A stretch of DNA of 55,804 nucleotides from Xanthobacteraceae bacterium (GTDB lineage: Bacteria; Pseudomonadota; Alphaproteobacteria; Rhizobiales; Xanthobacteraceae). The stretch covers positions 1-55,804 of the forward strand of contig JAFAXD010000468.1 in the NCBI GenBank assembly GCA_019241285.1. The letters run 5' to 3'. The notes beneath the pieces are model-generated. The model was not told where the DNA came from, did no database searches, and worked only from the letters and a program-made list of their open reading frames with translations. How positions within the stretch are numbered: the stretch's first letter is position 1; every line of letters begins with the position of its first letter. Positions 1-55,804 of the stretch are shown one piece after another. The position numbers and the translations under genes are program-made.

Positions 1-1
1 G

Positions 2-163
2 GCTGCCATAACGGTCGCAATCGCCGCCGGCGCGGTCATCGCGATATTGGCTTTATATCTGCGGCGTAAGGAGCATGAGCTGGCTGCAGCTGCCGAGCGA
101 GCCATTCCGGGTCCATTGCAATCAGGAGGGCAGGGGACGCCGGCACGGCGAAGTCTCACCTGA
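2..163 (+). CDS. C-terminal end of a CDS truncated by the window start; hydrophobic helix followed by a basic tail
   Basis: Frame 2 is open from base 2 to TGA at 161-163: AAITVAIAAGAVIAILALYLRRKEHELAAAAERAIPGPLQSGGQGTPARRSLT*; TM-like segment. Confidence 0.55.
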   Translation, partial: AAITVAIAAGAVIAILALYLRRKEHELAAAAERAIPGPLQSGGQGTPARRSLT

Positions 164-244
164 TCTCTCGGGATTGGCCCGGAGTTGATGCCCTTCTTTC
201 TCACGGGCTGTTCGGCGGCCAATCTCCGTTGACGTCCGCGGACA

Positions 245-739
245 CTAGGGCCGCAACGAATAGCTCACGCGAGTGACGATGCCATCCCACTGGGATTTTT
301 CCGACTGGGGATAGCCCAGATAGACGCAATGGATCATTCCTCCACTACCATTCGAAAAATTGCACCGGGTGTAGTAGATCTTTCCTTCCCTGGCAGCTGA
401 CAAGGCAAAGAAGCGCGCGCTCACTCGCTTGTAGTGCAGCGTGGCCGGATCGATTTTCATCTTCGCCGCCAAGTAAGTGCGTGGAGTGTAGTGAGCACTG
501 TTCGGTAGGCTGTAGATCTCAATTTCAGCCCGTCCGTCCGGCGTCACGAAGCGCTGCCCAGTTCCCAGCTGGGGGCCTCCGTCGGAAACTGAAAACAAGC
601 TCGGATACTCCACTCTTGTCCCATACTGGGGATCGGAGAAAACGCTCCAGCCGCTCGAGTCCCCATGCCCCGGAAGTGCAGCTTGGGCAAAGGGTGCAAT
701 GCCTAACAAAAAGATCAGGACAGAGCTAGCTTTGTACAT
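245..739 (-). CDS. hypothetical secreted protein
   Basis: ORF 245-856; the internal start MYKASSVLIFLLGIAPFAQAALPG gives a clean signal peptide. Confidence 0.7.
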   Translation of the reverse strand: MYKASSVLIFLLGIAPFAQAALPGHGDSSGWSVFSDPQYGTRVEYPSLFSVSDGGPQLGTGQRFVTPDGRAEIEIYSLPNSAHYTPRTYLAAKMKIDPATLHYKRVSARFFALSAAREGKIYYTRCNFSNGSGGMIHCVYLGYPQSEKSQWDGIVTRVSYSLRP

Positions 740-1202
740 TCGAAAGTTCTCGTTGCAAATGAAGCAAGAGATCCGCCGCTTTGGAAACATTTGCTGCACC
801 AGAGCGTTCCCTGTGCTCAGAGGATAACAAGGAGGAACCTCTTTATAAAACAACAATATCTGATCGCAACGATCGGAGCCGTTCTGATCGTAGTGGACCG
901 GCCTCGGCTCAGGTTCACTTCGGCGCCGGGCCAGATGGCGTGGAGTGGGGGTGGGTCCTGGTCATGTCTGGCCTTTGCATGACGGCGATCCCGATCGCAA
1001 TGCGGCTGCAGGTACGGGAGTGAGTGTGCGCTCTCTATTTCTGGTGGCTGCCTCCGGAGACAAAGGGATAGAGCTTGGATGAGATCGGAGATTATTGACG
1101 TTTGAATTCGCTTAGGCAGGCATGATTAAAGCCCCAGCTCTTTCGTGCACTGCCTCTCAAATCAGAACGCGAAAAGACAGCCGATCTCCAGTTCAAATGT
1201 CA

Positions 1203-1406
1203 TCACCCGCTGTCCCGCGCCCTCAACACCTCTCGACCGGCCTCCGTCAACGTCGCCATTAACCACCAGTCGGCCGACTGGAGCAGCTTCAGGAACCCCT
1301 CGCGCTCAAGCAGTCGCGCCGGCCCGATCTGGTCGGGATTGAGGAGTATGCGCTGCTTGTCGCGTGCGGCCTCGAGGATGCTCCACATGGTAGCGGTCAA
1401 TTCCAT
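1203..1406 (-). CDS. small hypothetical protein
   Basis: 67-aa ORF with helical, non-repetitive composition (MWSILEAARDKQRILLNPDQIGPARLLEREGF...TLTEAGREVL). Confidence 0.4.
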   Translation of the reverse strand: MELTATMWSILEAARDKQRILLNPDQIGPARLLEREGFLKLLQSADWWLMATLTEAGREVLRARDSG

Positions 1407-1538
1407 TTGGGTCTCGATTCGCGAGTTTCAGGTCGAAAATTTACAGCGGGCGTCTGCCCGTTACCTTCCTTGGTGATGAGGATCACAGCAGCGGCCAAGG
1501 GCCACTGTACCATTCCCGGTGCCACTGTGGAGGCGACC

Positions 1539-1691
1539 ATGACCGCAACGCTGCGTCAGACCTCAAATTTCCTTCAGCGCTTCGCCAAGAGGTTTCATGA
1601 GGCTCGTCAGGCGAAGGCTCAGCGAATAATCACCGAGCATCTGCGCTATTATCGAAAGTGCCACGCGCTCGGGACGGTCTCTCAGGGCTAG
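1539..1691 (+). CDS. small basic hypothetical protein (50 aa)
   Basis: Internal start in ORF 1407-1691: MTATLRQTSNFLQRFAKRFHEARQAKAQRIITEHLRYYRKCHALGTVSQG. Confidence 0.4.
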   Translation: MTATLRQTSNFLQRFAKRFHEARQAKAQRIITEHLRYYRKCHALGTVSQG

Positions 1692-1777
1692 GGCCGGGGT
1701 AGCAAAGCGGCCAAAGGCCCTGCTTGGAGCGGGCCAGGGAGGCTCATCTTCCCTCGCCGCATAGTGGCCGATAGTCG

Positions 1778-3121
1778 CTACTGTCCCGCAGGGGTCACCC
1801 GCCAGACCGTGTTGCCGACATCATCCGCAATCAACAAAGCTCCGGTTCTATCAATCGCCACTCCCACTGGACGGCCGCGCGCTTCGCCGTTCGCGTTCAA
1901 GAATCCGGTCACCACATCCTCAGCCTTGCCGTCGGGATGGCCGCCCTTGAAGGGCACGAACACGATCTTGTAGCCGCTGAATTGCTGACGGTCCCAGCTG
2001 CCGTGTTCACCAACGAATGCTCCACCGCGGTATTTCTGCGGCAAGCTATCCGCAGTGTAGAAAGCGAGCCCCAACGGCGCGACGTGCGAACCCAGCGAAT
2101 AGTCCGGAACAACAGCTTTTTCCACTAAATCAGGCCGCTGCGGCTTTACTCGCGGATCGAGGTGCTGGCCAAAATAACTGTAGGGCCAACCATAAAACGC
2201 GCCATCCTTCACCGCCGTCATATAATCAGGGACAAGATCCGGACCGAGCTCATCACGCTCATTGACGACCGCCCATAGGGCACCGCTCTCGGGCTCAAAA
2301 GTGAGTCCGTTCGGATTGCGCAACCCACTCGCAAAAATGCGCCAGCGACCGCTGGCACGCTCTACTTCCCAAATGGCGGCGCGATTCTTTTCCGCCTCCA
2401 ACCCGTTTTCGGTGATGTTGCTGTTGGAACCCACACCAACGTAAAGCATCGCGCCGTCGCGGCTGGCCGCGAGACTCTTGGTCCAATGATGGTCGATGGG
2501 CCCGCCGGGAAGCGGCGTAAGTCTCGTGCCATCGGCAGTTATCTTGGTATCTCCTGCCGCGTAAGGATAGCGGACGATCGCATCGGTATTGGCGACGTAT
2601 AGGTCCGATCCAACCAGCGCCACCCCGAATGGAGAGGCGAGATGGTCCAGAAATACGCTACGCGTCTCCGGTTTGCCGTCGCCGTTGGCATCGCGCAACA
2701 ACGTGATGCGGTTGCTTTCACCAGTTTCGCCGCCGGAGGTCACCCACGATTCGACCCAGCCCATGATGATGTCCTTGGGACGACGTATCGGTTGGACGTT
2801 CGGCGACTTGGATTCGACGACCAGAATATCACCGTTTGGCAGCACATAGAGCGAACGCGGATGCTGGAGGTTCCGCGCTAACGCTTCAATTTTAAGTCCT
2901 TGCGCCACAGTGGGCGTCTCGCCTTCTTTCCAGCCGACCACTCTGGCGAGGCGCATTGGCGGGAACAAATATTGCTGAGGCTCAGGCAACACCGGATTCG
3001 GACCAACCTGAGTCGCGGGATCGAAACTGTCGGCGTAGCCCGGCAGGACGCATGTTGGTAGAGATACGAGAGCAAGGGCCACACTCGCAGCGGCGAGAGG
3101 GCGTAAAGATTGCCGAACCAT
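1778..3121 (-). CDS. sorbosone dehydrogenase family / PQQ-dependent sugar dehydrogenase-like secreted beta-propeller protein
   Basis: Signal peptide from MVRQSLRPLAAASVALALVSLPTCVLPG; motifs GLKIEALARNLQHPRSLYVLPNGDILVVES, GLRNPNGLTFEPESGALWAVVNERDELG, GEHGSWDR. Confidence 0.85.
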   Translation of the reverse strand: MVRQSLRPLAAASVALALVSLPTCVLPGYADSFDPATQVGPNPVLPEPQQYLFPPMRLARVVGWKEGETPTVAQGLKIEALARNLQHPRSLYVLPNGDILVVESKSPNVQPIRRPKDIIMGWVESWVTSGGETGESNRITLLRDANGDGKPETRSVFLDHLASPFGVALVGSDLYVANTDAIVRYPYAAGDTKITADGTRLTPLPGGPIDHHWTKSLAASRDGAMLYVGVGSNSNITENGLEAEKNRAAIWEVERASGRWRIFASGLRNPNGLTFEPESGALWAVVNERDELGPDLVPDYMTAVKDGAFYGWPYSYFGQHLDPRVKPQRPDLVEKAVVPDYSLGSHVAPLGLAFYTADSLPQKYRGGAFVGEHGSWDRQQFSGYKIVFVPFKGGHPDGKAEDVVTGFLNANGEARGRPVGVAIDRTGALLIADDVGNTVWRVTPAGQ

Positions 3122-3576
3122 CAGCCTGTCACCTCTATTGCTGCAGGAGCATCCGTGATGCGCGACAAGTACGCGGTGACGAGGACAAGGGCAGCGACAG
3201 CCGCCGACAGGATGACGCCCCACGGGACGACCGAGGTCCATGCATCGCGCGTATGTACGAGCATGTCGATCGTCGCCAGGATCAGCGCTATGACAATCAG
3301 AGCTAGGACCATCGCCGATGCATAGGCACGGCTCCGTTGACGAAAACGGGCTGATCGAAGTGCAAAGATTTCAATCAATGCGACGATCACCGTTACCCAG
3401 CCGACGATGACGCCTGCGCTCACGAGCCAGTCGGAAAAGTCCGCCCAGATTATGTCGGCTGTCCACCAATAGACGATGTCCGTGGCCAACGTTCCCAACA
3501 GACACGAAGCCGCGAAGGCCGCGAGCAGCGGGTAAATTGGCTGCCGCGTAGTTGTATCAATGTTGTCTTGAATCAT
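3121..3576 (-). CDS. DUF2231-like four-TM membrane protein
   Basis: Hydrophobic 151-aa ORF (YPLLAAFAASCLLGTLATDIVYWWT...DFSDWLVSAGVIVGW) abutting the sorbosone dehydrogenase gene. Confidence 0.75.
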   Translation of the reverse strand: MIQDNIDTTTRQPIYPLLAAFAASCLLGTLATDIVYWWTADIIWADFSDWLVSAGVIVGWVTVIVALIEIFALRSARFRQRSRAYASAMVLALIVIALILATIDMLVHTRDAWTSVVPWGVILSAAVAALVLVTAYLSRITDAPAAIEVTG

Positions 3577-3738
3577 CTGCGCACCGCCAAGTAGCGTCGA
3601 CGTGGTTCAAACGTTCTTCGGAAAAATGCGTTCCTTGGAGTTGGCTGAGCATCCGCGACGCAATCGTGCCGTGCCGCAGCTGCGGCGAGTTATCGCGGGA
3701 GTGCGTTTGGCAGCCGTCACATCGGGCGAGGTCAGCGC

Positions 3739-4938
3739 TCAACCGTGGTACGCAAACAACTCGATTGGGTCGCTGAAGCCACGGATCGGATATTCGCCGA
3801 GTCGTTCGAGATCGAAATCGCTTGCGACGAGGTCGGCGAACGAGCGAGACAGCAGCACCGTTCTGCCCAATTGTTTGGTAAGGGCTTCGAGACGCGACGC
3901 CATGTTGACGGCGGGACCGATGACCGTGAAATCGAGCCGGGTGCGCGACCCGATGTTGCCGTACATGACGTCGCCGACGTGGACGCCGACCCCATAATTG
4001 AGCGGCGCGCGACCGGTATCGCCATTCTTTTCGTTCAGGACAACCATGGCCTGACGGGCTTCGGCCACGGCGTGCAGCAGATTTGCGCAGGCCGAGGGCT
4101 GGCTGAGCGGGAAAATCGCCAAGAGGCCATCGCCCATGAATTTCAATATTTCCCCGCCATGTCGCACGATCGGCTCCGAGATCGCGTCGAAATAGCCGTT
4201 CAGAAGATCGATGACGTCGTCGCGTGGCCAGTTGTCGGAGATCCTGGTGAAATCACGCAGATCGCAGATCATGATGGCGGCGCTTACGGTCGTCCCGCTT
4301 CCGCGCCTCGTGGCGCCCGCGAGAACGAGCTCGCTGGCATGCGACCCGACATAGGTTTCGAGGAGCGTTCGCGCCAACCGGTTCTTGATCCGAATTTCGC
4401 TGACGAGCGCCAGAACCGGCAAAAGCCCCTGAAGGGCAGCGATATGCGCGCCGTCGAAACCTCCTGGCCGGTCCGTCGCGAAGGTCACGATGTGTCGCTT
4501 GCCGAGGGTGTGGTACAGCGGCCATGCCACATATTCGGTCAGGCCCTTTGCCCGCATCTCGTCATAAAGGGCGTGCTGGCGGCCAAGCGATGGATCGCGC
4601 TCGAGGTTCTCGCGCACCTCTTTGGCACCCTCACGGATTTCATGCGCGGGACTATCGATGTATTCCGATCGCTCCGTGACGTCGTAGTCGACCCGCGCAA
4701 GCTCGGCCCCGCGCATGCCGTCCGCCCACATGATCCGCGCGCCAAGCCATTGCGGATGGTAGATCAGGACGTGCAGCGTCGCCCGCTTGACTGGAATGCC
4801 CGCCCGCTGCAGCCGGATACAGAGCTCAGCGAAAATATTGTCGATGAAGCGCTCATCCCGGGTGTCGTTTGTCAGCCAATGCAGAACGTCGTGTTCAGAG
4901 CTGGCGCTGCTGGCATCCATGGTTTGCGGCAAATCCAT
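3739..4938 (-). CDS. adenylate/guanylate cyclase (class III) domain protein
   Basis: Cyclase motifs AAIMICDLRDFTRISD, GGEILKFMGDGLLAIFP, GVGVHVGDVMYGNIGSRTRLDFTVIGPAVNMASRLEALTKQLGR. Confidence 0.9.
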   Translation of the reverse strand: MDLPQTMDASSASSEHDVLHWLTNDTRDERFIDNIFAELCIRLQRAGIPVKRATLHVLIYHPQWLGARIMWADGMRGAELARVDYDVTERSEYIDSPAHEIREGAKEVRENLERDPSLGRQHALYDEMRAKGLTEYVAWPLYHTLGKRHIVTFATDRPGGFDGAHIAALQGLLPVLALVSEIRIKNRLARTLLETYVGSHASELVLAGATRRGSGTTVSAAIMICDLRDFTRISDNWPRDDVIDLLNGYFDAISEPIVRHGGEILKFMGDGLLAIFPLSQPSACANLLHAVAEARQAMVVLNEKNGDTGRAPLNYGVGVHVGDVMYGNIGSRTRLDFTVIGPAVNMASRLEALTKQLGRTVLLSRSFADLVASDFDLERLGEYPIRGFSDPIELFAYHG

Positions 4939-5139
4939 ACCTTGTTCCTACGGAGTGACGCGAGCGACGGTACAGGATCTGTCGCGTCTCCGCTCAATGG
5001 CGTCAACGAAGTCCGTCGCTCTACTTACCAAAGCGAGCGCATGACGCTGTGACCTCGATGAAACCTGTAGGCCGTTTCTTCGTTAATAGCTCCAGCATAT
5101 ACTTGGATGGGCAGGCGGACGGTACAGCAGGATGGTGAA

Positions 5140-5505
5140 TTGAACACGAAGATCGGATTGGCGTGTATTGTGCTGCTCACTTTGGCAGCGCCGGTCGCGG
5201 CGAAAGAACCAATTCACATAGGCCACGACGTCGTGTTGACGAAGGCGAGCCCTGCCTGCGCAAAACGGAGCGAATTTGACGCCTTGGTTGAACTCGCCGA
5301 ACGCCGGGATGCGGCCGGATTTGCCGACTACATGGCGAGCCATGATTGCCCGGTGCTGAATGCCGGTACCGCCGCTCTCTATGAGGACCAGGCCTTCTCC
5401 GGTCGGGCCATGTGTATCAGGCGCCCTGGCGACAGCAATTGCTTCTGGATACCAGCCGCAGCGGTTCAGAAAGCAGCACAAGCCCTACCGGCGCCGCGCT
5501 TCTGA
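5140..5505 (+). CDS. hypothetical exported protein
   Basis: Signal peptide LNTKIGLACIVLLTLAAPVAAKEP from a possible TTG start at 5140 within ORF 5107-5505. Confidence 0.55.
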   Translation: MNTKIGLACIVLLTLAAPVAAKEPIHIGHDVVLTKASPACAKRSEFDALVELAERRDAAGFADYMASHDCPVLNAGTAALYEDQAFSGRAMCIRRPGDSNCFWIPAAAVQKAAQALPAPRF

Positions 5506-5622
5506 CGATCAACGACCGCCAAATATTCATCGCGTCATCTCGGGGCGTTCTTGACTCCACCCGTTCAGGGCACCATGTGCGGTGCACAATAGTCGGTTGC
5601 GGCGCAACATAGGTGGTTTGGC

Positions 5623-6930
5623 ATGCGCGACTTCGGTCAGGTCCTGCAGCGTCTTCGGGCATTTCAAAGCAAATTCGAAGGGCTTATTGCATCGGCTCGA
5701 AAGAGGGCGGCCGCCGATCATGTTGCCAGTGCTCCCCCGACCCGGCTGCGAGAGCTTACCGGGTTTGGCGCAAATCCCGGCAATCTTCGAATGTTTGCTC
5801 ATGTTCCCGAACACTTACCACCCAATGCCCCACTCGTCATTGCGCTTCACGGATGCACCCAGACTGCAGACGAGTATGACCGCGGCACCGGCTGGTCGTC
5901 GCTTGCCGATCAGTTCGGCTTCGCAGTCGTCTATCCACAGCAGCAGCCTTCCAACAATCCGAAGAATTGTTTCTCGTGGTTTTTGCGCGATGACACGACG
6001 CGCGGCAGCGGTGAGGCACTTTCGATCCGGGCGATGGTCGAGCACGCAGCTGCAAAACTTGCCGCCGACCCGCGCAGAATATTCGTGACCGGCCTCTCCG
6101 CCGGCGGGGCTATGGCGTCGGCAATGCTCGCAACATATCCCGAAATATTTGCTGGTGGCGCCATCATTGCCGGACTTCCCTATGGGTGCGCCAGCAATGT
6201 TCAACAAGCATTCGAAGCCATGTTCGGTGAGCAGAGCCATGCCGCGCAGATGCTCGGGGACCGGGTGCGGGCAGCTTCCGGTCATCGCGGGCCATGGCCG
6301 AAGATCTCCGTGTGGCACGGCACGAGCGATCCAATCGTCAAACCTTCGAATAGCGAAGAGATCATTCGTCAATGGATCAATGTGCACGGCCTTTCGAACG
6401 CTCCCTCCCATGAACGATTGATCAGTGGCCATAGGCTGCGCGTATGGAGCGACGCCGACGGAGAAGCGCTGGTTGAGGCGTTTTCTATCAACAAGATGGC
6501 GCATGGCGTGCCGCTCGCGACAACCGGCCCTCAATGTTGTGGCTCTGCCGGTGCTTTTTTCCTTGATGCCGGCATCTCCTCTACGCATCACATTGCACGC
6601 TTCTGGGGCCTGCATGAGGCTCTCGGCGAAATGCCACGGACCGTTGCACCGGCCCTGACGTCACTTCACGTCCCGACGGGCGACCTTGCTAAGGTCGGTG
6701 CAGCCACCGGAGGATTGACCGGTTCGGCCGACGCGTTTTTTGCCGACAACAGCGGAGCTGAGGAGGAGGACACTCCTTACCGGCTGGACCCGAATGCAGT
6801 GATCGCCGCTGCCTTCAAGGCGGCAGGTCTTGAGGTTCCTGAATCTTCCAGCTCCAGGCCCGGCATCGTGCGCCCGGTTGCAGCGGGCCCGATCATAGCC
6901 GCGGCATTGAAGCGTGCCGGATTACGGTAG
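5623..6930 (+). CDS. PHB depolymerase family esterase
   Basis: PLVIALHGCTQTADEYDRGTGWSSLADQFGFAVVYPQQ...NCFSWF; lipase box GLSAGGAM; SVWHGTSDPIV. Confidence 0.9.
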   Translation: MRDFGQVLQRLRAFQSKFEGLIASARKRAAADHVASAPPTRLRELTGFGANPGNLRMFAHVPEHLPPNAPLVIALHGCTQTADEYDRGTGWSSLADQFGFAVVYPQQQPSNNPKNCFSWFLRDDTTRGSGEALSIRAMVEHAAAKLAADPRRIFVTGLSAGGAMASAMLATYPEIFAGGAIIAGLPYGCASNVQQAFEAMFGEQSHAAQMLGDRVRAASGHRGPWPKISVWHGTSDPIVKPSNSEEIIRQWINVHGLSNAPSHERLISGHRLRVWSDADGEALVEAFSINKMAHGVPLATTGPQCCGSAGAFFLDAGISSTHHIARFWGLHEALGEMPRTVAPALTSLHVPTGDLAKVGAATGGLTGSADAFFADNSGAEEEDTPYRLDPNAVIAAAFKAAGLEVPESSSSRPGIVRPVAAGPIIAAALKRAGLR

Positions 6931-7122
6931 AATGCCTTAGCTCTTCTTTGGGTTGGTAATGCCCGACGTGAATGTCGGCGAGTCGTGGCTCGAAGTTGCT
7001 CGCGGCTAGAACCCGTGCCACGCGAGTTCACTCTCACCCTTTCCGAAAACCTATGTGAGCGGGTACGATGCGGCCTCCAAGGCGACGGAAACCCCGCTCG
7101 CCGTTGCCGACGAGGTAATCGA

Positions 7123-7833
7123 ATGATGCACAAGGTTTGCCTGGCGGCACTTTGGCTTCTGATGTGGGCTGTATCGCCCGCGCGGGCCGAGACCGGGCCG
7201 TGTGTCTCCGACCAGGCCGGCGTGACGATCTGTGGACAGGGGCCGGGCGCGGCCCGCGTCGTCGATGGGACGACATCGCCTTCCAAACGCGTCGCATTCG
7301 CATGGCGCGCTCCCGGTCGCCCGCCGACGCAACCGCCTGATGAGGCCGGCGACAGCATGTTCACGGTCGAGAGTTTGTTGATCCGCCTCTCCGACGGCGC
7401 CGTTTTGTCGAGCGCTAAAGGTGAATATTGGCGCACGGGTGACCTGCAGGCGAACAATATCGATGAAAGCGTGGCCTGGTCCCCGAACAGCCGCCTCGCC
7501 GTCGAGGTCCAGGATTCCAAATGGCACACGGATGTTCTTCGGCTTCACGCGATCGGCGCGGACGACAAAGTGCTCGTTCTCGACTTACAAAGAACCATTG
7601 AGCCGGCGGTGCGCGCGCAGCTTCGGCAGCTCGGCAAGAACGATCGCATCTATACGTTTTCGCTCGAAGATCCCAGGGTCGACGATAGTGGCCTCATGCA
7701 GGCATCAGTCTTGATGCAAATCCCCAAGCAAGAGGGCGACGTCAACTTCGACGTCACGCTGCAAGTTTCCCAGAAGAATGGGGCACTCTCGGCGGGCGAC
7801 GTGTCGGTCCGCCGCTCTCGCGCAAAGTCTTGA
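7123..7833 (+). CDS. hypothetical secreted protein
   Basis: Internal start MMHKVCLAALWLLMWAVSPARAETG (signal peptide) in ORF 6985-7833. Confidence 0.6.
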   Translation: MMHKVCLAALWLLMWAVSPARAETGPCVSDQAGVTICGQGPGAARVVDGTTSPSKRVAFAWRAPGRPPTQPPDEAGDSMFTVESLLIRLSDGAVLSSAKGEYWRTGDLQANNIDESVAWSPNSRLAVEVQDSKWHTDVLRLHAIGADDKVLVLDLQRTIEPAVRAQLRQLGKNDRIYTFSLEDPRVDDSGLMQASVLMQIPKQEGDVNFDVTLQVSQKNGALSAGDVSVRRSRAKS

Positions 7834-7855
7834 CGATGGAGCTTGGAAGCACCGC

Positions 7856-8716
7856 ATGAGACCCAACGCCTTCTTTCCCTCGCTCGATATCGGGACGGAC
7901 CCCGCGAAGATTCGCGATTGGGCGCAAGCGGCGGAAGACTTGGGATACGCCTATATTGAAGTCCCCGATCATGTCTTCGGTGCAAAGGCTCGAGAGGGCT
8001 GGGTCCCGCTTTACAATGACAAGGATCCGTTCCACGAGGCGTTTGTCACGCTTGGCTTTCTGGCCGCGGTCACCAAGACCATCCGGCTGTCCACTGGAAT
8101 TCTGATTACGCCGCAACGTCAAACAGGCCTTATCGCCAAGCAGGCGGCCGAGGTCGATCTCCTGAGCGGTGGGCGTTTCAGACTGGGGATCGGCGTTGGG
8201 TGGAATCACGTCGAGTACGAAGCGCTCGGCATGGACTGGAAAACGCGCGGCGCGCGTCAGGCTGAACAAGTTGAGGTACTCCGTCGTCTTTGGTGTAACG
8301 ACCTCGTCACGTTCGAGGGGCGATTTCATCACCTCAAGGACGTCAGCATCATGCCGCCGCCGGTGCAGCGTCCAATCCCGATCTGGTTTGGTGGTTCCTC
8401 GGATGCCGTCGTGACACGGGCAGCGCGGGTGGGTGACGGCTGGATGCCCATCATGGCACCCGACGCGCAAGCGGAGCAGAAGCTTGGGGCGCTTAGGGAG
8501 CAACTCAAGTCGTTCGGCCGCGACCCGGCGAAGTTCGGCATTGAAGCGTGGCTACGCATGCCTAGTCCCGACCAGAAAGTCTGGACGGCCGCAGCAGACG
8601 GGTGGCGCCAACTCGGTGCCGACATGGTGATGCTATATCCGACCTATCGCATCACCAGCGTTGACGAGCACATCGAGACCTTGCGACGGTTCAAGGAGGT
8701 CGTGAGCGGCCTTTGA
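7856..8716 (+). CDS. LLM class F420-dependent oxidoreductase (luciferase-like)
   Basis: MRPNAFFPSLDIGTDPAKIRDWAQAAEDLGYAYIEVPDHVF; LSTGILITPQRQTGLIAKQAAEVDLLSGGRFRLGIGVGWN. Confidence 0.9.
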   Translation: MRPNAFFPSLDIGTDPAKIRDWAQAAEDLGYAYIEVPDHVFGAKAREGWVPLYNDKDPFHEAFVTLGFLAAVTKTIRLSTGILITPQRQTGLIAKQAAEVDLLSGGRFRLGIGVGWNHVEYEALGMDWKTRGARQAEQVEVLRRLWCNDLVTFEGRFHHLKDVSIMPPPVQRPIPIWFGGSSDAVVTRAARVGDGWMPIMAPDAQAEQKLGALREQLKSFGRDPAKFGIEAWLRMPSPDQKVWTAAADGWRQLGADMVMLYPTYRITSVDEHIETLRRFKEVVSGL

Positions 8717-8719
8717 TTG

Positions 8720-8989
8720 TTAACCGGGCCTTTGCCGTAGGAAAGTCAGGGACACATAAGCGCCGACCCACGACCCCGCGGCAGCGAAGAAGACATATAC
8801 CCAGCTGTGGGCGTAGCTGATAACCGCGAACGCAGATAACAGATAAACCACGCCACCCCAATTTGCTGCTGAAAGTCGGCGTCGAGCCGCGACGGCAGAC
8901 GTGAGCCTTACGTAGGCAGCATCACAGATTGCGGTCGTAACGGTTACGCCGGCTGCAACCCAGGGATCAATGCTACCAAACAACATCAC
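8720..8989 (-). CDS. small hypothetical membrane protein
   Basis: 89-aa hydrophobic ORF with 2-3 TM-like segments. Confidence 0.55.
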   Translation of the reverse strand: MMLFGSIDPWVAAGVTVTTAICDAAYVRLTSAVAARRRLSAANWGGVVYLLSAFAVISYAHSWVYVFFAAAGSWVGAYVSLTFLRQRPG

Positions 8990-9005
8990 GGCCGAGAGTC
9001 GTTTG

Positions 9006-9365
9006 CTACGGCTTCCTGCCAGGTGTTGGTGGTTTGGCTTTGGCCTGTTCTTCCTCCCGGCGCAGCCGGGAATCCCGCATCATTTCCAGGCAAACCAGAA
9101 GTTCGACGTAGCTGTGGGAGCCGCCAACGGCCCCCGAGCCGGTGCACTGGGTGCGCTCGCCAGCGGGGGCTGTCACCCAATGTTTTTCAAGGTCTTTCCG
9201 AGCCGTTTCCTCGCCCGCTACGCAGTTCTCAGTCGTCCTGCCCTGGCTGCCCGATGTCATCGCAACAGCTGCACGACAGGTGCGCGTGATGTCATAGCGC
9301 GGAATCGCATCGGCTATGTTGATGAACAGCGATGAGCCAATGAGAAGTGCTGCATGTGAAAGCAC
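9006..9365 (-). CDS. hypothetical secreted protein
   Basis: N-terminal hydrophobic segment MLSHAALLIGSSLFINIADA, three downstream Cys, charged C-terminus. Confidence 0.6.
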   Translation of the reverse strand: MLSHAALLIGSSLFINIADAIPRYDITRTCRAAVAMTSGSQGRTTENCVAGEETARKDLEKHWVTAPAGERTQCTGSGAVGGSHSYVELLVCLEMMRDSRLRREEEQAKAKPPTPGRKP

Positions 9366-9394
9366 AATGTCACCCTTATTCGGCTATCTCGGGA

Positions 9395-9730
9395 CTAAAG
9401 CTTCGGTTTTTTGGGAGGTTTGCTTGTTTCACGCGCTAGCCTCTGCGCGCGTAGGCGGGCGGTTCGCTGGCGGATGGTGTCGCGCTCTTCCTGGTACTCA
9501 CGCATCGCCAGTTCAGCATCGCGGCGGTCAAATTCGCGAGCGCGGGCCCGGGCCTCGGCGTCGAGCGGCGCATTCGGTTGGTCGTCCTGCTGCTCCTGCT
9601 GCTCTTCGCTTTCAGCTCGTGTTGGAGGAACTGGTGCAGCATTGTCTGAGGTGATGGCGTCATCGTCCTGGCGGTCCATGTCGGCGCCAGATACATTGGC
9701 CTTAGATGTCGGCGTGCGCTTACGAGCCAT
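9395..9730 (-). CDS. hypothetical highly charged protein
   Basis: MARKRTPTSKANVSGADMDRQDDD...PKKPKL; starts immediately after the stop of 9732-10046. Confidence 0.5.
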   Translation of the reverse strand: MARKRTPTSKANVSGADMDRQDDDAITSDNAAPVPPTRAESEEQQEQQDDQPNAPLDAEARARAREFDRRDAELAMREYQEERDTIRQRTARLRAQRLARETSKPPKKPKL

Positions 9731-9731
9731 G

Positions 9732-10046
9732 TCAGAAGTCGCCAAGTTCGCGATTGAGTTGCTCTTTGGCTGCTTCAGCTTCTTTCAGGTTTCGGGCGTG
9801 ATCGAGAAAGCGCGCCGCAAGGTGCGCCCTGTTGGTCGACAGATTGGCAGATGGACTGAAAGTGCGCTCGACCAAGGCGCGGTAATCGGCGCGAAATTGC
9901 GCCCTGCGCGCCTCATCCGAAATGGCCGTGTGGAGACCGTTAACCCGCCCAAACAGCTTCTCGGATGCGGCCGTGCGTTGAGCCATCGACCGATGAGAAT
10001 TGACGATGCGCCGTATGTCACGTTCCAGCACAACGAGGTCAGTCAT
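9732..10046 (-). CDS. hypothetical helical protein
   Basis: 104-aa ORF MTDLVVLERDIRRIVNSHRSMAQRTAASEKLFGRV..., likely co-transcribed with 9395-9730. Confidence 0.5.
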   Translation of the reverse strand: MTDLVVLERDIRRIVNSHRSMAQRTAASEKLFGRVNGLHTAISDEARRAQFRADYRALVERTFSPSANLSTNRAHLAARFLDHARNLKEAEAAKEQLNRELGDF

Positions 10047-10095
10047 TTGGCGTGGCTCTCGTTTCGGTCAGGCCAGTCTCTGCCGCTTGGTTCGA

Positions 10096-10509
10096 TCAGG
10101 CGGGACCGCAAGGCTCGGTGCCCATCTCCGCGGGCACCGAGACTTCGACCAATTCGAGGTCGTCGGACGTGGCAATCTCCTGATGCGGCAGCCCCCCTGG
10201 AATCATCACGCTGTCGCCAACGCCAAACCGTTCCTTGCGACCACCGGCAAACTCGAGATCGACCCAACCCCTGAGGATGTAAACAAACTGCATGTCACAG
10301 GTGTGGTAATGCCAGCCGGTTGCGCGATCCATGGCCGACTTTGCCGACGTCACCTGGGCTCGCATCTTCCCGTTGGTGGCCTCGGTGACTCCGAGGTCGC
10401 GATATTGGAAGAAATGACGTCGACCAGGGACATAGTGAGCCTCCTTGGCCGACGATATGGCGAGCTTCATCCCCTCTGCCGGTCGCATGAGTGTCGTTGC
10501 ATCACTCAT
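10096..10509 (-). CDS. cupin domain-containing protein
   Basis: WHYHTCDMQFVYILRGWVDLEFAGGRKERFGVGDSVMIPGGLPHQEIATSDDLELVEVSVPAE; start MSDATTLMRPAEG. Confidence 0.8.
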   Translation of the reverse strand: MSDATTLMRPAEGMKLAISSAKEAHYVPGRRHFFQYRDLGVTEATNGKMRAQVTSAKSAMDRATGWHYHTCDMQFVYILRGWVDLEFAGGRKERFGVGDSVMIPGGLPHQEIATSDDLELVEVSVPAEMGTEPCGPA

Positions 10510-10776
10510 CAGGATCTCCTTAGCTGTCTCTGACGGGCTCTCTTTGACGAGGCTCGATTTGCTCGATGTGGACCGTGGCTGCTCAAAGTTCAGTTTATAG
10601 AGCTTCCGCCGCTTTGGCATCGTTGAATTCGGCATCCTATGATTGCATTAAGTTCGCGCCTCGCGGCGGCGCGGAGGGCCGGCGGCTACTGAAATCCGAT
10701 TTGGTCACGATGTCGCCACCAGTTGCTAGCCGGATCTGCCCACAACAAGCTTGCTGACTTCAAAGCTCCCTGGACC

Positions 10777-11382
10777 TCATTGCCAGCGAGACAAAATCGT
10801 CTCGGCATCGGCCGTCTCGATCTGCTCCGAAAAGCGCGTGTGGTACAAGCGCATGAGCATGTCATGACCTTCGTCTGACGAACTGCACAGCGCGTCGCGA
10901 ACCACAATGACGCGATATCCGATGTCGACTGCCCCGAGAACTGTAGCCAGCACGCATACGTCGGTTTCCGATCCGGAGACGATCAACGCATCGGCTTGCC
11001 GTTCCTGCAGATGGGCGAGCAAGCGGGGCTCGGCAAAGCCGGAATAGCGGCTCTTGTCGATAACAGTCGCCGGGGGACAAAGGGCTGCCAACGGCGGCAT
11101 CAGGTCTAACAGGCGTAGATCGAGGTGCGCGCGGGTCGCGGCTCGCCAGCGCGTATAATAGCGTTGCCACATGCCCGGCATTTGCTCCGGCCGCTCGGGC
11201 GGAATAAATCGAGTGAACACGCTGCGCTCCGGATGGAGACGCGTCAAAGCGGTGATCACAGGTAGAACTCGCTCCATCCATGGAGATGGCCAGAGACCGT
11301 CGGCGGAGAAGATCCGTTGCACGTCCACGCAAAGATGCACACTTCGCTCAGTCAATGGAAAAGGTGCCAATTGATTGGCCAT
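10777..11382 (-). CDS. cysteine hydrolase (isochorismatase-like family)
   Basis: HLCVDVQRIFSADGLWPSPWM...VIDKSRYSGFAEPRLLAHLQERQADALIVSGSETDVCVLATVLGAVDIGYRVIVVRDALCSS. Confidence 0.9.
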   Translation of the reverse strand: MANQLAPFPLTERSVHLCVDVQRIFSADGLWPSPWMERVLPVITALTRLHPERSVFTRFIPPERPEQMPGMWQRYYTRWRAATRAHLDLRLLDLMPPLAALCPPATVIDKSRYSGFAEPRLLAHLQERQADALIVSGSETDVCVLATVLGAVDIGYRVIVVRDALCSSSDEGHDMLMRLYHTRFSEQIETADAETILSRWQ

Positions 11383-11470
11383 TGGACAATCAGCTCAACA
11401 TCACTCGTGACAAATTCTTCAGCGCGCGGGAGACTAATGCCGCTGCGCCCGGTCGATCACCGATTGTCGA

Positions 11471-11890
11471 TCACCTACGCCCGCGAGCCGCTTTCTTTTT
11501 GGTCCCGCCTTTGCGAGGCGTTGTTCTCGTCGCCGCTGCCGTCTTGCTTCTATTCGGCTTGCTCCCAGTTCTTTTTTTCCCGGTGTCTTGCGTTTTGGCC
11601 CGGCGGGGCGTGGCAACGCGTTCGCTTGTGCGGGACCGTTTCTTCATCGGCTTCCGTCCCGACGGCGTCGTATCCGTCGATAGTGCCTGCGAGACGCGCG
11701 GTGCAGCCTCATCGGCTTTCTTCTGGCCGCTGCCTAGCGCGTCCGATACTCGTCCGAGCACGACGCCTGCGGCAGCAGAGGCGGCTGCACCAAGTGCGTC
11801 AGTCGCCACGTCCTTGACGCCTTCGGCGCCAACCTTCGCGGCTTTCACAACGGTCTTTTGCGCCGCATCCAAAATAGTTCGCTTGGCCAT
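11471..11890 (-). CDS. Ala/Lys/Arg-rich protein with histone-H1-like basic C-terminus
   Basis: MAKRTILDAAQKTVVKAAKVGAEGVKDVATDALGAAASAAAG...KKRTGSKPNRSKTAAATRTTPRKGGTKKKAARGRR. Confidence 0.6.
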   Translation of the reverse strand: MAKRTILDAAQKTVVKAAKVGAEGVKDVATDALGAAASAAAGVVLGRVSDALGSGQKKADEAAPRVSQALSTDTTPSGRKPMKKRSRTSERVATPRRAKTQDTGKKRTGSKPNRSKTAAATRTTPRKGGTKKKAARGRR

Positions 11891-12175
11891 GTGCAATTTC
11901 CTCCAGCACGGCAATCCAACAGCGTACCTCGGGCGGCAGCGGACGATGCTCGAGCCGACGCCGCAGGGCACTCTGGTCGACGGTAATTACGCGCGACCAG
12001 ACCCATTGGTTCCATGGTGAGGCGATTTGCGGGAGTTTTTGGGCAACCGCTGGTCCGACGGAGGCGCGCGTCAGGCTTAGGCGGGATGGTGGAGGTGAGA
12101 TCGAACACGTGCGGGCCGGCGCCCGCGAGCGGTTTGGCCAGGGTGCGATAGCCGACGCTCGCAGGCGCCCAAAGT

Positions 12176-12862
12176 TCAGGCCGCTTTCTCTTTCATGTGC
12201 GGGAACATCGCTGCGAAGGCAACCTCATCCATCTCGGTCTTGAACTTGTGTTTGTCCTTAAGGGCGGCAGCCCGCTGTGCCGCCGGCCGGGCGCTGATCT
12301 CGTCCACCAGGCGCTTGAGATTTGGAAGCTTGGCCCAGGCATTCTCGCCCAGGACGTTCGGCACGAGCCGCGCCCAGCCCCAAACCGCCATATCGACGAT
12401 AGTGTACGTGTCGCCCAGCATGTATTTCCGGTCCGCGAGGCGATCGTTGAGAATTTTGAAATGTCGCTGCGCCTCGAAGGCGTAGCGGTTGATTGCGTAG
12501 GGCAGTTTCTCCGGTGCGTATGCGTTGAAATGGACGGACTGGCCCGCATAGGGGCCCACCCCGGAAGCGACGAACATCAGCCATGACAACAATTCACCGC
12601 GGGACTTGGACGTATTCTCGGGAAGGAATTTTCCGGTTTTCTCGGCGAGGTAGAGCAGGATCGCGTTGCTGTCGAAGACCACCGCGCCATCGTCGACGAT
12701 TGCAGGCACTTTCGCGTTCGGATTGATCGCGAGATACTCCGGCTTGTGCTGTTCGCCTTTGCGTGTGTCCACCGGGATGGGGTCGTAGGGAAGTCCGGAT
12801 TCTTCGAGGAAGAGCGCGACCTTCGTCGGATTGGGGGCTCCGCTGTAATAGAACTTCAACAT
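12176..12862 (-). CDS. glutathione S-transferase family protein
   Basis: MLKFYYSGAPNPTKVALFLEESGLPYDPIPVDTRKGEQHKPEYLAINPNAKVPAIVDDGAVVFDSNAILLYLAEKTGKF. Confidence 0.95.
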   Translation of the reverse strand: MLKFYYSGAPNPTKVALFLEESGLPYDPIPVDTRKGEQHKPEYLAINPNAKVPAIVDDGAVVFDSNAILLYLAEKTGKFLPENTSKSRGELLSWLMFVASGVGPYAGQSVHFNAYAPEKLPYAINRYAFEAQRHFKILNDRLADRKYMLGDTYTIVDMAVWGWARLVPNVLGENAWAKLPNLKRLVDEISARPAAQRAAALKDKHKFKTEMDEVAFAAMFPHMKEKAA

Positions 12863-13029
12863 GAATGCATTCCTCCTGGCGGTGGACGGGTGGCGAGTCT
12901 ATCCAAGCTCGTTGCCGCTTGAAACCCTCAGAACATTCCAAAATTGCAAGGAACGATGGATCGGCGCGAAACGGAGGCTTGCGGCTCACGACCGTCTCCC
13001 TAGCGGCCGTTCAGCACTGGCCCTGACGC

Positions 13030-13443
13030 TCAAGAGTTCGAAGCCGGCTGGGTTGGTTGTCTTTGAACATTGCGAAAGCGATCAGACGCTGTCGATAGCC
13101 AAGTTTCGAATTCGGATTTCACGAAATATATCGGCGGAAACGACAACTCTTCTCCGGGCAGGATGGCTACACCTTCCCAATCCTTCGCCGAAAGTCGTAG
13201 TTGCTCTCCCGTGTACAGATCCCGCTGGTAGGCGTTCAAGGCGCCGTGTCTGAGTTCAGTTCGCAGGACAAGATCCACTCGCTTGCGCGTGCTTTCCCAC
13301 TGATCCATTGCGCTGTCCGATTCGGTACCCTCATTGAGCATCGCCCGCAATTCGGCAGCCCGAGGATCCATATCGAAAAGGCGCTCAAAAGCCTCGTCAT
13401 AGCGGATCCCGTTCGTGGGAATATAGTCGCTGATCTCAGCCAT
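13030..13443 (-). CDS. hypothetical protein
   Basis: 137-aa ORF of ordinary soluble-protein composition; no domain recognised. Confidence 0.45.
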   Translation of the reverse strand: MAEISDYIPTNGIRYDEAFERLFDMDPRAAELRAMLNEGTESDSAMDQWESTRKRVDLVLRTELRHGALNAYQRDLYTGEQLRLSAKDWEGVAILPGEELSFPPIYFVKSEFETWLSTASDRFRNVQRQPTQPASNS

Positions 13444-13555
13444 TTGCTCCCTCGTCGCAATGCCACGCCGGCCGGCCGTGCAGCTCTCAGGACCCGAGCT
13501 CGCAAATTGCCGATTACGGCGGCGTCCCGGGATGACACCCCCCGCGAGGTCACGT

Positions 13556-13672
13556 CTTAGATGACGCCAATGCCATAGATGACCTCGCTACGCCATACAT
13601 GACACCCACGTCGGCGAGGTCTGATACTTAGATGACACCCTGCACATAGATGACACTCTACACATAGATGAC
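13556..13672. repeat. cluster of six degenerate CATAGATGAC-type repeats (starts 13556, 13574, 13594, 13627, 13645, 13663)
   Basis: Read directly: cttagatgac, catagatgac, catacatgac, cttagatgac, catagatgac, catagatgac; start-to-start spacing mostly 18 bp. Confidence 0.85.
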
Positions 13673-13807
13673 AGCGATGCGCACGGATGGTGCTGAATGC
13701 GATCCGCAAGTCGACAGGCGTGCGCTTTCTCTGATTCACAAAGTCAAACAGCCCGGCGCAGCCGTGCGGCTCGCCGAGACGGATTCATCAGTTTTGCAAA
13801 TTGATTG

Positions 13808-14068
13808 TCAAATATTTCGTGTCGGCGTGGGCGCTATCTCGAGTGGCGAGCGTATGATCCGTGGATCGATTCCGCACAGACCGGCCGATCGCAATCGAAT
13901 AGGATTTCGCTCACCCGCGCGAGCAGCCTTGAGAATACGAAAGGCGATCTGAACCTTCAGCGCAGATGTTCTCGCCTCAACGGGAATGCTTTGTTCGGCT
14001 TCGACCAAGACTCGTTTCAACAGCGCAAGCGTGTCTGGATCGAAATTCGCTTCGATTTGCTCTGCCAT
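13808..14068 (-). CDS. hypothetical protein
   Basis: 86-aa ORF MAEQIEANFDPDTLALLKRVLVEAEQSIPVEARTSALKVQIAFRILKAARAGE... Confidence 0.5.
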   Translation of the reverse strand: MAEQIEANFDPDTLALLKRVLVEAEQSIPVEARTSALKVQIAFRILKAARAGERNPIRLRSAGLCGIDPRIIRSPLEIAPTPTRNI

Positions 14069-14161
14069 TTTGTCTCGTTCGGTTGGTTAGATTAAAAGAC
14101 GTTAGGAGCTTTTGGCTGCGTAGAGATTGCGGGTAGGTGAAATTTTATTAACGTCCTCGGG

Positions 14162-14227
14162 CGAGCCTTGGCTTCTCGTGCGTGAGATTGCTCGAATTGT
14201 GTGCGCTTTCGAACCAATGCCGAAGCT
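14162..14227 (+). repeat. left copy of a 66-bp imperfect direct repeat (partner 24778-24843)
   Basis: cgagccttggcttctcgtgcgtgagattgctcgaattgtgtgcgctttcgaaccaatgccgaagct; 61/66 identical to partner by eye, including a 28-bp exact core. Confidence 0.9.
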
Positions 14228-14252
14228 GGACCGAAGAATTGCGACCCGCTGT

Positions 14253-14299
14253 CATAGATGACGCTGCTCGCATAGATGACGTGCCTTCGCATAGGTGAC
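14253..14299. repeat. second cluster of the CATAGATGAC-type repeat (three copies: 14253, 14271, 14290)
   Basis: catagatgac, catagatgac, cataggtgac at 18-19 bp spacing, same orientation as the 13556-13672 cluster. Confidence 0.85.
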
Positions 14300-14600
14300 G
14301 TCGTGCATTTCGTGTCTCGACCAGCGGCTCGAGAAGGGGATTGCAGGAACCCCGATGCGGAGCCGCGGCGACGTTTTTCGTAAGGCAGCATTTTTGCGAA
14401 AGATCATTTGGCCGTTGCCCGTGGCGATAGCGCGGCAGAACTGCGGCTCATCGGAAAATTACTCATCAGTTTTGCGTGAATCTTGTCAAACGCTTTCTCA
14501 CCAAGAATTGGATTGCCTCCGCTCGAGACGCTGTCACGCGTGGGTCGAGCGGACGTTTATCTATGTGATGCGGAAACAGCTTGCTTTCTTGGTGGAAAAG

Positions 14601-14608
14601 TCTATTAA
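14601..14608 (+). promoter_or_regulatory. candidate shared motif TCTATTAA upstream of acyl-CoA dehydrogenase-like gene
   Basis: ggaaaagTCTATTAAAAAAGTATACGATTG, 30 nt upstream of ATG 14631; similar sites at 15829, 28184 and 33790. Confidence 0.35.
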
Positions 14609-14630
14609 AAAAGTATACGATTGCTCGATC

Positions 14631-15806
14631 ATGACCGTCATCACCACCAAAATCGACCGACAAGACCCGTTCGTCGGGGTCGTGGACGCCTTCGCGGCCG
14701 GCGCAGAAAAGCATGACCGGCTCGGGACCGTGGCGCACGAGAGCCTTCACGTCGCGGCGCGCGCCGGTTTGCAAACTCTCACAGTGCCGCGCGCGATGGG
14801 CGGCTTGGGGGCGGGGCTCGCGGAAACGGCCAGCGTGGCGCGGCGCCTGGGCGCGGCCGATCCCGCAGCAACCTTGATCCTCGCCATGACCTGGATCCAG
14901 CATGCACACGTCGCAATGGAACGGCGGTGGCCTGAGCGGGTCTATCGCGAGGTCGTGCGAGACGCGTTCGCCGGACGCGGGTTGCTCAATGCGTTGCGCG
15001 TTGAACCTGAACTTGGGACGGTCATGCGCGGCGGCATTCCAGCCTCGACTGCACGCGCTACGCCGGAAGGATGGCGTCTGAGCGGACGCAAGATCTACTC
15101 AACCGGCGCCTCGGTTCTCAACTGGTACAATGTGTTCGCGCGCACGGACAGCGACAACCCGCAAGTCGGCTATTTCCTGGTACGCGCCGGAACGCCGGGC
15201 ACACGTATCGAGGCGGCGTGGGACCATCTGGGAATGCGCGCCAGCGACAGCCATGATGTCGTGTTCGAAGACGCGCTGGTGCCGAAAGATTATGCAGTCG
15301 ATGTCCGGCCGGCGAGCGCATGGAGACAAGTGCCCCCGCTGCACGCCGCCTGGTTTTCGCTCACCGTATCGGCGATCTATCTGGGCATTGCCGATGCGGC
15401 GCGGGACTGGCTGATCGGATTTCTGCGTTCGCGGACGCCGACCAATCTCGGCCGGCCATTGGCAACGCTCGAGCGTATGCAAGTCGCGATTGGCGAGATT
15501 GAGGCGCTGCGCACCACCGCCGCAACAATGTTGGCCTCCACCGCGCGCAAGGCGGATACCACTCCCGCCGAGCTGAGCCCCGAAGAGCCGGGGTTGGTCA
15601 AGCACCTCGTCTCCGAGAGCGCGATTGAAATCGTGCAGAAGGCGAGTGCATTGATCGGCAATCCGGCGCTGACGCGCGCGCATCCGCTCGAACGGCATTT
15701 GCGGGATGTTCTGTGCGCCCGAGTCCACTCACCACAGAGCGACAGCGTCTTGAAAGCAGCAGGAATCGCGGCGCTAGGACCATTTGTAGAATCCGTTGCT
15801 CGGTAA
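14631..15806 (+). CDS. acyl-CoA dehydrogenase family protein (DszC/SfnB-like flavin monooxygenase fold)
   Basis: Start MTVITTKIDRQDPF within ORF 14295-15806; LTVPRAMGGLGAGLAETASVARRLGAADPAATLILAM, GWRLSGRKIYSTGASVLNWYNVFART. Confidence 0.85.
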   Translation: MTVITTKIDRQDPFVGVVDAFAAGAEKHDRLGTVAHESLHVAARAGLQTLTVPRAMGGLGAGLAETASVARRLGAADPAATLILAMTWIQHAHVAMERRWPERVYREVVRDAFAGRGLLNALRVEPELGTVMRGGIPASTARATPEGWRLSGRKIYSTGASVLNWYNVFARTDSDNPQVGYFLVRAGTPGTRIEAAWDHLGMRASDSHDVVFEDALVPKDYAVDVRPASAWRQVPPLHAAWFSLTVSAIYLGIADAARDWLIGFLRSRTPTNLGRPLATLERMQVAIGEIEALRTTAATMLASTARKADTTPAELSPEEPGLVKHLVSESAIEIVQKASALIGNPALTRAHPLERHLRDVLCARVHSPQSDSVLKAAGIAALGPFVESVAR

Positions 15807-15828
15807 GACCTCGTTTATGCGATTATAA

Positions 15829-15836
15829 TCTATTGA
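15829..15836 (+). promoter_or_regulatory. candidate shared motif TCTATTGA in AT-rich spacer upstream of the LLM monooxygenase
   Basis: gattataaTCTATTGACTTAATATACTATTGTCGG between 15806 and 15916. Confidence 0.35.
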
Positions 15837-15915
15837 CTTAATATACTATTGTCGGCCAAATCGACAGCGTCACAAACGGTTTACCGGCACCCCAGCGGAG
15901 CTGCAGGCCAGCATC

Positions 15916-17007
15916 ATGTCAGTCGAATTCATTGGCTACGTTCCGTCGCGCCATTCCTCCGAGATCTTTCCTCCGGCGGGCGCCGTCGTCGATCGCGCCT
16001 ATATCGAGGCCAGCGCTCGGGCGCATGAAGCGGCGGGGTTTGATCGCGCCCTCGTGGCATTTCATTCGACGAGCCCGGAAAGTCTGCTGATTGCCGCCTA
16101 TGCGGCTTGGGCTGCACCTGCGCTCGGCGTCATGATCGCGCACCGGCCGGGCTTCACCACGCCAACCTTGGCGGCGCGCCAATTCGCGACGCTTGATCAG
16201 CTGACCGGCGGCCGGACCGCGATCCACATTATCAGCGGCGGCAACGATGCCGAGCAGCGCCAGGATGGTGATTATCTCAGCCATGATGAGCGTTACGCGC
16301 GCACCGACGAATACCTCGATGTTCTGCGCGCGATCTGGACCAGTCGCGAACCCATTGACCACGTCGGCCACTACTACCGGTTCGATCGCGCCTTCGCCGA
16401 GGTCAAGTCGGTCCAGCAACCACATATCCCGGTGTTCTTTGGCGGCTCGTCGGACGCCGCAATTGCGGTCGCAGGCAAGCATGCCGACGTCTATGCGCTA
16501 TGGGGCGAGCCGCTGGCCGAAGTGCGCGATACCATCGCGCGGGTGCGCGCGGCGGCAGCGGCTTACGGACGATATCCCCGGTTCAGCGTTTCATTCCGCC
16601 CGATCCTTGGCGAAACCGAAGCGAAGGCCTGGGTTCGCGCGGAGGCGATTCTTGCGCGCGTGCGCGAGGTCCGTGCAAGTGCCGGGCTCGGTGCACCGGC
16701 CAAACCTGCCAATATCGGTTCACAGCGGTTGCTGGCGGCGGCTGCCCAAGGACGCCGCCTCGACAAACGCCTGTGGACTGCGGTTGCGGCAGAGACCGGC
16801 GCGCGGGGCAACACGACAGCGCTGGTCGGTACGCCGGACCAAGTCGCCGACGCGTTGCTCGATTACTACGAACTCGGCGTCAGCACATTCCTCATTCGCG
16901 GCTTTGATCCACTTGCCGACGCCGCCGAATACGGCCGCGACTTAATCCCTCTCACACGCAAGCGCGTAGCGGAGCGCATCCGCAGGTCCGCGCACGCCGC
17001 CGAGTAA
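15916..17007 (+). CDS. LLM class flavin-dependent oxidoreductase, SsuD-like (alkanesulfonate monooxygenase family)
   Basis: ALGVMIAHRPGFTTPTLAARQFATLDQLTGGRTAIHIISGGNDAEQRQDGDYLSHDERYARTDEYLDVLRAIW; HIPVFFGGSSDAAI. Confidence 0.9.
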   Translation: MSVEFIGYVPSRHSSEIFPPAGAVVDRAYIEASARAHEAAGFDRALVAFHSTSPESLLIAAYAAWAAPALGVMIAHRPGFTTPTLAARQFATLDQLTGGRTAIHIISGGNDAEQRQDGDYLSHDERYARTDEYLDVLRAIWTSREPIDHVGHYYRFDRAFAEVKSVQQPHIPVFFGGSSDAAIAVAGKHADVYALWGEPLAEVRDTIARVRAAAAAYGRYPRFSVSFRPILGETEAKAWVRAEAILARVREVRASAGLGAPAKPANIGSQRLLAAAAQGRRLDKRLWTAVAAETGARGNTTALVGTPDQVADALLDYYELGVSTFLIRGFDPLADAAEYGRDLIPLTRKRVAERIRRSAHAAE

Positions 17008-17034
17008 TTGCATCTGACGCAAGGAGTTCATTCA

Positions 17035-18156
17035 ATGGCCAGCGACTCCAATCTATTGCCTGCCGACGACACGCCCCATTCGCGCCCCTCGCGTCGGGCA
17101 CTGCTCGCGGGCGCCGGTGCGCTTAGTTTCGCGGCCCCATTCGGGTTGTTTCACGCGGCGAATGCGTTGACGGGCCTCGGGAGCAGGAGCTCTAGCTTTC
17201 CTGGGGGCGGGGACGACTTCCCGATCTGCCGGGTCGCCGCGACGAGCGCCGTCAATGAAGGTCCTGCGCGCTCCCTCAAGCTTGCCTGGAACGCGACCGC
17301 TATCTGCACGTCCGCCGCGCCAGTCGCCAAAGAGCGCGGCATCTTTGCCCGGCATGGGCTCGACGTCGAGTTCGTCAATTTCGGCGGCTCCACGGAGCAA
17401 CTGCTCGAGGCCATTGCCACCGGCAAGGCGGACGCCGGCATCGGCATGGCGTTGCGCTGGCTCAAGCCGCTCGAGCAAGGTTTTGATGTGCGCATTACCG
17501 CCGGCGTTCACGGTGGCTGCATGCGAGTGCTGGGGTCCAAGGCGGCAGGAATCAACAGCCTCGAGGATTTGAAGGGCAAGACCATCGCGATCAGCGATCA
17601 GGCGAGCCCGACCAAGAATTTCTTCTCCATCCTGTTGCTCAAGCGCGGCATTGATCCGGAGAGCATCCAATGGCGGCAATATCCGTCGAACCTATTGGCA
17701 CTCGCAGTCGACAAGGGCGAAGCGCAAGCGCTGGCTGACGCCGATCCGCTCACGTTCCTGTGGCTCAAGGAAGGCAAGCTCAACGAACTCGCCACCAACC
17801 TGTCGGGTGAATATGCGAGCCGGACCTGCTGCGTCCTGGCGATCCGCGGCAGCCTGATCCGGGATGACAAGCAGGTTGCCGCTGCGCTCACCCATGCGGT
17901 TCTGGAGGCCGGCGATCACGTGGCGCACCAGCCGGAAGATGCCGCCGCGGTGTTCTCGGCTTACGGCGGCAAGGGATCGGTCGAGGACCTCGCCGCCATG
18001 CTCAGGAGCCACACGCACCATGACCATCCGGTCGGCTCCGACCTCAAACAACAAATCGCGCTCTATGCCGATGAGCTCAAGTTGGTGAACGTGTTCAAAC
18101 CCAGCACCAATACGGCGAAATTCGCTGAGCGCGTCTACGCCGACGTGCTGAGCTGA
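17035..18156 (+). CDS. ABC transporter substrate-binding protein (NMT1/SsuA-like), putative Tat signal
   Basis: SRRALLAGAGALSFAAP leader; ERGIFARHGLDVEFVNFGGSTEQLLEAIATGKADAGIGMALRWLKPLEQGFDVRITAGVHGGC. Confidence 0.85.
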   Translation: MASDSNLLPADDTPHSRPSRRALLAGAGALSFAAPFGLFHAANALTGLGSRSSSFPGGGDDFPICRVAATSAVNEGPARSLKLAWNATAICTSAAPVAKERGIFARHGLDVEFVNFGGSTEQLLEAIATGKADAGIGMALRWLKPLEQGFDVRITAGVHGGCMRVLGSKAAGINSLEDLKGKTIAISDQASPTKNFFSILLLKRGIDPESIQWRQYPSNLLALAVDKGEAQALADADPLTFLWLKEGKLNELATNLSGEYASRTCCVLAIRGSLIRDDKQVAAALTHAVLEAGDHVAHQPEDAAAVFSAYGGKGSVEDLAAMLRSHTHHDHPVGSDLKQQIALYADELKLVNVFKPSTNTAKFAERVYADVLS

Positions 18157-18174
18157 GCGGCGCGCGGACAAACG

Positions 18175-19191
18175 ATGAGTACCGTTGCGAATGAGGTCCC
18201 GGTCACGTCACGCGCCAAGATCGGGGCGTCGCAAGGGTTCGCCCGGCCTTCGATCACGATCGTGGTGGCGAGCGCCGCTTGGCTCGCGGTGGCTGCGGTC
18301 GTGCGGTTCTGGCCGGATACGCCGGACAGCGATTGGGCTCACACCGGCGATCTGGCCATCATCCTCGCCGCATTCGGCGGGGCACTGGCGGTCGCCGGAT
18401 TGCTGAGCTCCGCGTTCGTCCCCGTCATGCAACGGGTACGCCGGATTGCTCCATGGCTGATCGTGCTCGCTGTGTTCATCGGTGTTTGGGAAATCGTGAC
18501 GGCGAAGCTCGCCTTGCTGCCGCTGCCGTTCTTTCCGCCGCCGCAGGCGGTCCTTGAGGTGTTCATCGACGATTGGTCCAAGCTCGGGGCTAGCACGCTC
18601 GCATCATTGCGCTTGCTGGCCGGCGGTTATCTGATCGGTGCCGCCATCGGCTTTACGGCCGGGGTCGTTATTGGTTGGTCGCCCGCCTTCGGCTACTGGA
18701 TCCACCCGATTTTACGTTTCATCGGGCCGCTGCCAGCGACCGCATGGCTCCCGCTCGCGTTCTTCATCTTTCCCTCGAGTCTCAGCGCCAGCACGTTCCT
18801 GATCGCGCTCGCTACCGGTTTTCCGGTCACGGTGCTCACCTGGTCAGGCGTCGCGAGCGTGTCCACGGCCTACTACGATGTCGCGCGGACGCTGGGCGCC
18901 AGCAAAGCGTTTCTGGTGTTCAAGGTCGCCATCCCGGCGGCGATGCCGCATGTGTTTGTGGGATTGTTCATGGGGCTCGGCAATTCCTTCGCCGTGCTGG
19001 TCGTGGCCGAGATGCTGGGCGTCAAGTCGGGTCTAGGCTGGTACCTGCAATGGGCGCAGGGCTGGGCCGCCTACGCCAACATGTACGCAGCGCTGCTGGT
19101 GATGGCGCTCGCCTGCTCCGGATTGATCACGTTGCTGTTCCGGTTCCGCGATCACCTCCTCGCCTGGCAGAGGGGATTGGTTCGATGGTAG
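18175..19191 (+). CDS. ABC transporter permease (SsuC/TauC type) with extended hydrophobic N-terminus
   Basis: GGYLIGAAIGFTAGVVIGWSPAFGYWIHPILRFIGPLPATAWLPLAFFIFP; DVARTLGASKAFLVFKVAIPAAMPHVFVGLFMG. Confidence 0.88.
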   Translation: MSTVANEVPVTSRAKIGASQGFARPSITIVVASAAWLAVAAVVRFWPDTPDSDWAHTGDLAIILAAFGGALAVAGLLSSAFVPVMQRVRRIAPWLIVLAVFIGVWEIVTAKLALLPLPFFPPPQAVLEVFIDDWSKLGASTLASLRLLAGGYLIGAAIGFTAGVVIGWSPAFGYWIHPILRFIGPLPATAWLPLAFFIFPSSLSASTFLIALATGFPVTVLTWSGVASVSTAYYDVARTLGASKAFLVFKVAIPAAMPHVFVGLFMGLGNSFAVLVVAEMLGVKSGLGWYLQWAQGWAAYANMYAALLVMALACSGLITLLFRFRDHLLAWQRGLVRW

Positions 19192-19985
19192 CGGCAGCGA
19201 TCCGGGTCGAAGCGACGACAGCACCAACCGCGGGCAGTGCGTTGCATGTCCAGGATGTCAGCCATCAATTCAAATTGCACGGAGAGCCGCTTGCGGTGCT
19301 CGAGCGCGTCAATCTCCAGGTTGCTGCCGGCGAGTTTGTTGCCGTGCTCGGTCCCAGCGGCTGCGGCAAATCAACGTTATTGAGACTCGTGGCCGGGCTC
19401 GAGCCTCCGTCCGCAGGGCGGCTGTTCATCGATGGCGAGCTGATTGCGGGTCCGCATCCCTCGCGAGTCGTCGTGTTCCAGGATCCGACGCTCTATCCCT
19501 GGCGGACCGTCTGGCGCAACGTGGCGCTGGGGCCCGAGGCACAGGGCAACCTGCAGGCCAAACGCGGCCGTGTCGCCGAGGCGCTGAAGCTCGTCGGGCT
19601 GACTGGGTTTGAGAACGCCTATCCGCACCAGCTCTCGGGTGGCATGGCGCAGCGCGTCGCCTTGGCGCGCGCGCTGGTGAATGACCCACAGCTGCTCATA
19701 CTCGATGAGCCGTTGGGAAAGCTCGATTCGCTTACACGCATCGCCATGCAAAGCGAGCTCGTGTCGCTCTGGCAGAACGCGGGATTTACGGTGCTGCTGG
19801 TCACCCACGATGTGGAAGAGGCGCTGTTCCTGGCACAGCGCGTGATCGTGTTCAGCGATCGGCCGGCGCGCCTCAAGACAGAGATTGTCAACGCCCTCCC
19901 ATACCCGCGCCACCGGGGCGATCCCCGCCTCGCAGAGCTGCGCCACGCGGTGTTGGCGCAACTCGGCTTGGACGCGACCTGGTAG
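19185..19985 (+). CDS. ABC transporter ATP-binding protein (SsuB/TauB type)
   Basis: Walker A GPSGCGKSTLL, signature LSGGMAQRVALARAL, Walker B LLILDEPL; start MVAAAIRVEATT inside ORF 18675-19985. Confidence 0.93.
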   Translation: MVAAAIRVEATTAPTAGSALHVQDVSHQFKLHGEPLAVLERVNLQVAAGEFVAVLGPSGCGKSTLLRLVAGLEPPSAGRLFIDGELIAGPHPSRVVVFQDPTLYPWRTVWRNVALGPEAQGNLQAKRGRVAEALKLVGLTGFENAYPHQLSGGMAQRVALARALVNDPQLLILDEPLGKLDSLTRIAMQSELVSLWQNAGFTVLLVTHDVEEALFLAQRVIVFSDRPARLKTEIVNALPYPRHRGDPRLAELRHAVLAQLGLDATW

Positions 19986-20009
19986 GCAAGCGCGAAGCGC
20001 ATCGATGAT

Positions 20010-21614
20010 ATGACGGGTCGTTCAACATACTCCGAGGCCGCGCTGAGCGCCGATGTGCTTGTCATCGGTGGCGGGCTTGCGGGTACCTGGGCCGCGGTCG
20101 CGGCGGCGCGCGAAGGCGCCCAGGTCGTGCTCACGGAAAAAGGCTATTGCGGCACCAGCGGGGTCACCGCCACCGCCGGTCCTGGTCATTGGTGGGTCCC
20201 ACCGGATCCGCAGTTGCGGGCAGAGGCGATCCGCCGCCGTCAGCTCACCAGCTTCGGGCTTGCTGATTCCCACTGGATGGCGCGCATTCTCGACACTACC
20301 TGGCGGACGCTGCCGACGATTGCCAATTACTACGACTTCTCGGTCGACGACAGCGGCGCCATTCACTATCGCAGCCTGCGCGGTCCCGAATACATGCGGG
20401 CGATGCGACGGCTCACCGAGGACGCCGGGGTGCGCATCCTCGACCAGAGTCCCGCGCTTGAATTGTTGCTGCACAATGACGGCTCGGTCGCGGGTGCGCG
20501 TGGGTTGCGGCGACAGGAGCAACAAGAATGGACGGTGCGCGCCGGAGCCGTCGTGCTGGCCACCGGCGGCTGCGCGTTCATGTCAAAGTTGCTTGGCAGC
20601 CAAACCAATACCGGTGACGGGCAATTGATGGCGGCCGAAGCCGGCGCCGAACTCTCCGGGATGGAGTTTTCCACCTACCACACCGTGGCACCCGTTTTCT
20701 CCAACATGACGCGATCGATGTCCTATGCGTTCGCGACCTATCTTGACGCGGCCGGACGCGAACTCGCGATCCCGCAAGGACCGGACTCGACGCGTGCGCT
20801 GGCGCGCGAGTTGCTGAAAGGGCCGGTGTTCTGTCATCTGGGCCGAATGCCCGATGATATCCGCGCCGTGCTCACACGGATCTCACCGAACTTCATGCTG
20901 CCGTTCGTGCGCCGCCGCATCGATCCGTTCAGCCAGCCGTTTGAGGTGACGTTGCGCGGCGAAGGCACGGTTCGTGGCACCGGCGGACTGCGAGTCATCG
21001 CTGATGATTGCCGCACCACGGTTCCCGGGCTGTTCGCGGCAGGCGATACCGCAACACGCGAGCGGGTTGCCGGCGCGACGAGCGGCGGTGGTGCGCAGAA
21101 CTCGGCCTGGGCGCTGTCCTCCGGACTCTGGGCCGGGCGCGGTGCCGCGCGACTTGCGCGTGAGCGCGGGCAGGGCAGTGAGCGCCCAGTGGGAGCGATC
21201 GGGGGCGCGGGCCTGCGGCCGCGCCAGCCGGCCGCGGCCGGCCCCTCTGCGGCGGAAGCGATCGCCGCCATGCAGGGCGAGATGCTGCCATTCGACAAGG
21301 CCATTTTCCGCTCCGGTGGCAAGCTCAAGCACTCGCTCTCCGTGCTCGACGATCTTTGGCGCGATCTACGCGCTTCGTTGGGCGGGCGCGGTCTCGCCTT
21401 GGCCAAGGCGCGCGAAACGGCCGCACTGGTCGCCAGCGCACGCTGGTGTACGGCGGCGGCCTATATCCGCAAGGAAAGCCGCGGCATGCATCAGCGAGAG
21501 GACGCGCCGCAGCTCGACGAACGGTTCGCGCGCCGTCTGCTCATCGGGGGCACGGATTGGATCTGGACCAGGTTCGATGAACCGGTCCCGGAGCTGGAGC
21601 GCGCCGCGTCATGA
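20010..21614 (+). CDS. FAD-dependent oxidoreductase, AprA/fumarate-reductase flavoprotein-like (paralogue of 28583-30199)
   Basis: ADVLVIGGGLAGTWAAVAAAREGAQVVLTEKGYCGTSG; GTVRGTGGLRVIADDCRTTVPGLFAAGDTATRERVAGATSGGGAQNSAWALSSG. Confidence 0.88.
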   Translation: MTGRSTYSEAALSADVLVIGGGLAGTWAAVAAAREGAQVVLTEKGYCGTSGVTATAGPGHWWVPPDPQLRAEAIRRRQLTSFGLADSHWMARILDTTWRTLPTIANYYDFSVDDSGAIHYRSLRGPEYMRAMRRLTEDAGVRILDQSPALELLLHNDGSVAGARGLRRQEQQEWTVRAGAVVLATGGCAFMSKLLGSQTNTGDGQLMAAEAGAELSGMEFSTYHTVAPVFSNMTRSMSYAFATYLDAAGRELAIPQGPDSTRALARELLKGPVFCHLGRMPDDIRAVLTRISPNFMLPFVRRRIDPFSQPFEVTLRGEGTVRGTGGLRVIADDCRTTVPGLFAAGDTATRERVAGATSGGGAQNSAWALSSGLWAGRGAARLARERGQGSERPVGAIGGAGLRPRQPAAAGPSAAEAIAAMQGEMLPFDKAIFRSGGKLKHSLSVLDDLWRDLRASLGGRGLALAKARETAALVASARWCTAAAYIRKESRGMHQREDAPQLDERFARRLLIGGTDWIWTRFDEPVPELERAAS

Positions 21615-21967
21615 TTGAGCTTGTCATCGCCGAGCGCTGCGTGCGTTGCGACGCCTGTGTCGACATCTGCCCAACCAACGTGTTTGACGCGGTTCCTGAC
21701 GCGCCACCTCGCATCGCGCGTCAGGAAGATTGCGAGACGTGCTTCATGTGCGAGCTCTATTGCCCAACAGACGCGCTGTTTGTCGGGCCCGACTGCGAGC
21801 ATGCGGAGCCGACAGATGAAGCGAAGATCCTGGCCTCGGGCTGGCTCGGTCAATTCCGGCGCGACTCCGGTTGGGGCGAATGGGCCGGTGATCCGCGCTA
21901 TCGCAACGAACACTGGCGCATGGACGGCGTGTTCCTGCGCGCCCGCGAGATGAACGAACGACGCTGA
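21611..21967 (+). CDS. 4Fe-4S ferredoxin family protein, AprB-like (2x[4Fe-4S])
   Basis: CVRCDACVDICPTNVFDAVPDAPPRIARQEDCETCFMCELYCPTDALFV; ATGA overlap with the flavoprotein gene. Confidence 0.9.
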   Translation: MIELVIAERCVRCDACVDICPTNVFDAVPDAPPRIARQEDCETCFMCELYCPTDALFVGPDCEHAEPTDEAKILASGWLGQFRRDSGWGEWAGDPRYRNEHWRMDGVFLRAREMNERR

Positions 21968-22016
21968 TGAGCGCATGGATCTGTGAACGCACCTTCAGGC
22001 ATGGAGCTTTGGTGAC

Positions 22017-22994
22017 ATGAAGCAATCCGTATCCCGGCGTCGCGCCCTCGCCATCGGCGCGTCGGCCATTGGCCTCGGCTTTCGAAGGGCAATTGCCGAG
22101 CAGGCAGCCGACCTCAAGAACGTCACGCTGCGGGTCGGCGACCAGACCGGGGCGACGCAATCCAAGCTGAAGGCGGCCGGCTTGCTTGATGACGTACCTT
22201 ACAAAATCGAGTGGTCGGTCTATGCCGCGGCCGTGAATTTGCACGAAGCCCTGAAAGCCGGAGCGATCGATACCGGACTTGCCGGCGATGCACCGACCAT
22301 CAGCGCGATCGCCGGCGGCTCGCCGATTCAGGTCGCCGCTGCATGGAGCAACGGCGGCAAGGGTGTGGACCTCATCGTCCCGCACAACAGTTCGGCGCAA
22401 AGCATCGCTGATCTGCGCGGCAAAACCATCTCGCCGACGACGCGCGGCAGCATCGGGCAATATCTGGTCATCGGCGCGCTCAAACAAGGCGGGCTGGCGG
22501 CGGCCGATGTCACGCTCGCATTTCTGGCGCCAACCGATGCCGCTGCCGCCTTTTCGGCCGGCGGTATCGATGCGTGGAGCATCTGGGGCGTCTACCGCGC
22601 CCGCGCGCTCGGCGCCTTGAAGGCGAGGGTCCTGGTTCCGGGTGAGGGCATCATCACCGGTTTGTTTGTACTGCCGGCAAGCCGGGCCGCCTTGGCCGAT
22701 CCCGGGAAAACCCAAGCCATCGCCGACTTCGCCGATCGCATCGAGCGCGGATATCGTTGGTCGCGCGCGAACAAGGACGCACAACTCGCCTGGTACAAGA
22801 GCTTCGCCAAGCAGGACAAGGACACAGCCGAGTTCTTGTATGACGAGGAAGCATCCTGCAGGCGCGTGGCGGCGGATGACGCACTCGCCCGGCAGCTGCA
22901 GACGGTGTTCGCCACCTGGGTCGAGGCCGGTGTTCTCAAGGGCAACCTTGATTTGCGCGAATACGTTTATCGAGAGCTCAAGATCGGGACATGA
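22017..22994 (+). CDS. ABC transporter substrate-binding protein (SsuA-like), putative Tat signal
   Basis: MKQSVSRRRALAIGASAIGLGFRRAIA; LKAGAIDTGLAGDAPTISAIAGGSPIQVAAAWSNGGKGVDLIVPHNSSAQSIADLRGKTIS. Confidence 0.88.
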   Translation: MKQSVSRRRALAIGASAIGLGFRRAIAEQAADLKNVTLRVGDQTGATQSKLKAAGLLDDVPYKIEWSVYAAAVNLHEALKAGAIDTGLAGDAPTISAIAGGSPIQVAAAWSNGGKGVDLIVPHNSSAQSIADLRGKTISPTTRGSIGQYLVIGALKQGGLAAADVTLAFLAPTDAAAAFSAGGIDAWSIWGVYRARALGALKARVLVPGEGIITGLFVLPASRAALADPGKTQAIADFADRIERGYRWSRANKDAQLAWYKSFAKQDKDTAEFLYDEEASCRRVAADDALARQLQTVFATWVEAGVLKGNLDLREYVYRELKIGT

Positions 22995-23869
22995 TCGCGC
23001 AGCTCATACGCGCTGCTGCACCGAAGCCGCGCGGTGCCGTCGTCGCCCTCGCTGCGAACGATGAGATGCAGCTTATTACGATCGCGCCGGCGGCGGCGCG
23101 CGCCCGAGGGGTGCCGCGGCTCGTCCGGCGGGCCAGCGGGCCGCTGTTGCTGTTGTTACTCTGGCACGTTCTGTCAGTGACTGGATTGCTGCCTGACACC
23201 GTCTTGGCGGGACCTGCGACCGTGCTGTCGAGCACCGCCGAACTGTTGGCGAGCGGCGAATTGCAGGCGGCGATCTGGACGTCGCTCTACCGCGCACTGA
23301 CGGGTCTTCTGATCGGCGGCAGCGTTGGGGTGGCGCTCGCGACCATCTCCGGCCTGTTTCGGCTCGGGGAGGATCTGGTCGATGCCGTGATGCAGATGCT
23401 GCGCACGGTGCCGAGCATCGCGCTGATACCCTTGTTGATCATCTGGTTCGGTATCGGCGAGGCGCCAAAAATCGCGCTGATCGCGCTGGCAACGGCATTC
23501 CCGCTCTACATCAATGTCTATGCCGGCATTCGCAACGTCGATGTCACGCTGGTCGAGGCTGGTCGCACGCTCGGTCTCTCGCAGGCGGGTCTGATCCGCC
23601 ATGTGGTCTTGCCAGGCGCCTTGCCGAACGCGCTCGTCGGCCTGCGTTATTCCCTTGCGGTCGCTTGGCTCGCCTTGGTGTTTGGCGAGCAGATCAACGC
23701 GACCGCGGGCATTGGTTATCTCATGAGCAACGCGCGCGAGTTCTTTCAGACTCAGGTCATCGTCGTATGCCTCGTGGTCTATGCGCTGCTCGGCATCACG
23801 GTTGATCTCATCGTTCGCGTGCTGGAAAGGACCTTGCTGTCATGGCGACCAGCCTTCAGCGGGACCTGA
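22991..23869 (+). CDS. ABC transporter permease (SsuC type)
   Basis: LLLLLWHVLSVTGLLPDTVLAGPATVLSSTAELLASGELQAAIWTSLYRALTGLLIGGSVGVALATISGL; EAGRTLGLSQAGLIRHVVLPGALPNALVGLRYSLAVAWLALVFGEQI. Confidence 0.9.
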   Translation: MIAQLIRAAAPKPRGAVVALAANDEMQLITIAPAAARARGVPRLVRRASGPLLLLLLWHVLSVTGLLPDTVLAGPATVLSSTAELLASGELQAAIWTSLYRALTGLLIGGSVGVALATISGLFRLGEDLVDAVMQMLRTVPSIALIPLLIIWFGIGEAPKIALIALATAFPLYINVYAGIRNVDVTLVEAGRTLGLSQAGLIRHVVLPGALPNALVGLRYSLAVAWLALVFGEQINATAGIGYLMSNAREFFQTQVIVVCLVVYALLGITVDLIVRVLERTLLSWRPAFSGT

Positions 23870-24618
23870 TCGATCCTGTTGTGCCGCCCGGGCCAGGGGG
23901 GACGGGCGCGGTGGCGGCCGGGCGTTCCACGGCCGTGCGGGTACGCAATCTCAGGCGCACCTTCGGCGCGCAACGTGTTCTCGCCGGTCTCGACCTCGAT
24001 ATCGCGCCAGGCGAGTTCGTGGTGCTGCTCGGTGCCAGCGGCTGCGGCAAGAGCACATTGTTGCGCATCCTGGCCGATCTCGATCACGACTTTGCGGGCG
24101 AGGTCGTGGTTCCGGCACGCCGCGCGGTCGCATTTCAGGCGCCGCGCTTGCTGCCGTGGAAGTCAGTCTGGCGCAACGTGGTGCTTGGGTTGCCCGGTGC
24201 TCCTGACCGGGCCGTGGCTATGGCGGCGCTGGAGGAAGTGAATCTGGCGCACCGCGCCGATCAGTGGCCGAAGGTTCTCTCTGGTGGCGAGGCGCAGCGC
24301 GCTTCGCTGGCGCGCGCTCTCGTCCGGCAGCCCGATCTGTTGCTGCTCGATGAGCCATTTGCCGCGCTCGATGCGCTCACCCGCATCAAGGCCCAGGATC
24401 TCGTCGCCGAGCTGTGGCAACGCCACGGCTGCGCCGTGCTGCTCGTGACCCACGATGTGGAAGAAGCGGTCCTCCTGGCGGATCGGATCCTGGTGATGCA
24501 CAACGGGCAGATAGCCCATGCCATGCGGGTCGATCTGGTGCGGCCGCGTCAGCGGAGCAGCGTTTCATTTGTCGCCTTGCGCCGGCAGCTGCTGGAGTGG
24601 CTGGGGGTCGTGCATTGA
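23842..24618 (+). CDS. ABC transporter ATP-binding protein (SsuB type)
   Basis: Walker A GASGCGKSTLL; LSGGEAQRASLARALVRQPDLLLLDEPFAALDALTRIKAQDLV. Confidence 0.93.
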   Translation: MATSLQRDLIDPVVPPGPGGTGAVAAGRSTAVRVRNLRRTFGAQRVLAGLDLDIAPGEFVVLLGASGCGKSTLLRILADLDHDFAGEVVVPARRAVAFQAPRLLPWKSVWRNVVLGLPGAPDRAVAMAALEEVNLAHRADQWPKVLSGGEAQRASLARALVRQPDLLLLDEPFAALDALTRIKAQDLVAELWQRHGCAVLLVTHDVEEAVLLADRILVMHNGQIAHAMRVDLVRPRQRSSVSFVALRRQLLEWLGVVH

Positions 24619-24630
24619 TGGCGCGTCGAT

Positions 24631-24846
24631 TGGAATGGCGAGCTACTTCGATGCCGCGCTGGAGGGCGTCACACTGGCTGTGTTTGAGCACGCCAGCAGC
24701 CAATAGAGCGTTGACCTTTTGTTCCTGGCGGGCGCGGAACTCGGCGTCGATCCCCTGCCGTTCCTTAGCGCTGTGGCCGAGCCTTGGCCTCTTGTGCGTG
24801 AGATTGCTCGAATTGTGTGCGATTTCGAACCAACGCCGAACCTAAG
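24631..24846 (+). pseudogene. possible gene relic of unknown family overlapping the right direct-repeat copy
   Basis: Coding-like frame interrupted by TAG: MASYFDAALEGVTLAVFEHASSQ*SVDLLFLAGAELGVDPLPFLSAVAEPWPLVREIARIVCDFEPTPNLR. Confidence 0.3.
24778..24843 (+). repeat. right copy of the 66-bp imperfect direct repeat (partner 14162-14227)
   Basis: cgagccttggcctcttgtgcgtgagattgctcgaattgtgtgcgatttcgaaccaacgccgaacct; same orientation as left copy. Confidence 0.9.
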
Positions 24847-24913
24847 GCAGGAAAACCTTCTCTATTATCGGCTGCCCAACTTGAGCTGCCGCTGTCGTCC
24901 AGGAGGAGGCAAG

Positions 24914-25414
24914 ATGCGCAAAGTCCTGTTGCCGCAAATAGCGATCGTCGCGGTCGTGGTACTGTCTTGCTTGGAGATGGCTTACAGCGCTCCCGTATCG
25001 TTCAAAGTGCCGCTGTCCGGAGGCCAGGAAGTGCCGCCTGTGTTTCCGGCGGGCGCTGCCACGGCTGATCTGACATATGACCCAGTGACGCGCGTCGTAA
25101 CCTGGACGCTCTCCTACACGGACCTCTCCGGCCCGATCACCGTTGCTGAGTTCCACGGGCCGGCGCAGCCGAGCAAGACTGGTCCTCCTACAATCGCGCT
25201 GGTCAAACAAGGAGGCTCTGTTGGAAGCCCGAACACCGGGCAGGCTACGCTCACCCCGGATCAAGCCCGGCAGTTTGCGGATGGTGAATGGTACATCAAT
25301 ATCGACACTCAGAATCACCCTGAAGGGGAGGTTCGCGGTCAGGTCATAACGCCGCTCGCGTCGCATGCCGAAGCCGCTCATCCATCACATCATGTGCGAA
25401 GGGGCAGGCGCTGA
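24914..25414 (+). CDS. CHRD domain-containing secreted protein
   Basis: MRKVLLPQIAIVAVVVLSCLEMAYSAPVSFKVPLSGGQEVPPVFPAGAATADLTYDPVTRVVTWTLSYTDLSGPITVAEFHGPA...DGEWYINIDTQNHPEGEVRGQV. Confidence 0.88.
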   Translation: MRKVLLPQIAIVAVVVLSCLEMAYSAPVSFKVPLSGGQEVPPVFPAGAATADLTYDPVTRVVTWTLSYTDLSGPITVAEFHGPAQPSKTGPPTIALVKQGGSVGSPNTGQATLTPDQARQFADGEWYINIDTQNHPEGEVRGQVITPLASHAEAAHPSHHVRRGRR

Positions 25415-25643
25415 ACCGTTGATGTTCTTTTCACAGAGTAGCCCCGCTTTGCACGCATGGAAACGAAACGCACTCTGTTCCGCCACCCTACGGGGAAATG
25501 ATTTCTAGAGAGGAAGGGCAGTTCGGGACTTCCATTCGCGCCCTGAGCGACGTTCATCATGACGTGAACGGGCTTCAGCTTAGTCTACTCATTTAGAGGA
25601 TTATACTGGGTTTGAGCGTCGGCCATGCGCCGATCAGATTGAT

Positions 25644-26495
25644 TTGGAGGTCATCATGAATGTTCACACCGACCCACGCGTGCTGGGCGCTGTCGAAGCG
25701 GAGTTGAATTATTTGTTGCCAACGGCTGAACGACCGCGGTCCTACACATTCGAGCCGCCACCGGGCGAACCATGGAGCACCGCTCTGCCGGAACCGCACA
25801 CCGTCAGCATCCGCAACGCGCGTCCCATTTTGGATTCCGTCTATTTGGACAGCGAAGGATTCGAGCTGCTGGAGCAGCAGAGTGCGGTGAAGAATTTCTA
25901 TGACGACGATGAGGTGCGTGCAGTTTATTATCCGGAAGCCGAGCAGGCGCTCAAGCAAGCGACTGGCGCTGATCGGGTCTTCATTTTCGACCATACGGTC
26001 CGTCGCCGTGTCCCCGGCGCTGAGGACCGGCGCACGGGTCCGCGTCAACCCGCAACCCGCGTCCACGTCGATCACACCGCCAAGTCGGGGCCGCAACGCG
26101 TGCGCGATTGGTTGCCTGACGAGGCCGAACAGTTGCTGCGGGGGCGGGTGCAGATCATCAACTTGTGGCGTCCGATTCGCGGGCCGCTACGCGACGCGCC
26201 ACTCGCGGTGTGCGATGCGCAGACGGTCAGTCCTGACGATCTGGTCCCTTCCGATCTGATCTATCCGCATCGGGTCGGCGAAACCTATGGAGTGAAGTAC
26301 AACCCGGCGCACCGGTGGTTCTACATTCCGGAGATGCGCACCGACGAGGTGCTGCTGCTGAAGTGCTACGACTCGGAGCTCGATGGCCGGGCACGGTTTC
26401 TGCCGCACACTGCATTCGTCGATCCGACCACCCCGCCCGATGCGCCGCCGCGCGAGAGCATCGAGCTGCGCACCCTCGTATTTCACACGAAATAG
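25644..26495 (+). CDS. CmcJ/NvfI-like putative oxidoreductase/hydroxylase (2OG-oxygenase-like)
   Basis: RVHVDHTAKSGPQRVRDWLP; GRVQIINLWRPIRGPLRDAPLAVCDAQTVSPDDLVPSDLIY; WFYIPEMRTDEVLLLKCYDS. Confidence 0.8.
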   Translation: MEVIMNVHTDPRVLGAVEAELNYLLPTAERPRSYTFEPPPGEPWSTALPEPHTVSIRNARPILDSVYLDSEGFELLEQQSAVKNFYDDDEVRAVYYPEAEQALKQATGADRVFIFDHTVRRRVPGAEDRRTGPRQPATRVHVDHTAKSGPQRVRDWLPDEAEQLLRGRVQIINLWRPIRGPLRDAPLAVCDAQTVSPDDLVPSDLIYPHRVGETYGVKYNPAHRWFYIPEMRTDEVLLLKCYDSELDGRARFLPHTAFVDPTTPPDAPPRESIELRTLVFHTK

Positions 26496-26510
26496 ATCGG
26501 GATAGCGGTA

Positions 26511-26753
26511 ATGGACCAGCGGTTTATCAGCAACGCCCTGGCGGGAATATTGCGTGCGCGCGGGTTGCGCGCACGTCGAGAGCGTGCTCATGCGACGCCA
26601 GAGCCGGTTTGGCCACCCCCGGACTTGCCAGTGTCTTTTGCCGAGCTGGTTGCCGCCTCGGCGCTGCTCGACTTCGGCACGATCGCCAACGAACGCTGGC
26701 CGGGGCTGGCGCGAGCCGGGCGATGCCATGGAGCAGAAAATAGCGGGCAGTGA
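26511..26753 (+). CDS. small hypothetical protein downstream of the CmcJ-like gene
   Basis: 80-aa ORF starting 15 nt after the CmcJ-like stop; ends just before the convergent gene at 26757. Confidence 0.5.
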   Translation: MDQRFISNALAGILRARGLRARRERAHATPEPVWPPPDLPVSFAELVAASALLDFGTIANERWPGLARAGRCHGAENSGQ

Positions 26754-26756
26754 CGC

Positions 26757-28163
26757 TCAGACCGCCATCTTAAGGCACGGCTCTTTGCCGGTGAGCTGAT
26801 CGGAGCCGATGATTGCCGCGGCCAGGTTGGCGCATTGGATCCGGATGTCGGGCACGGCCATGATTTCCCAGAAGCGGCCGCGCGTGATGGGTCCGACAGC
26901 AAATAGCCGCTGCGACGCGTGGCCGGTTTGATTGATCAAAGCACAGCTCTCGGTCACATCGAGCCCGAGATCGAGCGGGTCGGGACGGGTGATGCCGCGG
27001 CTCAGCAAGTCACGAACGAGCGGGTTGGGGCTGTGCCGTGGGCTGCTGCTGATGCCCGTGCAATCGACAATGGCTGCGACCGGCATCGTTTCAATTTGCT
27101 TGCCGCCACGGCGCCGGTAGTGAACCGTGGCATCTTGGTTTTCAGCAACAACGGACATGACCTTGCCGGCGATGATATTCAGCTGGCCTTCCGCGAGCGT
27201 GTTCGCAATCCGCATTGCGACCTGTGGCGCCATTCGGTGGCGGTGGACGTCCCACCAGGGCCGGGCATGGCGCATGAACCGCCGCCGTTCAGGCGCGGGC
27301 AAGGTTCGCCAGATTTCGGCAATGAATGGGCGCAGGCCATCGACCACACTGCGCCAGTCGCCGCCACGTGTTTGTGTTTGTTCGGCGCGCATGCGTAGCC
27401 AGTGGAGCAGGTGTGCGACATTGACCCCGAACGGGACCTCGTCCGCGGTGATGGGCCTTGCGACGACCTCTCGGTGCACGTGCGGGAGCAGTCCACGGCG
27501 CGAGAGCGCGACGATGGATCCAGTATGCCCGCTCTGCAACAACGACAGGACCGTGTCGACCATGGTCAAACCAGTGCCGAGGATAAGCACCCGTCCGTCT
27601 TTGGGAATTTGCTCGCGTGCCGACGCATCCCATGGATCCTGGATAGCGCCAGCCTGCCCGGCCGCACGAGTTGCTTCGTTGCCGGTCGCCAGCACCGCGA
27701 TCTCGCCCGCAAGGCGCGTACCGTCATCAAACAGCGCTTCGACCCCAGCGGCGGTTTCAGTGATGGCAGTGCACTCACGCCGCACGATACGCAGCCGGCT
27801 CGGACGCCCCTCGCACGGCAAGAACGGCTCGAGCAGCGAAGCGATGTAACGGCCGTAGATCTTGCGCGGGGCGAAGCAGAAACGGTCAGCACAGCCCAGG
27901 TCGTCCGCGGCGCGATCCGTTGCGAGCCAGCGAACGAAATGATCCGGATCGTCCGGAAAGGCGCTCATGTTGACGGCGCGCACATTGAGCAGGTGTGACG
28001 GATTGGACGTGCTGTAGGCCAGGCCCAATCCGGGTTGCTGCCCCTTTTCGACGAGCGTCACGCGAACATGCGCTGACGGATCGCGAAGTAATTGCACCGC
28101 CAGCAACGTCCCGCTGGCGCCGCCTCCGACGATGATGATCTCTTTGCCATAAGGCAGCGGCAT
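26757..28163 (-). CDS. FAD/NAD(P)-binding protein (COG4529-like)
   Basis: IIIVGGGASGTLLAVQLLRDPSAHVRVTLVEKGQQPGLGLAYSTSNPSHLLNVRAVNMSAFPDDPDHFVRWL. Confidence 0.9.
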   Translation of the reverse strand: MPLPYGKEIIIVGGGASGTLLAVQLLRDPSAHVRVTLVEKGQQPGLGLAYSTSNPSHLLNVRAVNMSAFPDDPDHFVRWLATDRAADDLGCADRFCFAPRKIYGRYIASLLEPFLPCEGRPSRLRIVRRECTAITETAAGVEALFDDGTRLAGEIAVLATGNEATRAAGQAGAIQDPWDASAREQIPKDGRVLILGTGLTMVDTVLSLLQSGHTGSIVALSRRGLLPHVHREVVARPITADEVPFGVNVAHLLHWLRMRAEQTQTRGGDWRSVVDGLRPFIAEIWRTLPAPERRRFMRHARPWWDVHRHRMAPQVAMRIANTLAEGQLNIIAGKVMSVVAENQDATVHYRRRGGKQIETMPVAAIVDCTGISSSPRHSPNPLVRDLLSRGITRPDPLDLGLDVTESCALINQTGHASQRLFAVGPITRGRFWEIMAVPDIRIQCANLAAAIIGSDQLTGKEPCLKMAV

Positions 28164-28181
28164 GGGAGCACGTTCTACTAA

Positions 28182-28209
28182 ATTCTATAGAGTATGTAGA
28201 TAATATCAA
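28182..28209 (-). promoter_or_regulatory. putative sigma70-type promoter TTGATA-16-TAGAAT containing TCTATAGA (28184-28191)
   Basis: Minus strand TTGATATTATCTACATACTCTATAGAATTTAGTAG upstream of the 28163 start. Confidence 0.45.
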
Positions 28210-28256
28210 CTCACCCCTCACGTCAATCCGTTCCGGCGATAATGAACGCGCGTACC

Positions 28257-28586
28257 TCAGTGTGGGGAGGCGATGAGCTTGAATGTCTGGTCGCTGCCGC
28301 GCCGGTTGCGCTTGCCACGGCTCCAGCCGATCGAGGCCCGGTAGCTGCCGAGCAGCCCCTGCTCGGCGACAACCTCTTCACTCACGCTCAACGTTTGCTG
28401 CACATCCGGCGCCACGTAGAGCGCATCGACCGGACAATAGAGCTCGCACATGAAGCAGGTTTGGCAATCGGCCTGGCGCGCGATTTTCGGCGCGGCATCA
28501 GGGACTGCATCGAACACATTGGTCGGGCACACCTGAACGCACAGATCGCAGGCGACGCACCGCTCCAGGCTGACGATCTCGATCAT
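28257..28586 (-). CDS. 4Fe-4S ferredoxin family protein, AprB-like (paralogue of 21611-21967)
   Basis: CVACDLCVQVCPTNVFDAVPDAAPKIARQADCQTCFMCELYCPVDALYV; ATGA overlap with 28583. Confidence 0.9.
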   Translation of the reverse strand: MIEIVSLERCVACDLCVQVCPTNVFDAVPDAAPKIARQADCQTCFMCELYCPVDALYVAPDVQQTLSVSEEVVAEQGLLGSYRASIGWSRGKRNRRGSDQTFKLIASPH

Positions 28587-30199
28587 GCGGCCAATGCCTC
28601 CGGTGGCAATGCTGGTGCGGGCCGTGCCTCGACGTGGATGTCGTCGAGACCGGCGACGGTAAGATAGGCGCGCTGCGCCGGATCCTGCTGCAGATGGTCG
28701 TAGCGCTTATGCATGCCGCGGGATTCAGTGCGCGCGAGCGCGCTGCGATACATCCAACGCGCCGTCGCGAGCATTGCGGCGGCTTCGCGCGCCTTGACGA
28801 TATGCTCGCGCGAGGATGCGCGCTTCTGACGGGCGCTTTCCCAGAGGGCGTCGAGGCGGCCAACCGCATCGCTCAGCACCGCTCCGGTTCGGAAATAGTT
28901 GCGCTCGAACGGGAACACCTCAGCTTGTACGTGACGCACCAAGCTGGCGGGATCGAACTCGCCATGACCTTCCGAGTTGAAGGCGATCCCGCCAGCCGGC
29001 CGCGCCCGTGCCCCAACCTTGGCTTGGCCCGCGTAGTCCGCCGCGCCCGCACCGGCCCAGAACCCTGACGACATGGCCCAGGCGGCGTTGTGGCTGCCGC
29101 CACCGGTGAAGCCGCCGCAGACCAGCTCGCGTGAAGCCGCATCGCCGGCCGCATAGAGCCCGGCCACGCCAGTTGCGCATGTGTCGTCGACAAGGCGAAG
29201 CCCGCCCGTGCCGCGCACCGTGCCCTCAAGACGCAGGGTCACTGGAAATCGCTGTTTGAACGGATCGATACCCCGCCGATCGAACGGCACGAAGAAGTTC
29301 GGTTGTGCCAAACGCATCACCGCCTGTTGTTCGGGATCGGCTTTGTCGATTTGTGCATAGACCTGCTGTGTGAGCAAAGCCCGCGCGATGGCCGAGCGTC
29401 CGCCTTGTGATCTCGCGCCGGGGACTTCGGTGCCGTCCGGATAGGTGAACGTCGCCCAGTTGTAGAACAGCGTTTTTGTCACCGACGCGAAGGCGGGCGC
29501 GATCGCGTAGGCGTTGGAGAATTCCATGCCCGAGAGATCCGCGCCGGCCTCGGCCGCCATCAAGTAACCGTCGCCGGTCAACACGTCGCAGCCCAGGGCT
29601 TTGCTCTGAAACGCGCAGCCGCCGCTTGCCAGAACAACCGCCTTGGCGCGCACGACCCAGGTGTCATTCTGCTGGCGACGCACGCCCGTGGCTCCGACGA
29701 CGGCTCCGCTCTCGTCGATCAGCAATTCGAGCGCCGGGCAATGGTCGAGGATGGTCACACCGGCGCGACCAACGCGGCGCCGCATCAACCGCATATATTC
29801 AGGGCCCTGCAACGACGTGCGGCGCGATTGCCCGTTATCGTCGGTCGGAAACGGATAGCCCCACTCGGCCAGCAGGTTGACGGACTCGTACGTGCGGTCG
29901 AGTACGCGCTGCATCCACCGCCGGTCTTGCAGATAGCCGCCCATCTTCTCGCGGCTCGCCATGGCGGCTACACGCTTTGCCGGATCCGGCGGGACGTACC
30001 ACACACCGGTCCCTGATGGAGCGGTAGCGCCCGAGGTTCCGCAGTAACCCTTGTCGACAAGAACGACTGTGGCGCCACGCCAGGCCGCGCTGCAGGCCGC
30101 CCAGGTGCCGGCCGGGCCGCCGCCGATCACCAGCACGTCGGCCGTGAGATCAACCGATCCCGGAGCGACATTGGTGCGATCCGATTGTCGTTGTGTCAT
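28583..30199 (-). CDS. FAD-dependent oxidoreductase, AprA-like (paralogue of 20010-21614)
   Basis: ADVLVIGGGPAGTWAACSAAWRGATVVLVDKGYCGTSGATAPSGTGVWYVPPDP; GTVRGTGGLRLVDDTCATGVAGLYAAGDAASRELVCGGFTGGGSHNAAWAMSSG. Confidence 0.9.
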   Translation of the reverse strand: MTQRQSDRTNVAPGSVDLTADVLVIGGGPAGTWAACSAAWRGATVVLVDKGYCGTSGATAPSGTGVWYVPPDPAKRVAAMASREKMGGYLQDRRWMQRVLDRTYESVNLLAEWGYPFPTDDNGQSRRTSLQGPEYMRLMRRRVGRAGVTILDHCPALELLIDESGAVVGATGVRRQQNDTWVVRAKAVVLASGGCAFQSKALGCDVLTGDGYLMAAEAGADLSGMEFSNAYAIAPAFASVTKTLFYNWATFTYPDGTEVPGARSQGGRSAIARALLTQQVYAQIDKADPEQQAVMRLAQPNFFVPFDRRGIDPFKQRFPVTLRLEGTVRGTGGLRLVDDTCATGVAGLYAAGDAASRELVCGGFTGGGSHNAAWAMSSGFWAGAGAADYAGQAKVGARARPAGGIAFNSEGHGEFDPASLVRHVQAEVFPFERNYFRTGAVLSDAVGRLDALWESARQKRASSREHIVKAREAAAMLATARWMYRSALARTESRGMHKRYDHLQQDPAQRAYLTVAGLDDIHVEARPAPALPPEALAA

Positions 30200-30230
30200 G
30201 AGGCTCTTCCTTGCGGATTTGATACAATTG

Positions 30231-31292
30231 TCAGTTGATGGCTGCGCCATCGGCCGTGCGGTGCGGCCAGTAGTGCTCGAGTCCCAGGCTTTTGAGCGCC
30301 GCGTTCAGGTATTTCGGCTCGAACCACTGCTGCAGGTCGATATCACGACGAATGAGCTTCTCGTCCTTCGAGAATTGAGTGGCATCGCGGTACTGCTCGA
30401 TCAGGAAATCATCGATCAGCGGATTGAATGACTCCTTGAGCGACAGGCCCGCGAACTCTTCCTTCAGCGCGGCGTAGGGCGTGCCGGACTTGGTCCAGAT
30501 CTGCAGCGCTTCTTCGCGGTTCTCCTCGTGGCTGAGCCATTCGTCGGCCCGTACCAGCCCGCGGACGACACGCTGGGTCGTTTCCGGATATTTGCTCTGA
30601 AACTGGTCGCTGACGAGAATCCCGCCAAAGCCGACGGCCTTGGGTCCGGCATCGCGCGACGTGTAGAAGATCTTGACGACGCCTTGGTCGCGCAGCGGAA
30701 ACAGTGAACTTGTTCCGATGCTCGCATCGATGCTGCCCGCCGCCAGCGCCGCAAGCTGATCGGCGGTTTTGAGATCCACAATGGTGACGTCCTTGGCGGA
30801 GAGCCCATTCGCCTCCAGCGCTTTCAGGAACGCCCAATGCAGGATCGTGCCCTTCTGAAAGGCGACCTTGTGGCCTTTCAGGTCCTTGATCGAATCGATC
30901 GGCAGGCCGGTCCGCGCCGCTCCGACGATTGTGGTTTGCCCATACGACATTAGGATGCGCGTCGGCAGACCGTTGGCGCGGCCAATGATGTTGGGCAATC
31001 CGCCGTATTGCGCAAAATCGAGCTGCCCGTTGGCGATCGCCTCATTAATGGCTGGTCCTGTTCCGGTCAGGTAGCTCCACTCGAGCTTCACCGGCGTATC
31101 CTTGAACTCGTCGGCGATGAAACCTTTGACATGGGCGATGGCGAGCAGCGCAACGCCGAATGGCTGGCCGTATCCTTGTCCGAATGCACCGAAGCGAATC
31201 GTGTCCGGCAAAGTTTCGGCACGCACTGGCACTGCGGCCAATGTCGCCATGAGGGTGGCGATGGCGAGCGGCTTTGACCAATTCATGCCCAT
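30231..31292 (-). CDS. ABC transporter substrate-binding protein (SsuA/TauA-like)
   Basis: Sec-type leader MNWSKPLAIATLMATLAAVPVRAE; FGAFGQGYGQPFGVALLAIAHVKGFIADEF...INEAIANGQLDFAQYGGLPNIIGRANGLPTRIL. Confidence 0.9.
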   Translation of the reverse strand: MGMNWSKPLAIATLMATLAAVPVRAETLPDTIRFGAFGQGYGQPFGVALLAIAHVKGFIADEFKDTPVKLEWSYLTGTGPAINEAIANGQLDFAQYGGLPNIIGRANGLPTRILMSYGQTTIVGAARTGLPIDSIKDLKGHKVAFQKGTILHWAFLKALEANGLSAKDVTIVDLKTADQLAALAAGSIDASIGTSSLFPLRDQGVVKIFYTSRDAGPKAVGFGGILVSDQFQSKYPETTQRVVRGLVRADEWLSHEENREEALQIWTKSGTPYAALKEEFAGLSLKESFNPLIDDFLIEQYRDATQFSKDEKLIRRDIDLQQWFEPKYLNAALKSLGLEHYWPHRTADGAAIN

Positions 31293-31316
31293 GGGTGTCC
31301 TTTCAGTACAATGTGC

Positions 31317-32108
31317 TCAGCGCGACAGCGCGCGCAGGATGCGCTCTTTGAGGCGAATGAATTCTGCGGCTGCGCGATCCCGCGGACGCGGAAGATCAAC
31401 AGGGAGAACGGCGCTGATGCGGCCCGGGCGGGGTTCCATGACGACGACCCGGTCGCTCAGATAGACAGCTTCCTCGACATCATGGGTGACCATGATCATC
31501 GTCACGCCACCCTGGCGCCAAATCCGCAACAGTTCTTCCTGCAGGTAGGCGCGGGTGAGCGAATCGAGCGCGCCGAGCGGCTCATCCAGCAACAGGATCT
31601 CCGGCTCGCCGACCAACGCGCGCGCGATCGCGGCGCGCTGCGCCATTCCGCCCGAAAGCTGATGCGGGTAGGCGTTTTCGAAACCATCGAGTCCGACGAG
31701 CGCGATATTCTCGGCCACGCGTCGTTGTTGCTCGGGGATTGGCACATTCGCGGCTTCGAGCCCAAGACTGATATTGTCCGCCACCGTCAGCCACGGAAAC
31801 AGCCGGTGATCCTGAAATACGATTCCGCGGTCAGGTCCCGGCCCCTCGATACGACGACCGTCCAGCAGAATGGCGCCGTCGTATGCGGTATCGAGACCAA
31901 CAATCAGACGCAGCAGCGTGGACTTGCCGCAGCCGGAGGCGCCGACGACGCTCACGAATTCTCCCGGCGCTATGTCGAGGGCGATGCCCTTCAGGACCTG
32001 CAAGGCGCGCCCGTCGACCTGATAGGACTTGCTGACGGCGCGGATCGCGAGCGCCCCCTGATCGTCGATGACGCCGTGGCTCAGGCTCATTTTGCTTCGC
32101 CTTGCCAC
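31317..32108 (-). CDS. ABC transporter ATP-binding protein (SsuB/TauB type)
   Basis: GASGCGKSTLLRLIVGLDTAYDGAILLDG; LSGGMAQRAAIARALVGEPEILLLDEPLGALDSLTR; MVTHDVEEAVYLSDRVVVM. Confidence 0.95.
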   Translation of the reverse strand: MARRSKMSLSHGVIDDQGALAIRAVSKSYQVDGRALQVLKGIALDIAPGEFVSVVGASGCGKSTLLRLIVGLDTAYDGAILLDGRRIEGPGPDRGIVFQDHRLFPWLTVADNISLGLEAANVPIPEQQRRVAENIALVGLDGFENAYPHQLSGGMAQRAAIARALVGEPEILLLDEPLGALDSLTRAYLQEELLRIWRQGGVTMIMVTHDVEEAVYLSDRVVVMEPRPGRISAVLPVDLPRPRDRAAAEFIRLKERILRALSR

Positions 32109-32896
32109 AACAGGAAAGGTTTGAGAATCCGGCGGAAGCCGACGTTTATCACGTAACCGACAAGGGCCAGGATGAAGACACCGAGCAGCACGACGTCCAT
32201 GCGGAACTGTTCGCGCCCGGCCAGCAAGAAGGCGCCGAGGCCGCGGCCGGCCCCCATCGCGTACTCAGCTCCGACCGTGCCGATCCAGGCGGTGATCAAC
32301 GCGACCTGCACGCCGATGCAGATCGACGGGAGAGCGCCTGGCAGCAATAGCCGGGTAACGCGCTGGCGCGGCACGAATCGCAGCACGCGCGCGACCTCCA
32401 CGTAGGCGAGCGGAATGTTCCTGATGCCTTCGTAGGTGTTGAACGCCAGTGGAAAGAACGCCGAGAGTGCGATGTAGACGATCTTGGCGCTGTCGCCGTT
32501 GCCGAACCATGCGGTCAGCAACGGGATCCAGGCAAACAATGTAATTTGGCGCAGCGCGTTGAATGACGGTGCAAAGGCGCGTTGCGCCGTGAGCGACATT
32601 CCGAGTGCGAGGCCGAACCCGATCCCCGCGATCGCGCCAATCGCGAACCCCACCAGCATGCGGGCAACGCTCGCTGCGAGCGCGGCCCAGATTTGCTGGC
32701 CGGCCTCATCGCCAAACGGCAGTATCAATACGCGTTCGGGCGGGACAAGAAGACTGCTGTGGAGCAGTCCGTTATGGCTGGCGGCCATCCAGGCGAGGAG
32801 GAGCAGGGCAGGAACAAGTAACCCGCGGCGCAGCGCCGGCCCGCCCGGTCTAATGTGTGAGTCCTGTGAACCCGTAGCGGCGACGGAGCTAGGCAC
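32087..32896 (-). CDS. ABC transporter permease (SsuC/TauC type)
   Basis: LVGFAIGAIAGIGFGLALGMSLTAQRAFAPSFNALRQITLFAWIPLLTAWFGNGDSAKIVYIALSAFFPLAFNTYEGIRNI. Confidence 0.9.
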   Translation of the reverse strand: MPSSVAATGSQDSHIRPGGPALRRGLLVPALLLLAWMAASHNGLLHSSLLVPPERVLILPFGDEAGQQIWAALAASVARMLVGFAIGAIAGIGFGLALGMSLTAQRAFAPSFNALRQITLFAWIPLLTAWFGNGDSAKIVYIALSAFFPLAFNTYEGIRNIPLAYVEVARVLRFVPRQRVTRLLLPGALPSICIGVQVALITAWIGTVGAEYAMGAGRGLGAFLLAGREQFRMDVVLLGVFILALVGYVINVGFRRILKPFLLWQGEAK

Positions 32897-33767
32897 GGGC
32901 CGGCTCCCAGCGTCGCATACCGCGTTCGATGCGGGCCAGTCCGGCGTCCATCAGCAGGCCGATCCCGCCGATGATCAGCATTCCGACGATGACGATGTCA
33001 ATTTGAAACAGGGTGCGGCCCCACACCATCATGTATCCAACGCCTTCGGCGGCGGCGAGCATTTCGACCACGATCAGCGCAATCCACGCATGGCTGAGCG
33101 CCAGGCGAATGCCGCCGAACACGGTGGGCAAAGCCGCGGGGATCAGCAGCTTGGTGAGCACGGAACGGCGCCGCAGCCGCAGCACCTGGGCGACTTCGCG
33201 GTAGGGGCGGGGGACATTGCGAATGCCTTCGGAGGTGGCCAGCACGATCGGAACGAAGCAGGCTTTGGCGATGATGATGATTTTCAGCATCTCATCGAGT
33301 CCGAAGATCAGGATCAGGATCGGCACCCAGCCGAGTGAAGGAACCTGCGCCAACGCCTTGAACAGCGGTCCGAGCATCTCGTCGGCGGCGCGCGATACGC
33401 CTAACACGGTGCCGAACGCGAGCCCGGCGAGCCCACCCACCGCGAGCCCGAGCGAAATTCGCCAGAAGCTGATCTGAAGATTGACAACGATGTCGCCGCC
33501 GGTGACGAGATCCCAGAATGTCGAGAGCACGGTCGCCGGGGTAGGCAGAATCTGCACCGGCAGCCAGTTATTCGCTGTGGTCACTTGCCAGGCGATCAGG
33601 ATTGCGAGCGGGAAGGCCGCCGGCAGCAGAAACTGCGCGACTGGCCAAAACCGCGGGCGTACGCGCTTCCAGGTGAGCGCGGCCAGGACACCAGGCCGCG
33701 AGCGCGTCGCCACGTGCCGGAGATCCGGCGAGGCAAACGATCCAGGCGGCGAACTCACAGTCATCAA
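32889..33767 (-). CDS. ABC transporter permease (SsuC/TauC type)
   Basis: ISLGLAVGGLAGLAFGTVLGVSRAADEMLGPLFKALAQVPSLGWVPILILIFGLDEMLKIIIIAKACFVPIVLATSEGIRNV. Confidence 0.9.
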   Translation of the reverse strand: MMTVSSPPGSFASPDLRHVATRSRPGVLAALTWKRVRPRFWPVAQFLLPAAFPLAILIAWQVTTANNWLPVQILPTPATVLSTFWDLVTGGDIVVNLQISFWRISLGLAVGGLAGLAFGTVLGVSRAADEMLGPLFKALAQVPSLGWVPILILIFGLDEMLKIIIIAKACFVPIVLATSEGIRNVPRPYREVAQVLRLRRRSVLTKLLIPAALPTVFGGIRLALSHAWIALIVVEMLAAAEGVGYMMVWGRTLFQIDIVIVGMLIIGGIGLLMDAGLARIERGMRRWEPARA

Positions 33768-33783
33768 GCACTCCCTATAGTCG

Positions 33784-33812
33784 ATAATGTTAATAGAGTA
33801 AATTTATGTCAA
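33784..33812 (-). promoter_or_regulatory. putative sigma70-type promoter TTGACA-17-CATTAT for the 33767-28257 operon, containing TCTATTAA (33790-33797)
   Basis: Minus strand TTGACATAAATTTACTCTATTAACATTATCGACTATAGGGAG, followed by RBS-like AGGGAG and ATG at 33767. Confidence 0.5.
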
Positions 33813-33945
33813 GTCGAGCTATCCGCGGGTCGAGGCAGCGCGCGCTGGCTGCGCCCGCCGGTGCGGCGGGCATGAGGCAACAAAGTCTAACCTGCGGTCC
33901 GGTCACGAAACGAAAGTTGCGAGGAGCAGGCGTTCCGGCAGAAAA

Positions 33946-34665
33946 CTATTTTTTGTTCGCCGTGAGCGTCAGTTCACAGCACGTGATGGCTGCGAGCACG
34001 GCGGTGAAGGGAATCCACTGAATCACCGGAATCTGACGCCAAGCCACAAACGCCGCGGCGAGACCGCCCAACCCGTAGGCCAGAAATATCTCGATCTGAC
34101 GTAAGGTGTTGCGGCCGACCGGCGAATGCAGCGAAGGTCGTGCCAGCGCGCCCGCCACAGCCATGACGATCGATACCAGTGTACTCGTGAACACGATCGT
34201 GTTGATACCGGGCGCGTTGATGTGGCGCGCGACGACGGCCTGGACCCCCATGGCGGTCGCCGACAACAGGATCAGCGCATCGAGCCCGACACTTTGGGCC
34301 TGGCGGTCGACAAAATACCAAGCCGCGACGAAGCAGGCGAGGCAGGCAATCTCCAGCAAAAACAGCGGACGCAGCACCGCGCGCGTCGCGCCTTTGCTCG
34401 GATTGTAGATCGCCGTTGCGGCGGCGACGCCGAATACGAAGCCGACCAGGGCCAGGAAGGAGAGCAGGGCGGAGGCCAGCTGGCCTTGGCCGATCGCGAT
34501 TGCCAGCAGCGCCGTGTTGCCGGTCATGGCTGACGTAAATGTATTTCCCAACATCAGGAACGACATGACGTCGGTGCTGCCGGAGGCAAGTGCGAGCAAT
34601 CCGAGGCCGAAGTCGGTGGGCGCGAAGTATGGGACCGGCGGGTCAGACCTCGATGACTTTGCCAT
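33946..34665 (-). CDS. DUF1275 (YoaK) family membrane protein
   Basis: LALASGSTDVMSFLMLGNTFTSAMTGNTALLAIAIGQG; multi-TM. Confidence 0.85.
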   Translation of the reverse strand: MAKSSRSDPPVPYFAPTDFGLGLLALASGSTDVMSFLMLGNTFTSAMTGNTALLAIAIGQGQLASALLSFLALVGFVFGVAAATAIYNPSKGATRAVLRPLFLLEIACLACFVAAWYFVDRQAQSVGLDALILLSATAMGVQAVVARHINAPGINTIVFTSTLVSIVMAVAGALARPSLHSPVGRNTLRQIEIFLAYGLGGLAAAFVAWRQIPVIQWIPFTAVLAAITCCELTLTANKK

Positions 34666-35374
34666 CGTCGGCCATTTCGTATTCGACCTCGGGGCGGTGG
34701 TTGAGCATGCTGTCGCTCATGTGCGTGAGGATGACACGCTTAGCGCCGATCGCGGGCAGATACTGGCGCAACGTCGTGAGCGCGAGGTGTGCGCGGACCG
34801 GCTGGTCGTAGACATAGCACTCACACACAAACAGGTCTGTGCCTCGGGCGGCCTCGATCAAGGTGTCGGTCCACTCGGTGTCGCCGGAGTAGCAGATGGT
34901 GCGTCCGCCGGCGCGCACGCGCAGGGCAAGGCAAGGCCCGGCGCGATCGTCGTGGCGCACATGAAATGGCGTGACCTCGAGCTCGCCGATCTGGTTGAGC
35001 TGACCGATCTCGAATTCACGAAACTCGAGCGGGAACGGGAGGGTTCGTTCGCCGGGAAAGGTTGCGGCAAAGATGCGCTCGTACCAGGCGTCGACGCCGG
35101 GCGGGCCGGCAATCGTCAGCGGTCGCGTACGTTTGGCAACAAATTGAGCGTCGAGCACGAAGAATGGAACGCCGCCGAAATGATCGGCATGGAAGTGTGT
35201 GAGCAGGATGAGATCGATCGCGGCGCGGTCGATGCCAAGCCGCTTCATTCCGATCAGCGAGGACGCGCCGCAATCGATCAGGAACCGGGTCGATTCAGTT
35301 GCCACATGGAAGCACGTGTTGAACCGGCCGCCCGAGCCGAAAGCATCGCCGGAGCCCACGAAGGTGATTTGCAT
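34643..35374 (-). CDS. MBL-fold metallo-hydrolase (RNase Z-like)
   Basis: MQITFVGSGDAFGSGGRFNTCFHV...LILLTHFHADHFGGVPFF; ICYSGDTEWTDTLIEAARGTDLFVCECYVYD. Confidence 0.93.
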   Translation of the reverse strand: MQITFVGSGDAFGSGGRFNTCFHVATESTRFLIDCGASSLIGMKRLGIDRAAIDLILLTHFHADHFGGVPFFVLDAQFVAKRTRPLTIAGPPGVDAWYERIFAATFPGERTLPFPLEFREFEIGQLNQIGELEVTPFHVRHDDRAGPCLALRVRAGGRTICYSGDTEWTDTLIEAARGTDLFVCECYVYDQPVRAHLALTTLRQYLPAIGAKRVILTHMSDSMLNHRPEVEYEMADDGKVIEV

Positions 35375-35511
35375 GCCGCCCCTCCAGTCACCTTGGGAGG
35401 GCGCTATATTGAGGCGTGGGCCGGCGGCCGCAATACCAGCCTCTCATTACGGTGAGGGCGAGCCCACTGGTGACACGGGCTTTTGTGGCCGCCCGCGCCG
35501 CGGCCGTCGGG

Positions 35512-35814
35512 CTAGTGCGCGTGATCCGCCGACCAGCCGTTGCAGTGTGCCATCTCGTGCGCGCGGATTTGCGCCTGGATCCTGGCGGTGATCGGCCCGC
35601 CGATCTTGGGGATCATGACGAAGCACCGTTGGGTATCGACTTTGGAACAGCCGAGCGCCCGATACTGCGACACAATCCCGTGCATGGTGTGACAGAAGTG
35701 CTCGACTTCCGCGAGCGAGCCCTGTCGGACCGTCAGCCCACCGCGGTAGCCATGCTGGTAAATGGCTGGTGGGGCATCGATGGGATGGATGGGTCCCTGC
35801 GCCATGGCCATCAT
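35512..35814 (-). CDS. hypothetical protein with C-terminal HExxH motif
   Basis: GGPITARIQAQIRAHEMAHCNGWSADHAH; 100 aa, start uncertain. Confidence 0.6.
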   Translation of the reverse strand: MMAMAQGPIHPIDAPPAIYQHGYRGGLTVRQGSLAEVEHFCHTMHGIVSQYRALGCSKVDTQRCFVMIPKIGGPITARIQAQIRAHEMAHCNGWSADHAH

Positions 35815-36076
35815 CGTTGCGGCCCTCCGGTCGGGAGCACGCGTGGCATCGGGGCAGGTCGAACAGCTTGCATGAACTTCTCCTCCGGGCGGTGGCGCCG
35901 CGATCTAGGCCGCTTGCGCCATTCGGATTGACTCCGCTTGGCCGCCAGTTTGATCACTGCCCCGCCGTTTGTCACCGAATTTTTACGAGCAAGGCACGTG
36001 CCACTTCGCGCTGGCGTGCCATACATGATCTCCGCAACGGACGGACGCAAAAACCTCAGGCTGCAGGGAATTCAAA

Positions 36077-36787
36077 ATGAACGACAATGACTTCAGTCAT
36101 TTCAAACGAGCTTTGATCGTCGGCGCCGGGGCTGGATTGAGTGCCTCGCTCGCCCGCACCCTGGCTGGCGCGGGACTAAAGGTCGCTCTCGCCGCGCGCA
36201 CGACCACTGATCTTGGTGCGCTTGCCCAGGACACGGGCGCCAAGCTCTTCCCGTGCGACGCGGCTAGGCCAGCCGAGGTCGAGAAGCTGTTTGCCACCCT
36301 CGACGGCGATTTCGGTGCGCCCGATGTGGTCGTCTACAATGCCAGCGCACGGGCGCGCGGCCCGCTGGTCGATCTTGTGCCGGCGGAAGTCGAGCACGCG
36401 ATTGCCGTCAGCGCGTTCGGGGGCTTTCTGGTGGCACAGCAGGCGGTGCGCCGCATGCTGCGCGAGAAACGCGGCGCCATCATCTTCACGGGTGCCTCGG
36501 CGAGTGTGAAGGGCTACGCGCAGTCGGCGCCTTTTGCGATGGGCAAGTTTGCCTTGCGCGGGCTCGCGCAGAGCATGGCGCGTGAATTGGCGCCGCAGGG
36601 CATCCATGTGGCCCATGTCGTGATCGATGGCGGCATCAGGAGCGCGGCGCGACAGGACCCGCCCGACAAGCCTGCGAGCTTCCTCGATCCCGATGCGATC
36701 GCCGCGAGCTACCTGCACCTCATTCAGCAGCCGCGTAGTGCCTGGGCTTGGGAGATCGAGCTGCGCCCCTGGGTTGAGAAGTTTTAG
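36077..36787 (+). CDS. SDR family NAD(P)-dependent oxidoreductase
   Basis: ALIVGAGAGLSASLARTLAGAGLKVALAART; PDVVVYNASARA; IIFTGASASVKGYAQSAPFAMGKFALRGLAQSMARELAPQGIHVAHVVIDGGI. Confidence 0.9.
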   Translation: MNDNDFSHFKRALIVGAGAGLSASLARTLAGAGLKVALAARTTTDLGALAQDTGAKLFPCDAARPAEVEKLFATLDGDFGAPDVVVYNASARARGPLVDLVPAEVEHAIAVSAFGGFLVAQQAVRRMLREKRGAIIFTGASASVKGYAQSAPFAMGKFALRGLAQSMARELAPQGIHVAHVVIDGGIRSAARQDPPDKPASFLDPDAIAASYLHLIQQPRSAWAWEIELRPWVEKF

Positions 36788-37488
36788 TCCGGCACCTTGT
36801 ACAGCCGCTGATCGTAAAGTGCGCCGGCCATCGGCTGCAGTTCGTTGCGAAATGCAATGATGGCCGGGCTCGCAGCGTGGTTTTCGAAAATTTTACGGTT
36901 CGGCCAGATTTCCACGACCGAGAAGTGATTGGGCCGGTTGAGTTGTTGTAGCACTTCGAGTCGCCCATTGCCGGCCTCGTTGCGGCTGGCCTCCGCCATC
37001 TTGGTCAACAGGCTTACGGCGTCGGCGGCGCGAGGCGGGATCACGTCCACGTGCGTCACCACGTAGGTGATACGCCCGCTGGGCGGCGACTGTGGTGGCG
37101 CGACGGAGAGCCCGCGATGGATTCGCACATCATATGGGCTCTCCAGCATCGGCTTGATCTTGTCGTGCGCGGCGGTCGCCGCCGCATTCGTGCCGTGCGC
37201 ATCAAGCGCTTTCTGATCCTTCCAGATCTCAAGAACGACGAATTGGTTCTGCTGTTCGAGCCGCTCGGCGATCTCGCAGCGCACGTTGCCGGGATCCGTG
37301 CGGCAGGCCTCGCGTACTTGTTTGAGCGCCGCGCTGGCGGCCTTCTTCATCGACGGAACCACATCGATATAGCGCACCACATAGATGGGCGCGTCCGGGT
37401 CGGCTGTTTCGGCCGCCGGTGCTTGTGCTCCGGCTTGCGGCAAGCTTGCCATCATCGCCCCGCCTATCGCTAACAGAAGAAGTTTCAT
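36784..37488 (-). CDS. secreted putative quinol monooxygenase with two ABM-like repeats
   Basis: Signal peptide MKLLLLAIGGAMMASLPQAGAQA; two related units (YVVRYIDVVPSMKKAASAALKQVREACRTDPGNVRCEI... and YVVTHVDVIPPRAADAVSLLTKMAEASRNEAGNGRLEV...). Confidence 0.8.
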   Translation of the reverse strand: MKLLLLAIGGAMMASLPQAGAQAPAAETADPDAPIYVVRYIDVVPSMKKAASAALKQVREACRTDPGNVRCEIAERLEQQNQFVVLEIWKDQKALDAHGTNAAATAAHDKIKPMLESPYDVRIHRGLSVAPPQSPPSGRITYVVTHVDVIPPRAADAVSLLTKMAEASRNEAGNGRLEVLQQLNRPNHFSVVEIWPNRKIFENHAASPAIIAFRNELQPMAGALYDQRLYKVPD

Positions 37489-37502
37489 GGACTCCCCCGC
37501 CT

Positions 37503-38480
37503 TCAGACAACTTGCAGCACGACCTTGCCGCCGGCGCCGTGCTCCACTGCCTCGTGCGCCTTCACGATCTGCTCCAGCGGCAAGGTCAAGGCGATGTTGT
37601 GCACAAGGCGACCTTCGGTCAGCATTTTGGTGATCGCCGCAACCGCATTCTCGATTTCCGCCGCGCTCATCTCATACACGAGGATGAATCTGATCCTGAT
37701 GTTGTTGGTCAGGCAGAACGCTGCCGGAATGACATGCTCCGGCGCGCTGGTGCCGTAGACGACCACCGTGCCGTGCGGCTGCAGTATCTTTGGCCAGTAT
37801 TTGGCTCCGGCGCCGAGGTCGACCTCGAGAATGGCATCGACGCCGCGCCCGTCGGTGAGCTCGGCAATGCGCTGAGCCAGATCTTCGCTCTTATAGTTGA
37901 TGATGTGATCGGCGCCGGCCTGGCGGGCGAGCGCGGCCTTGGCTTCGGAACTGACACTGGTGATCACAAGCGCCTGCCGCGCCTTGGCGAACTGAATCGC
38001 GTAGTTGCCGACCGCACCGGCGCCCGCCGGAACGAAGATGGTAGCGCCTTCCCGGGGCAGTGCGAGGCTCGCGGCATACCACGCGGTCATCGCCGGAATG
38101 CCGATGCCGGCGCCGACTTCGAAACTTACACTGCGCGGCAGCGCCACAGCCTGCGCGGCCGGAAGAACCACATACTCCGCCGCGGTGCCAAACGGACGCC
38201 GCCATTGCGCGTTGAAGGTCCACACGCGCTCGCCGAGCCGCGACTGGGCGACGCCGTCGCCGATCTTGTCGATCTCTCCCGCGCCGTCGCTGTGCGGAAT
38301 GACGCGGGGAAACGCGATCTTGCGGGTCAGTCCGGCGCGGCCTTTGACGTCGGATGGATTGATGCCGGAGGTGTGCAGCTTGACGCGGACCTCGCCCGGG
38401 CCAGGCAAGGGCGCCTCGACGTCACCAACGCGCAACACGTCGCTCGCGGGGCCGTTCTGCTCATAGTACGCGGCACGCAT
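37503..38480 (-). CDS. NADPH:quinone reductase / zinc-binding alcohol dehydrogenase family
   Basis: MRAAYYEQNGPASDVLRVGDVEAPLPGPGEVRVKLHTSGINPSDVKGR; IFVPAGAGAVGNYAIQFAKARQALVI. Confidence 0.93.
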   Translation of the reverse strand: MRAAYYEQNGPASDVLRVGDVEAPLPGPGEVRVKLHTSGINPSDVKGRAGLTRKIAFPRVIPHSDGAGEIDKIGDGVAQSRLGERVWTFNAQWRRPFGTAAEYVVLPAAQAVALPRSVSFEVGAGIGIPAMTAWYAASLALPREGATIFVPAGAGAVGNYAIQFAKARQALVITSVSSEAKAALARQAGADHIINYKSEDLAQRIAELTDGRGVDAILEVDLGAGAKYWPKILQPHGTVVVYGTSAPEHVIPAAFCLTNNIRIRFILVYEMSAAEIENAVAAITKMLTEGRLVHNIALTLPLEQIVKAHEAVEHGAGGKVVLQVV

Positions 38481-38590
38481 GCTCGTTTCCTCGGCCTCGC
38501 ATTTTCATTGGGGACCAGGATAGCACGGTGTCGCGAAACGATGGATGTGGATTTGTCAGTTGCGGCGTGCGGGGTGCGTGGTTAGTTCCG

Positions 38591-38770
38591 CTAATTGGCG
38601 GTCAGACGATTCCATTCCTCTTTGGCGCGCGTCGCTGCCGTCCGCGTCACTTCGCCAGCAACTTCCCAGTTCACCAGCTTCTTGGAGGGGTCGTCGATAC
38701 CGCGATCATGCCAGTAGGCGTAGCCCACGGTTGCCACAATACCGAGGAGAAATGCGGTCAGGCCACGCAT
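38591..38770 (-). CDS. small membrane-anchored protein (59 aa), missed by the ORF track
   Basis: Reverse translation: MRGLTAFLLGIVATVGYAYWHDRGIDDPSKKLVNWEVAGEVTRTAATRAKEEWNRLTAN*. Confidence 0.75.
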   Translation of the reverse strand: MRGLTAFLLGIVATVGYAYWHDRGIDDPSKKLVNWEVAGEVTRTAATRAKEEWNRLTAN

Positions 38771-38826
38771 CGCCAGCTCCTTGCACGGCTTCCCCTTAAG
38801 CGTGCAGTGCTTAAGAAGCGGTTATC

Positions 38827-38849
38827 GCGCCGGCCGGTAAGGCCGGCGC
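38827..38849. other. perfect 9-bp GC-rich stem / 5-nt loop hairpin (no T-run)
   Basis: gcgccggcc-ggtaa-ggccggcgc between two minus-strand genes. Confidence 0.6.
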
Positions 38850-38876
38850 CGCTGGTGCAAGTATCCTCAACTCCGG

Positions 38877-39071
38877 TCAGGCGCGACGCCCGTGCCAATG
38901 ATGATACCAGCCGTAGTGCCGATGCCAGGCATAGTGCCGGTGCCAGCCATAGTGCCAAGAATAGTGCGAGTGATGCCAACCGCGAGACCAGGCCGAAGCT
39001 TGCGTTGCCGGTAAGCTGACGACGCCGATTGTCGCTGCCGCAGTGAGTGCGAGGATGGTCTTGTGCAACAT
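38877..39071 (-). CDS. small secreted His/Trp/Tyr-rich protein
   Basis: MLHKTILALTAAATIGVVSLPATQASAWSRGWHHSHYSWHYGWHRHYAWHRHYGWYHHWHGRRA; start internal to ORF 38877-39209. Confidence 0.75.
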   Translation of the reverse strand: MLHKTILALTAAATIGVVSLPATQASAWSRGWHHSHYSWHYGWHRHYAWHRHYGWYHHWHGRRA

Positions 39072-39315
39072 GGTCGATCTCCCTTGCCGGGCCGATGCGC
39101 CCGGCGCTGTTTGTGTGCTGCCAATGCAGTTGGGGGATCTTCGTGTAGACGGCCTGAATGAATACTGAGCCGCTGGTTTGCAAGCGTTTATCAAGCTGAA
39201 CCGGGTCATGCCGGTTTGTTCATATACCGTTCACGGCCTTGCCCCGATTTGGACCCGCCGATATAAGCCCGCGCAGTTCTTTGCACTTGCAACCTCAACC
39301 AAGGACGCCTTCCCA

Positions 39316-39738
39316 ATGCCGATGGAGCGCACGTTTTCGATCATCAAGCCCGATGCCACGGCGCGCAATCTCACGGGCGCCATCAATGCGATGATCGAAC
39401 AGGCGGGCCTGCGGATCGTTGCGCAGAAGCGCGTGCGCATTACCAAGGATCAGGCGGAAGCGTTCTACGCGGTCCACAAGGAGCGCCCATTCTTCCGTGA
39501 GCTCGTCGATTTCATGGTCTCGGGCCCGGTGGTTGTTCAGGTGCTGCAAGGCGACAACGCCATCTTGCGCTACCGCGACATCATGGGCGCCACCGATCCC
39601 GCCAAGGCGGCGGCCGGTACGATTCGGAAATCTCACGCGAAGTCCATCGGCGAAAACTCGGTGCACGGGTCGGACGCGCCGGAAACGGCGGTCAAGGAAA
39701 TTGCCCAATTCTTTTCCGAGAACGAAATCGTCGGTTGA
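39316..39738 (+). CDS. ndk: nucleoside diphosphate kinase
   Basis: [60 protein letters not shown]...[20 protein letters not shown]. Confidence 0.98.
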
Positions 39739-39891
39739 GCATCGGCGGGGCCACATTTTTAGGCTAACCGCGCGCTGGCCATGACCCCCGTCGGGCCTGT
39801 AGATTGCTCGCGCTGACAATGACATGCTTACAATGACGAGTACAATGACACGGGCGGTCTGAACGCCCATGCGATCTGAGAGGAAGAGGCT

Positions 39892-40698
39892 TTGGGATCG
39901 ATCGGGCACATGACGGATACGAGCACGTGGCTTGCCATGGTCACGAGCGGCTGGAGCGATATCGGCCAACCGACGTTCTGGGTCGCGCTCCTGAAGATCA
40001 TGTGGATCAACGTCCTGCTGTCCGGCGACAACGCGGTCGTCATTGCGATGGCGTGCCTTGGCCTACCCCCGCGGCAGCGCCTGTGGGGCATGGTGCTCGG
40101 CGCGGGTGTCGCCGTCGTACTGCGCATCATCTTCACCGTCGTCATCGCCCAGCTGATGCTGCTGCCCTACCTCAAGATCGTCGGCGGGCTGGCGCTGTTC
40201 TATATCGCGGCGAAGCTGCTGGTGCCGGAAGACCCGGACGAGGACGAGGTCCAGGCGGTCCAGCATCTCTGGCGCGCCGTTCGCATCGTCGCCGTGGCCG
40301 ACATCATCATGAGTCTCGACAACGTGATCGCGATCGCGGCGGCGGCGGAGGGTAATTTCGCCCTGATCCTGATCGGGCTTGCCATCAGCGTTCCGCTGAT
40401 CGTGGCCGGCGCAGCGTTGATCATGTCCTTGCTGGAGCGCTTCCCGATCCTGGTCTGGGCCGGGGCCGCGCTGCTGGGTTGGATCGTTGGCGAGACGATC
40501 GCAACCGACCCCGTCATCTCGGGCTATCTGCTGCCGCGGCTGGGGCCGGAAGGTTATCATTACGTCACGCTGTTTGCTGCGCTGGCCGGCGCGATCCTGG
40601 TGCTGATCGTCGGCGGGCTGTGGCGGCGTTCCAAGCAGGGCGCGGCAGACGACAACAAGGAGCACGCGGCGCAAGGAAAGGTGTCCGCGGCAGAGTAG
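39892..40698 (+). CDS. TerC family protein (YjbE-type integral membrane protein)
   Basis: KIMWINVLLSGDNAVVIAMACLGLPPRQRLWGMVLGAGVAV; VADIIMSLDNVIAIAAAAEGN. Confidence 0.92.
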   Translation: MGSIGHMTDTSTWLAMVTSGWSDIGQPTFWVALLKIMWINVLLSGDNAVVIAMACLGLPPRQRLWGMVLGAGVAVVLRIIFTVVIAQLMLLPYLKIVGGLALFYIAAKLLVPEDPDEDEVQAVQHLWRAVRIVAVADIIMSLDNVIAIAAAAEGNFALILIGLAISVPLIVAGAALIMSLLERFPILVWAGAALLGWIVGETIATDPVISGYLLPRLGPEGYHYVTLFAALAGAILVLIVGGLWRRSKQGAADDNKEHAAQGKVSAAE

Positions 40699-40705
40699 AG
40701 GCGCG

Positions 40706-42805
40706 ATGAACGAGATCGTTCGCGGTACGCATGCTCCGATCCGCATCGGCGCCTCGGCCTGCCCGCACGACTGTCCATCCACCTGCGCGCTCGATGTCGA
40801 GATCCTCGATGAGCGCACGATCGGCCGTATTCATGGAGCTGAGGACAACAGCTACACGGCCGGTGTGATCTGCGCCAAGGTCGCGCGCTATGCCGAGCGC
40901 GCGCATCACCCAGAACGGCTGCTGGCGCCTATGCGGCGCAAGGGTGAGAAGAGATCAGGTGAATTCGAACCGATCTCCTGGGACGATGCTCTCGATCTCG
41001 TGGCCGAGGCGTTTGTGTGCGCCGAGCAGCGCCACGGTTCGGAAGCTGTGTGGCCTTACTATTACGCCGGCACCATGGGCCTGGTGATGCGCGATGGCAT
41101 CAATCGGCTGCGTCACGTCAAGAAGTACTCGGGCTTCCATTCGACGATCTGCGTCAACCCGGCCTGGACCGGGTTCGTCGCTGGTACCGGCCGGCTCGCC
41201 GGTCCCGATCCGCGCGAGATGGCGAAGTCAGACCTCGTTGTGATCTGGGGAACCAATGCGGTCAACACCCAGGTCAACGTGATGACCCACGCGGTGCGCG
41301 CGCGCAAAGAGCGTGGTGCCAAGATCGCGGCGGTCGATGTCTACATGAATGGTACGATGCGCCAGGCAGATCTCCCGGTGCTGATCCGGCCCGGAACCGA
41401 CGGCGCGCTGGCCTGTGCACTGATGCATTGCCTGTTTCGCGATGGCAAGGCGGACTGGGAGTTTCTGGAACGCTACACCGATGCGCCACATGAGCTGGCG
41501 GCGCATTTGCGCACGCGCGATCCGGCCTGGGCGGCACGGATCACGGGCTGTGACGTTGAAACAATCGAGGCGTTCGCGCGCCTGATCGGTGAGCGCAAGC
41601 GCGCCTTTTTCCGCCTCGGCTACGGTTTCTCGCGTTCACGCAACGGTGCTGCCAACATGCACGCTGCGAGCTGCATTGCCGCGGTCGTTGGTGCCTGGCG
41701 CTACGAGGGCGGTGGCGCGTTTCACAACAATGGCGCGATCTTTCACTGGAAGCGCACCATGATCGAGGGCCTCGATGTGATCGATCCATCGATTCGGGTG
41801 TTGGATCAGTCGCGCTTCGGTCCAATTCTTTCCGGCGAGCCTGCCGCGCTCGCAGGTGGGCCGCCTGTTACGGCAATGCTGATCCAGAACACCAATCCGG
41901 TTTCCGTCTGTCCTGAGCAGGAATTGGTGAAACGCGGCTTTGCCCGTGAAGATCTGTTCGCCTGCGTACATGAGCAGTTTATGACGGAGACGGCGCGGAT
42001 GGCAGACGTGGTGCTGCCGGCGACCATGTTCCTCGAGCATGACGACATTTATCAGGGCGGCGGGCATCAACATATTCTGCTCGGGCCGAAGCTGATCGAG
42101 CCGCCCGGTGAGTGCCGCTCCAATCATGAGGTGATTTGCGCGCTGGCGAGGCGTCTTGGTGCGCAGCATCCCGGCTTCGACATGTCGGCGCGCGAACTGA
42201 TTGACTGGACGTTGCAGCAATCGGGCTGGGGTACGCTCGGCGAGCTTGAACAGAATCGTTGGATTGATTGCCAGCCGGATTTTGCCACCGCTCATTATGT
42301 CGATGGCTTTGCCTGGCCGGACAAGAAGTTCCGCTTCAAGCCGGAGTGGCCGAAGGTGCCGTTCCGCAGCCCATGGCATGCCGGCCCGGTCGCCGACATG
42401 CCGACGTTGCCGGATCATTGGGGTGTGATCGAAGAAGCCGATGCAAACCACCCGTTTCGGCTGGCGACGTCGCCATCGCGCAATTTTCTCAACTCCAGCT
42501 TCAACGAGACCCCGACCTCGCGCACCCTGCAGGGACGCCCGGAGGTTCTGATCCATCCGGATGACGCGCGTGCTATCGGCATCGAGGATGGCGACGAGGT
42601 CACGCTCGGCAATCGGCGGGGCGAGGTGCGATTGCACGCGCGCGTCTTTCCCGGTGTCCGTCGTGGCGTGCTGATCTCCGAAGGCGTGTGGCCGAACGAT
42701 GCCTTTGTGGACGGGCGCGGCATCAACACGATAACCGGGGCCGATTCCATTGCGCCATATGGCGGCGCAGCGTTCCACGACAACAGGGTGTGGCTCAGAA
42801 CGTAA
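40706..42805 (+). CDS. molybdopterin-dependent oxidoreductase with N-terminal [4Fe-4S] motif
   Basis: SACPHDCPSTCALDVEILDERTIGRIHGAEDNSYTAGVICAKVARY; DLVVIWGTNAVNTQVNVMTHAVRARKERGAKIAAVD; C-terminal GDEVTLGNRRGEVRLHARV. Confidence 0.95.
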   Translation: MNEIVRGTHAPIRIGASACPHDCPSTCALDVEILDERTIGRIHGAEDNSYTAGVICAKVARYAERAHHPERLLAPMRRKGEKRSGEFEPISWDDALDLVAEAFVCAEQRHGSEAVWPYYYAGTMGLVMRDGINRLRHVKKYSGFHSTICVNPAWTGFVAGTGRLAGPDPREMAKSDLVVIWGTNAVNTQVNVMTHAVRARKERGAKIAAVDVYMNGTMRQADLPVLIRPGTDGALACALMHCLFRDGKADWEFLERYTDAPHELAAHLRTRDPAWAARITGCDVETIEAFARLIGERKRAFFRLGYGFSRSRNGAANMHAASCIAAVVGAWRYEGGGAFHNNGAIFHWKRTMIEGLDVIDPSIRVLDQSRFGPILSGEPAALAGGPPVTAMLIQNTNPVSVCPEQELVKRGFAREDLFACVHEQFMTETARMADVVLPATMFLEHDDIYQGGGHQHILLGPKLIEPPGECRSNHEVICALARRLGAQHPGFDMSARELIDWTLQQSGWGTLGELEQNRWIDCQPDFATAHYVDGFAWPDKKFRFKPEWPKVPFRSPWHAGPVADMPTLPDHWGVIEEADANHPFRLATSPSRNFLNSSFNETPTSRTLQGRPEVLIHPDDARAIGIEDGDEVTLGNRRGEVRLHARVFPGVRRGVLISEGVWPNDAFVDGRGINTITGADSIAPYGGAAFHDNRVWLRT

Positions 42806-43032
42806 GAATAGAATCTCTTCGGTGCGGTGCGCACCCCACCAGCAAAAAGCCTTGCTTCAGCCGCATTCGAATGGCTTCATCGAGACACAATCGGATTTTG
42901 ACCGGCTCCGGCCGCTGAGCGTTGTGCACGCAATCGTATCGGATCTTCACAAAACCCGGTTTGTAGCGCGGCTCGCAGCGATGCGTGCCGCCTTTTCGCA
43001 GCAACGTCGTAGACTGACTTAGGAGACAGACG

Positions 43033-43236
43033 ATGCAAAAGGGCACCGTCAAATGGTTCAACCCGACCAAGGGCTACGGGTTTATTCAGCCGGCGAACGG
43101 CGACAAGGATGTGTTCGTCCACATCTCGGCGGTTCAGCGGGCGGGGCTCAGCGCCCTGAACGAGGGACAAGTGGTCGAGTACGAACTCGTCAGCAATCGC
43201 GGCAAGACGTCCGCGGAGAACCTCAGGGTCGCGTAA
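43033..43236 (+). CDS. cold-shock protein (CspA family)
   Basis: MQKGTVKWFNPTKGYGFIQPANGDKDVFVHISAVQRAGLSALNEGQVVEYELV; RBS aggagacag. Confidence 0.97.
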   Translation: MQKGTVKWFNPTKGYGFIQPANGDKDVFVHISAVQRAGLSALNEGQVVEYELVSNRGKTSAENLRVA

Positions 43237-43263
43237 GCGGTCCGCAACGGGTGTTTCCCGTAG

Positions 43264-43289
43264 CCCCCGGTTCCTGCCGGGGGTTTTTT
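43264..43289 (+). terminator. Rho-independent terminator downstream of the csp gene
   Basis: CCCCCGG-ttcctg-CCGGGGG-TTTTTT, 7-bp perfect stem plus T6. Confidence 0.9.
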
Positions 43290-43295
43290 GTTGGA

Positions 43296-43898
43296 TCAAT
43301 CCGGCTCTTCCTCAACTCGGTTTCGTCCTTCTGCGACTGCCCGTAGCGCCGCGGCATAGATCTTGTGTTCGACGACGATGACGCGCGCGGCCAGCCTCTC
43401 AGGCGTGTCATCGGCGAGAACCGGCACGGCCGCTTGGGCGATGATCGGGCCGGAATCCATTTCTGGCACCACGAAATGAACCGTTGCACCGTGGGTCTTC
43501 GCACCGGCCGCAATGGCGCGGGCGTGAGTGTCGAGGCCCTTGAAGGCTGGCAGCAGCGCCGGGTGAATGTTGATCATGCGGCCTTGCCACTTTGCGACAA
43601 ATTCAGCCGTGAGCAGGCGCATGAATCCCGCCAGGCAGACGAGCTCGATGCCGTGCGCATCGAGGATGCTCTGCAGCGCGGTTTCAAACCCTGCACGGTC
43701 CTTTCCGAATGGCCGGTGATCGATTGCCGCAGTGGTAATCCCGGCTTCGCGTGCCCGCGCCAAGCCGGGCGCGTCGGGATTGTTGGAAACGACAAGGGCG
43801 ATCTCCGCCGGATAGTCCGGAGCTTTGGCTGCATCGATCAGCGCGGACATGTTGGATCCGCGCCCGGAGATCAGGATGGCGGTGCGCTTGCGCATCAA
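43296..43898 (-). CDS. purN: phosphoribosylglycinamide formyltransferase
   Basis: [105 protein letters not shown]. Confidence 0.97.
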
Positions 43899-44953
43899 CT
43901 CAGATCAAGTTGGCCGTCGAAGGCAACTTCCCGCTCGCCGGCTTGGAGATCGCCCAGGGTGACGACGTGTTCCCCGGCGTTCTGCAGGATCGTCGCGACG
44001 GCACGGGCCTGGTCGGCGGCGACAACGACGATCATGCCGATCCCGCAGTTGAAGGTGCGCAGCATCTCGGCTTGGGCGATGTGCCCGGCCTGCGCCAGCC
44101 AGCGGAAAATGGGCAACACCGGCACGGCCGCGAGATCGATGCGCGCACAAATGCCTTCCGGCAGCACGCGTGGAATGTTGTCCGGGAAGCCGCCGCCGGT
44201 GATGTGGGCGAGGGCCTTTACGCCTGTCGAGCCACGCAAAGCCGCGAGACATGCCGCGACATAGATGCGGGTCGGGGTCAGCAAAGCCTCGTCCAGGCTG
44301 CGCCCGCTGTCGAACGGGGCCGGCGCGTCGAGCTTCGCCCCGGAGAGCCCGACCACTTTGCGTACCAGCGAGTAGCCGTTGGAGTGAACCCCCGAGGAGG
44401 CAAGCCCCAGAACGACGTCACCCGGTGCGATATCCTTCCGTGGCAGAAGGCGATCGCGTTCCGCCGCTCCGACGGCAAATCCCGCGAGGTCATAGTCGCC
44501 ATCCTGGTAGATCCCCGGCATCTCCGCGGTCTCTCCGCCGATCAAGGCGCATCCGGCTTGCCGGCAACCCTCCGCGATGCCGGCGACGACGGCGGCCCCC
44601 ACGTCGGGATCGAGCTTGCTACAGGCAAAATAGTCGAGAAAGAACAGCGGTTCGGCACCCTGTACCACGAGGTCGTTCACCGACATGGCCACGAGATCGA
44701 TGCCGATGGTGTCGTGGCGGCCCGCCGCAGTCGCGATCTTGACCTTGGTCCCGACCCCGTCGGTGGACGCCACCAGGACGGGGTCGCGAAAGCCCGCCCG
44801 CTTCAGGTCGAACAGGCCACCGAATCCGCCGATGTCCGCGTCAGCGCCGGGCCGCGCGGTTTGCTTTACCAGCGGCTTGATAAGTTGGACCATCCGGTTG
44901 CCGGCATCGATATCCACACCAGACTTGGCATAGGTCAGCCGGTCATCCGCCAT
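43895..44953 (-). CDS. purM: phosphoribosylformylglycinamidine cyclo-ligase
   Basis: [93 protein letters not shown]. Confidence 0.97.
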
Positions 44954-45059
44954 GATTCATCCGCGTATTGGGGTGCGCACGCATGCGCCAAGACCCGCAA
45001 CTGATGGCAAAGACACGGCCCATTCGCAATCCGGCTTGGCATTGGCTCCCCGCGCGATA

Positions 45060-45647
45060 ATGTGGCGGCCCGCAGAGGCCGACCCGCCGGGGCTTTCCTT
45101 GAGTCTTCCGAACCTTATCACGCTCGCGCGTATCCTGTTGGTTCCCGTCATGGTGTGGGCGATTGCGTCCGACCAGATGACGGCCGCGTTTACGCTGTTC
45201 CTCATTGCCGGAATCAGCGACGGCGTCGATGGCTTTCTCGCCAAGCGCTTCGGCATGGCGACCGCCGTGGGTGCCTATCTCGACCCGCTCGCCGACAAGG
45301 TGCTGATCGTTTCGATCTACGTCTCGCTCGGCATCATCGAGGCGATTCCCCGCTGGCTGGTCATTCTGGTCGTCTCACGCGACATCCTCATCGTCGGGGG
45401 CATTATGCTGTCCTGGGTGCTCGGCGATCCGATCACCATCAAGCCTGCGACGGTGTCGCGGCTCAACACCGTCGCACAAATCCTGCTCGGCGGGGTCGTC
45501 ATCGCGGCGCGTGCGTTCCAGTGGCAGATCGCCGGGGGGATCAACGCACTGATGGGCTTGGTCGCCGTGTTGACGCTGCTTTCGATTGCGGTCTACCTGC
45601 AGGAATGGGTTCGTCACGTCGGCGGTGCAGGCCAAGGCTCCGGATGA
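45060..45647 (+). CDS. CDP-alcohol phosphatidyltransferase family protein (PgsA-like)
   Basis: LSLPNLITLARILLVPVMVWAIASDQMTAAFTLFLIAGISDGVDGFLAKRFGMATAVGAYLDPLADKVL; longer start at 44952 possible. Confidence 0.92.
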   Translation: MWRPAEADPPGLSLSLPNLITLARILLVPVMVWAIASDQMTAAFTLFLIAGISDGVDGFLAKRFGMATAVGAYLDPLADKVLIVSIYVSLGIIEAIPRWLVILVVSRDILIVGGIMLSWVLGDPITIKPATVSRLNTVAQILLGGVVIAARAFQWQIAGGINALMGLVAVLTLLSIAVYLQEWVRHVGGAGQGSG

Positions 45648-45687
45648 CTGGCGGCGCGCGCGTCCGTCGCCCGGGACAAGCGCTGCC

Positions 45688-46362
45688 GTGACTACGCCGG
45701 AACAGCTCGTTCTCGCGCTTGGGCATGCGGTGAGTTTTGCCCGCGAGGATTTTCTGGAAGGCCCGTCGAACGCTGCCGCGCTTGCCCTGATCGAGCGTTG
45801 GCCGGATTGGCCTGGCCGCAGCGTCGTTCTGGTTGGGCCGGAAGGCAGCGGCAAAAGCCACCTCGCGGAGGTCTGGGTGCGCAAAGCCGGCGGACGGCGG
45901 CTTACGGCCGCATCGCTCGAACAGGCTGCAGTGCCCGCACTCATCGCGACTGGCGCTGTCGCGGTCGAAGACATCGCCGAAGGTGTCGATGAAATCGCGC
46001 TTTTCCATCTGCTCAATCTGGCCAGAGAGCAAACCGCCTATTTGCTCCTGAGCGCGCGCGACGTTCCGGTGCGCTGGCCGATCCGGTTGCCGGACCTTGC
46101 TTCGCGGGTCCGCGCACTGCCGATCATCGAGCTCACTGCGCCAGATGACGCCCTGTTGCGCGCCGTGATGATCAAATTGTTTTCAGATCGACAGCTCGCC
46201 GTGGATGAGAGCCTGATCGCGTATCTGATCACCCGGATCGAGCGATCATTCGCCGCGGCGCGAGCGGTCGTTGCGTTGCTTGACCGCGAAGCATTGCGCC
46301 AGCAACGTCCGGTGACGCGGGCACTCGCCGCCGAACTTATGCCTGTCATAAATGGCGGCTAA
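45688..46362 (+). CDS. DnaA-related HdaA-like protein (P-loop)
   Basis: Likely GTG start VTTPEQLVLALGHAVSFAREDFLEGPSNAAALALIERWPDWPGRSVVLVGPEGSGKSHLAEVW; ARDVPVRWPIRLPDLASRVRALPIIELTAPDDALLRAVMIKLFSDRQL. Confidence 0.88.
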   Translation: MTTPEQLVLALGHAVSFAREDFLEGPSNAAALALIERWPDWPGRSVVLVGPEGSGKSHLAEVWVRKAGGRRLTAASLEQAAVPALIATGAVAVEDIAEGVDEIALFHLLNLAREQTAYLLLSARDVPVRWPIRLPDLASRVRALPIIELTAPDDALLRAVMIKLFSDRQLAVDESLIAYLITRIERSFAAARAVVALLDREALRQQRPVTRALAAELMPVINGG

Positions 46363-46479
46363 CCGAACCGTGACCCCCAACTGGTATTTGGGTTGAAGAT
46401 TCTGGTATCTGATGGCTGATGCGGAACCATCGCCGCCTGCTATTGTGATTTCGAATCCCGAGCGAGCCCTTAAAACGCC

Positions 46480-48720
46480 ATGGCCGAGCGCGCACAAGCT
46501 ATTGTCACTCCTGAAGAAACTGCGCGCGAGCAGATTGCCGCGCCAGTCCCGGCGAGCGTTATGGACCTCGCCGACAGTCCGCAGCGGTTTATCAATCGCG
46601 AGTTGTCCTGGCTTCAATTCAATCGCCGGGTTCTGGAGGAGGCGCAAAACGCCAATCACCCGCTGCTCGAACGCATACGTTTTCTGTCGATTTCGGCGAA
46701 CAATCTCGACGAGTTTTTCATGGTTCGCGTCGCTGGACTCAAAGGACAGGTGCGCGAGGGGATCACCACGGCGAGTCCTGATGGGTTGAGCCCGGCTGAA
46801 CAACTGGCACGGATCACCGACGCGGTCTCGGTGCTCGCGAGCGATCAGCAAAAGCGCTGGCAGGAATTGCGCGGCGAGCTCGCTAGCGTCGGCATCATTC
46901 TTGTCGATGGCAACGCCATCAAGAAACAAGAGCGGGCATGGCTTGAAGAATATTTTCTGCAGCACATCTTTCCGGTGCTGACGCCGCTCGCGATCGACCC
47001 GGCGCATCCGTTCCCGTTCATTCCCAATCTCGGTTTCTCGATCGCGTTGCAGCTCGTCCGCGCGCGCGACGGTAAGCCGATGAACGCGCTGATCCGCGTT
47101 CCGCAGAAGGTCGAGCGTTTCATTCGCCTGCCGGGGACGGCGGAGAGCGGCGGCGCCGTGCGCATGATCATGCTGGAGCAGGTGACCGGGTTGTTCATCC
47201 CCAACCTGTTCCCCGGATACAAGGTGAAAGGGCAGGGCGCCTTCCGTGTGATCCGCGACTCCGACATCGAAATTGAAGAAGAGGCCGAGGATCTCGTGCG
47301 CTTGTTCGAGACCGTGCTCAAGCAGCGCCGGCGCGGATCCGTGATTCGGCTGGAGCTCGAGGCGTCGATGCCGGCGGAGCTGCGCCGCTTCGTCCAACAC
47401 GAACTCGCCGTCGCTGATGACGAGATATTTCTGGTCGACGGGATGTTGGCGCTCGCCGAGCTCTCGCAGGTCATGGCGGTGGATCGGCCTGATCTCGAGT
47501 TCGTGCCCTACAACCCGCGCTTTCCGGAGCGAATTCGCGACCACGCGGGTGATTGCTTCGCCGCAATTCGCCAGAAAGATCTGATTGTCCATCACCCTTA
47601 CGAATCATTCGACGTGGTGGTGCAGTTTCTCGCCCAGGCGGCGCGCGATCCCGAGGTCGTTGCGATCAAACAAACACTCTATCGAACCTCGAAGGACAGC
47701 CCGATCGTCCACGCACTGGCGGAGGCTGCGGAGGCAGGCAAGTCCGTGACCGCGCTGGTCGAGCTCAAGGCGCGGTTCGATGAGGAAGCGAATATCCGCT
47801 GGGCGCGCGACCTCGAGCGCGCCGGCGTGCAAGTCGTCTATGGCTTCATCGAGCTCAAGACTCACGCCAAGCTCTCGATGGTGGTGCGTCGCGAAGGGGG
47901 CTCGCTGCGCTCCTATGTTCACGTCGGGACTGGCAACTATCATCCGGTCACCGCGCGCATTTACACGGATCTATCATTCTTTACCGCCGACCCCGTGCTC
48001 GCGCGCGACGTTGCCCGGATTTTCAATTTCATCACCGGGTATGCGGAACCTGCCGAACTCGAGCGCATGGCGGTGTCGCCGCTCAGCCTGCGCGACAGTA
48101 TCCTGCACCACATCGCCGGCGAGATCGAGCACGCGCGCGCGGGGCGGCCGGCGGCGATCTGGATGAAAATGAATGCGCTTGTCGATTCGGACATCATCGA
48201 CGCGCTCTATGAGGCGTCGCGGGCGGGCGTCATGATCGATCTTGTCGTCCGCGGCATCTGCTGTTTGCGGCCCGGCGTCCCAGGTCTGTCGGATAACATC
48301 CGCGCCAAATCGATCGTCGGGCGTTTTCTCGAACACGGGCGCATCTATTGCTTTGGCAACGGACATGGGCTGCCGCATCCGCAGGCTGCAGTCTACATCT
48401 CCTCGGCCGACATGATGCCGCGCAACCTTGATCGCCGGGTCGAGGCGCTATGTCCGATTCTCAATCCGACGGTGCACGAGCAGGTCCTGGATCAGATCAT
48501 GCTCGCAAACCTCAAGGATAACGAGCAGAGCTGGTCCTATCTTCCGGATGGAACCACGCTCCGCATCAAGCCGGCTGAAGGCGAGGAGCCGTTCAACGCC
48601 CACAAATATTTCATGACAAATCCGAGCTTGTCAGGGCGCGGTAAATCGCTCAAGGAGTCCTCGCCCCGAAGCCTCACCCGACGTATCGAACGTGCTAAAT
48701 CGCCTACCCAAGCCCAGTAG
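46480..48720 (+). CDS. ppk1: polyphosphate kinase 1
   Basis: [112 protein letters not shown]. Confidence 0.98.
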
Positions 48721-50221
48721 CCCGGCACAAGGCCGGCTCGACCGCGGCCCGCCCGTCGCGGTGATCGATATCGGCTCGAACTCGGTCCGGCTTGTCGCTT
48801 ACGAGGGCCTCTCGCGCAGCCTCACGCCGATTTTCAACGAAAAAGTTCTCGCCGGTCTCGGGCGCGAGGTGCAATCGACCGGGTTGCTGGCGCCGGACGC
48901 GGTGGACAAGGCGCTGGTCGCACTGCGCCGCTTCCGCCAGCTATGTGAGACCATCCGGGTCAAGAAAATCTGGGCGATCGCCACCGCCGCATGTCGCGAT
49001 GCTGAGAATGGGCCCGAGTTTATCGCGGCCGCCGAGCAGATCTGTGGGGCGACCATCGACGTTCTCTCCGGCAAGCGCGAGGCGATGCTCTCGGCGCTCG
49101 GCGTGGTGTCGGGTTTTCATCACGCGGACGGGATCGTCGGAGATCTTGGCGGCGGTTCGCTGGAATTGATCGATGTGCGCGGGCGCCGGATCAGAGCCGG
49201 CGCCACGCTGCCGCTCGGCGGTCTCGCCCTGCAGGACATCTCGAAGAAATCATTGAAATATGCCGAGAAGGTCGTCACCCGGGAACTCGCGCGCATCCCT
49301 TCCCTGAAGATCGGTGCGCAGCGCAATTTCTATGCGGTCGGCGGCACTTGGCGAGCGATCGCGCGCTTGTACATGTGGCAGACAGGCTATCCGTTGCACG
49401 TCGCGCATGGATATTCGGTTCCCGCCAAGGAGGTGCTCGAGTTCGCGCGGCTCGTGCGCCGGGTCGACGCGAACACGCTGTCGAAGATCGAAGTCGTCGC
49501 CGACGCGCGGCGCCCGCTACTGGCTTATGCGGCCATCGTGTTGGAGCAATTGGTGCGCAAGGCGCGGCCCAAGCAGGTCGTGTTCTCAGCGCTCGGCGTG
49601 CGCGAAGGTCTGCTCTACGAGCTGCTTGATGAGGAAGAGCAGAAGAAGGACGCGCTGCTCGCGGCCGCCTATGAGCTCAACACTCTGCGTTCGCGCTCGC
49701 CGCGGCACGGTGAAGAGCTGATCGAGTGGACAGACCGGTTCATGAGCACGTCAGGGCTCGATGAGACCGCGGAGGAGAAGCGCTTGCGCCATGCGGCCTG
49801 CTTGTTGGCTGATATCGGTTGGCGCGCGCATCCCGATTATCGTGGTGAGCAGTCGCTCAACATCATCGCCAACGCGGCGTTTGTCGGCATCGACCACCCG
49901 GGACGTGCGTTCATTGCGTTGTCGGTGTTCTACCGACACGTGGGATTGATCGACGAGGAATTGTCCCCGCATGTGCGCGAGCTCGCCACCACCCGCATGC
50001 TCGATCGCGCACGGGTGCTGGGCGCCGCCATGCGGGTTGCGTACGTGACGTCGGCGGCGATGCCGGGCGTGCTCCCGCATACGCCGATGATCGTCGAGCG
50101 CGGCAAGCTGAAGCTGACATTGACTGGCCGTTTCGCCGCTTACGATGGGGAGCGCGTCTACGCGCGGCTACGCCAGCTCGCGCGCTTGATCGGCCGCGAG
50201 GCCATCATCGCGATCGCTTAG
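48692..50221 (+). CDS. ppx: Ppx/GppA phosphatase family protein (exopolyphosphatase)
   Basis: [61 protein letters not shown]; overlaps the 3' end of ppk1. Confidence 0.95.
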
Positions 50222-50222
50222 C

Positions 50223-51431
50223 TTAGTTGGTGCGCTCGCGTGCCACCACGCGGCCCCGTTCGATCGACAGCGCCAGTCGCCCGTGTTTCAGCGCCAGCGC
50301 CTTTTCGCCGAACAGCTCGCGCCGCCAGCCGCGCATCGCTGCGACATCGGCAGCATCATCGCCCGCAATCTGTTCAAGATCGTCGACGGTGGCGATGATC
50401 TTTGCCGCGACTCCAAATTCTTCCGAGGTCATGCGCAACAACACTTTCAGCAATTCGACAGTGGCGCCATTCGCATTGATCGGTTTCGGCCGATCAATCG
50501 GGGGCAGGGTCTTTGGGTCGCGCGCGAGCCCGCGCTGCACCGTATCGATCACGTCCTGCCCCCAACGCGAGCGTTCGAACCCCTTGGGCAGCGAGCGCAC
50601 GTGGGAGAGCCGCTCCAAAGACGTCGGTGCCTGGATGGCGATATCGCCGAGCACATCGTCGCGTAAAACGCGGCCGCGCGGCAGGTCGCGGGTTTGTGCC
50701 TCGCGCTCGCGCCACGCGGCAATCTCGATCAAAACCGCAAGCTCCTTGGGCTTGCGTACGCGCGTCTTCAGGCGCTGCCACGCGTTCTCCGGCTCGGCCC
50801 GGTAGGTGTCTGGCGAGGTGAGAATCTCCATCTCCTCGCCGACCCACTCGCTGCGCCCGCGTTGCGCAAGATCGGCGGCCAGCGCCAGATAAACGTCGCG
50901 CAAATGCGTCACGTCGGAGATCGCGTAGGCGAGCTGCGCGTTGGACAGGGGCCGCCTGGACCAATCGGTAAATCGATTCGACTTGTCGAGACTGTCGCCC
51001 GTAATTCGCTGCACCAGCTGATCGTAAGAGATTGAATCGCCATAGCCCAGCACCATGGCGGCGACCTGGGTGTCGAAGATCGGGTGCGGGATGCGGCCGG
51101 CCATGTGCCAGACGATCTCGATGTCCTGGCGGGCCGCGTGAAAGACCTTGAGCACGTGCTCGCTGACCATCAGGTCGAAGAACGGCTGCAGGTCCAAACC
51201 GGGCGCCAGCGTATCAATGACGATGGCTTCATCGGCGCTGGCGATCTGCGCGACACAGAGCAGCGGATAGTACGTCGTCTCGCGCAGGAACTCGGTATCG
51301 ACCGTGACAAACGGATAGCGAGCGAGCCGCGCGCACGCCGACACCAGGTCGCGCGTCGTGGTGATTGGCTCGATTGCCGCACTGAGTGCGTGCGCGCCAT
51401 CCTGGATGGCATGCCGCGACCGACCACTCAT
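50223..51431 (-). CDS. rnd: ribonuclease D
   Basis: [111 protein letters not shown]. Confidence 0.96.
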
Positions 51432-53071
51432 TATCCGCGCACCTTCGGCATCATGATGAACTCCCAGGGAGATGGCATAGGCCCGACGGGGACCTCAATC
51501 AATGTCGGGCCGTCGCGTCGCGCAAGCGCGCGCCGTAGCGCACCCCGCAGCTCGTCGGGGTTGCGTGCCCGCTCCGCGGCCGCCCCGAAGCTCTCGGCGA
51601 AGCGTACGAAATCGGGATTAACAAGATCACTGGCAATCAGTCGATTGCCGAACTGCTCCTCCTGAATCCGCCGCACGTTGCCGAAGGCGCCGTCCACAAA
51701 CACGATAGTGGTGAGCGGGATGCTGTGCCGCACCGCGGTTGCCATTTCGTTCGCGGTGTACATGAATCCGCCGTCGCCGCTGATCGCGATAACCGGGGTG
51801 TCGCGCCGGGAGTCCTGGACCCCAAGGGCGGTCGCGAATCCCCAGCCGAGATTATCCTGGTAGCCCGGTGAGATGAATGTGCGCGGCCGATAAATCGGAA
51901 AGGCAAGGCGAGCCGCAAACCCGACCTGAGTCACCTCATCGACCAGGATCCCGTCTTCGGGCAATTCGGCGCGAATCGCGGCGAGGAATCCGAGCTGCGG
52001 GGCAAGCTTGCCAAGCCGCTTGGTCCAGTGTGCCTGGCGCTCCTCCATCTCGTCTTTACGCGACTTCCGGGCGGTGTTACGGGTCGCCAGCGCATCGATC
52101 ATGCGGCGCAGGATCGGCGCCGCGTTGCCGATCAGCGCCACAGCCGGGGGCTGGACGCGCGCCGGTTCTTCCGGATCAGCATCGATGCGAATGACCGCGA
52201 GCTGGTCATCAATGCCCCATTGCCGCTGCTGCGGCAGATGCGTCCCAACCGCAAGCACTACATCGGCTTGCGCCCACAGCTCGTGCCCAAGCGGAAGCGT
52301 GACGCTGAGCGGATCGCGGCTGTCGAGCACGCCACGGCCACGGCGATACCCCAGCACGGGCGCCTGCAGCACGGCGGAGAGCTCGGTCACTTCGGTCGAG
52401 GCGCCCTGAGCGCCACCGCCACACACGATCAGGGGTCGTTTGGCCGCACCCAGGCGCTTGGCGGCCTCTTTCACGGCATCCTCGTCGATCGCAGGAGCGG
52501 AGGTCGCCAAAGGCGGCTCCATGGCAACCGCCCCTTTTCGCCCCCACACGTCGATGGCGCATTCCAGGGCGGCCGGACCCGGCCGGCCGCGGCGCATCGC
52601 CGCCATGGCCTGGGCGACCAGGCCCGATGCCGCCTCCGGCCCGCGGATGCGGCCGGAAAAGTCGACCAGCCGGGCGATGATGCCGGCTTGGTCCCGGATT
52701 TCATGCAGATGGCCGAGGCCGCGACCGATGTCGGCATCTGGGATTTGGCCAATCAGCGCCAGGACAGGCGCGTTCATGGAATAGGCGGTCAGCAGCGCCG
52801 CGCCGGTATTGAGGAGGCCCGGTCCGGGCACGACCGCATAGGTCTGTGGCCGGTCCGTCGCCAGCGCCGCCCCGAGCGCCATATAGGCCGCGCCCTGCTC
52901 GTGGCGCGTGTGCACGACGCGAATCGCGGCGGAGGCCTGAAACAGCGCCTCGAACAGGTGGTCGTTATGTACGCCGGGGAGGGCGTACATCGTATCGATC
53001 CCGTGGGCGATGAGAGATGCGACGGTTGCGTCCGCCGTCGTCATCGGTTCTGCGCGGACTGACTGAGCCAT
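51431..53071 (-). CDS. thiamine pyrophosphate-binding protein (acetolactate synthase-like)
   Basis: [31 protein letters not shown]...[78 protein letters not shown]. Confidence 0.95.
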
Positions 53072-53198
53072 TCTGACTACGCAATGTGCAGATCAGGACG
53101 GTTCTGTCGAGGGGGCAGGGCGTTAGCCTGAGATCGGCGGTTGCCTTGACAAATCGGGACTCGCGTGCGCCTTTCCCCCGCCCCTCAAGAGCTGAACA

Positions 53199-54995
53199 AT
53201 GCACAGATACCGTTCGCATACGTGTGGCGCGCTGCGCGCCAGCGACATTGGCCAAACCGTCCGGCTGTCCGGCTGGTGCCATCGGATTCGCGACCACGGG
53301 GGTGTGCTGTTCATCGATCTGCGTGATCATTATGGGCTGGTGCAAGTGGTGGCGGATCCCGATTCGCCCGCCTTCCGAACCGCCGAGACCCTGCGCTCGG
53401 AATGGGTTGTGAAGGTCGACGGGCGGGTCCGCGGCCGCCCCGCCGGCACTGAAAACCCGGAACTGCCGACCGGCGCCGTCGAGGTCTATGCGACCGACAT
53501 CGAGGTGCTGGGACCAGCGGCCGAATTGCCCATGCCGGTCTTCGGCGACCAGGAATATCCAGAAGAGATCCGGCTCAAATACCGGTTCCTCGACCTGCGG
53601 CGCGAGCGGCTGCATCGCAATATCATGAAGCGCGGTGCCATCATCGACTCGCTGCGACGGCGCATGCGCGAGCAGGGGTTCTTTGAGTTCCAGACTCCGA
53701 TCCTGACGGCTTCCAGTCCGGAAGGCGCGCGCGATTACCTGGTGCCGTCGCGTCTGCACCCGGGCAAGTTTTATGCACTGCCGCAGGCGCCGCAGCAGTT
53801 CAAACAATTGACCATGATCTCGGGGTTTGATCGCTACTTCCAGATCGCGCCCTGTTTTCGCGACGAGGACGCGCGCGCCGATCGCTCGCCTGGCGAGTTC
53901 TATCAACTCGACATTGAGATGAGCTTCGTCACTCAGGACGATGTATTTGAAGCGGTCGAGCCGGTGTTGCGCGGCGTGTTCGAGGAATTTGCTGAGGGTA
54001 AGCCGGTCACGCAGAAATTCCCGCTCATTTCCTACGCAGACGCGATCCAGCAATACGGCACCGACAAGCCCGACCTGCGCAACCCGATCCGGATGCACAA
54101 CGTCAGCGAGGCGTTCCGCGGCTCCGGCTTCAAGGTGTTCGCCAACATGCTGGCGTCGGATCCAGCCGCTCAAGTCTGGGGCTTGCCAGCGCCCGGCGGC
54201 GGCAATCGTGCGTTCTGCGACCGCATGGATGATTGGGCCAAGGGCGAGGGCCTGCCCGGGCTCGGGTATATTTTCTGGCGCGAGGGAGAAGACGGCGGTG
54301 CTGGGCCATTGGCGAGAAACATCGGCCCGGAGCGGACCAGCGCCATTCGCGAGCAACTCGGGCTAGGAATTGGCGATGCGGTCTTCTTCCTCGCCGGAAA
54401 TCCGAAGGCTTTCGTCAAGGTTGCCGGACTTGCGCGCACGCGCATCGGCGAAGCATTGAAATTGGTCGATCAGGAACGGTTCGAGTTGTGCTGGATCGTC
54501 AATTTTCCGATGTATGAATGGAACGAAGAGGAGAAGAAGGTCGACTTCTCGCACAATCCGTTCTCGATGCCCAACATGTCGGCGGAGGAGTTCCTCGCGC
54601 TTGATCCGAGCGATCGCGAGAAGTTGCTCAGCATCAAGGCCATTCAATACGACATCGTCTGCAATGGCGTGGAACTCTCCTCCGGTGCCATCCGCAATCA
54701 TCGTCCCGACGTAATGAAGAAGGCCTTCGCCATCGCAGGTTATCCGGAAGACGTGTTGGAGCAGAAATTCGGCGGCATGCTGCATGCGCTGTCGCTGGGC
54801 GCACCGCCGCACGGCGGCATTGCCCCCGGTATCGACCGGATTGTGATGTTACTGTGCGGGGAGGAGAACCTGCGAGAGGTGGTGCTGTTCCCAATGAATC
54901 AGCGCGCCGAGGATTTGATGATGGGAGCGCCCTCGGACGTGAGCGCCAAGCAATTGCGCGAGCTCCACATCCGTCTCGATCTGCGGGACAAATGA
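53199..54995 (+). CDS. aspS: aspartyl-tRNA synthetase
   Basis: [130 protein letters not shown]. Confidence 0.98.
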
Positions 54996-55034
54996 CGACC
55001 CGTCGATCACTTCGCGCCAGCTCAGGCGCGCGTT

Positions 55035-55804
55035 GTGCGTAACGTGCCACCGAACACACTCGCGCTTTCGCATCGACAATCGCTTGTCGAAAAGCTGTCG
55101 ACCTCGTTGCAAAAACGCCGCCTCTGGTTGCGAGACCTGTGTGGGGCGCGCTCGCGCACGGTCAAGTGCCGCTATTTCGACACGCAGTTCATTGTCGACC
55201 TCGACGATGTCATTGGCTACGAGATTGCCATTCGTCGGTTCGAATGGCGCGAGCTCAAGCTGATGATCGACGCGTGCCGTCGCCTTGCGCCGGTGATCTT
55301 CCTCGATGTCGGAGCCAACATCGGTCTTTATTCGTGCGTGCTCGGCCGCCACAAGTTGGTGCCCAGCATCATCGCCTTCGAGCCGGATCGTGAGAACTTC
55401 GCGCGGCTGCAAGCCAACATCGCGCTCAACGCGCTTGCTGATGTCATCGAGGCGCGGCAGGCCGCCGCCGGCAATGCCCCCGGCACCGTGAGGTTGGTGC
55501 CTTCAGATGCAGCAAACCGCGGCATGTCACGGATCGAGTCAGGCGCCGGCGACGGCTATGAGGTTGCGTCGGTGGCGCTCGATGCGGTTGTGCCGCTGCG
55601 CGACGTAATGATTGCCCTGAAGGTCGATGTCGAGGGTTACGAAGCGCAAGTCCTGACCGGCGCCCAGCAGCTGCTCTCGCGCAATGGAGGTTTCGCCCAG
55701 ATCGAGGCGCGCGAGGACGCGGCCGCAGCATTGGTGGCCGATCGGATGGCGAGCTTCGGTTGGCGGTTCCTGGAGCGCTACGGGCTCGACTTGCGGTTTG
55801 AGAA
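55035..55804 (+). CDS. FkbM family methyltransferase, truncated by the window end and absent from the ORF track
   Basis: GTG-start frame open to window end: ...KCRYFDTQFIVDLDDVIGYEIAIRRFEWRELKLMIDACRRLAPVIFLDVGANIGLYSCVLGRHKLVPSIIAFEPDRENFARLQANIALNAL...IALKVDVEGYEAQVLTGAQQLL. Confidence 0.88.
   Translation, partial: MRNVPPNTLALSHRQSLVEKLSTSLQKRRLWLRDLCGARSRTVKCRYFDTQFIVDLDDVIGYEIAIRRFEWRELKLMIDACRRLAPVIFLDVGANIGLYSCVLGRHKLVPSIIAFEPDRENFARLQANIALNALADVIEARQAAAGNAPGTVRLVPSDAANRGMSRIESGAGDGYEVASVALDAVVPLRDVMIALKVDVEGYEAQVLTGAQQLLSRNGGFAQIEAREDAAAALVADRMASFGWRFLERYGLDLRFE

What the first reader, a model, noticed from the sequence alone, without database searches (positions are those of the whole stretch)
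14162..24843. 66-bp direct repeat flanks the first sulfur operon (possible insertion or recombination boundaries)
14162-14227 and 24778-24843 are 61/66 identical, with an exact 28-bp core gtgcgtgagattgctcgaattgtgtgcg, in the same orientation, 10,616 bp apart. They bracket the acyl-CoA-dehydrogenase-like to ABC#2 ATPase operon. Direct repeats around a functional module are expected from an integrated element, from homologous excision/duplication, or from the module inserting into a gene and leaving both sides with a copy.
Basis: seen in the sequence. Interest (0 to 1): 0.75.

Follow-up and report, generated by a model that had tools for sequence, protein, structure and literature searches.

The report
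Old duplication scar flanking sulfur-gene cluster
Two imperfect 69-letter copies of one sequence sit at either side of a ten-gene sulfur-compound uptake and oxidation cluster; they are real and unique in this genome, and look like an old scar of DNA rearrangement rather than the ends of a still mobile element.

Summary
The repeat is real: 69 nt, 63 identical, same orientation, 14159-14227 and 24775-24843. It is not a dispersed repeat: two copies in the host assembly and none in 391 other genomes of the family; its 20-nt core is absent from 85,000 species genomes and from viral contigs. Each copy is intergenic, one before the first cluster gene, one between the last cluster gene and a CHRD-protein gene. 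New evidence: the inner edge of the right copy is a breakpoint. A 91-bp internal fragment of a sulfonate-type binding-protein gene (antisense, 24681-24771) is cut off 3 bp before the repeat, shown against an intact paralogue in the same genome. The cluster's homologues elsewhere have fluid gene order and none of the host flanks. But nothing marks a mobile element: no integrase on the contig, no tRNA, no transposase among the proteins scanned, no empty site, 9% divergence between copies. The "28-bp exact core" is expected from six random differences (P about 0.26). Best reading: a fossil junction duplication from the recombination that placed or rebuilt the cluster. Ordinary in kind, unproven in history.

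The parts
14159..14227 (+). Left copy of the 69-nt direct repeat (R1), intergenic, 404 nt upstream of the first cluster gene
24775..24843 (+). Right copy of the 69-nt direct repeat (R2), 63/69 identical, 71-139 nt upstream of the CHRD gene start
24681..24771 (-). 91-bp internal fragment of a sulfonate/taurine-type ABC substrate-binding-protein gene; 79% identical to the intact paralogue on own contig C143 (5560-5650); similarity stops abruptly at both edges, the right one 3 bp before R2
14631..24618 (+). Ten-gene cluster between the repeats: acyl-CoA-dehydrogenase-like, luciferase-like monooxygenase, binding protein, permease, ATPase, AprA-like FAD protein, ferredoxin, second binding protein, permease, ATPase
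13808..14068 (-). Small conserved protein gene (86 aa, MAEQIEAN...), first gene outside R1 on the left, divergent from the cluster
24914..25414 (+). CHRD-domain protein gene, first gene outside R2 on the right, with a clear AGGAGG ribosome-binding site just before the ATG
   Evidence: PF07452, 4e-21
13556..13812 (+). Dispersed intergenic element copy A: six ATAGATGAC-type units then TCATCAGTTTTGC-N7-TTGTCAAA
14253..14490 (+). Dispersed intergenic element copy B: three ATAGATGAC-type units then TCATCAGTTTTGC-N7-TTGTCAAA, just inside R1

Best explanation
R1 and R2 are the two products of an old duplication of one 69-nt intergenic sequence that happened when the sulfur cluster was inserted or rebuilt at this place by recombination (RecA-dependent or end-joining, not a dedicated recombinase as far as can be seen). 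Before the event the 86-aa gene and the CHRD gene would have been divergent neighbours about 230 nt apart, with one copy of the sequence between them; the cluster, carrying a broken binding-protein fragment at its right end, now lies between two copies that have since diverged by 9%. Shown: the repeat, its uniqueness in this assembly, the intergenic positions, the broken gene fragment ending at R2, the mosaic and patchy occurrence of the cluster. Inferred: that one event made both copies, and the ancestral order of the flanks.
For: Exactly two copies in the host assembly, bracketing the cluster; absent from relatives and from all collections searched. The inner edge of R2 is a novel joint: nucleotide identity to the intact binding-protein gene is 5-9 of 10 in each ten-base step over 24681-24770 and falls to background from 24771 on; the adjoining part of that gene is conserved between two intact homologues. 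Cluster homologues occur in Andreprevotia, Phyllobacterium, Mesorhizobium, Azospirillum, Frankia, Pseudomonas and others with blocks in different orders and never with the CHRD gene or the genes left of R1 at their edges. The cluster is 64.8% G+C against 59.2% for the 14 kb to its left.
Against: No empty site was found: in the 297-genome family sample no contig has the CHRD gene and the 86-aa gene listed close together. The breakpoint is shown only for one of four repeat edges. DNA further right is also about 63% G+C, so composition does not single out the cluster. A copy of the genome's dispersed intergenic element lies inside R1 and another outside it, so the left side has a more tangled history than one clean insertion.
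Confidence: 0.5

Rival explanations
1. Small ectopic copying: during repair of a break next to the CHRD gene, 69 nt were copied from the left intergenic region (or the reverse) as a templated patch. The cluster between the copies was already there and is incidental.
For: Explains two copies only, sharp edges, and a patch lying directly against a broken gene fragment at 24771/24775. Needs no mobile element.
Against: Does not explain why the copies bracket the cluster so neatly.
Confidence: 0.25
2. Shared control site: R is an operator or promoter-proximal element used by two co-directional transcription units, the sulfur operon and the CHRD gene.
For: Both copies lie upstream of + strand genes; both keep an imperfect dyad GCTCGAA-N11-TTCGAAC.
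Against: Such a dyad appears in 48% of shuffles of R1; no sigma-70-like promoter in either copy; no significant RNA fold; the fetched loci with homologous clusters or CHRD genes have nothing similar; R1 is 404 nt from its gene, R2 71 nt.
Confidence: 0.13
3. attL/attR of a decayed integrative element or island whose integrase has been lost.
For: Direct repeats of 12-98 bp are what islands in a rhizobium show (PMC11476347), and 69 nt fits.
Against: No tRNA in the window, no integrase-family match on this contig (the only two in the assembly are on C266 and C648), no mobility gene among the 29 window proteins scanned, no match in phages or plasmids.
Confidence: 0.08
4. Chance similarity or assembly artefact of the metagenome bin.
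For: The genome is a 680-contig assembly.
Against: E about 1e-22; the copies differ by 9% with an exact stretch of only 28 nt, short for misleading an assembler that uses larger k (inference).
Confidence: 0.03

Closest known systems
Genomic islands flanked by attL/attR direct repeats (e.g. Sinorhizobium meliloti islands, PMC11476347)
   Same: A metabolic gene block between two direct repeats of a length in the 12-98 bp range reported there.
   Different: No integrase on the contig, no tRNA target, copies 9% diverged, no empty site or phage/plasmid relative found.
Short-direct-repeat scars of recombination or duplication-insertion in bacterial genomes (general knowledge)
   Same: Two unique direct copies at the edges of a probably transferred, reshuffled operon; broken gene fragment at a junction.
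   Different: Longer than a typical transposon target duplication (2-14 bp, general knowledge); ancestral state not observed.
Sulfonate/sulfur-compound uptake and oxidation gene clusters with AprA-like flavoprotein and ferredoxin
   Same: Gene blocks (monooxygenase-binding protein-permease-ATPase; binding protein-permease-ATPase; AprA-like-ferredoxin) match those in Phyllobacterium, Mesorhizobium, Pararhizobium.
   Different: Block order differs: AprA-like and ferredoxin genes precede the second transporter here, follow it there.

Membership tests
Integrase-type genomic island / integrative element | Direct repeats at both ends | tested here: met
   69 nt, 63/69 identical
Integrase-type genomic island / integrative element | Integrase gene within the element | tested here: not met
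   No integrase domain among the window proteins scanned; PF00589 search of the assembly hits only contigs C266 and C648
Integrase-type genomic island / integrative element | Repeat derived from a tRNA gene end | tested here: not met
   No tRNA in window, no Rfam match
Integrase-type genomic island / integrative element | Empty site with a single repeat in relatives | tested here: inconclusive
   No repeat copy in any relative; no congeneric genome held
Integrase-type genomic island / integrative element | Excised circle or deletion junction | not testable with these tools
   Needs reads or PCR
Composite transposon / IS-mediated insertion | IS copies or transposase genes at the ends, short target duplication | tested here: not met
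   No transposase among the 29 window proteins scanned (short ORFs were not all scanned); repeat is 69 nt
Dispersed intergenic repeat (REP/MITE-like) | Many copies in the genome | tested here: not met
   Two copies only
Conserved regulatory site | Conserved upstream of homologous genes in other genomes | tested here: not met
   No similarity in the fetched cluster and CHRD loci nor in 391 family genomes

The most novel reading that the evidence does not exclude
The two R copies, together with the genome-specific ATAGATGAC-array elements beside R1, are the ends of an unrecognised kind of integrase-less mobile or recombination-prone intergenic unit that captured and delivered the sulfur cluster.
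Probability: 0.05. Interest if true: 0.6.

Novelty: new member of a known kind. Interest (0 to 1): 0.25.

Why it matters
If the insertion history is right, the repeat pair delimits the acquisition of a ten-gene sulfur cluster in an alphaproteobacterium and shows its junction with a broken transporter gene. It would be one more example of a metabolic gene block moving without a visible recombinase. By itself it changes no general view.

Tried and rejected
Coding remnant: R2 lies in a long open frame (EPWPLVREIARIVCDFEPTP) but that peptide has no family match and no relative outside this contig, and most differences between copies change the residue in that frame. RNA element or tRNA end: no Rfam match, no tRNA, fold not better than shuffles. 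Weak 20-37 nt matches in relatives starting at the same repeat position: the ones inspected lie in unrelated contexts, with E-values expected by chance over 100 genomes. Promoter or terminator in R: none. Operator dyad: not above chance. Viral, phage and plasmid origin: no matches (one weak 5% match of the left region).

Full report
Observation. Extended to their limits they are 69 nt long (14159-14227 and 24775-24843), 63/69 identical, same orientation, 10,616 bp apart. The match has E about 1e-22 and the flanks outside 69 nt share nothing. The exact 28-nt core needs no special meaning: with six random differences in 69 nt a run that long occurs in 26% of trials.

Distribution. The window is contig C58 of a 680-contig, 6.6-Mb, 92.7% complete assembly. 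The repeat occurs twice in it and nowhere else. It is absent from 391 other genomes of the same family. An exact 20-nt core is absent from 85,000 species genomes and from viral contigs, and the phage and plasmid collections have no similar sequence. So it is neither a dispersed repeat nor a conserved control site, as far as held genomes go. No congeneric genome is held, which limits every comparison.

Position. R1 is intergenic, between a divergent 86-aa gene (13808-14068, minus) and the first cluster gene (ATG at 14631). R2 is intergenic, between the last cluster gene (stop 24618) and a CHRD-domain gene with a clear ribosome-binding site (ATG 24914). Between them lie ten co-directional genes: acyl-CoA-dehydrogenase-like protein, luciferase-like monooxygenase, two binding protein/permease/ATPase sets, an AprA-like flavoprotein and a ferredoxin.

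A breakpoint at R2. The 156 nt between the last cluster gene and R2 contain, antisense, a 91-bp internal piece of a sulfonate-type binding-protein gene. It was first seen as a match to a Bradyrhizobium gene and then to an intact 380-aa paralogue on contig C143 of the same genome. In ten-base steps identity is 5-9 of 10 from 24681 to 24770 and near background on both sides. R2 begins at 24775. The adjoining part of that gene is conserved between the two intact homologues, so the loss of similarity is a true junction and not plain divergence. This is the best evidence that the repeat sits on a rearrangement joint.

The cluster elsewhere. Fifty-one loci with the AprA-like gene were fetched from named genomes. 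The same blocks recur in Phyllobacterium, Mesorhizobium and Pararhizobium and, in part, in Azospirillum, Acetobacteraceae, Frankia, Pseudomonas, Andreprevotia and Amantichitinum, with changed order and orientation, and without the CHRD gene or the genes left of R1 at their edges. The AprA-like protein of the cluster is closer to copies in distant taxa (up to 67%) than to Bradyrhizobium copies (49-59%), which suggests transfer, though no tree was built. Base composition rises from 59.2% G+C left of R1 to 64.8% in the cluster, but DNA right of 26 kb is also about 63%, so this is weak.

What is missing. No tRNA and no Rfam element is in the window. None of the 29 window proteins scanned with Pfam is an integrase or transposase; the integrase family search finds only C266 and C648 in the assembly. 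Contigs with a CHRD gene and contigs with the 86-aa gene do not coincide in the 297-genome family sample, so no empty site was seen. Islands in a rhizobium show an integrase and repeats of 12-98 bp at tRNA genes (PMC11476347); here only the repeats are present.

Mechanism. The best-supported account is a fossil junction: recombination placed or rebuilt the cluster in a divergent intergenic region and left two copies of 69 nt of it, now 9% diverged. The ancestral spacing, 90 + 69 + 70 = 229 nt between the two divergent genes, would be an ordinary one, but that is inference. The main rival is a templated 69-nt patch unrelated to the cluster. A shared operator is less likely: its only support, an imperfect dyad, appears in 48% of shuffles.

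By-product. The left intergenic region carries two copies of a repeat family found at about ten places in this genome: arrays of ATAGATGAC units spaced mostly by 9, 18 or 19 nt, followed in most copies, in fixed orientation, by TTTTGC-N7/8-TTGTCAAA some 97-240 nt downstream of the nearest array. The exact paired-unit pattern gives 14 matches here and none in 60 relatives or in the reversed control. One copy lies just outside and one just inside R1. What it is was not resolved.

Noticed in passing
13556-13812 and 14253-14490; also own-genome contigs C53, C92, C122, C130, C157, C458, C506, C548, C596: Genome-specific dispersed intergenic repeat: arrays of ATAGATGAC units (mostly 9/18/19-nt spacing) followed in most copies by a TTTTGC-N7/8-TTGTCAAA box, often preceded by a GATTCA...TCAAACAGCCCGACGC stretch. 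14 exact paired-unit matches here, none in 60 relatives. Nature unknown.
   Followed up: partly
24681-24771: Internal fragment of an ABC binding-protein gene stranded antisense between the cluster and the repeat, 79% identical to an intact paralogue on contig C143.
   Followed up: yes
28242-33767: Second, paralogous cluster (ferredoxin, AprA-like, binding protein, ATPase, two permeases) in opposite orientation 3.6 kb from the first; its AprA-like protein is 64-65% identical to Bradyrhizobium copies, the first cluster's only 49-59%.
   Followed up: partly
13808-14068: Small 86-aa protein with a conserved N-terminal core of about 60 residues, matched in 82 of 297 family genomes and without a family name.
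   Followed up: no
25644-26495: 283-aa ORF without a Pfam match, next to the CHRD gene; from memory it resembles CmcJ/NvfI-type oxidoreductases, not tested.
   Followed up: no
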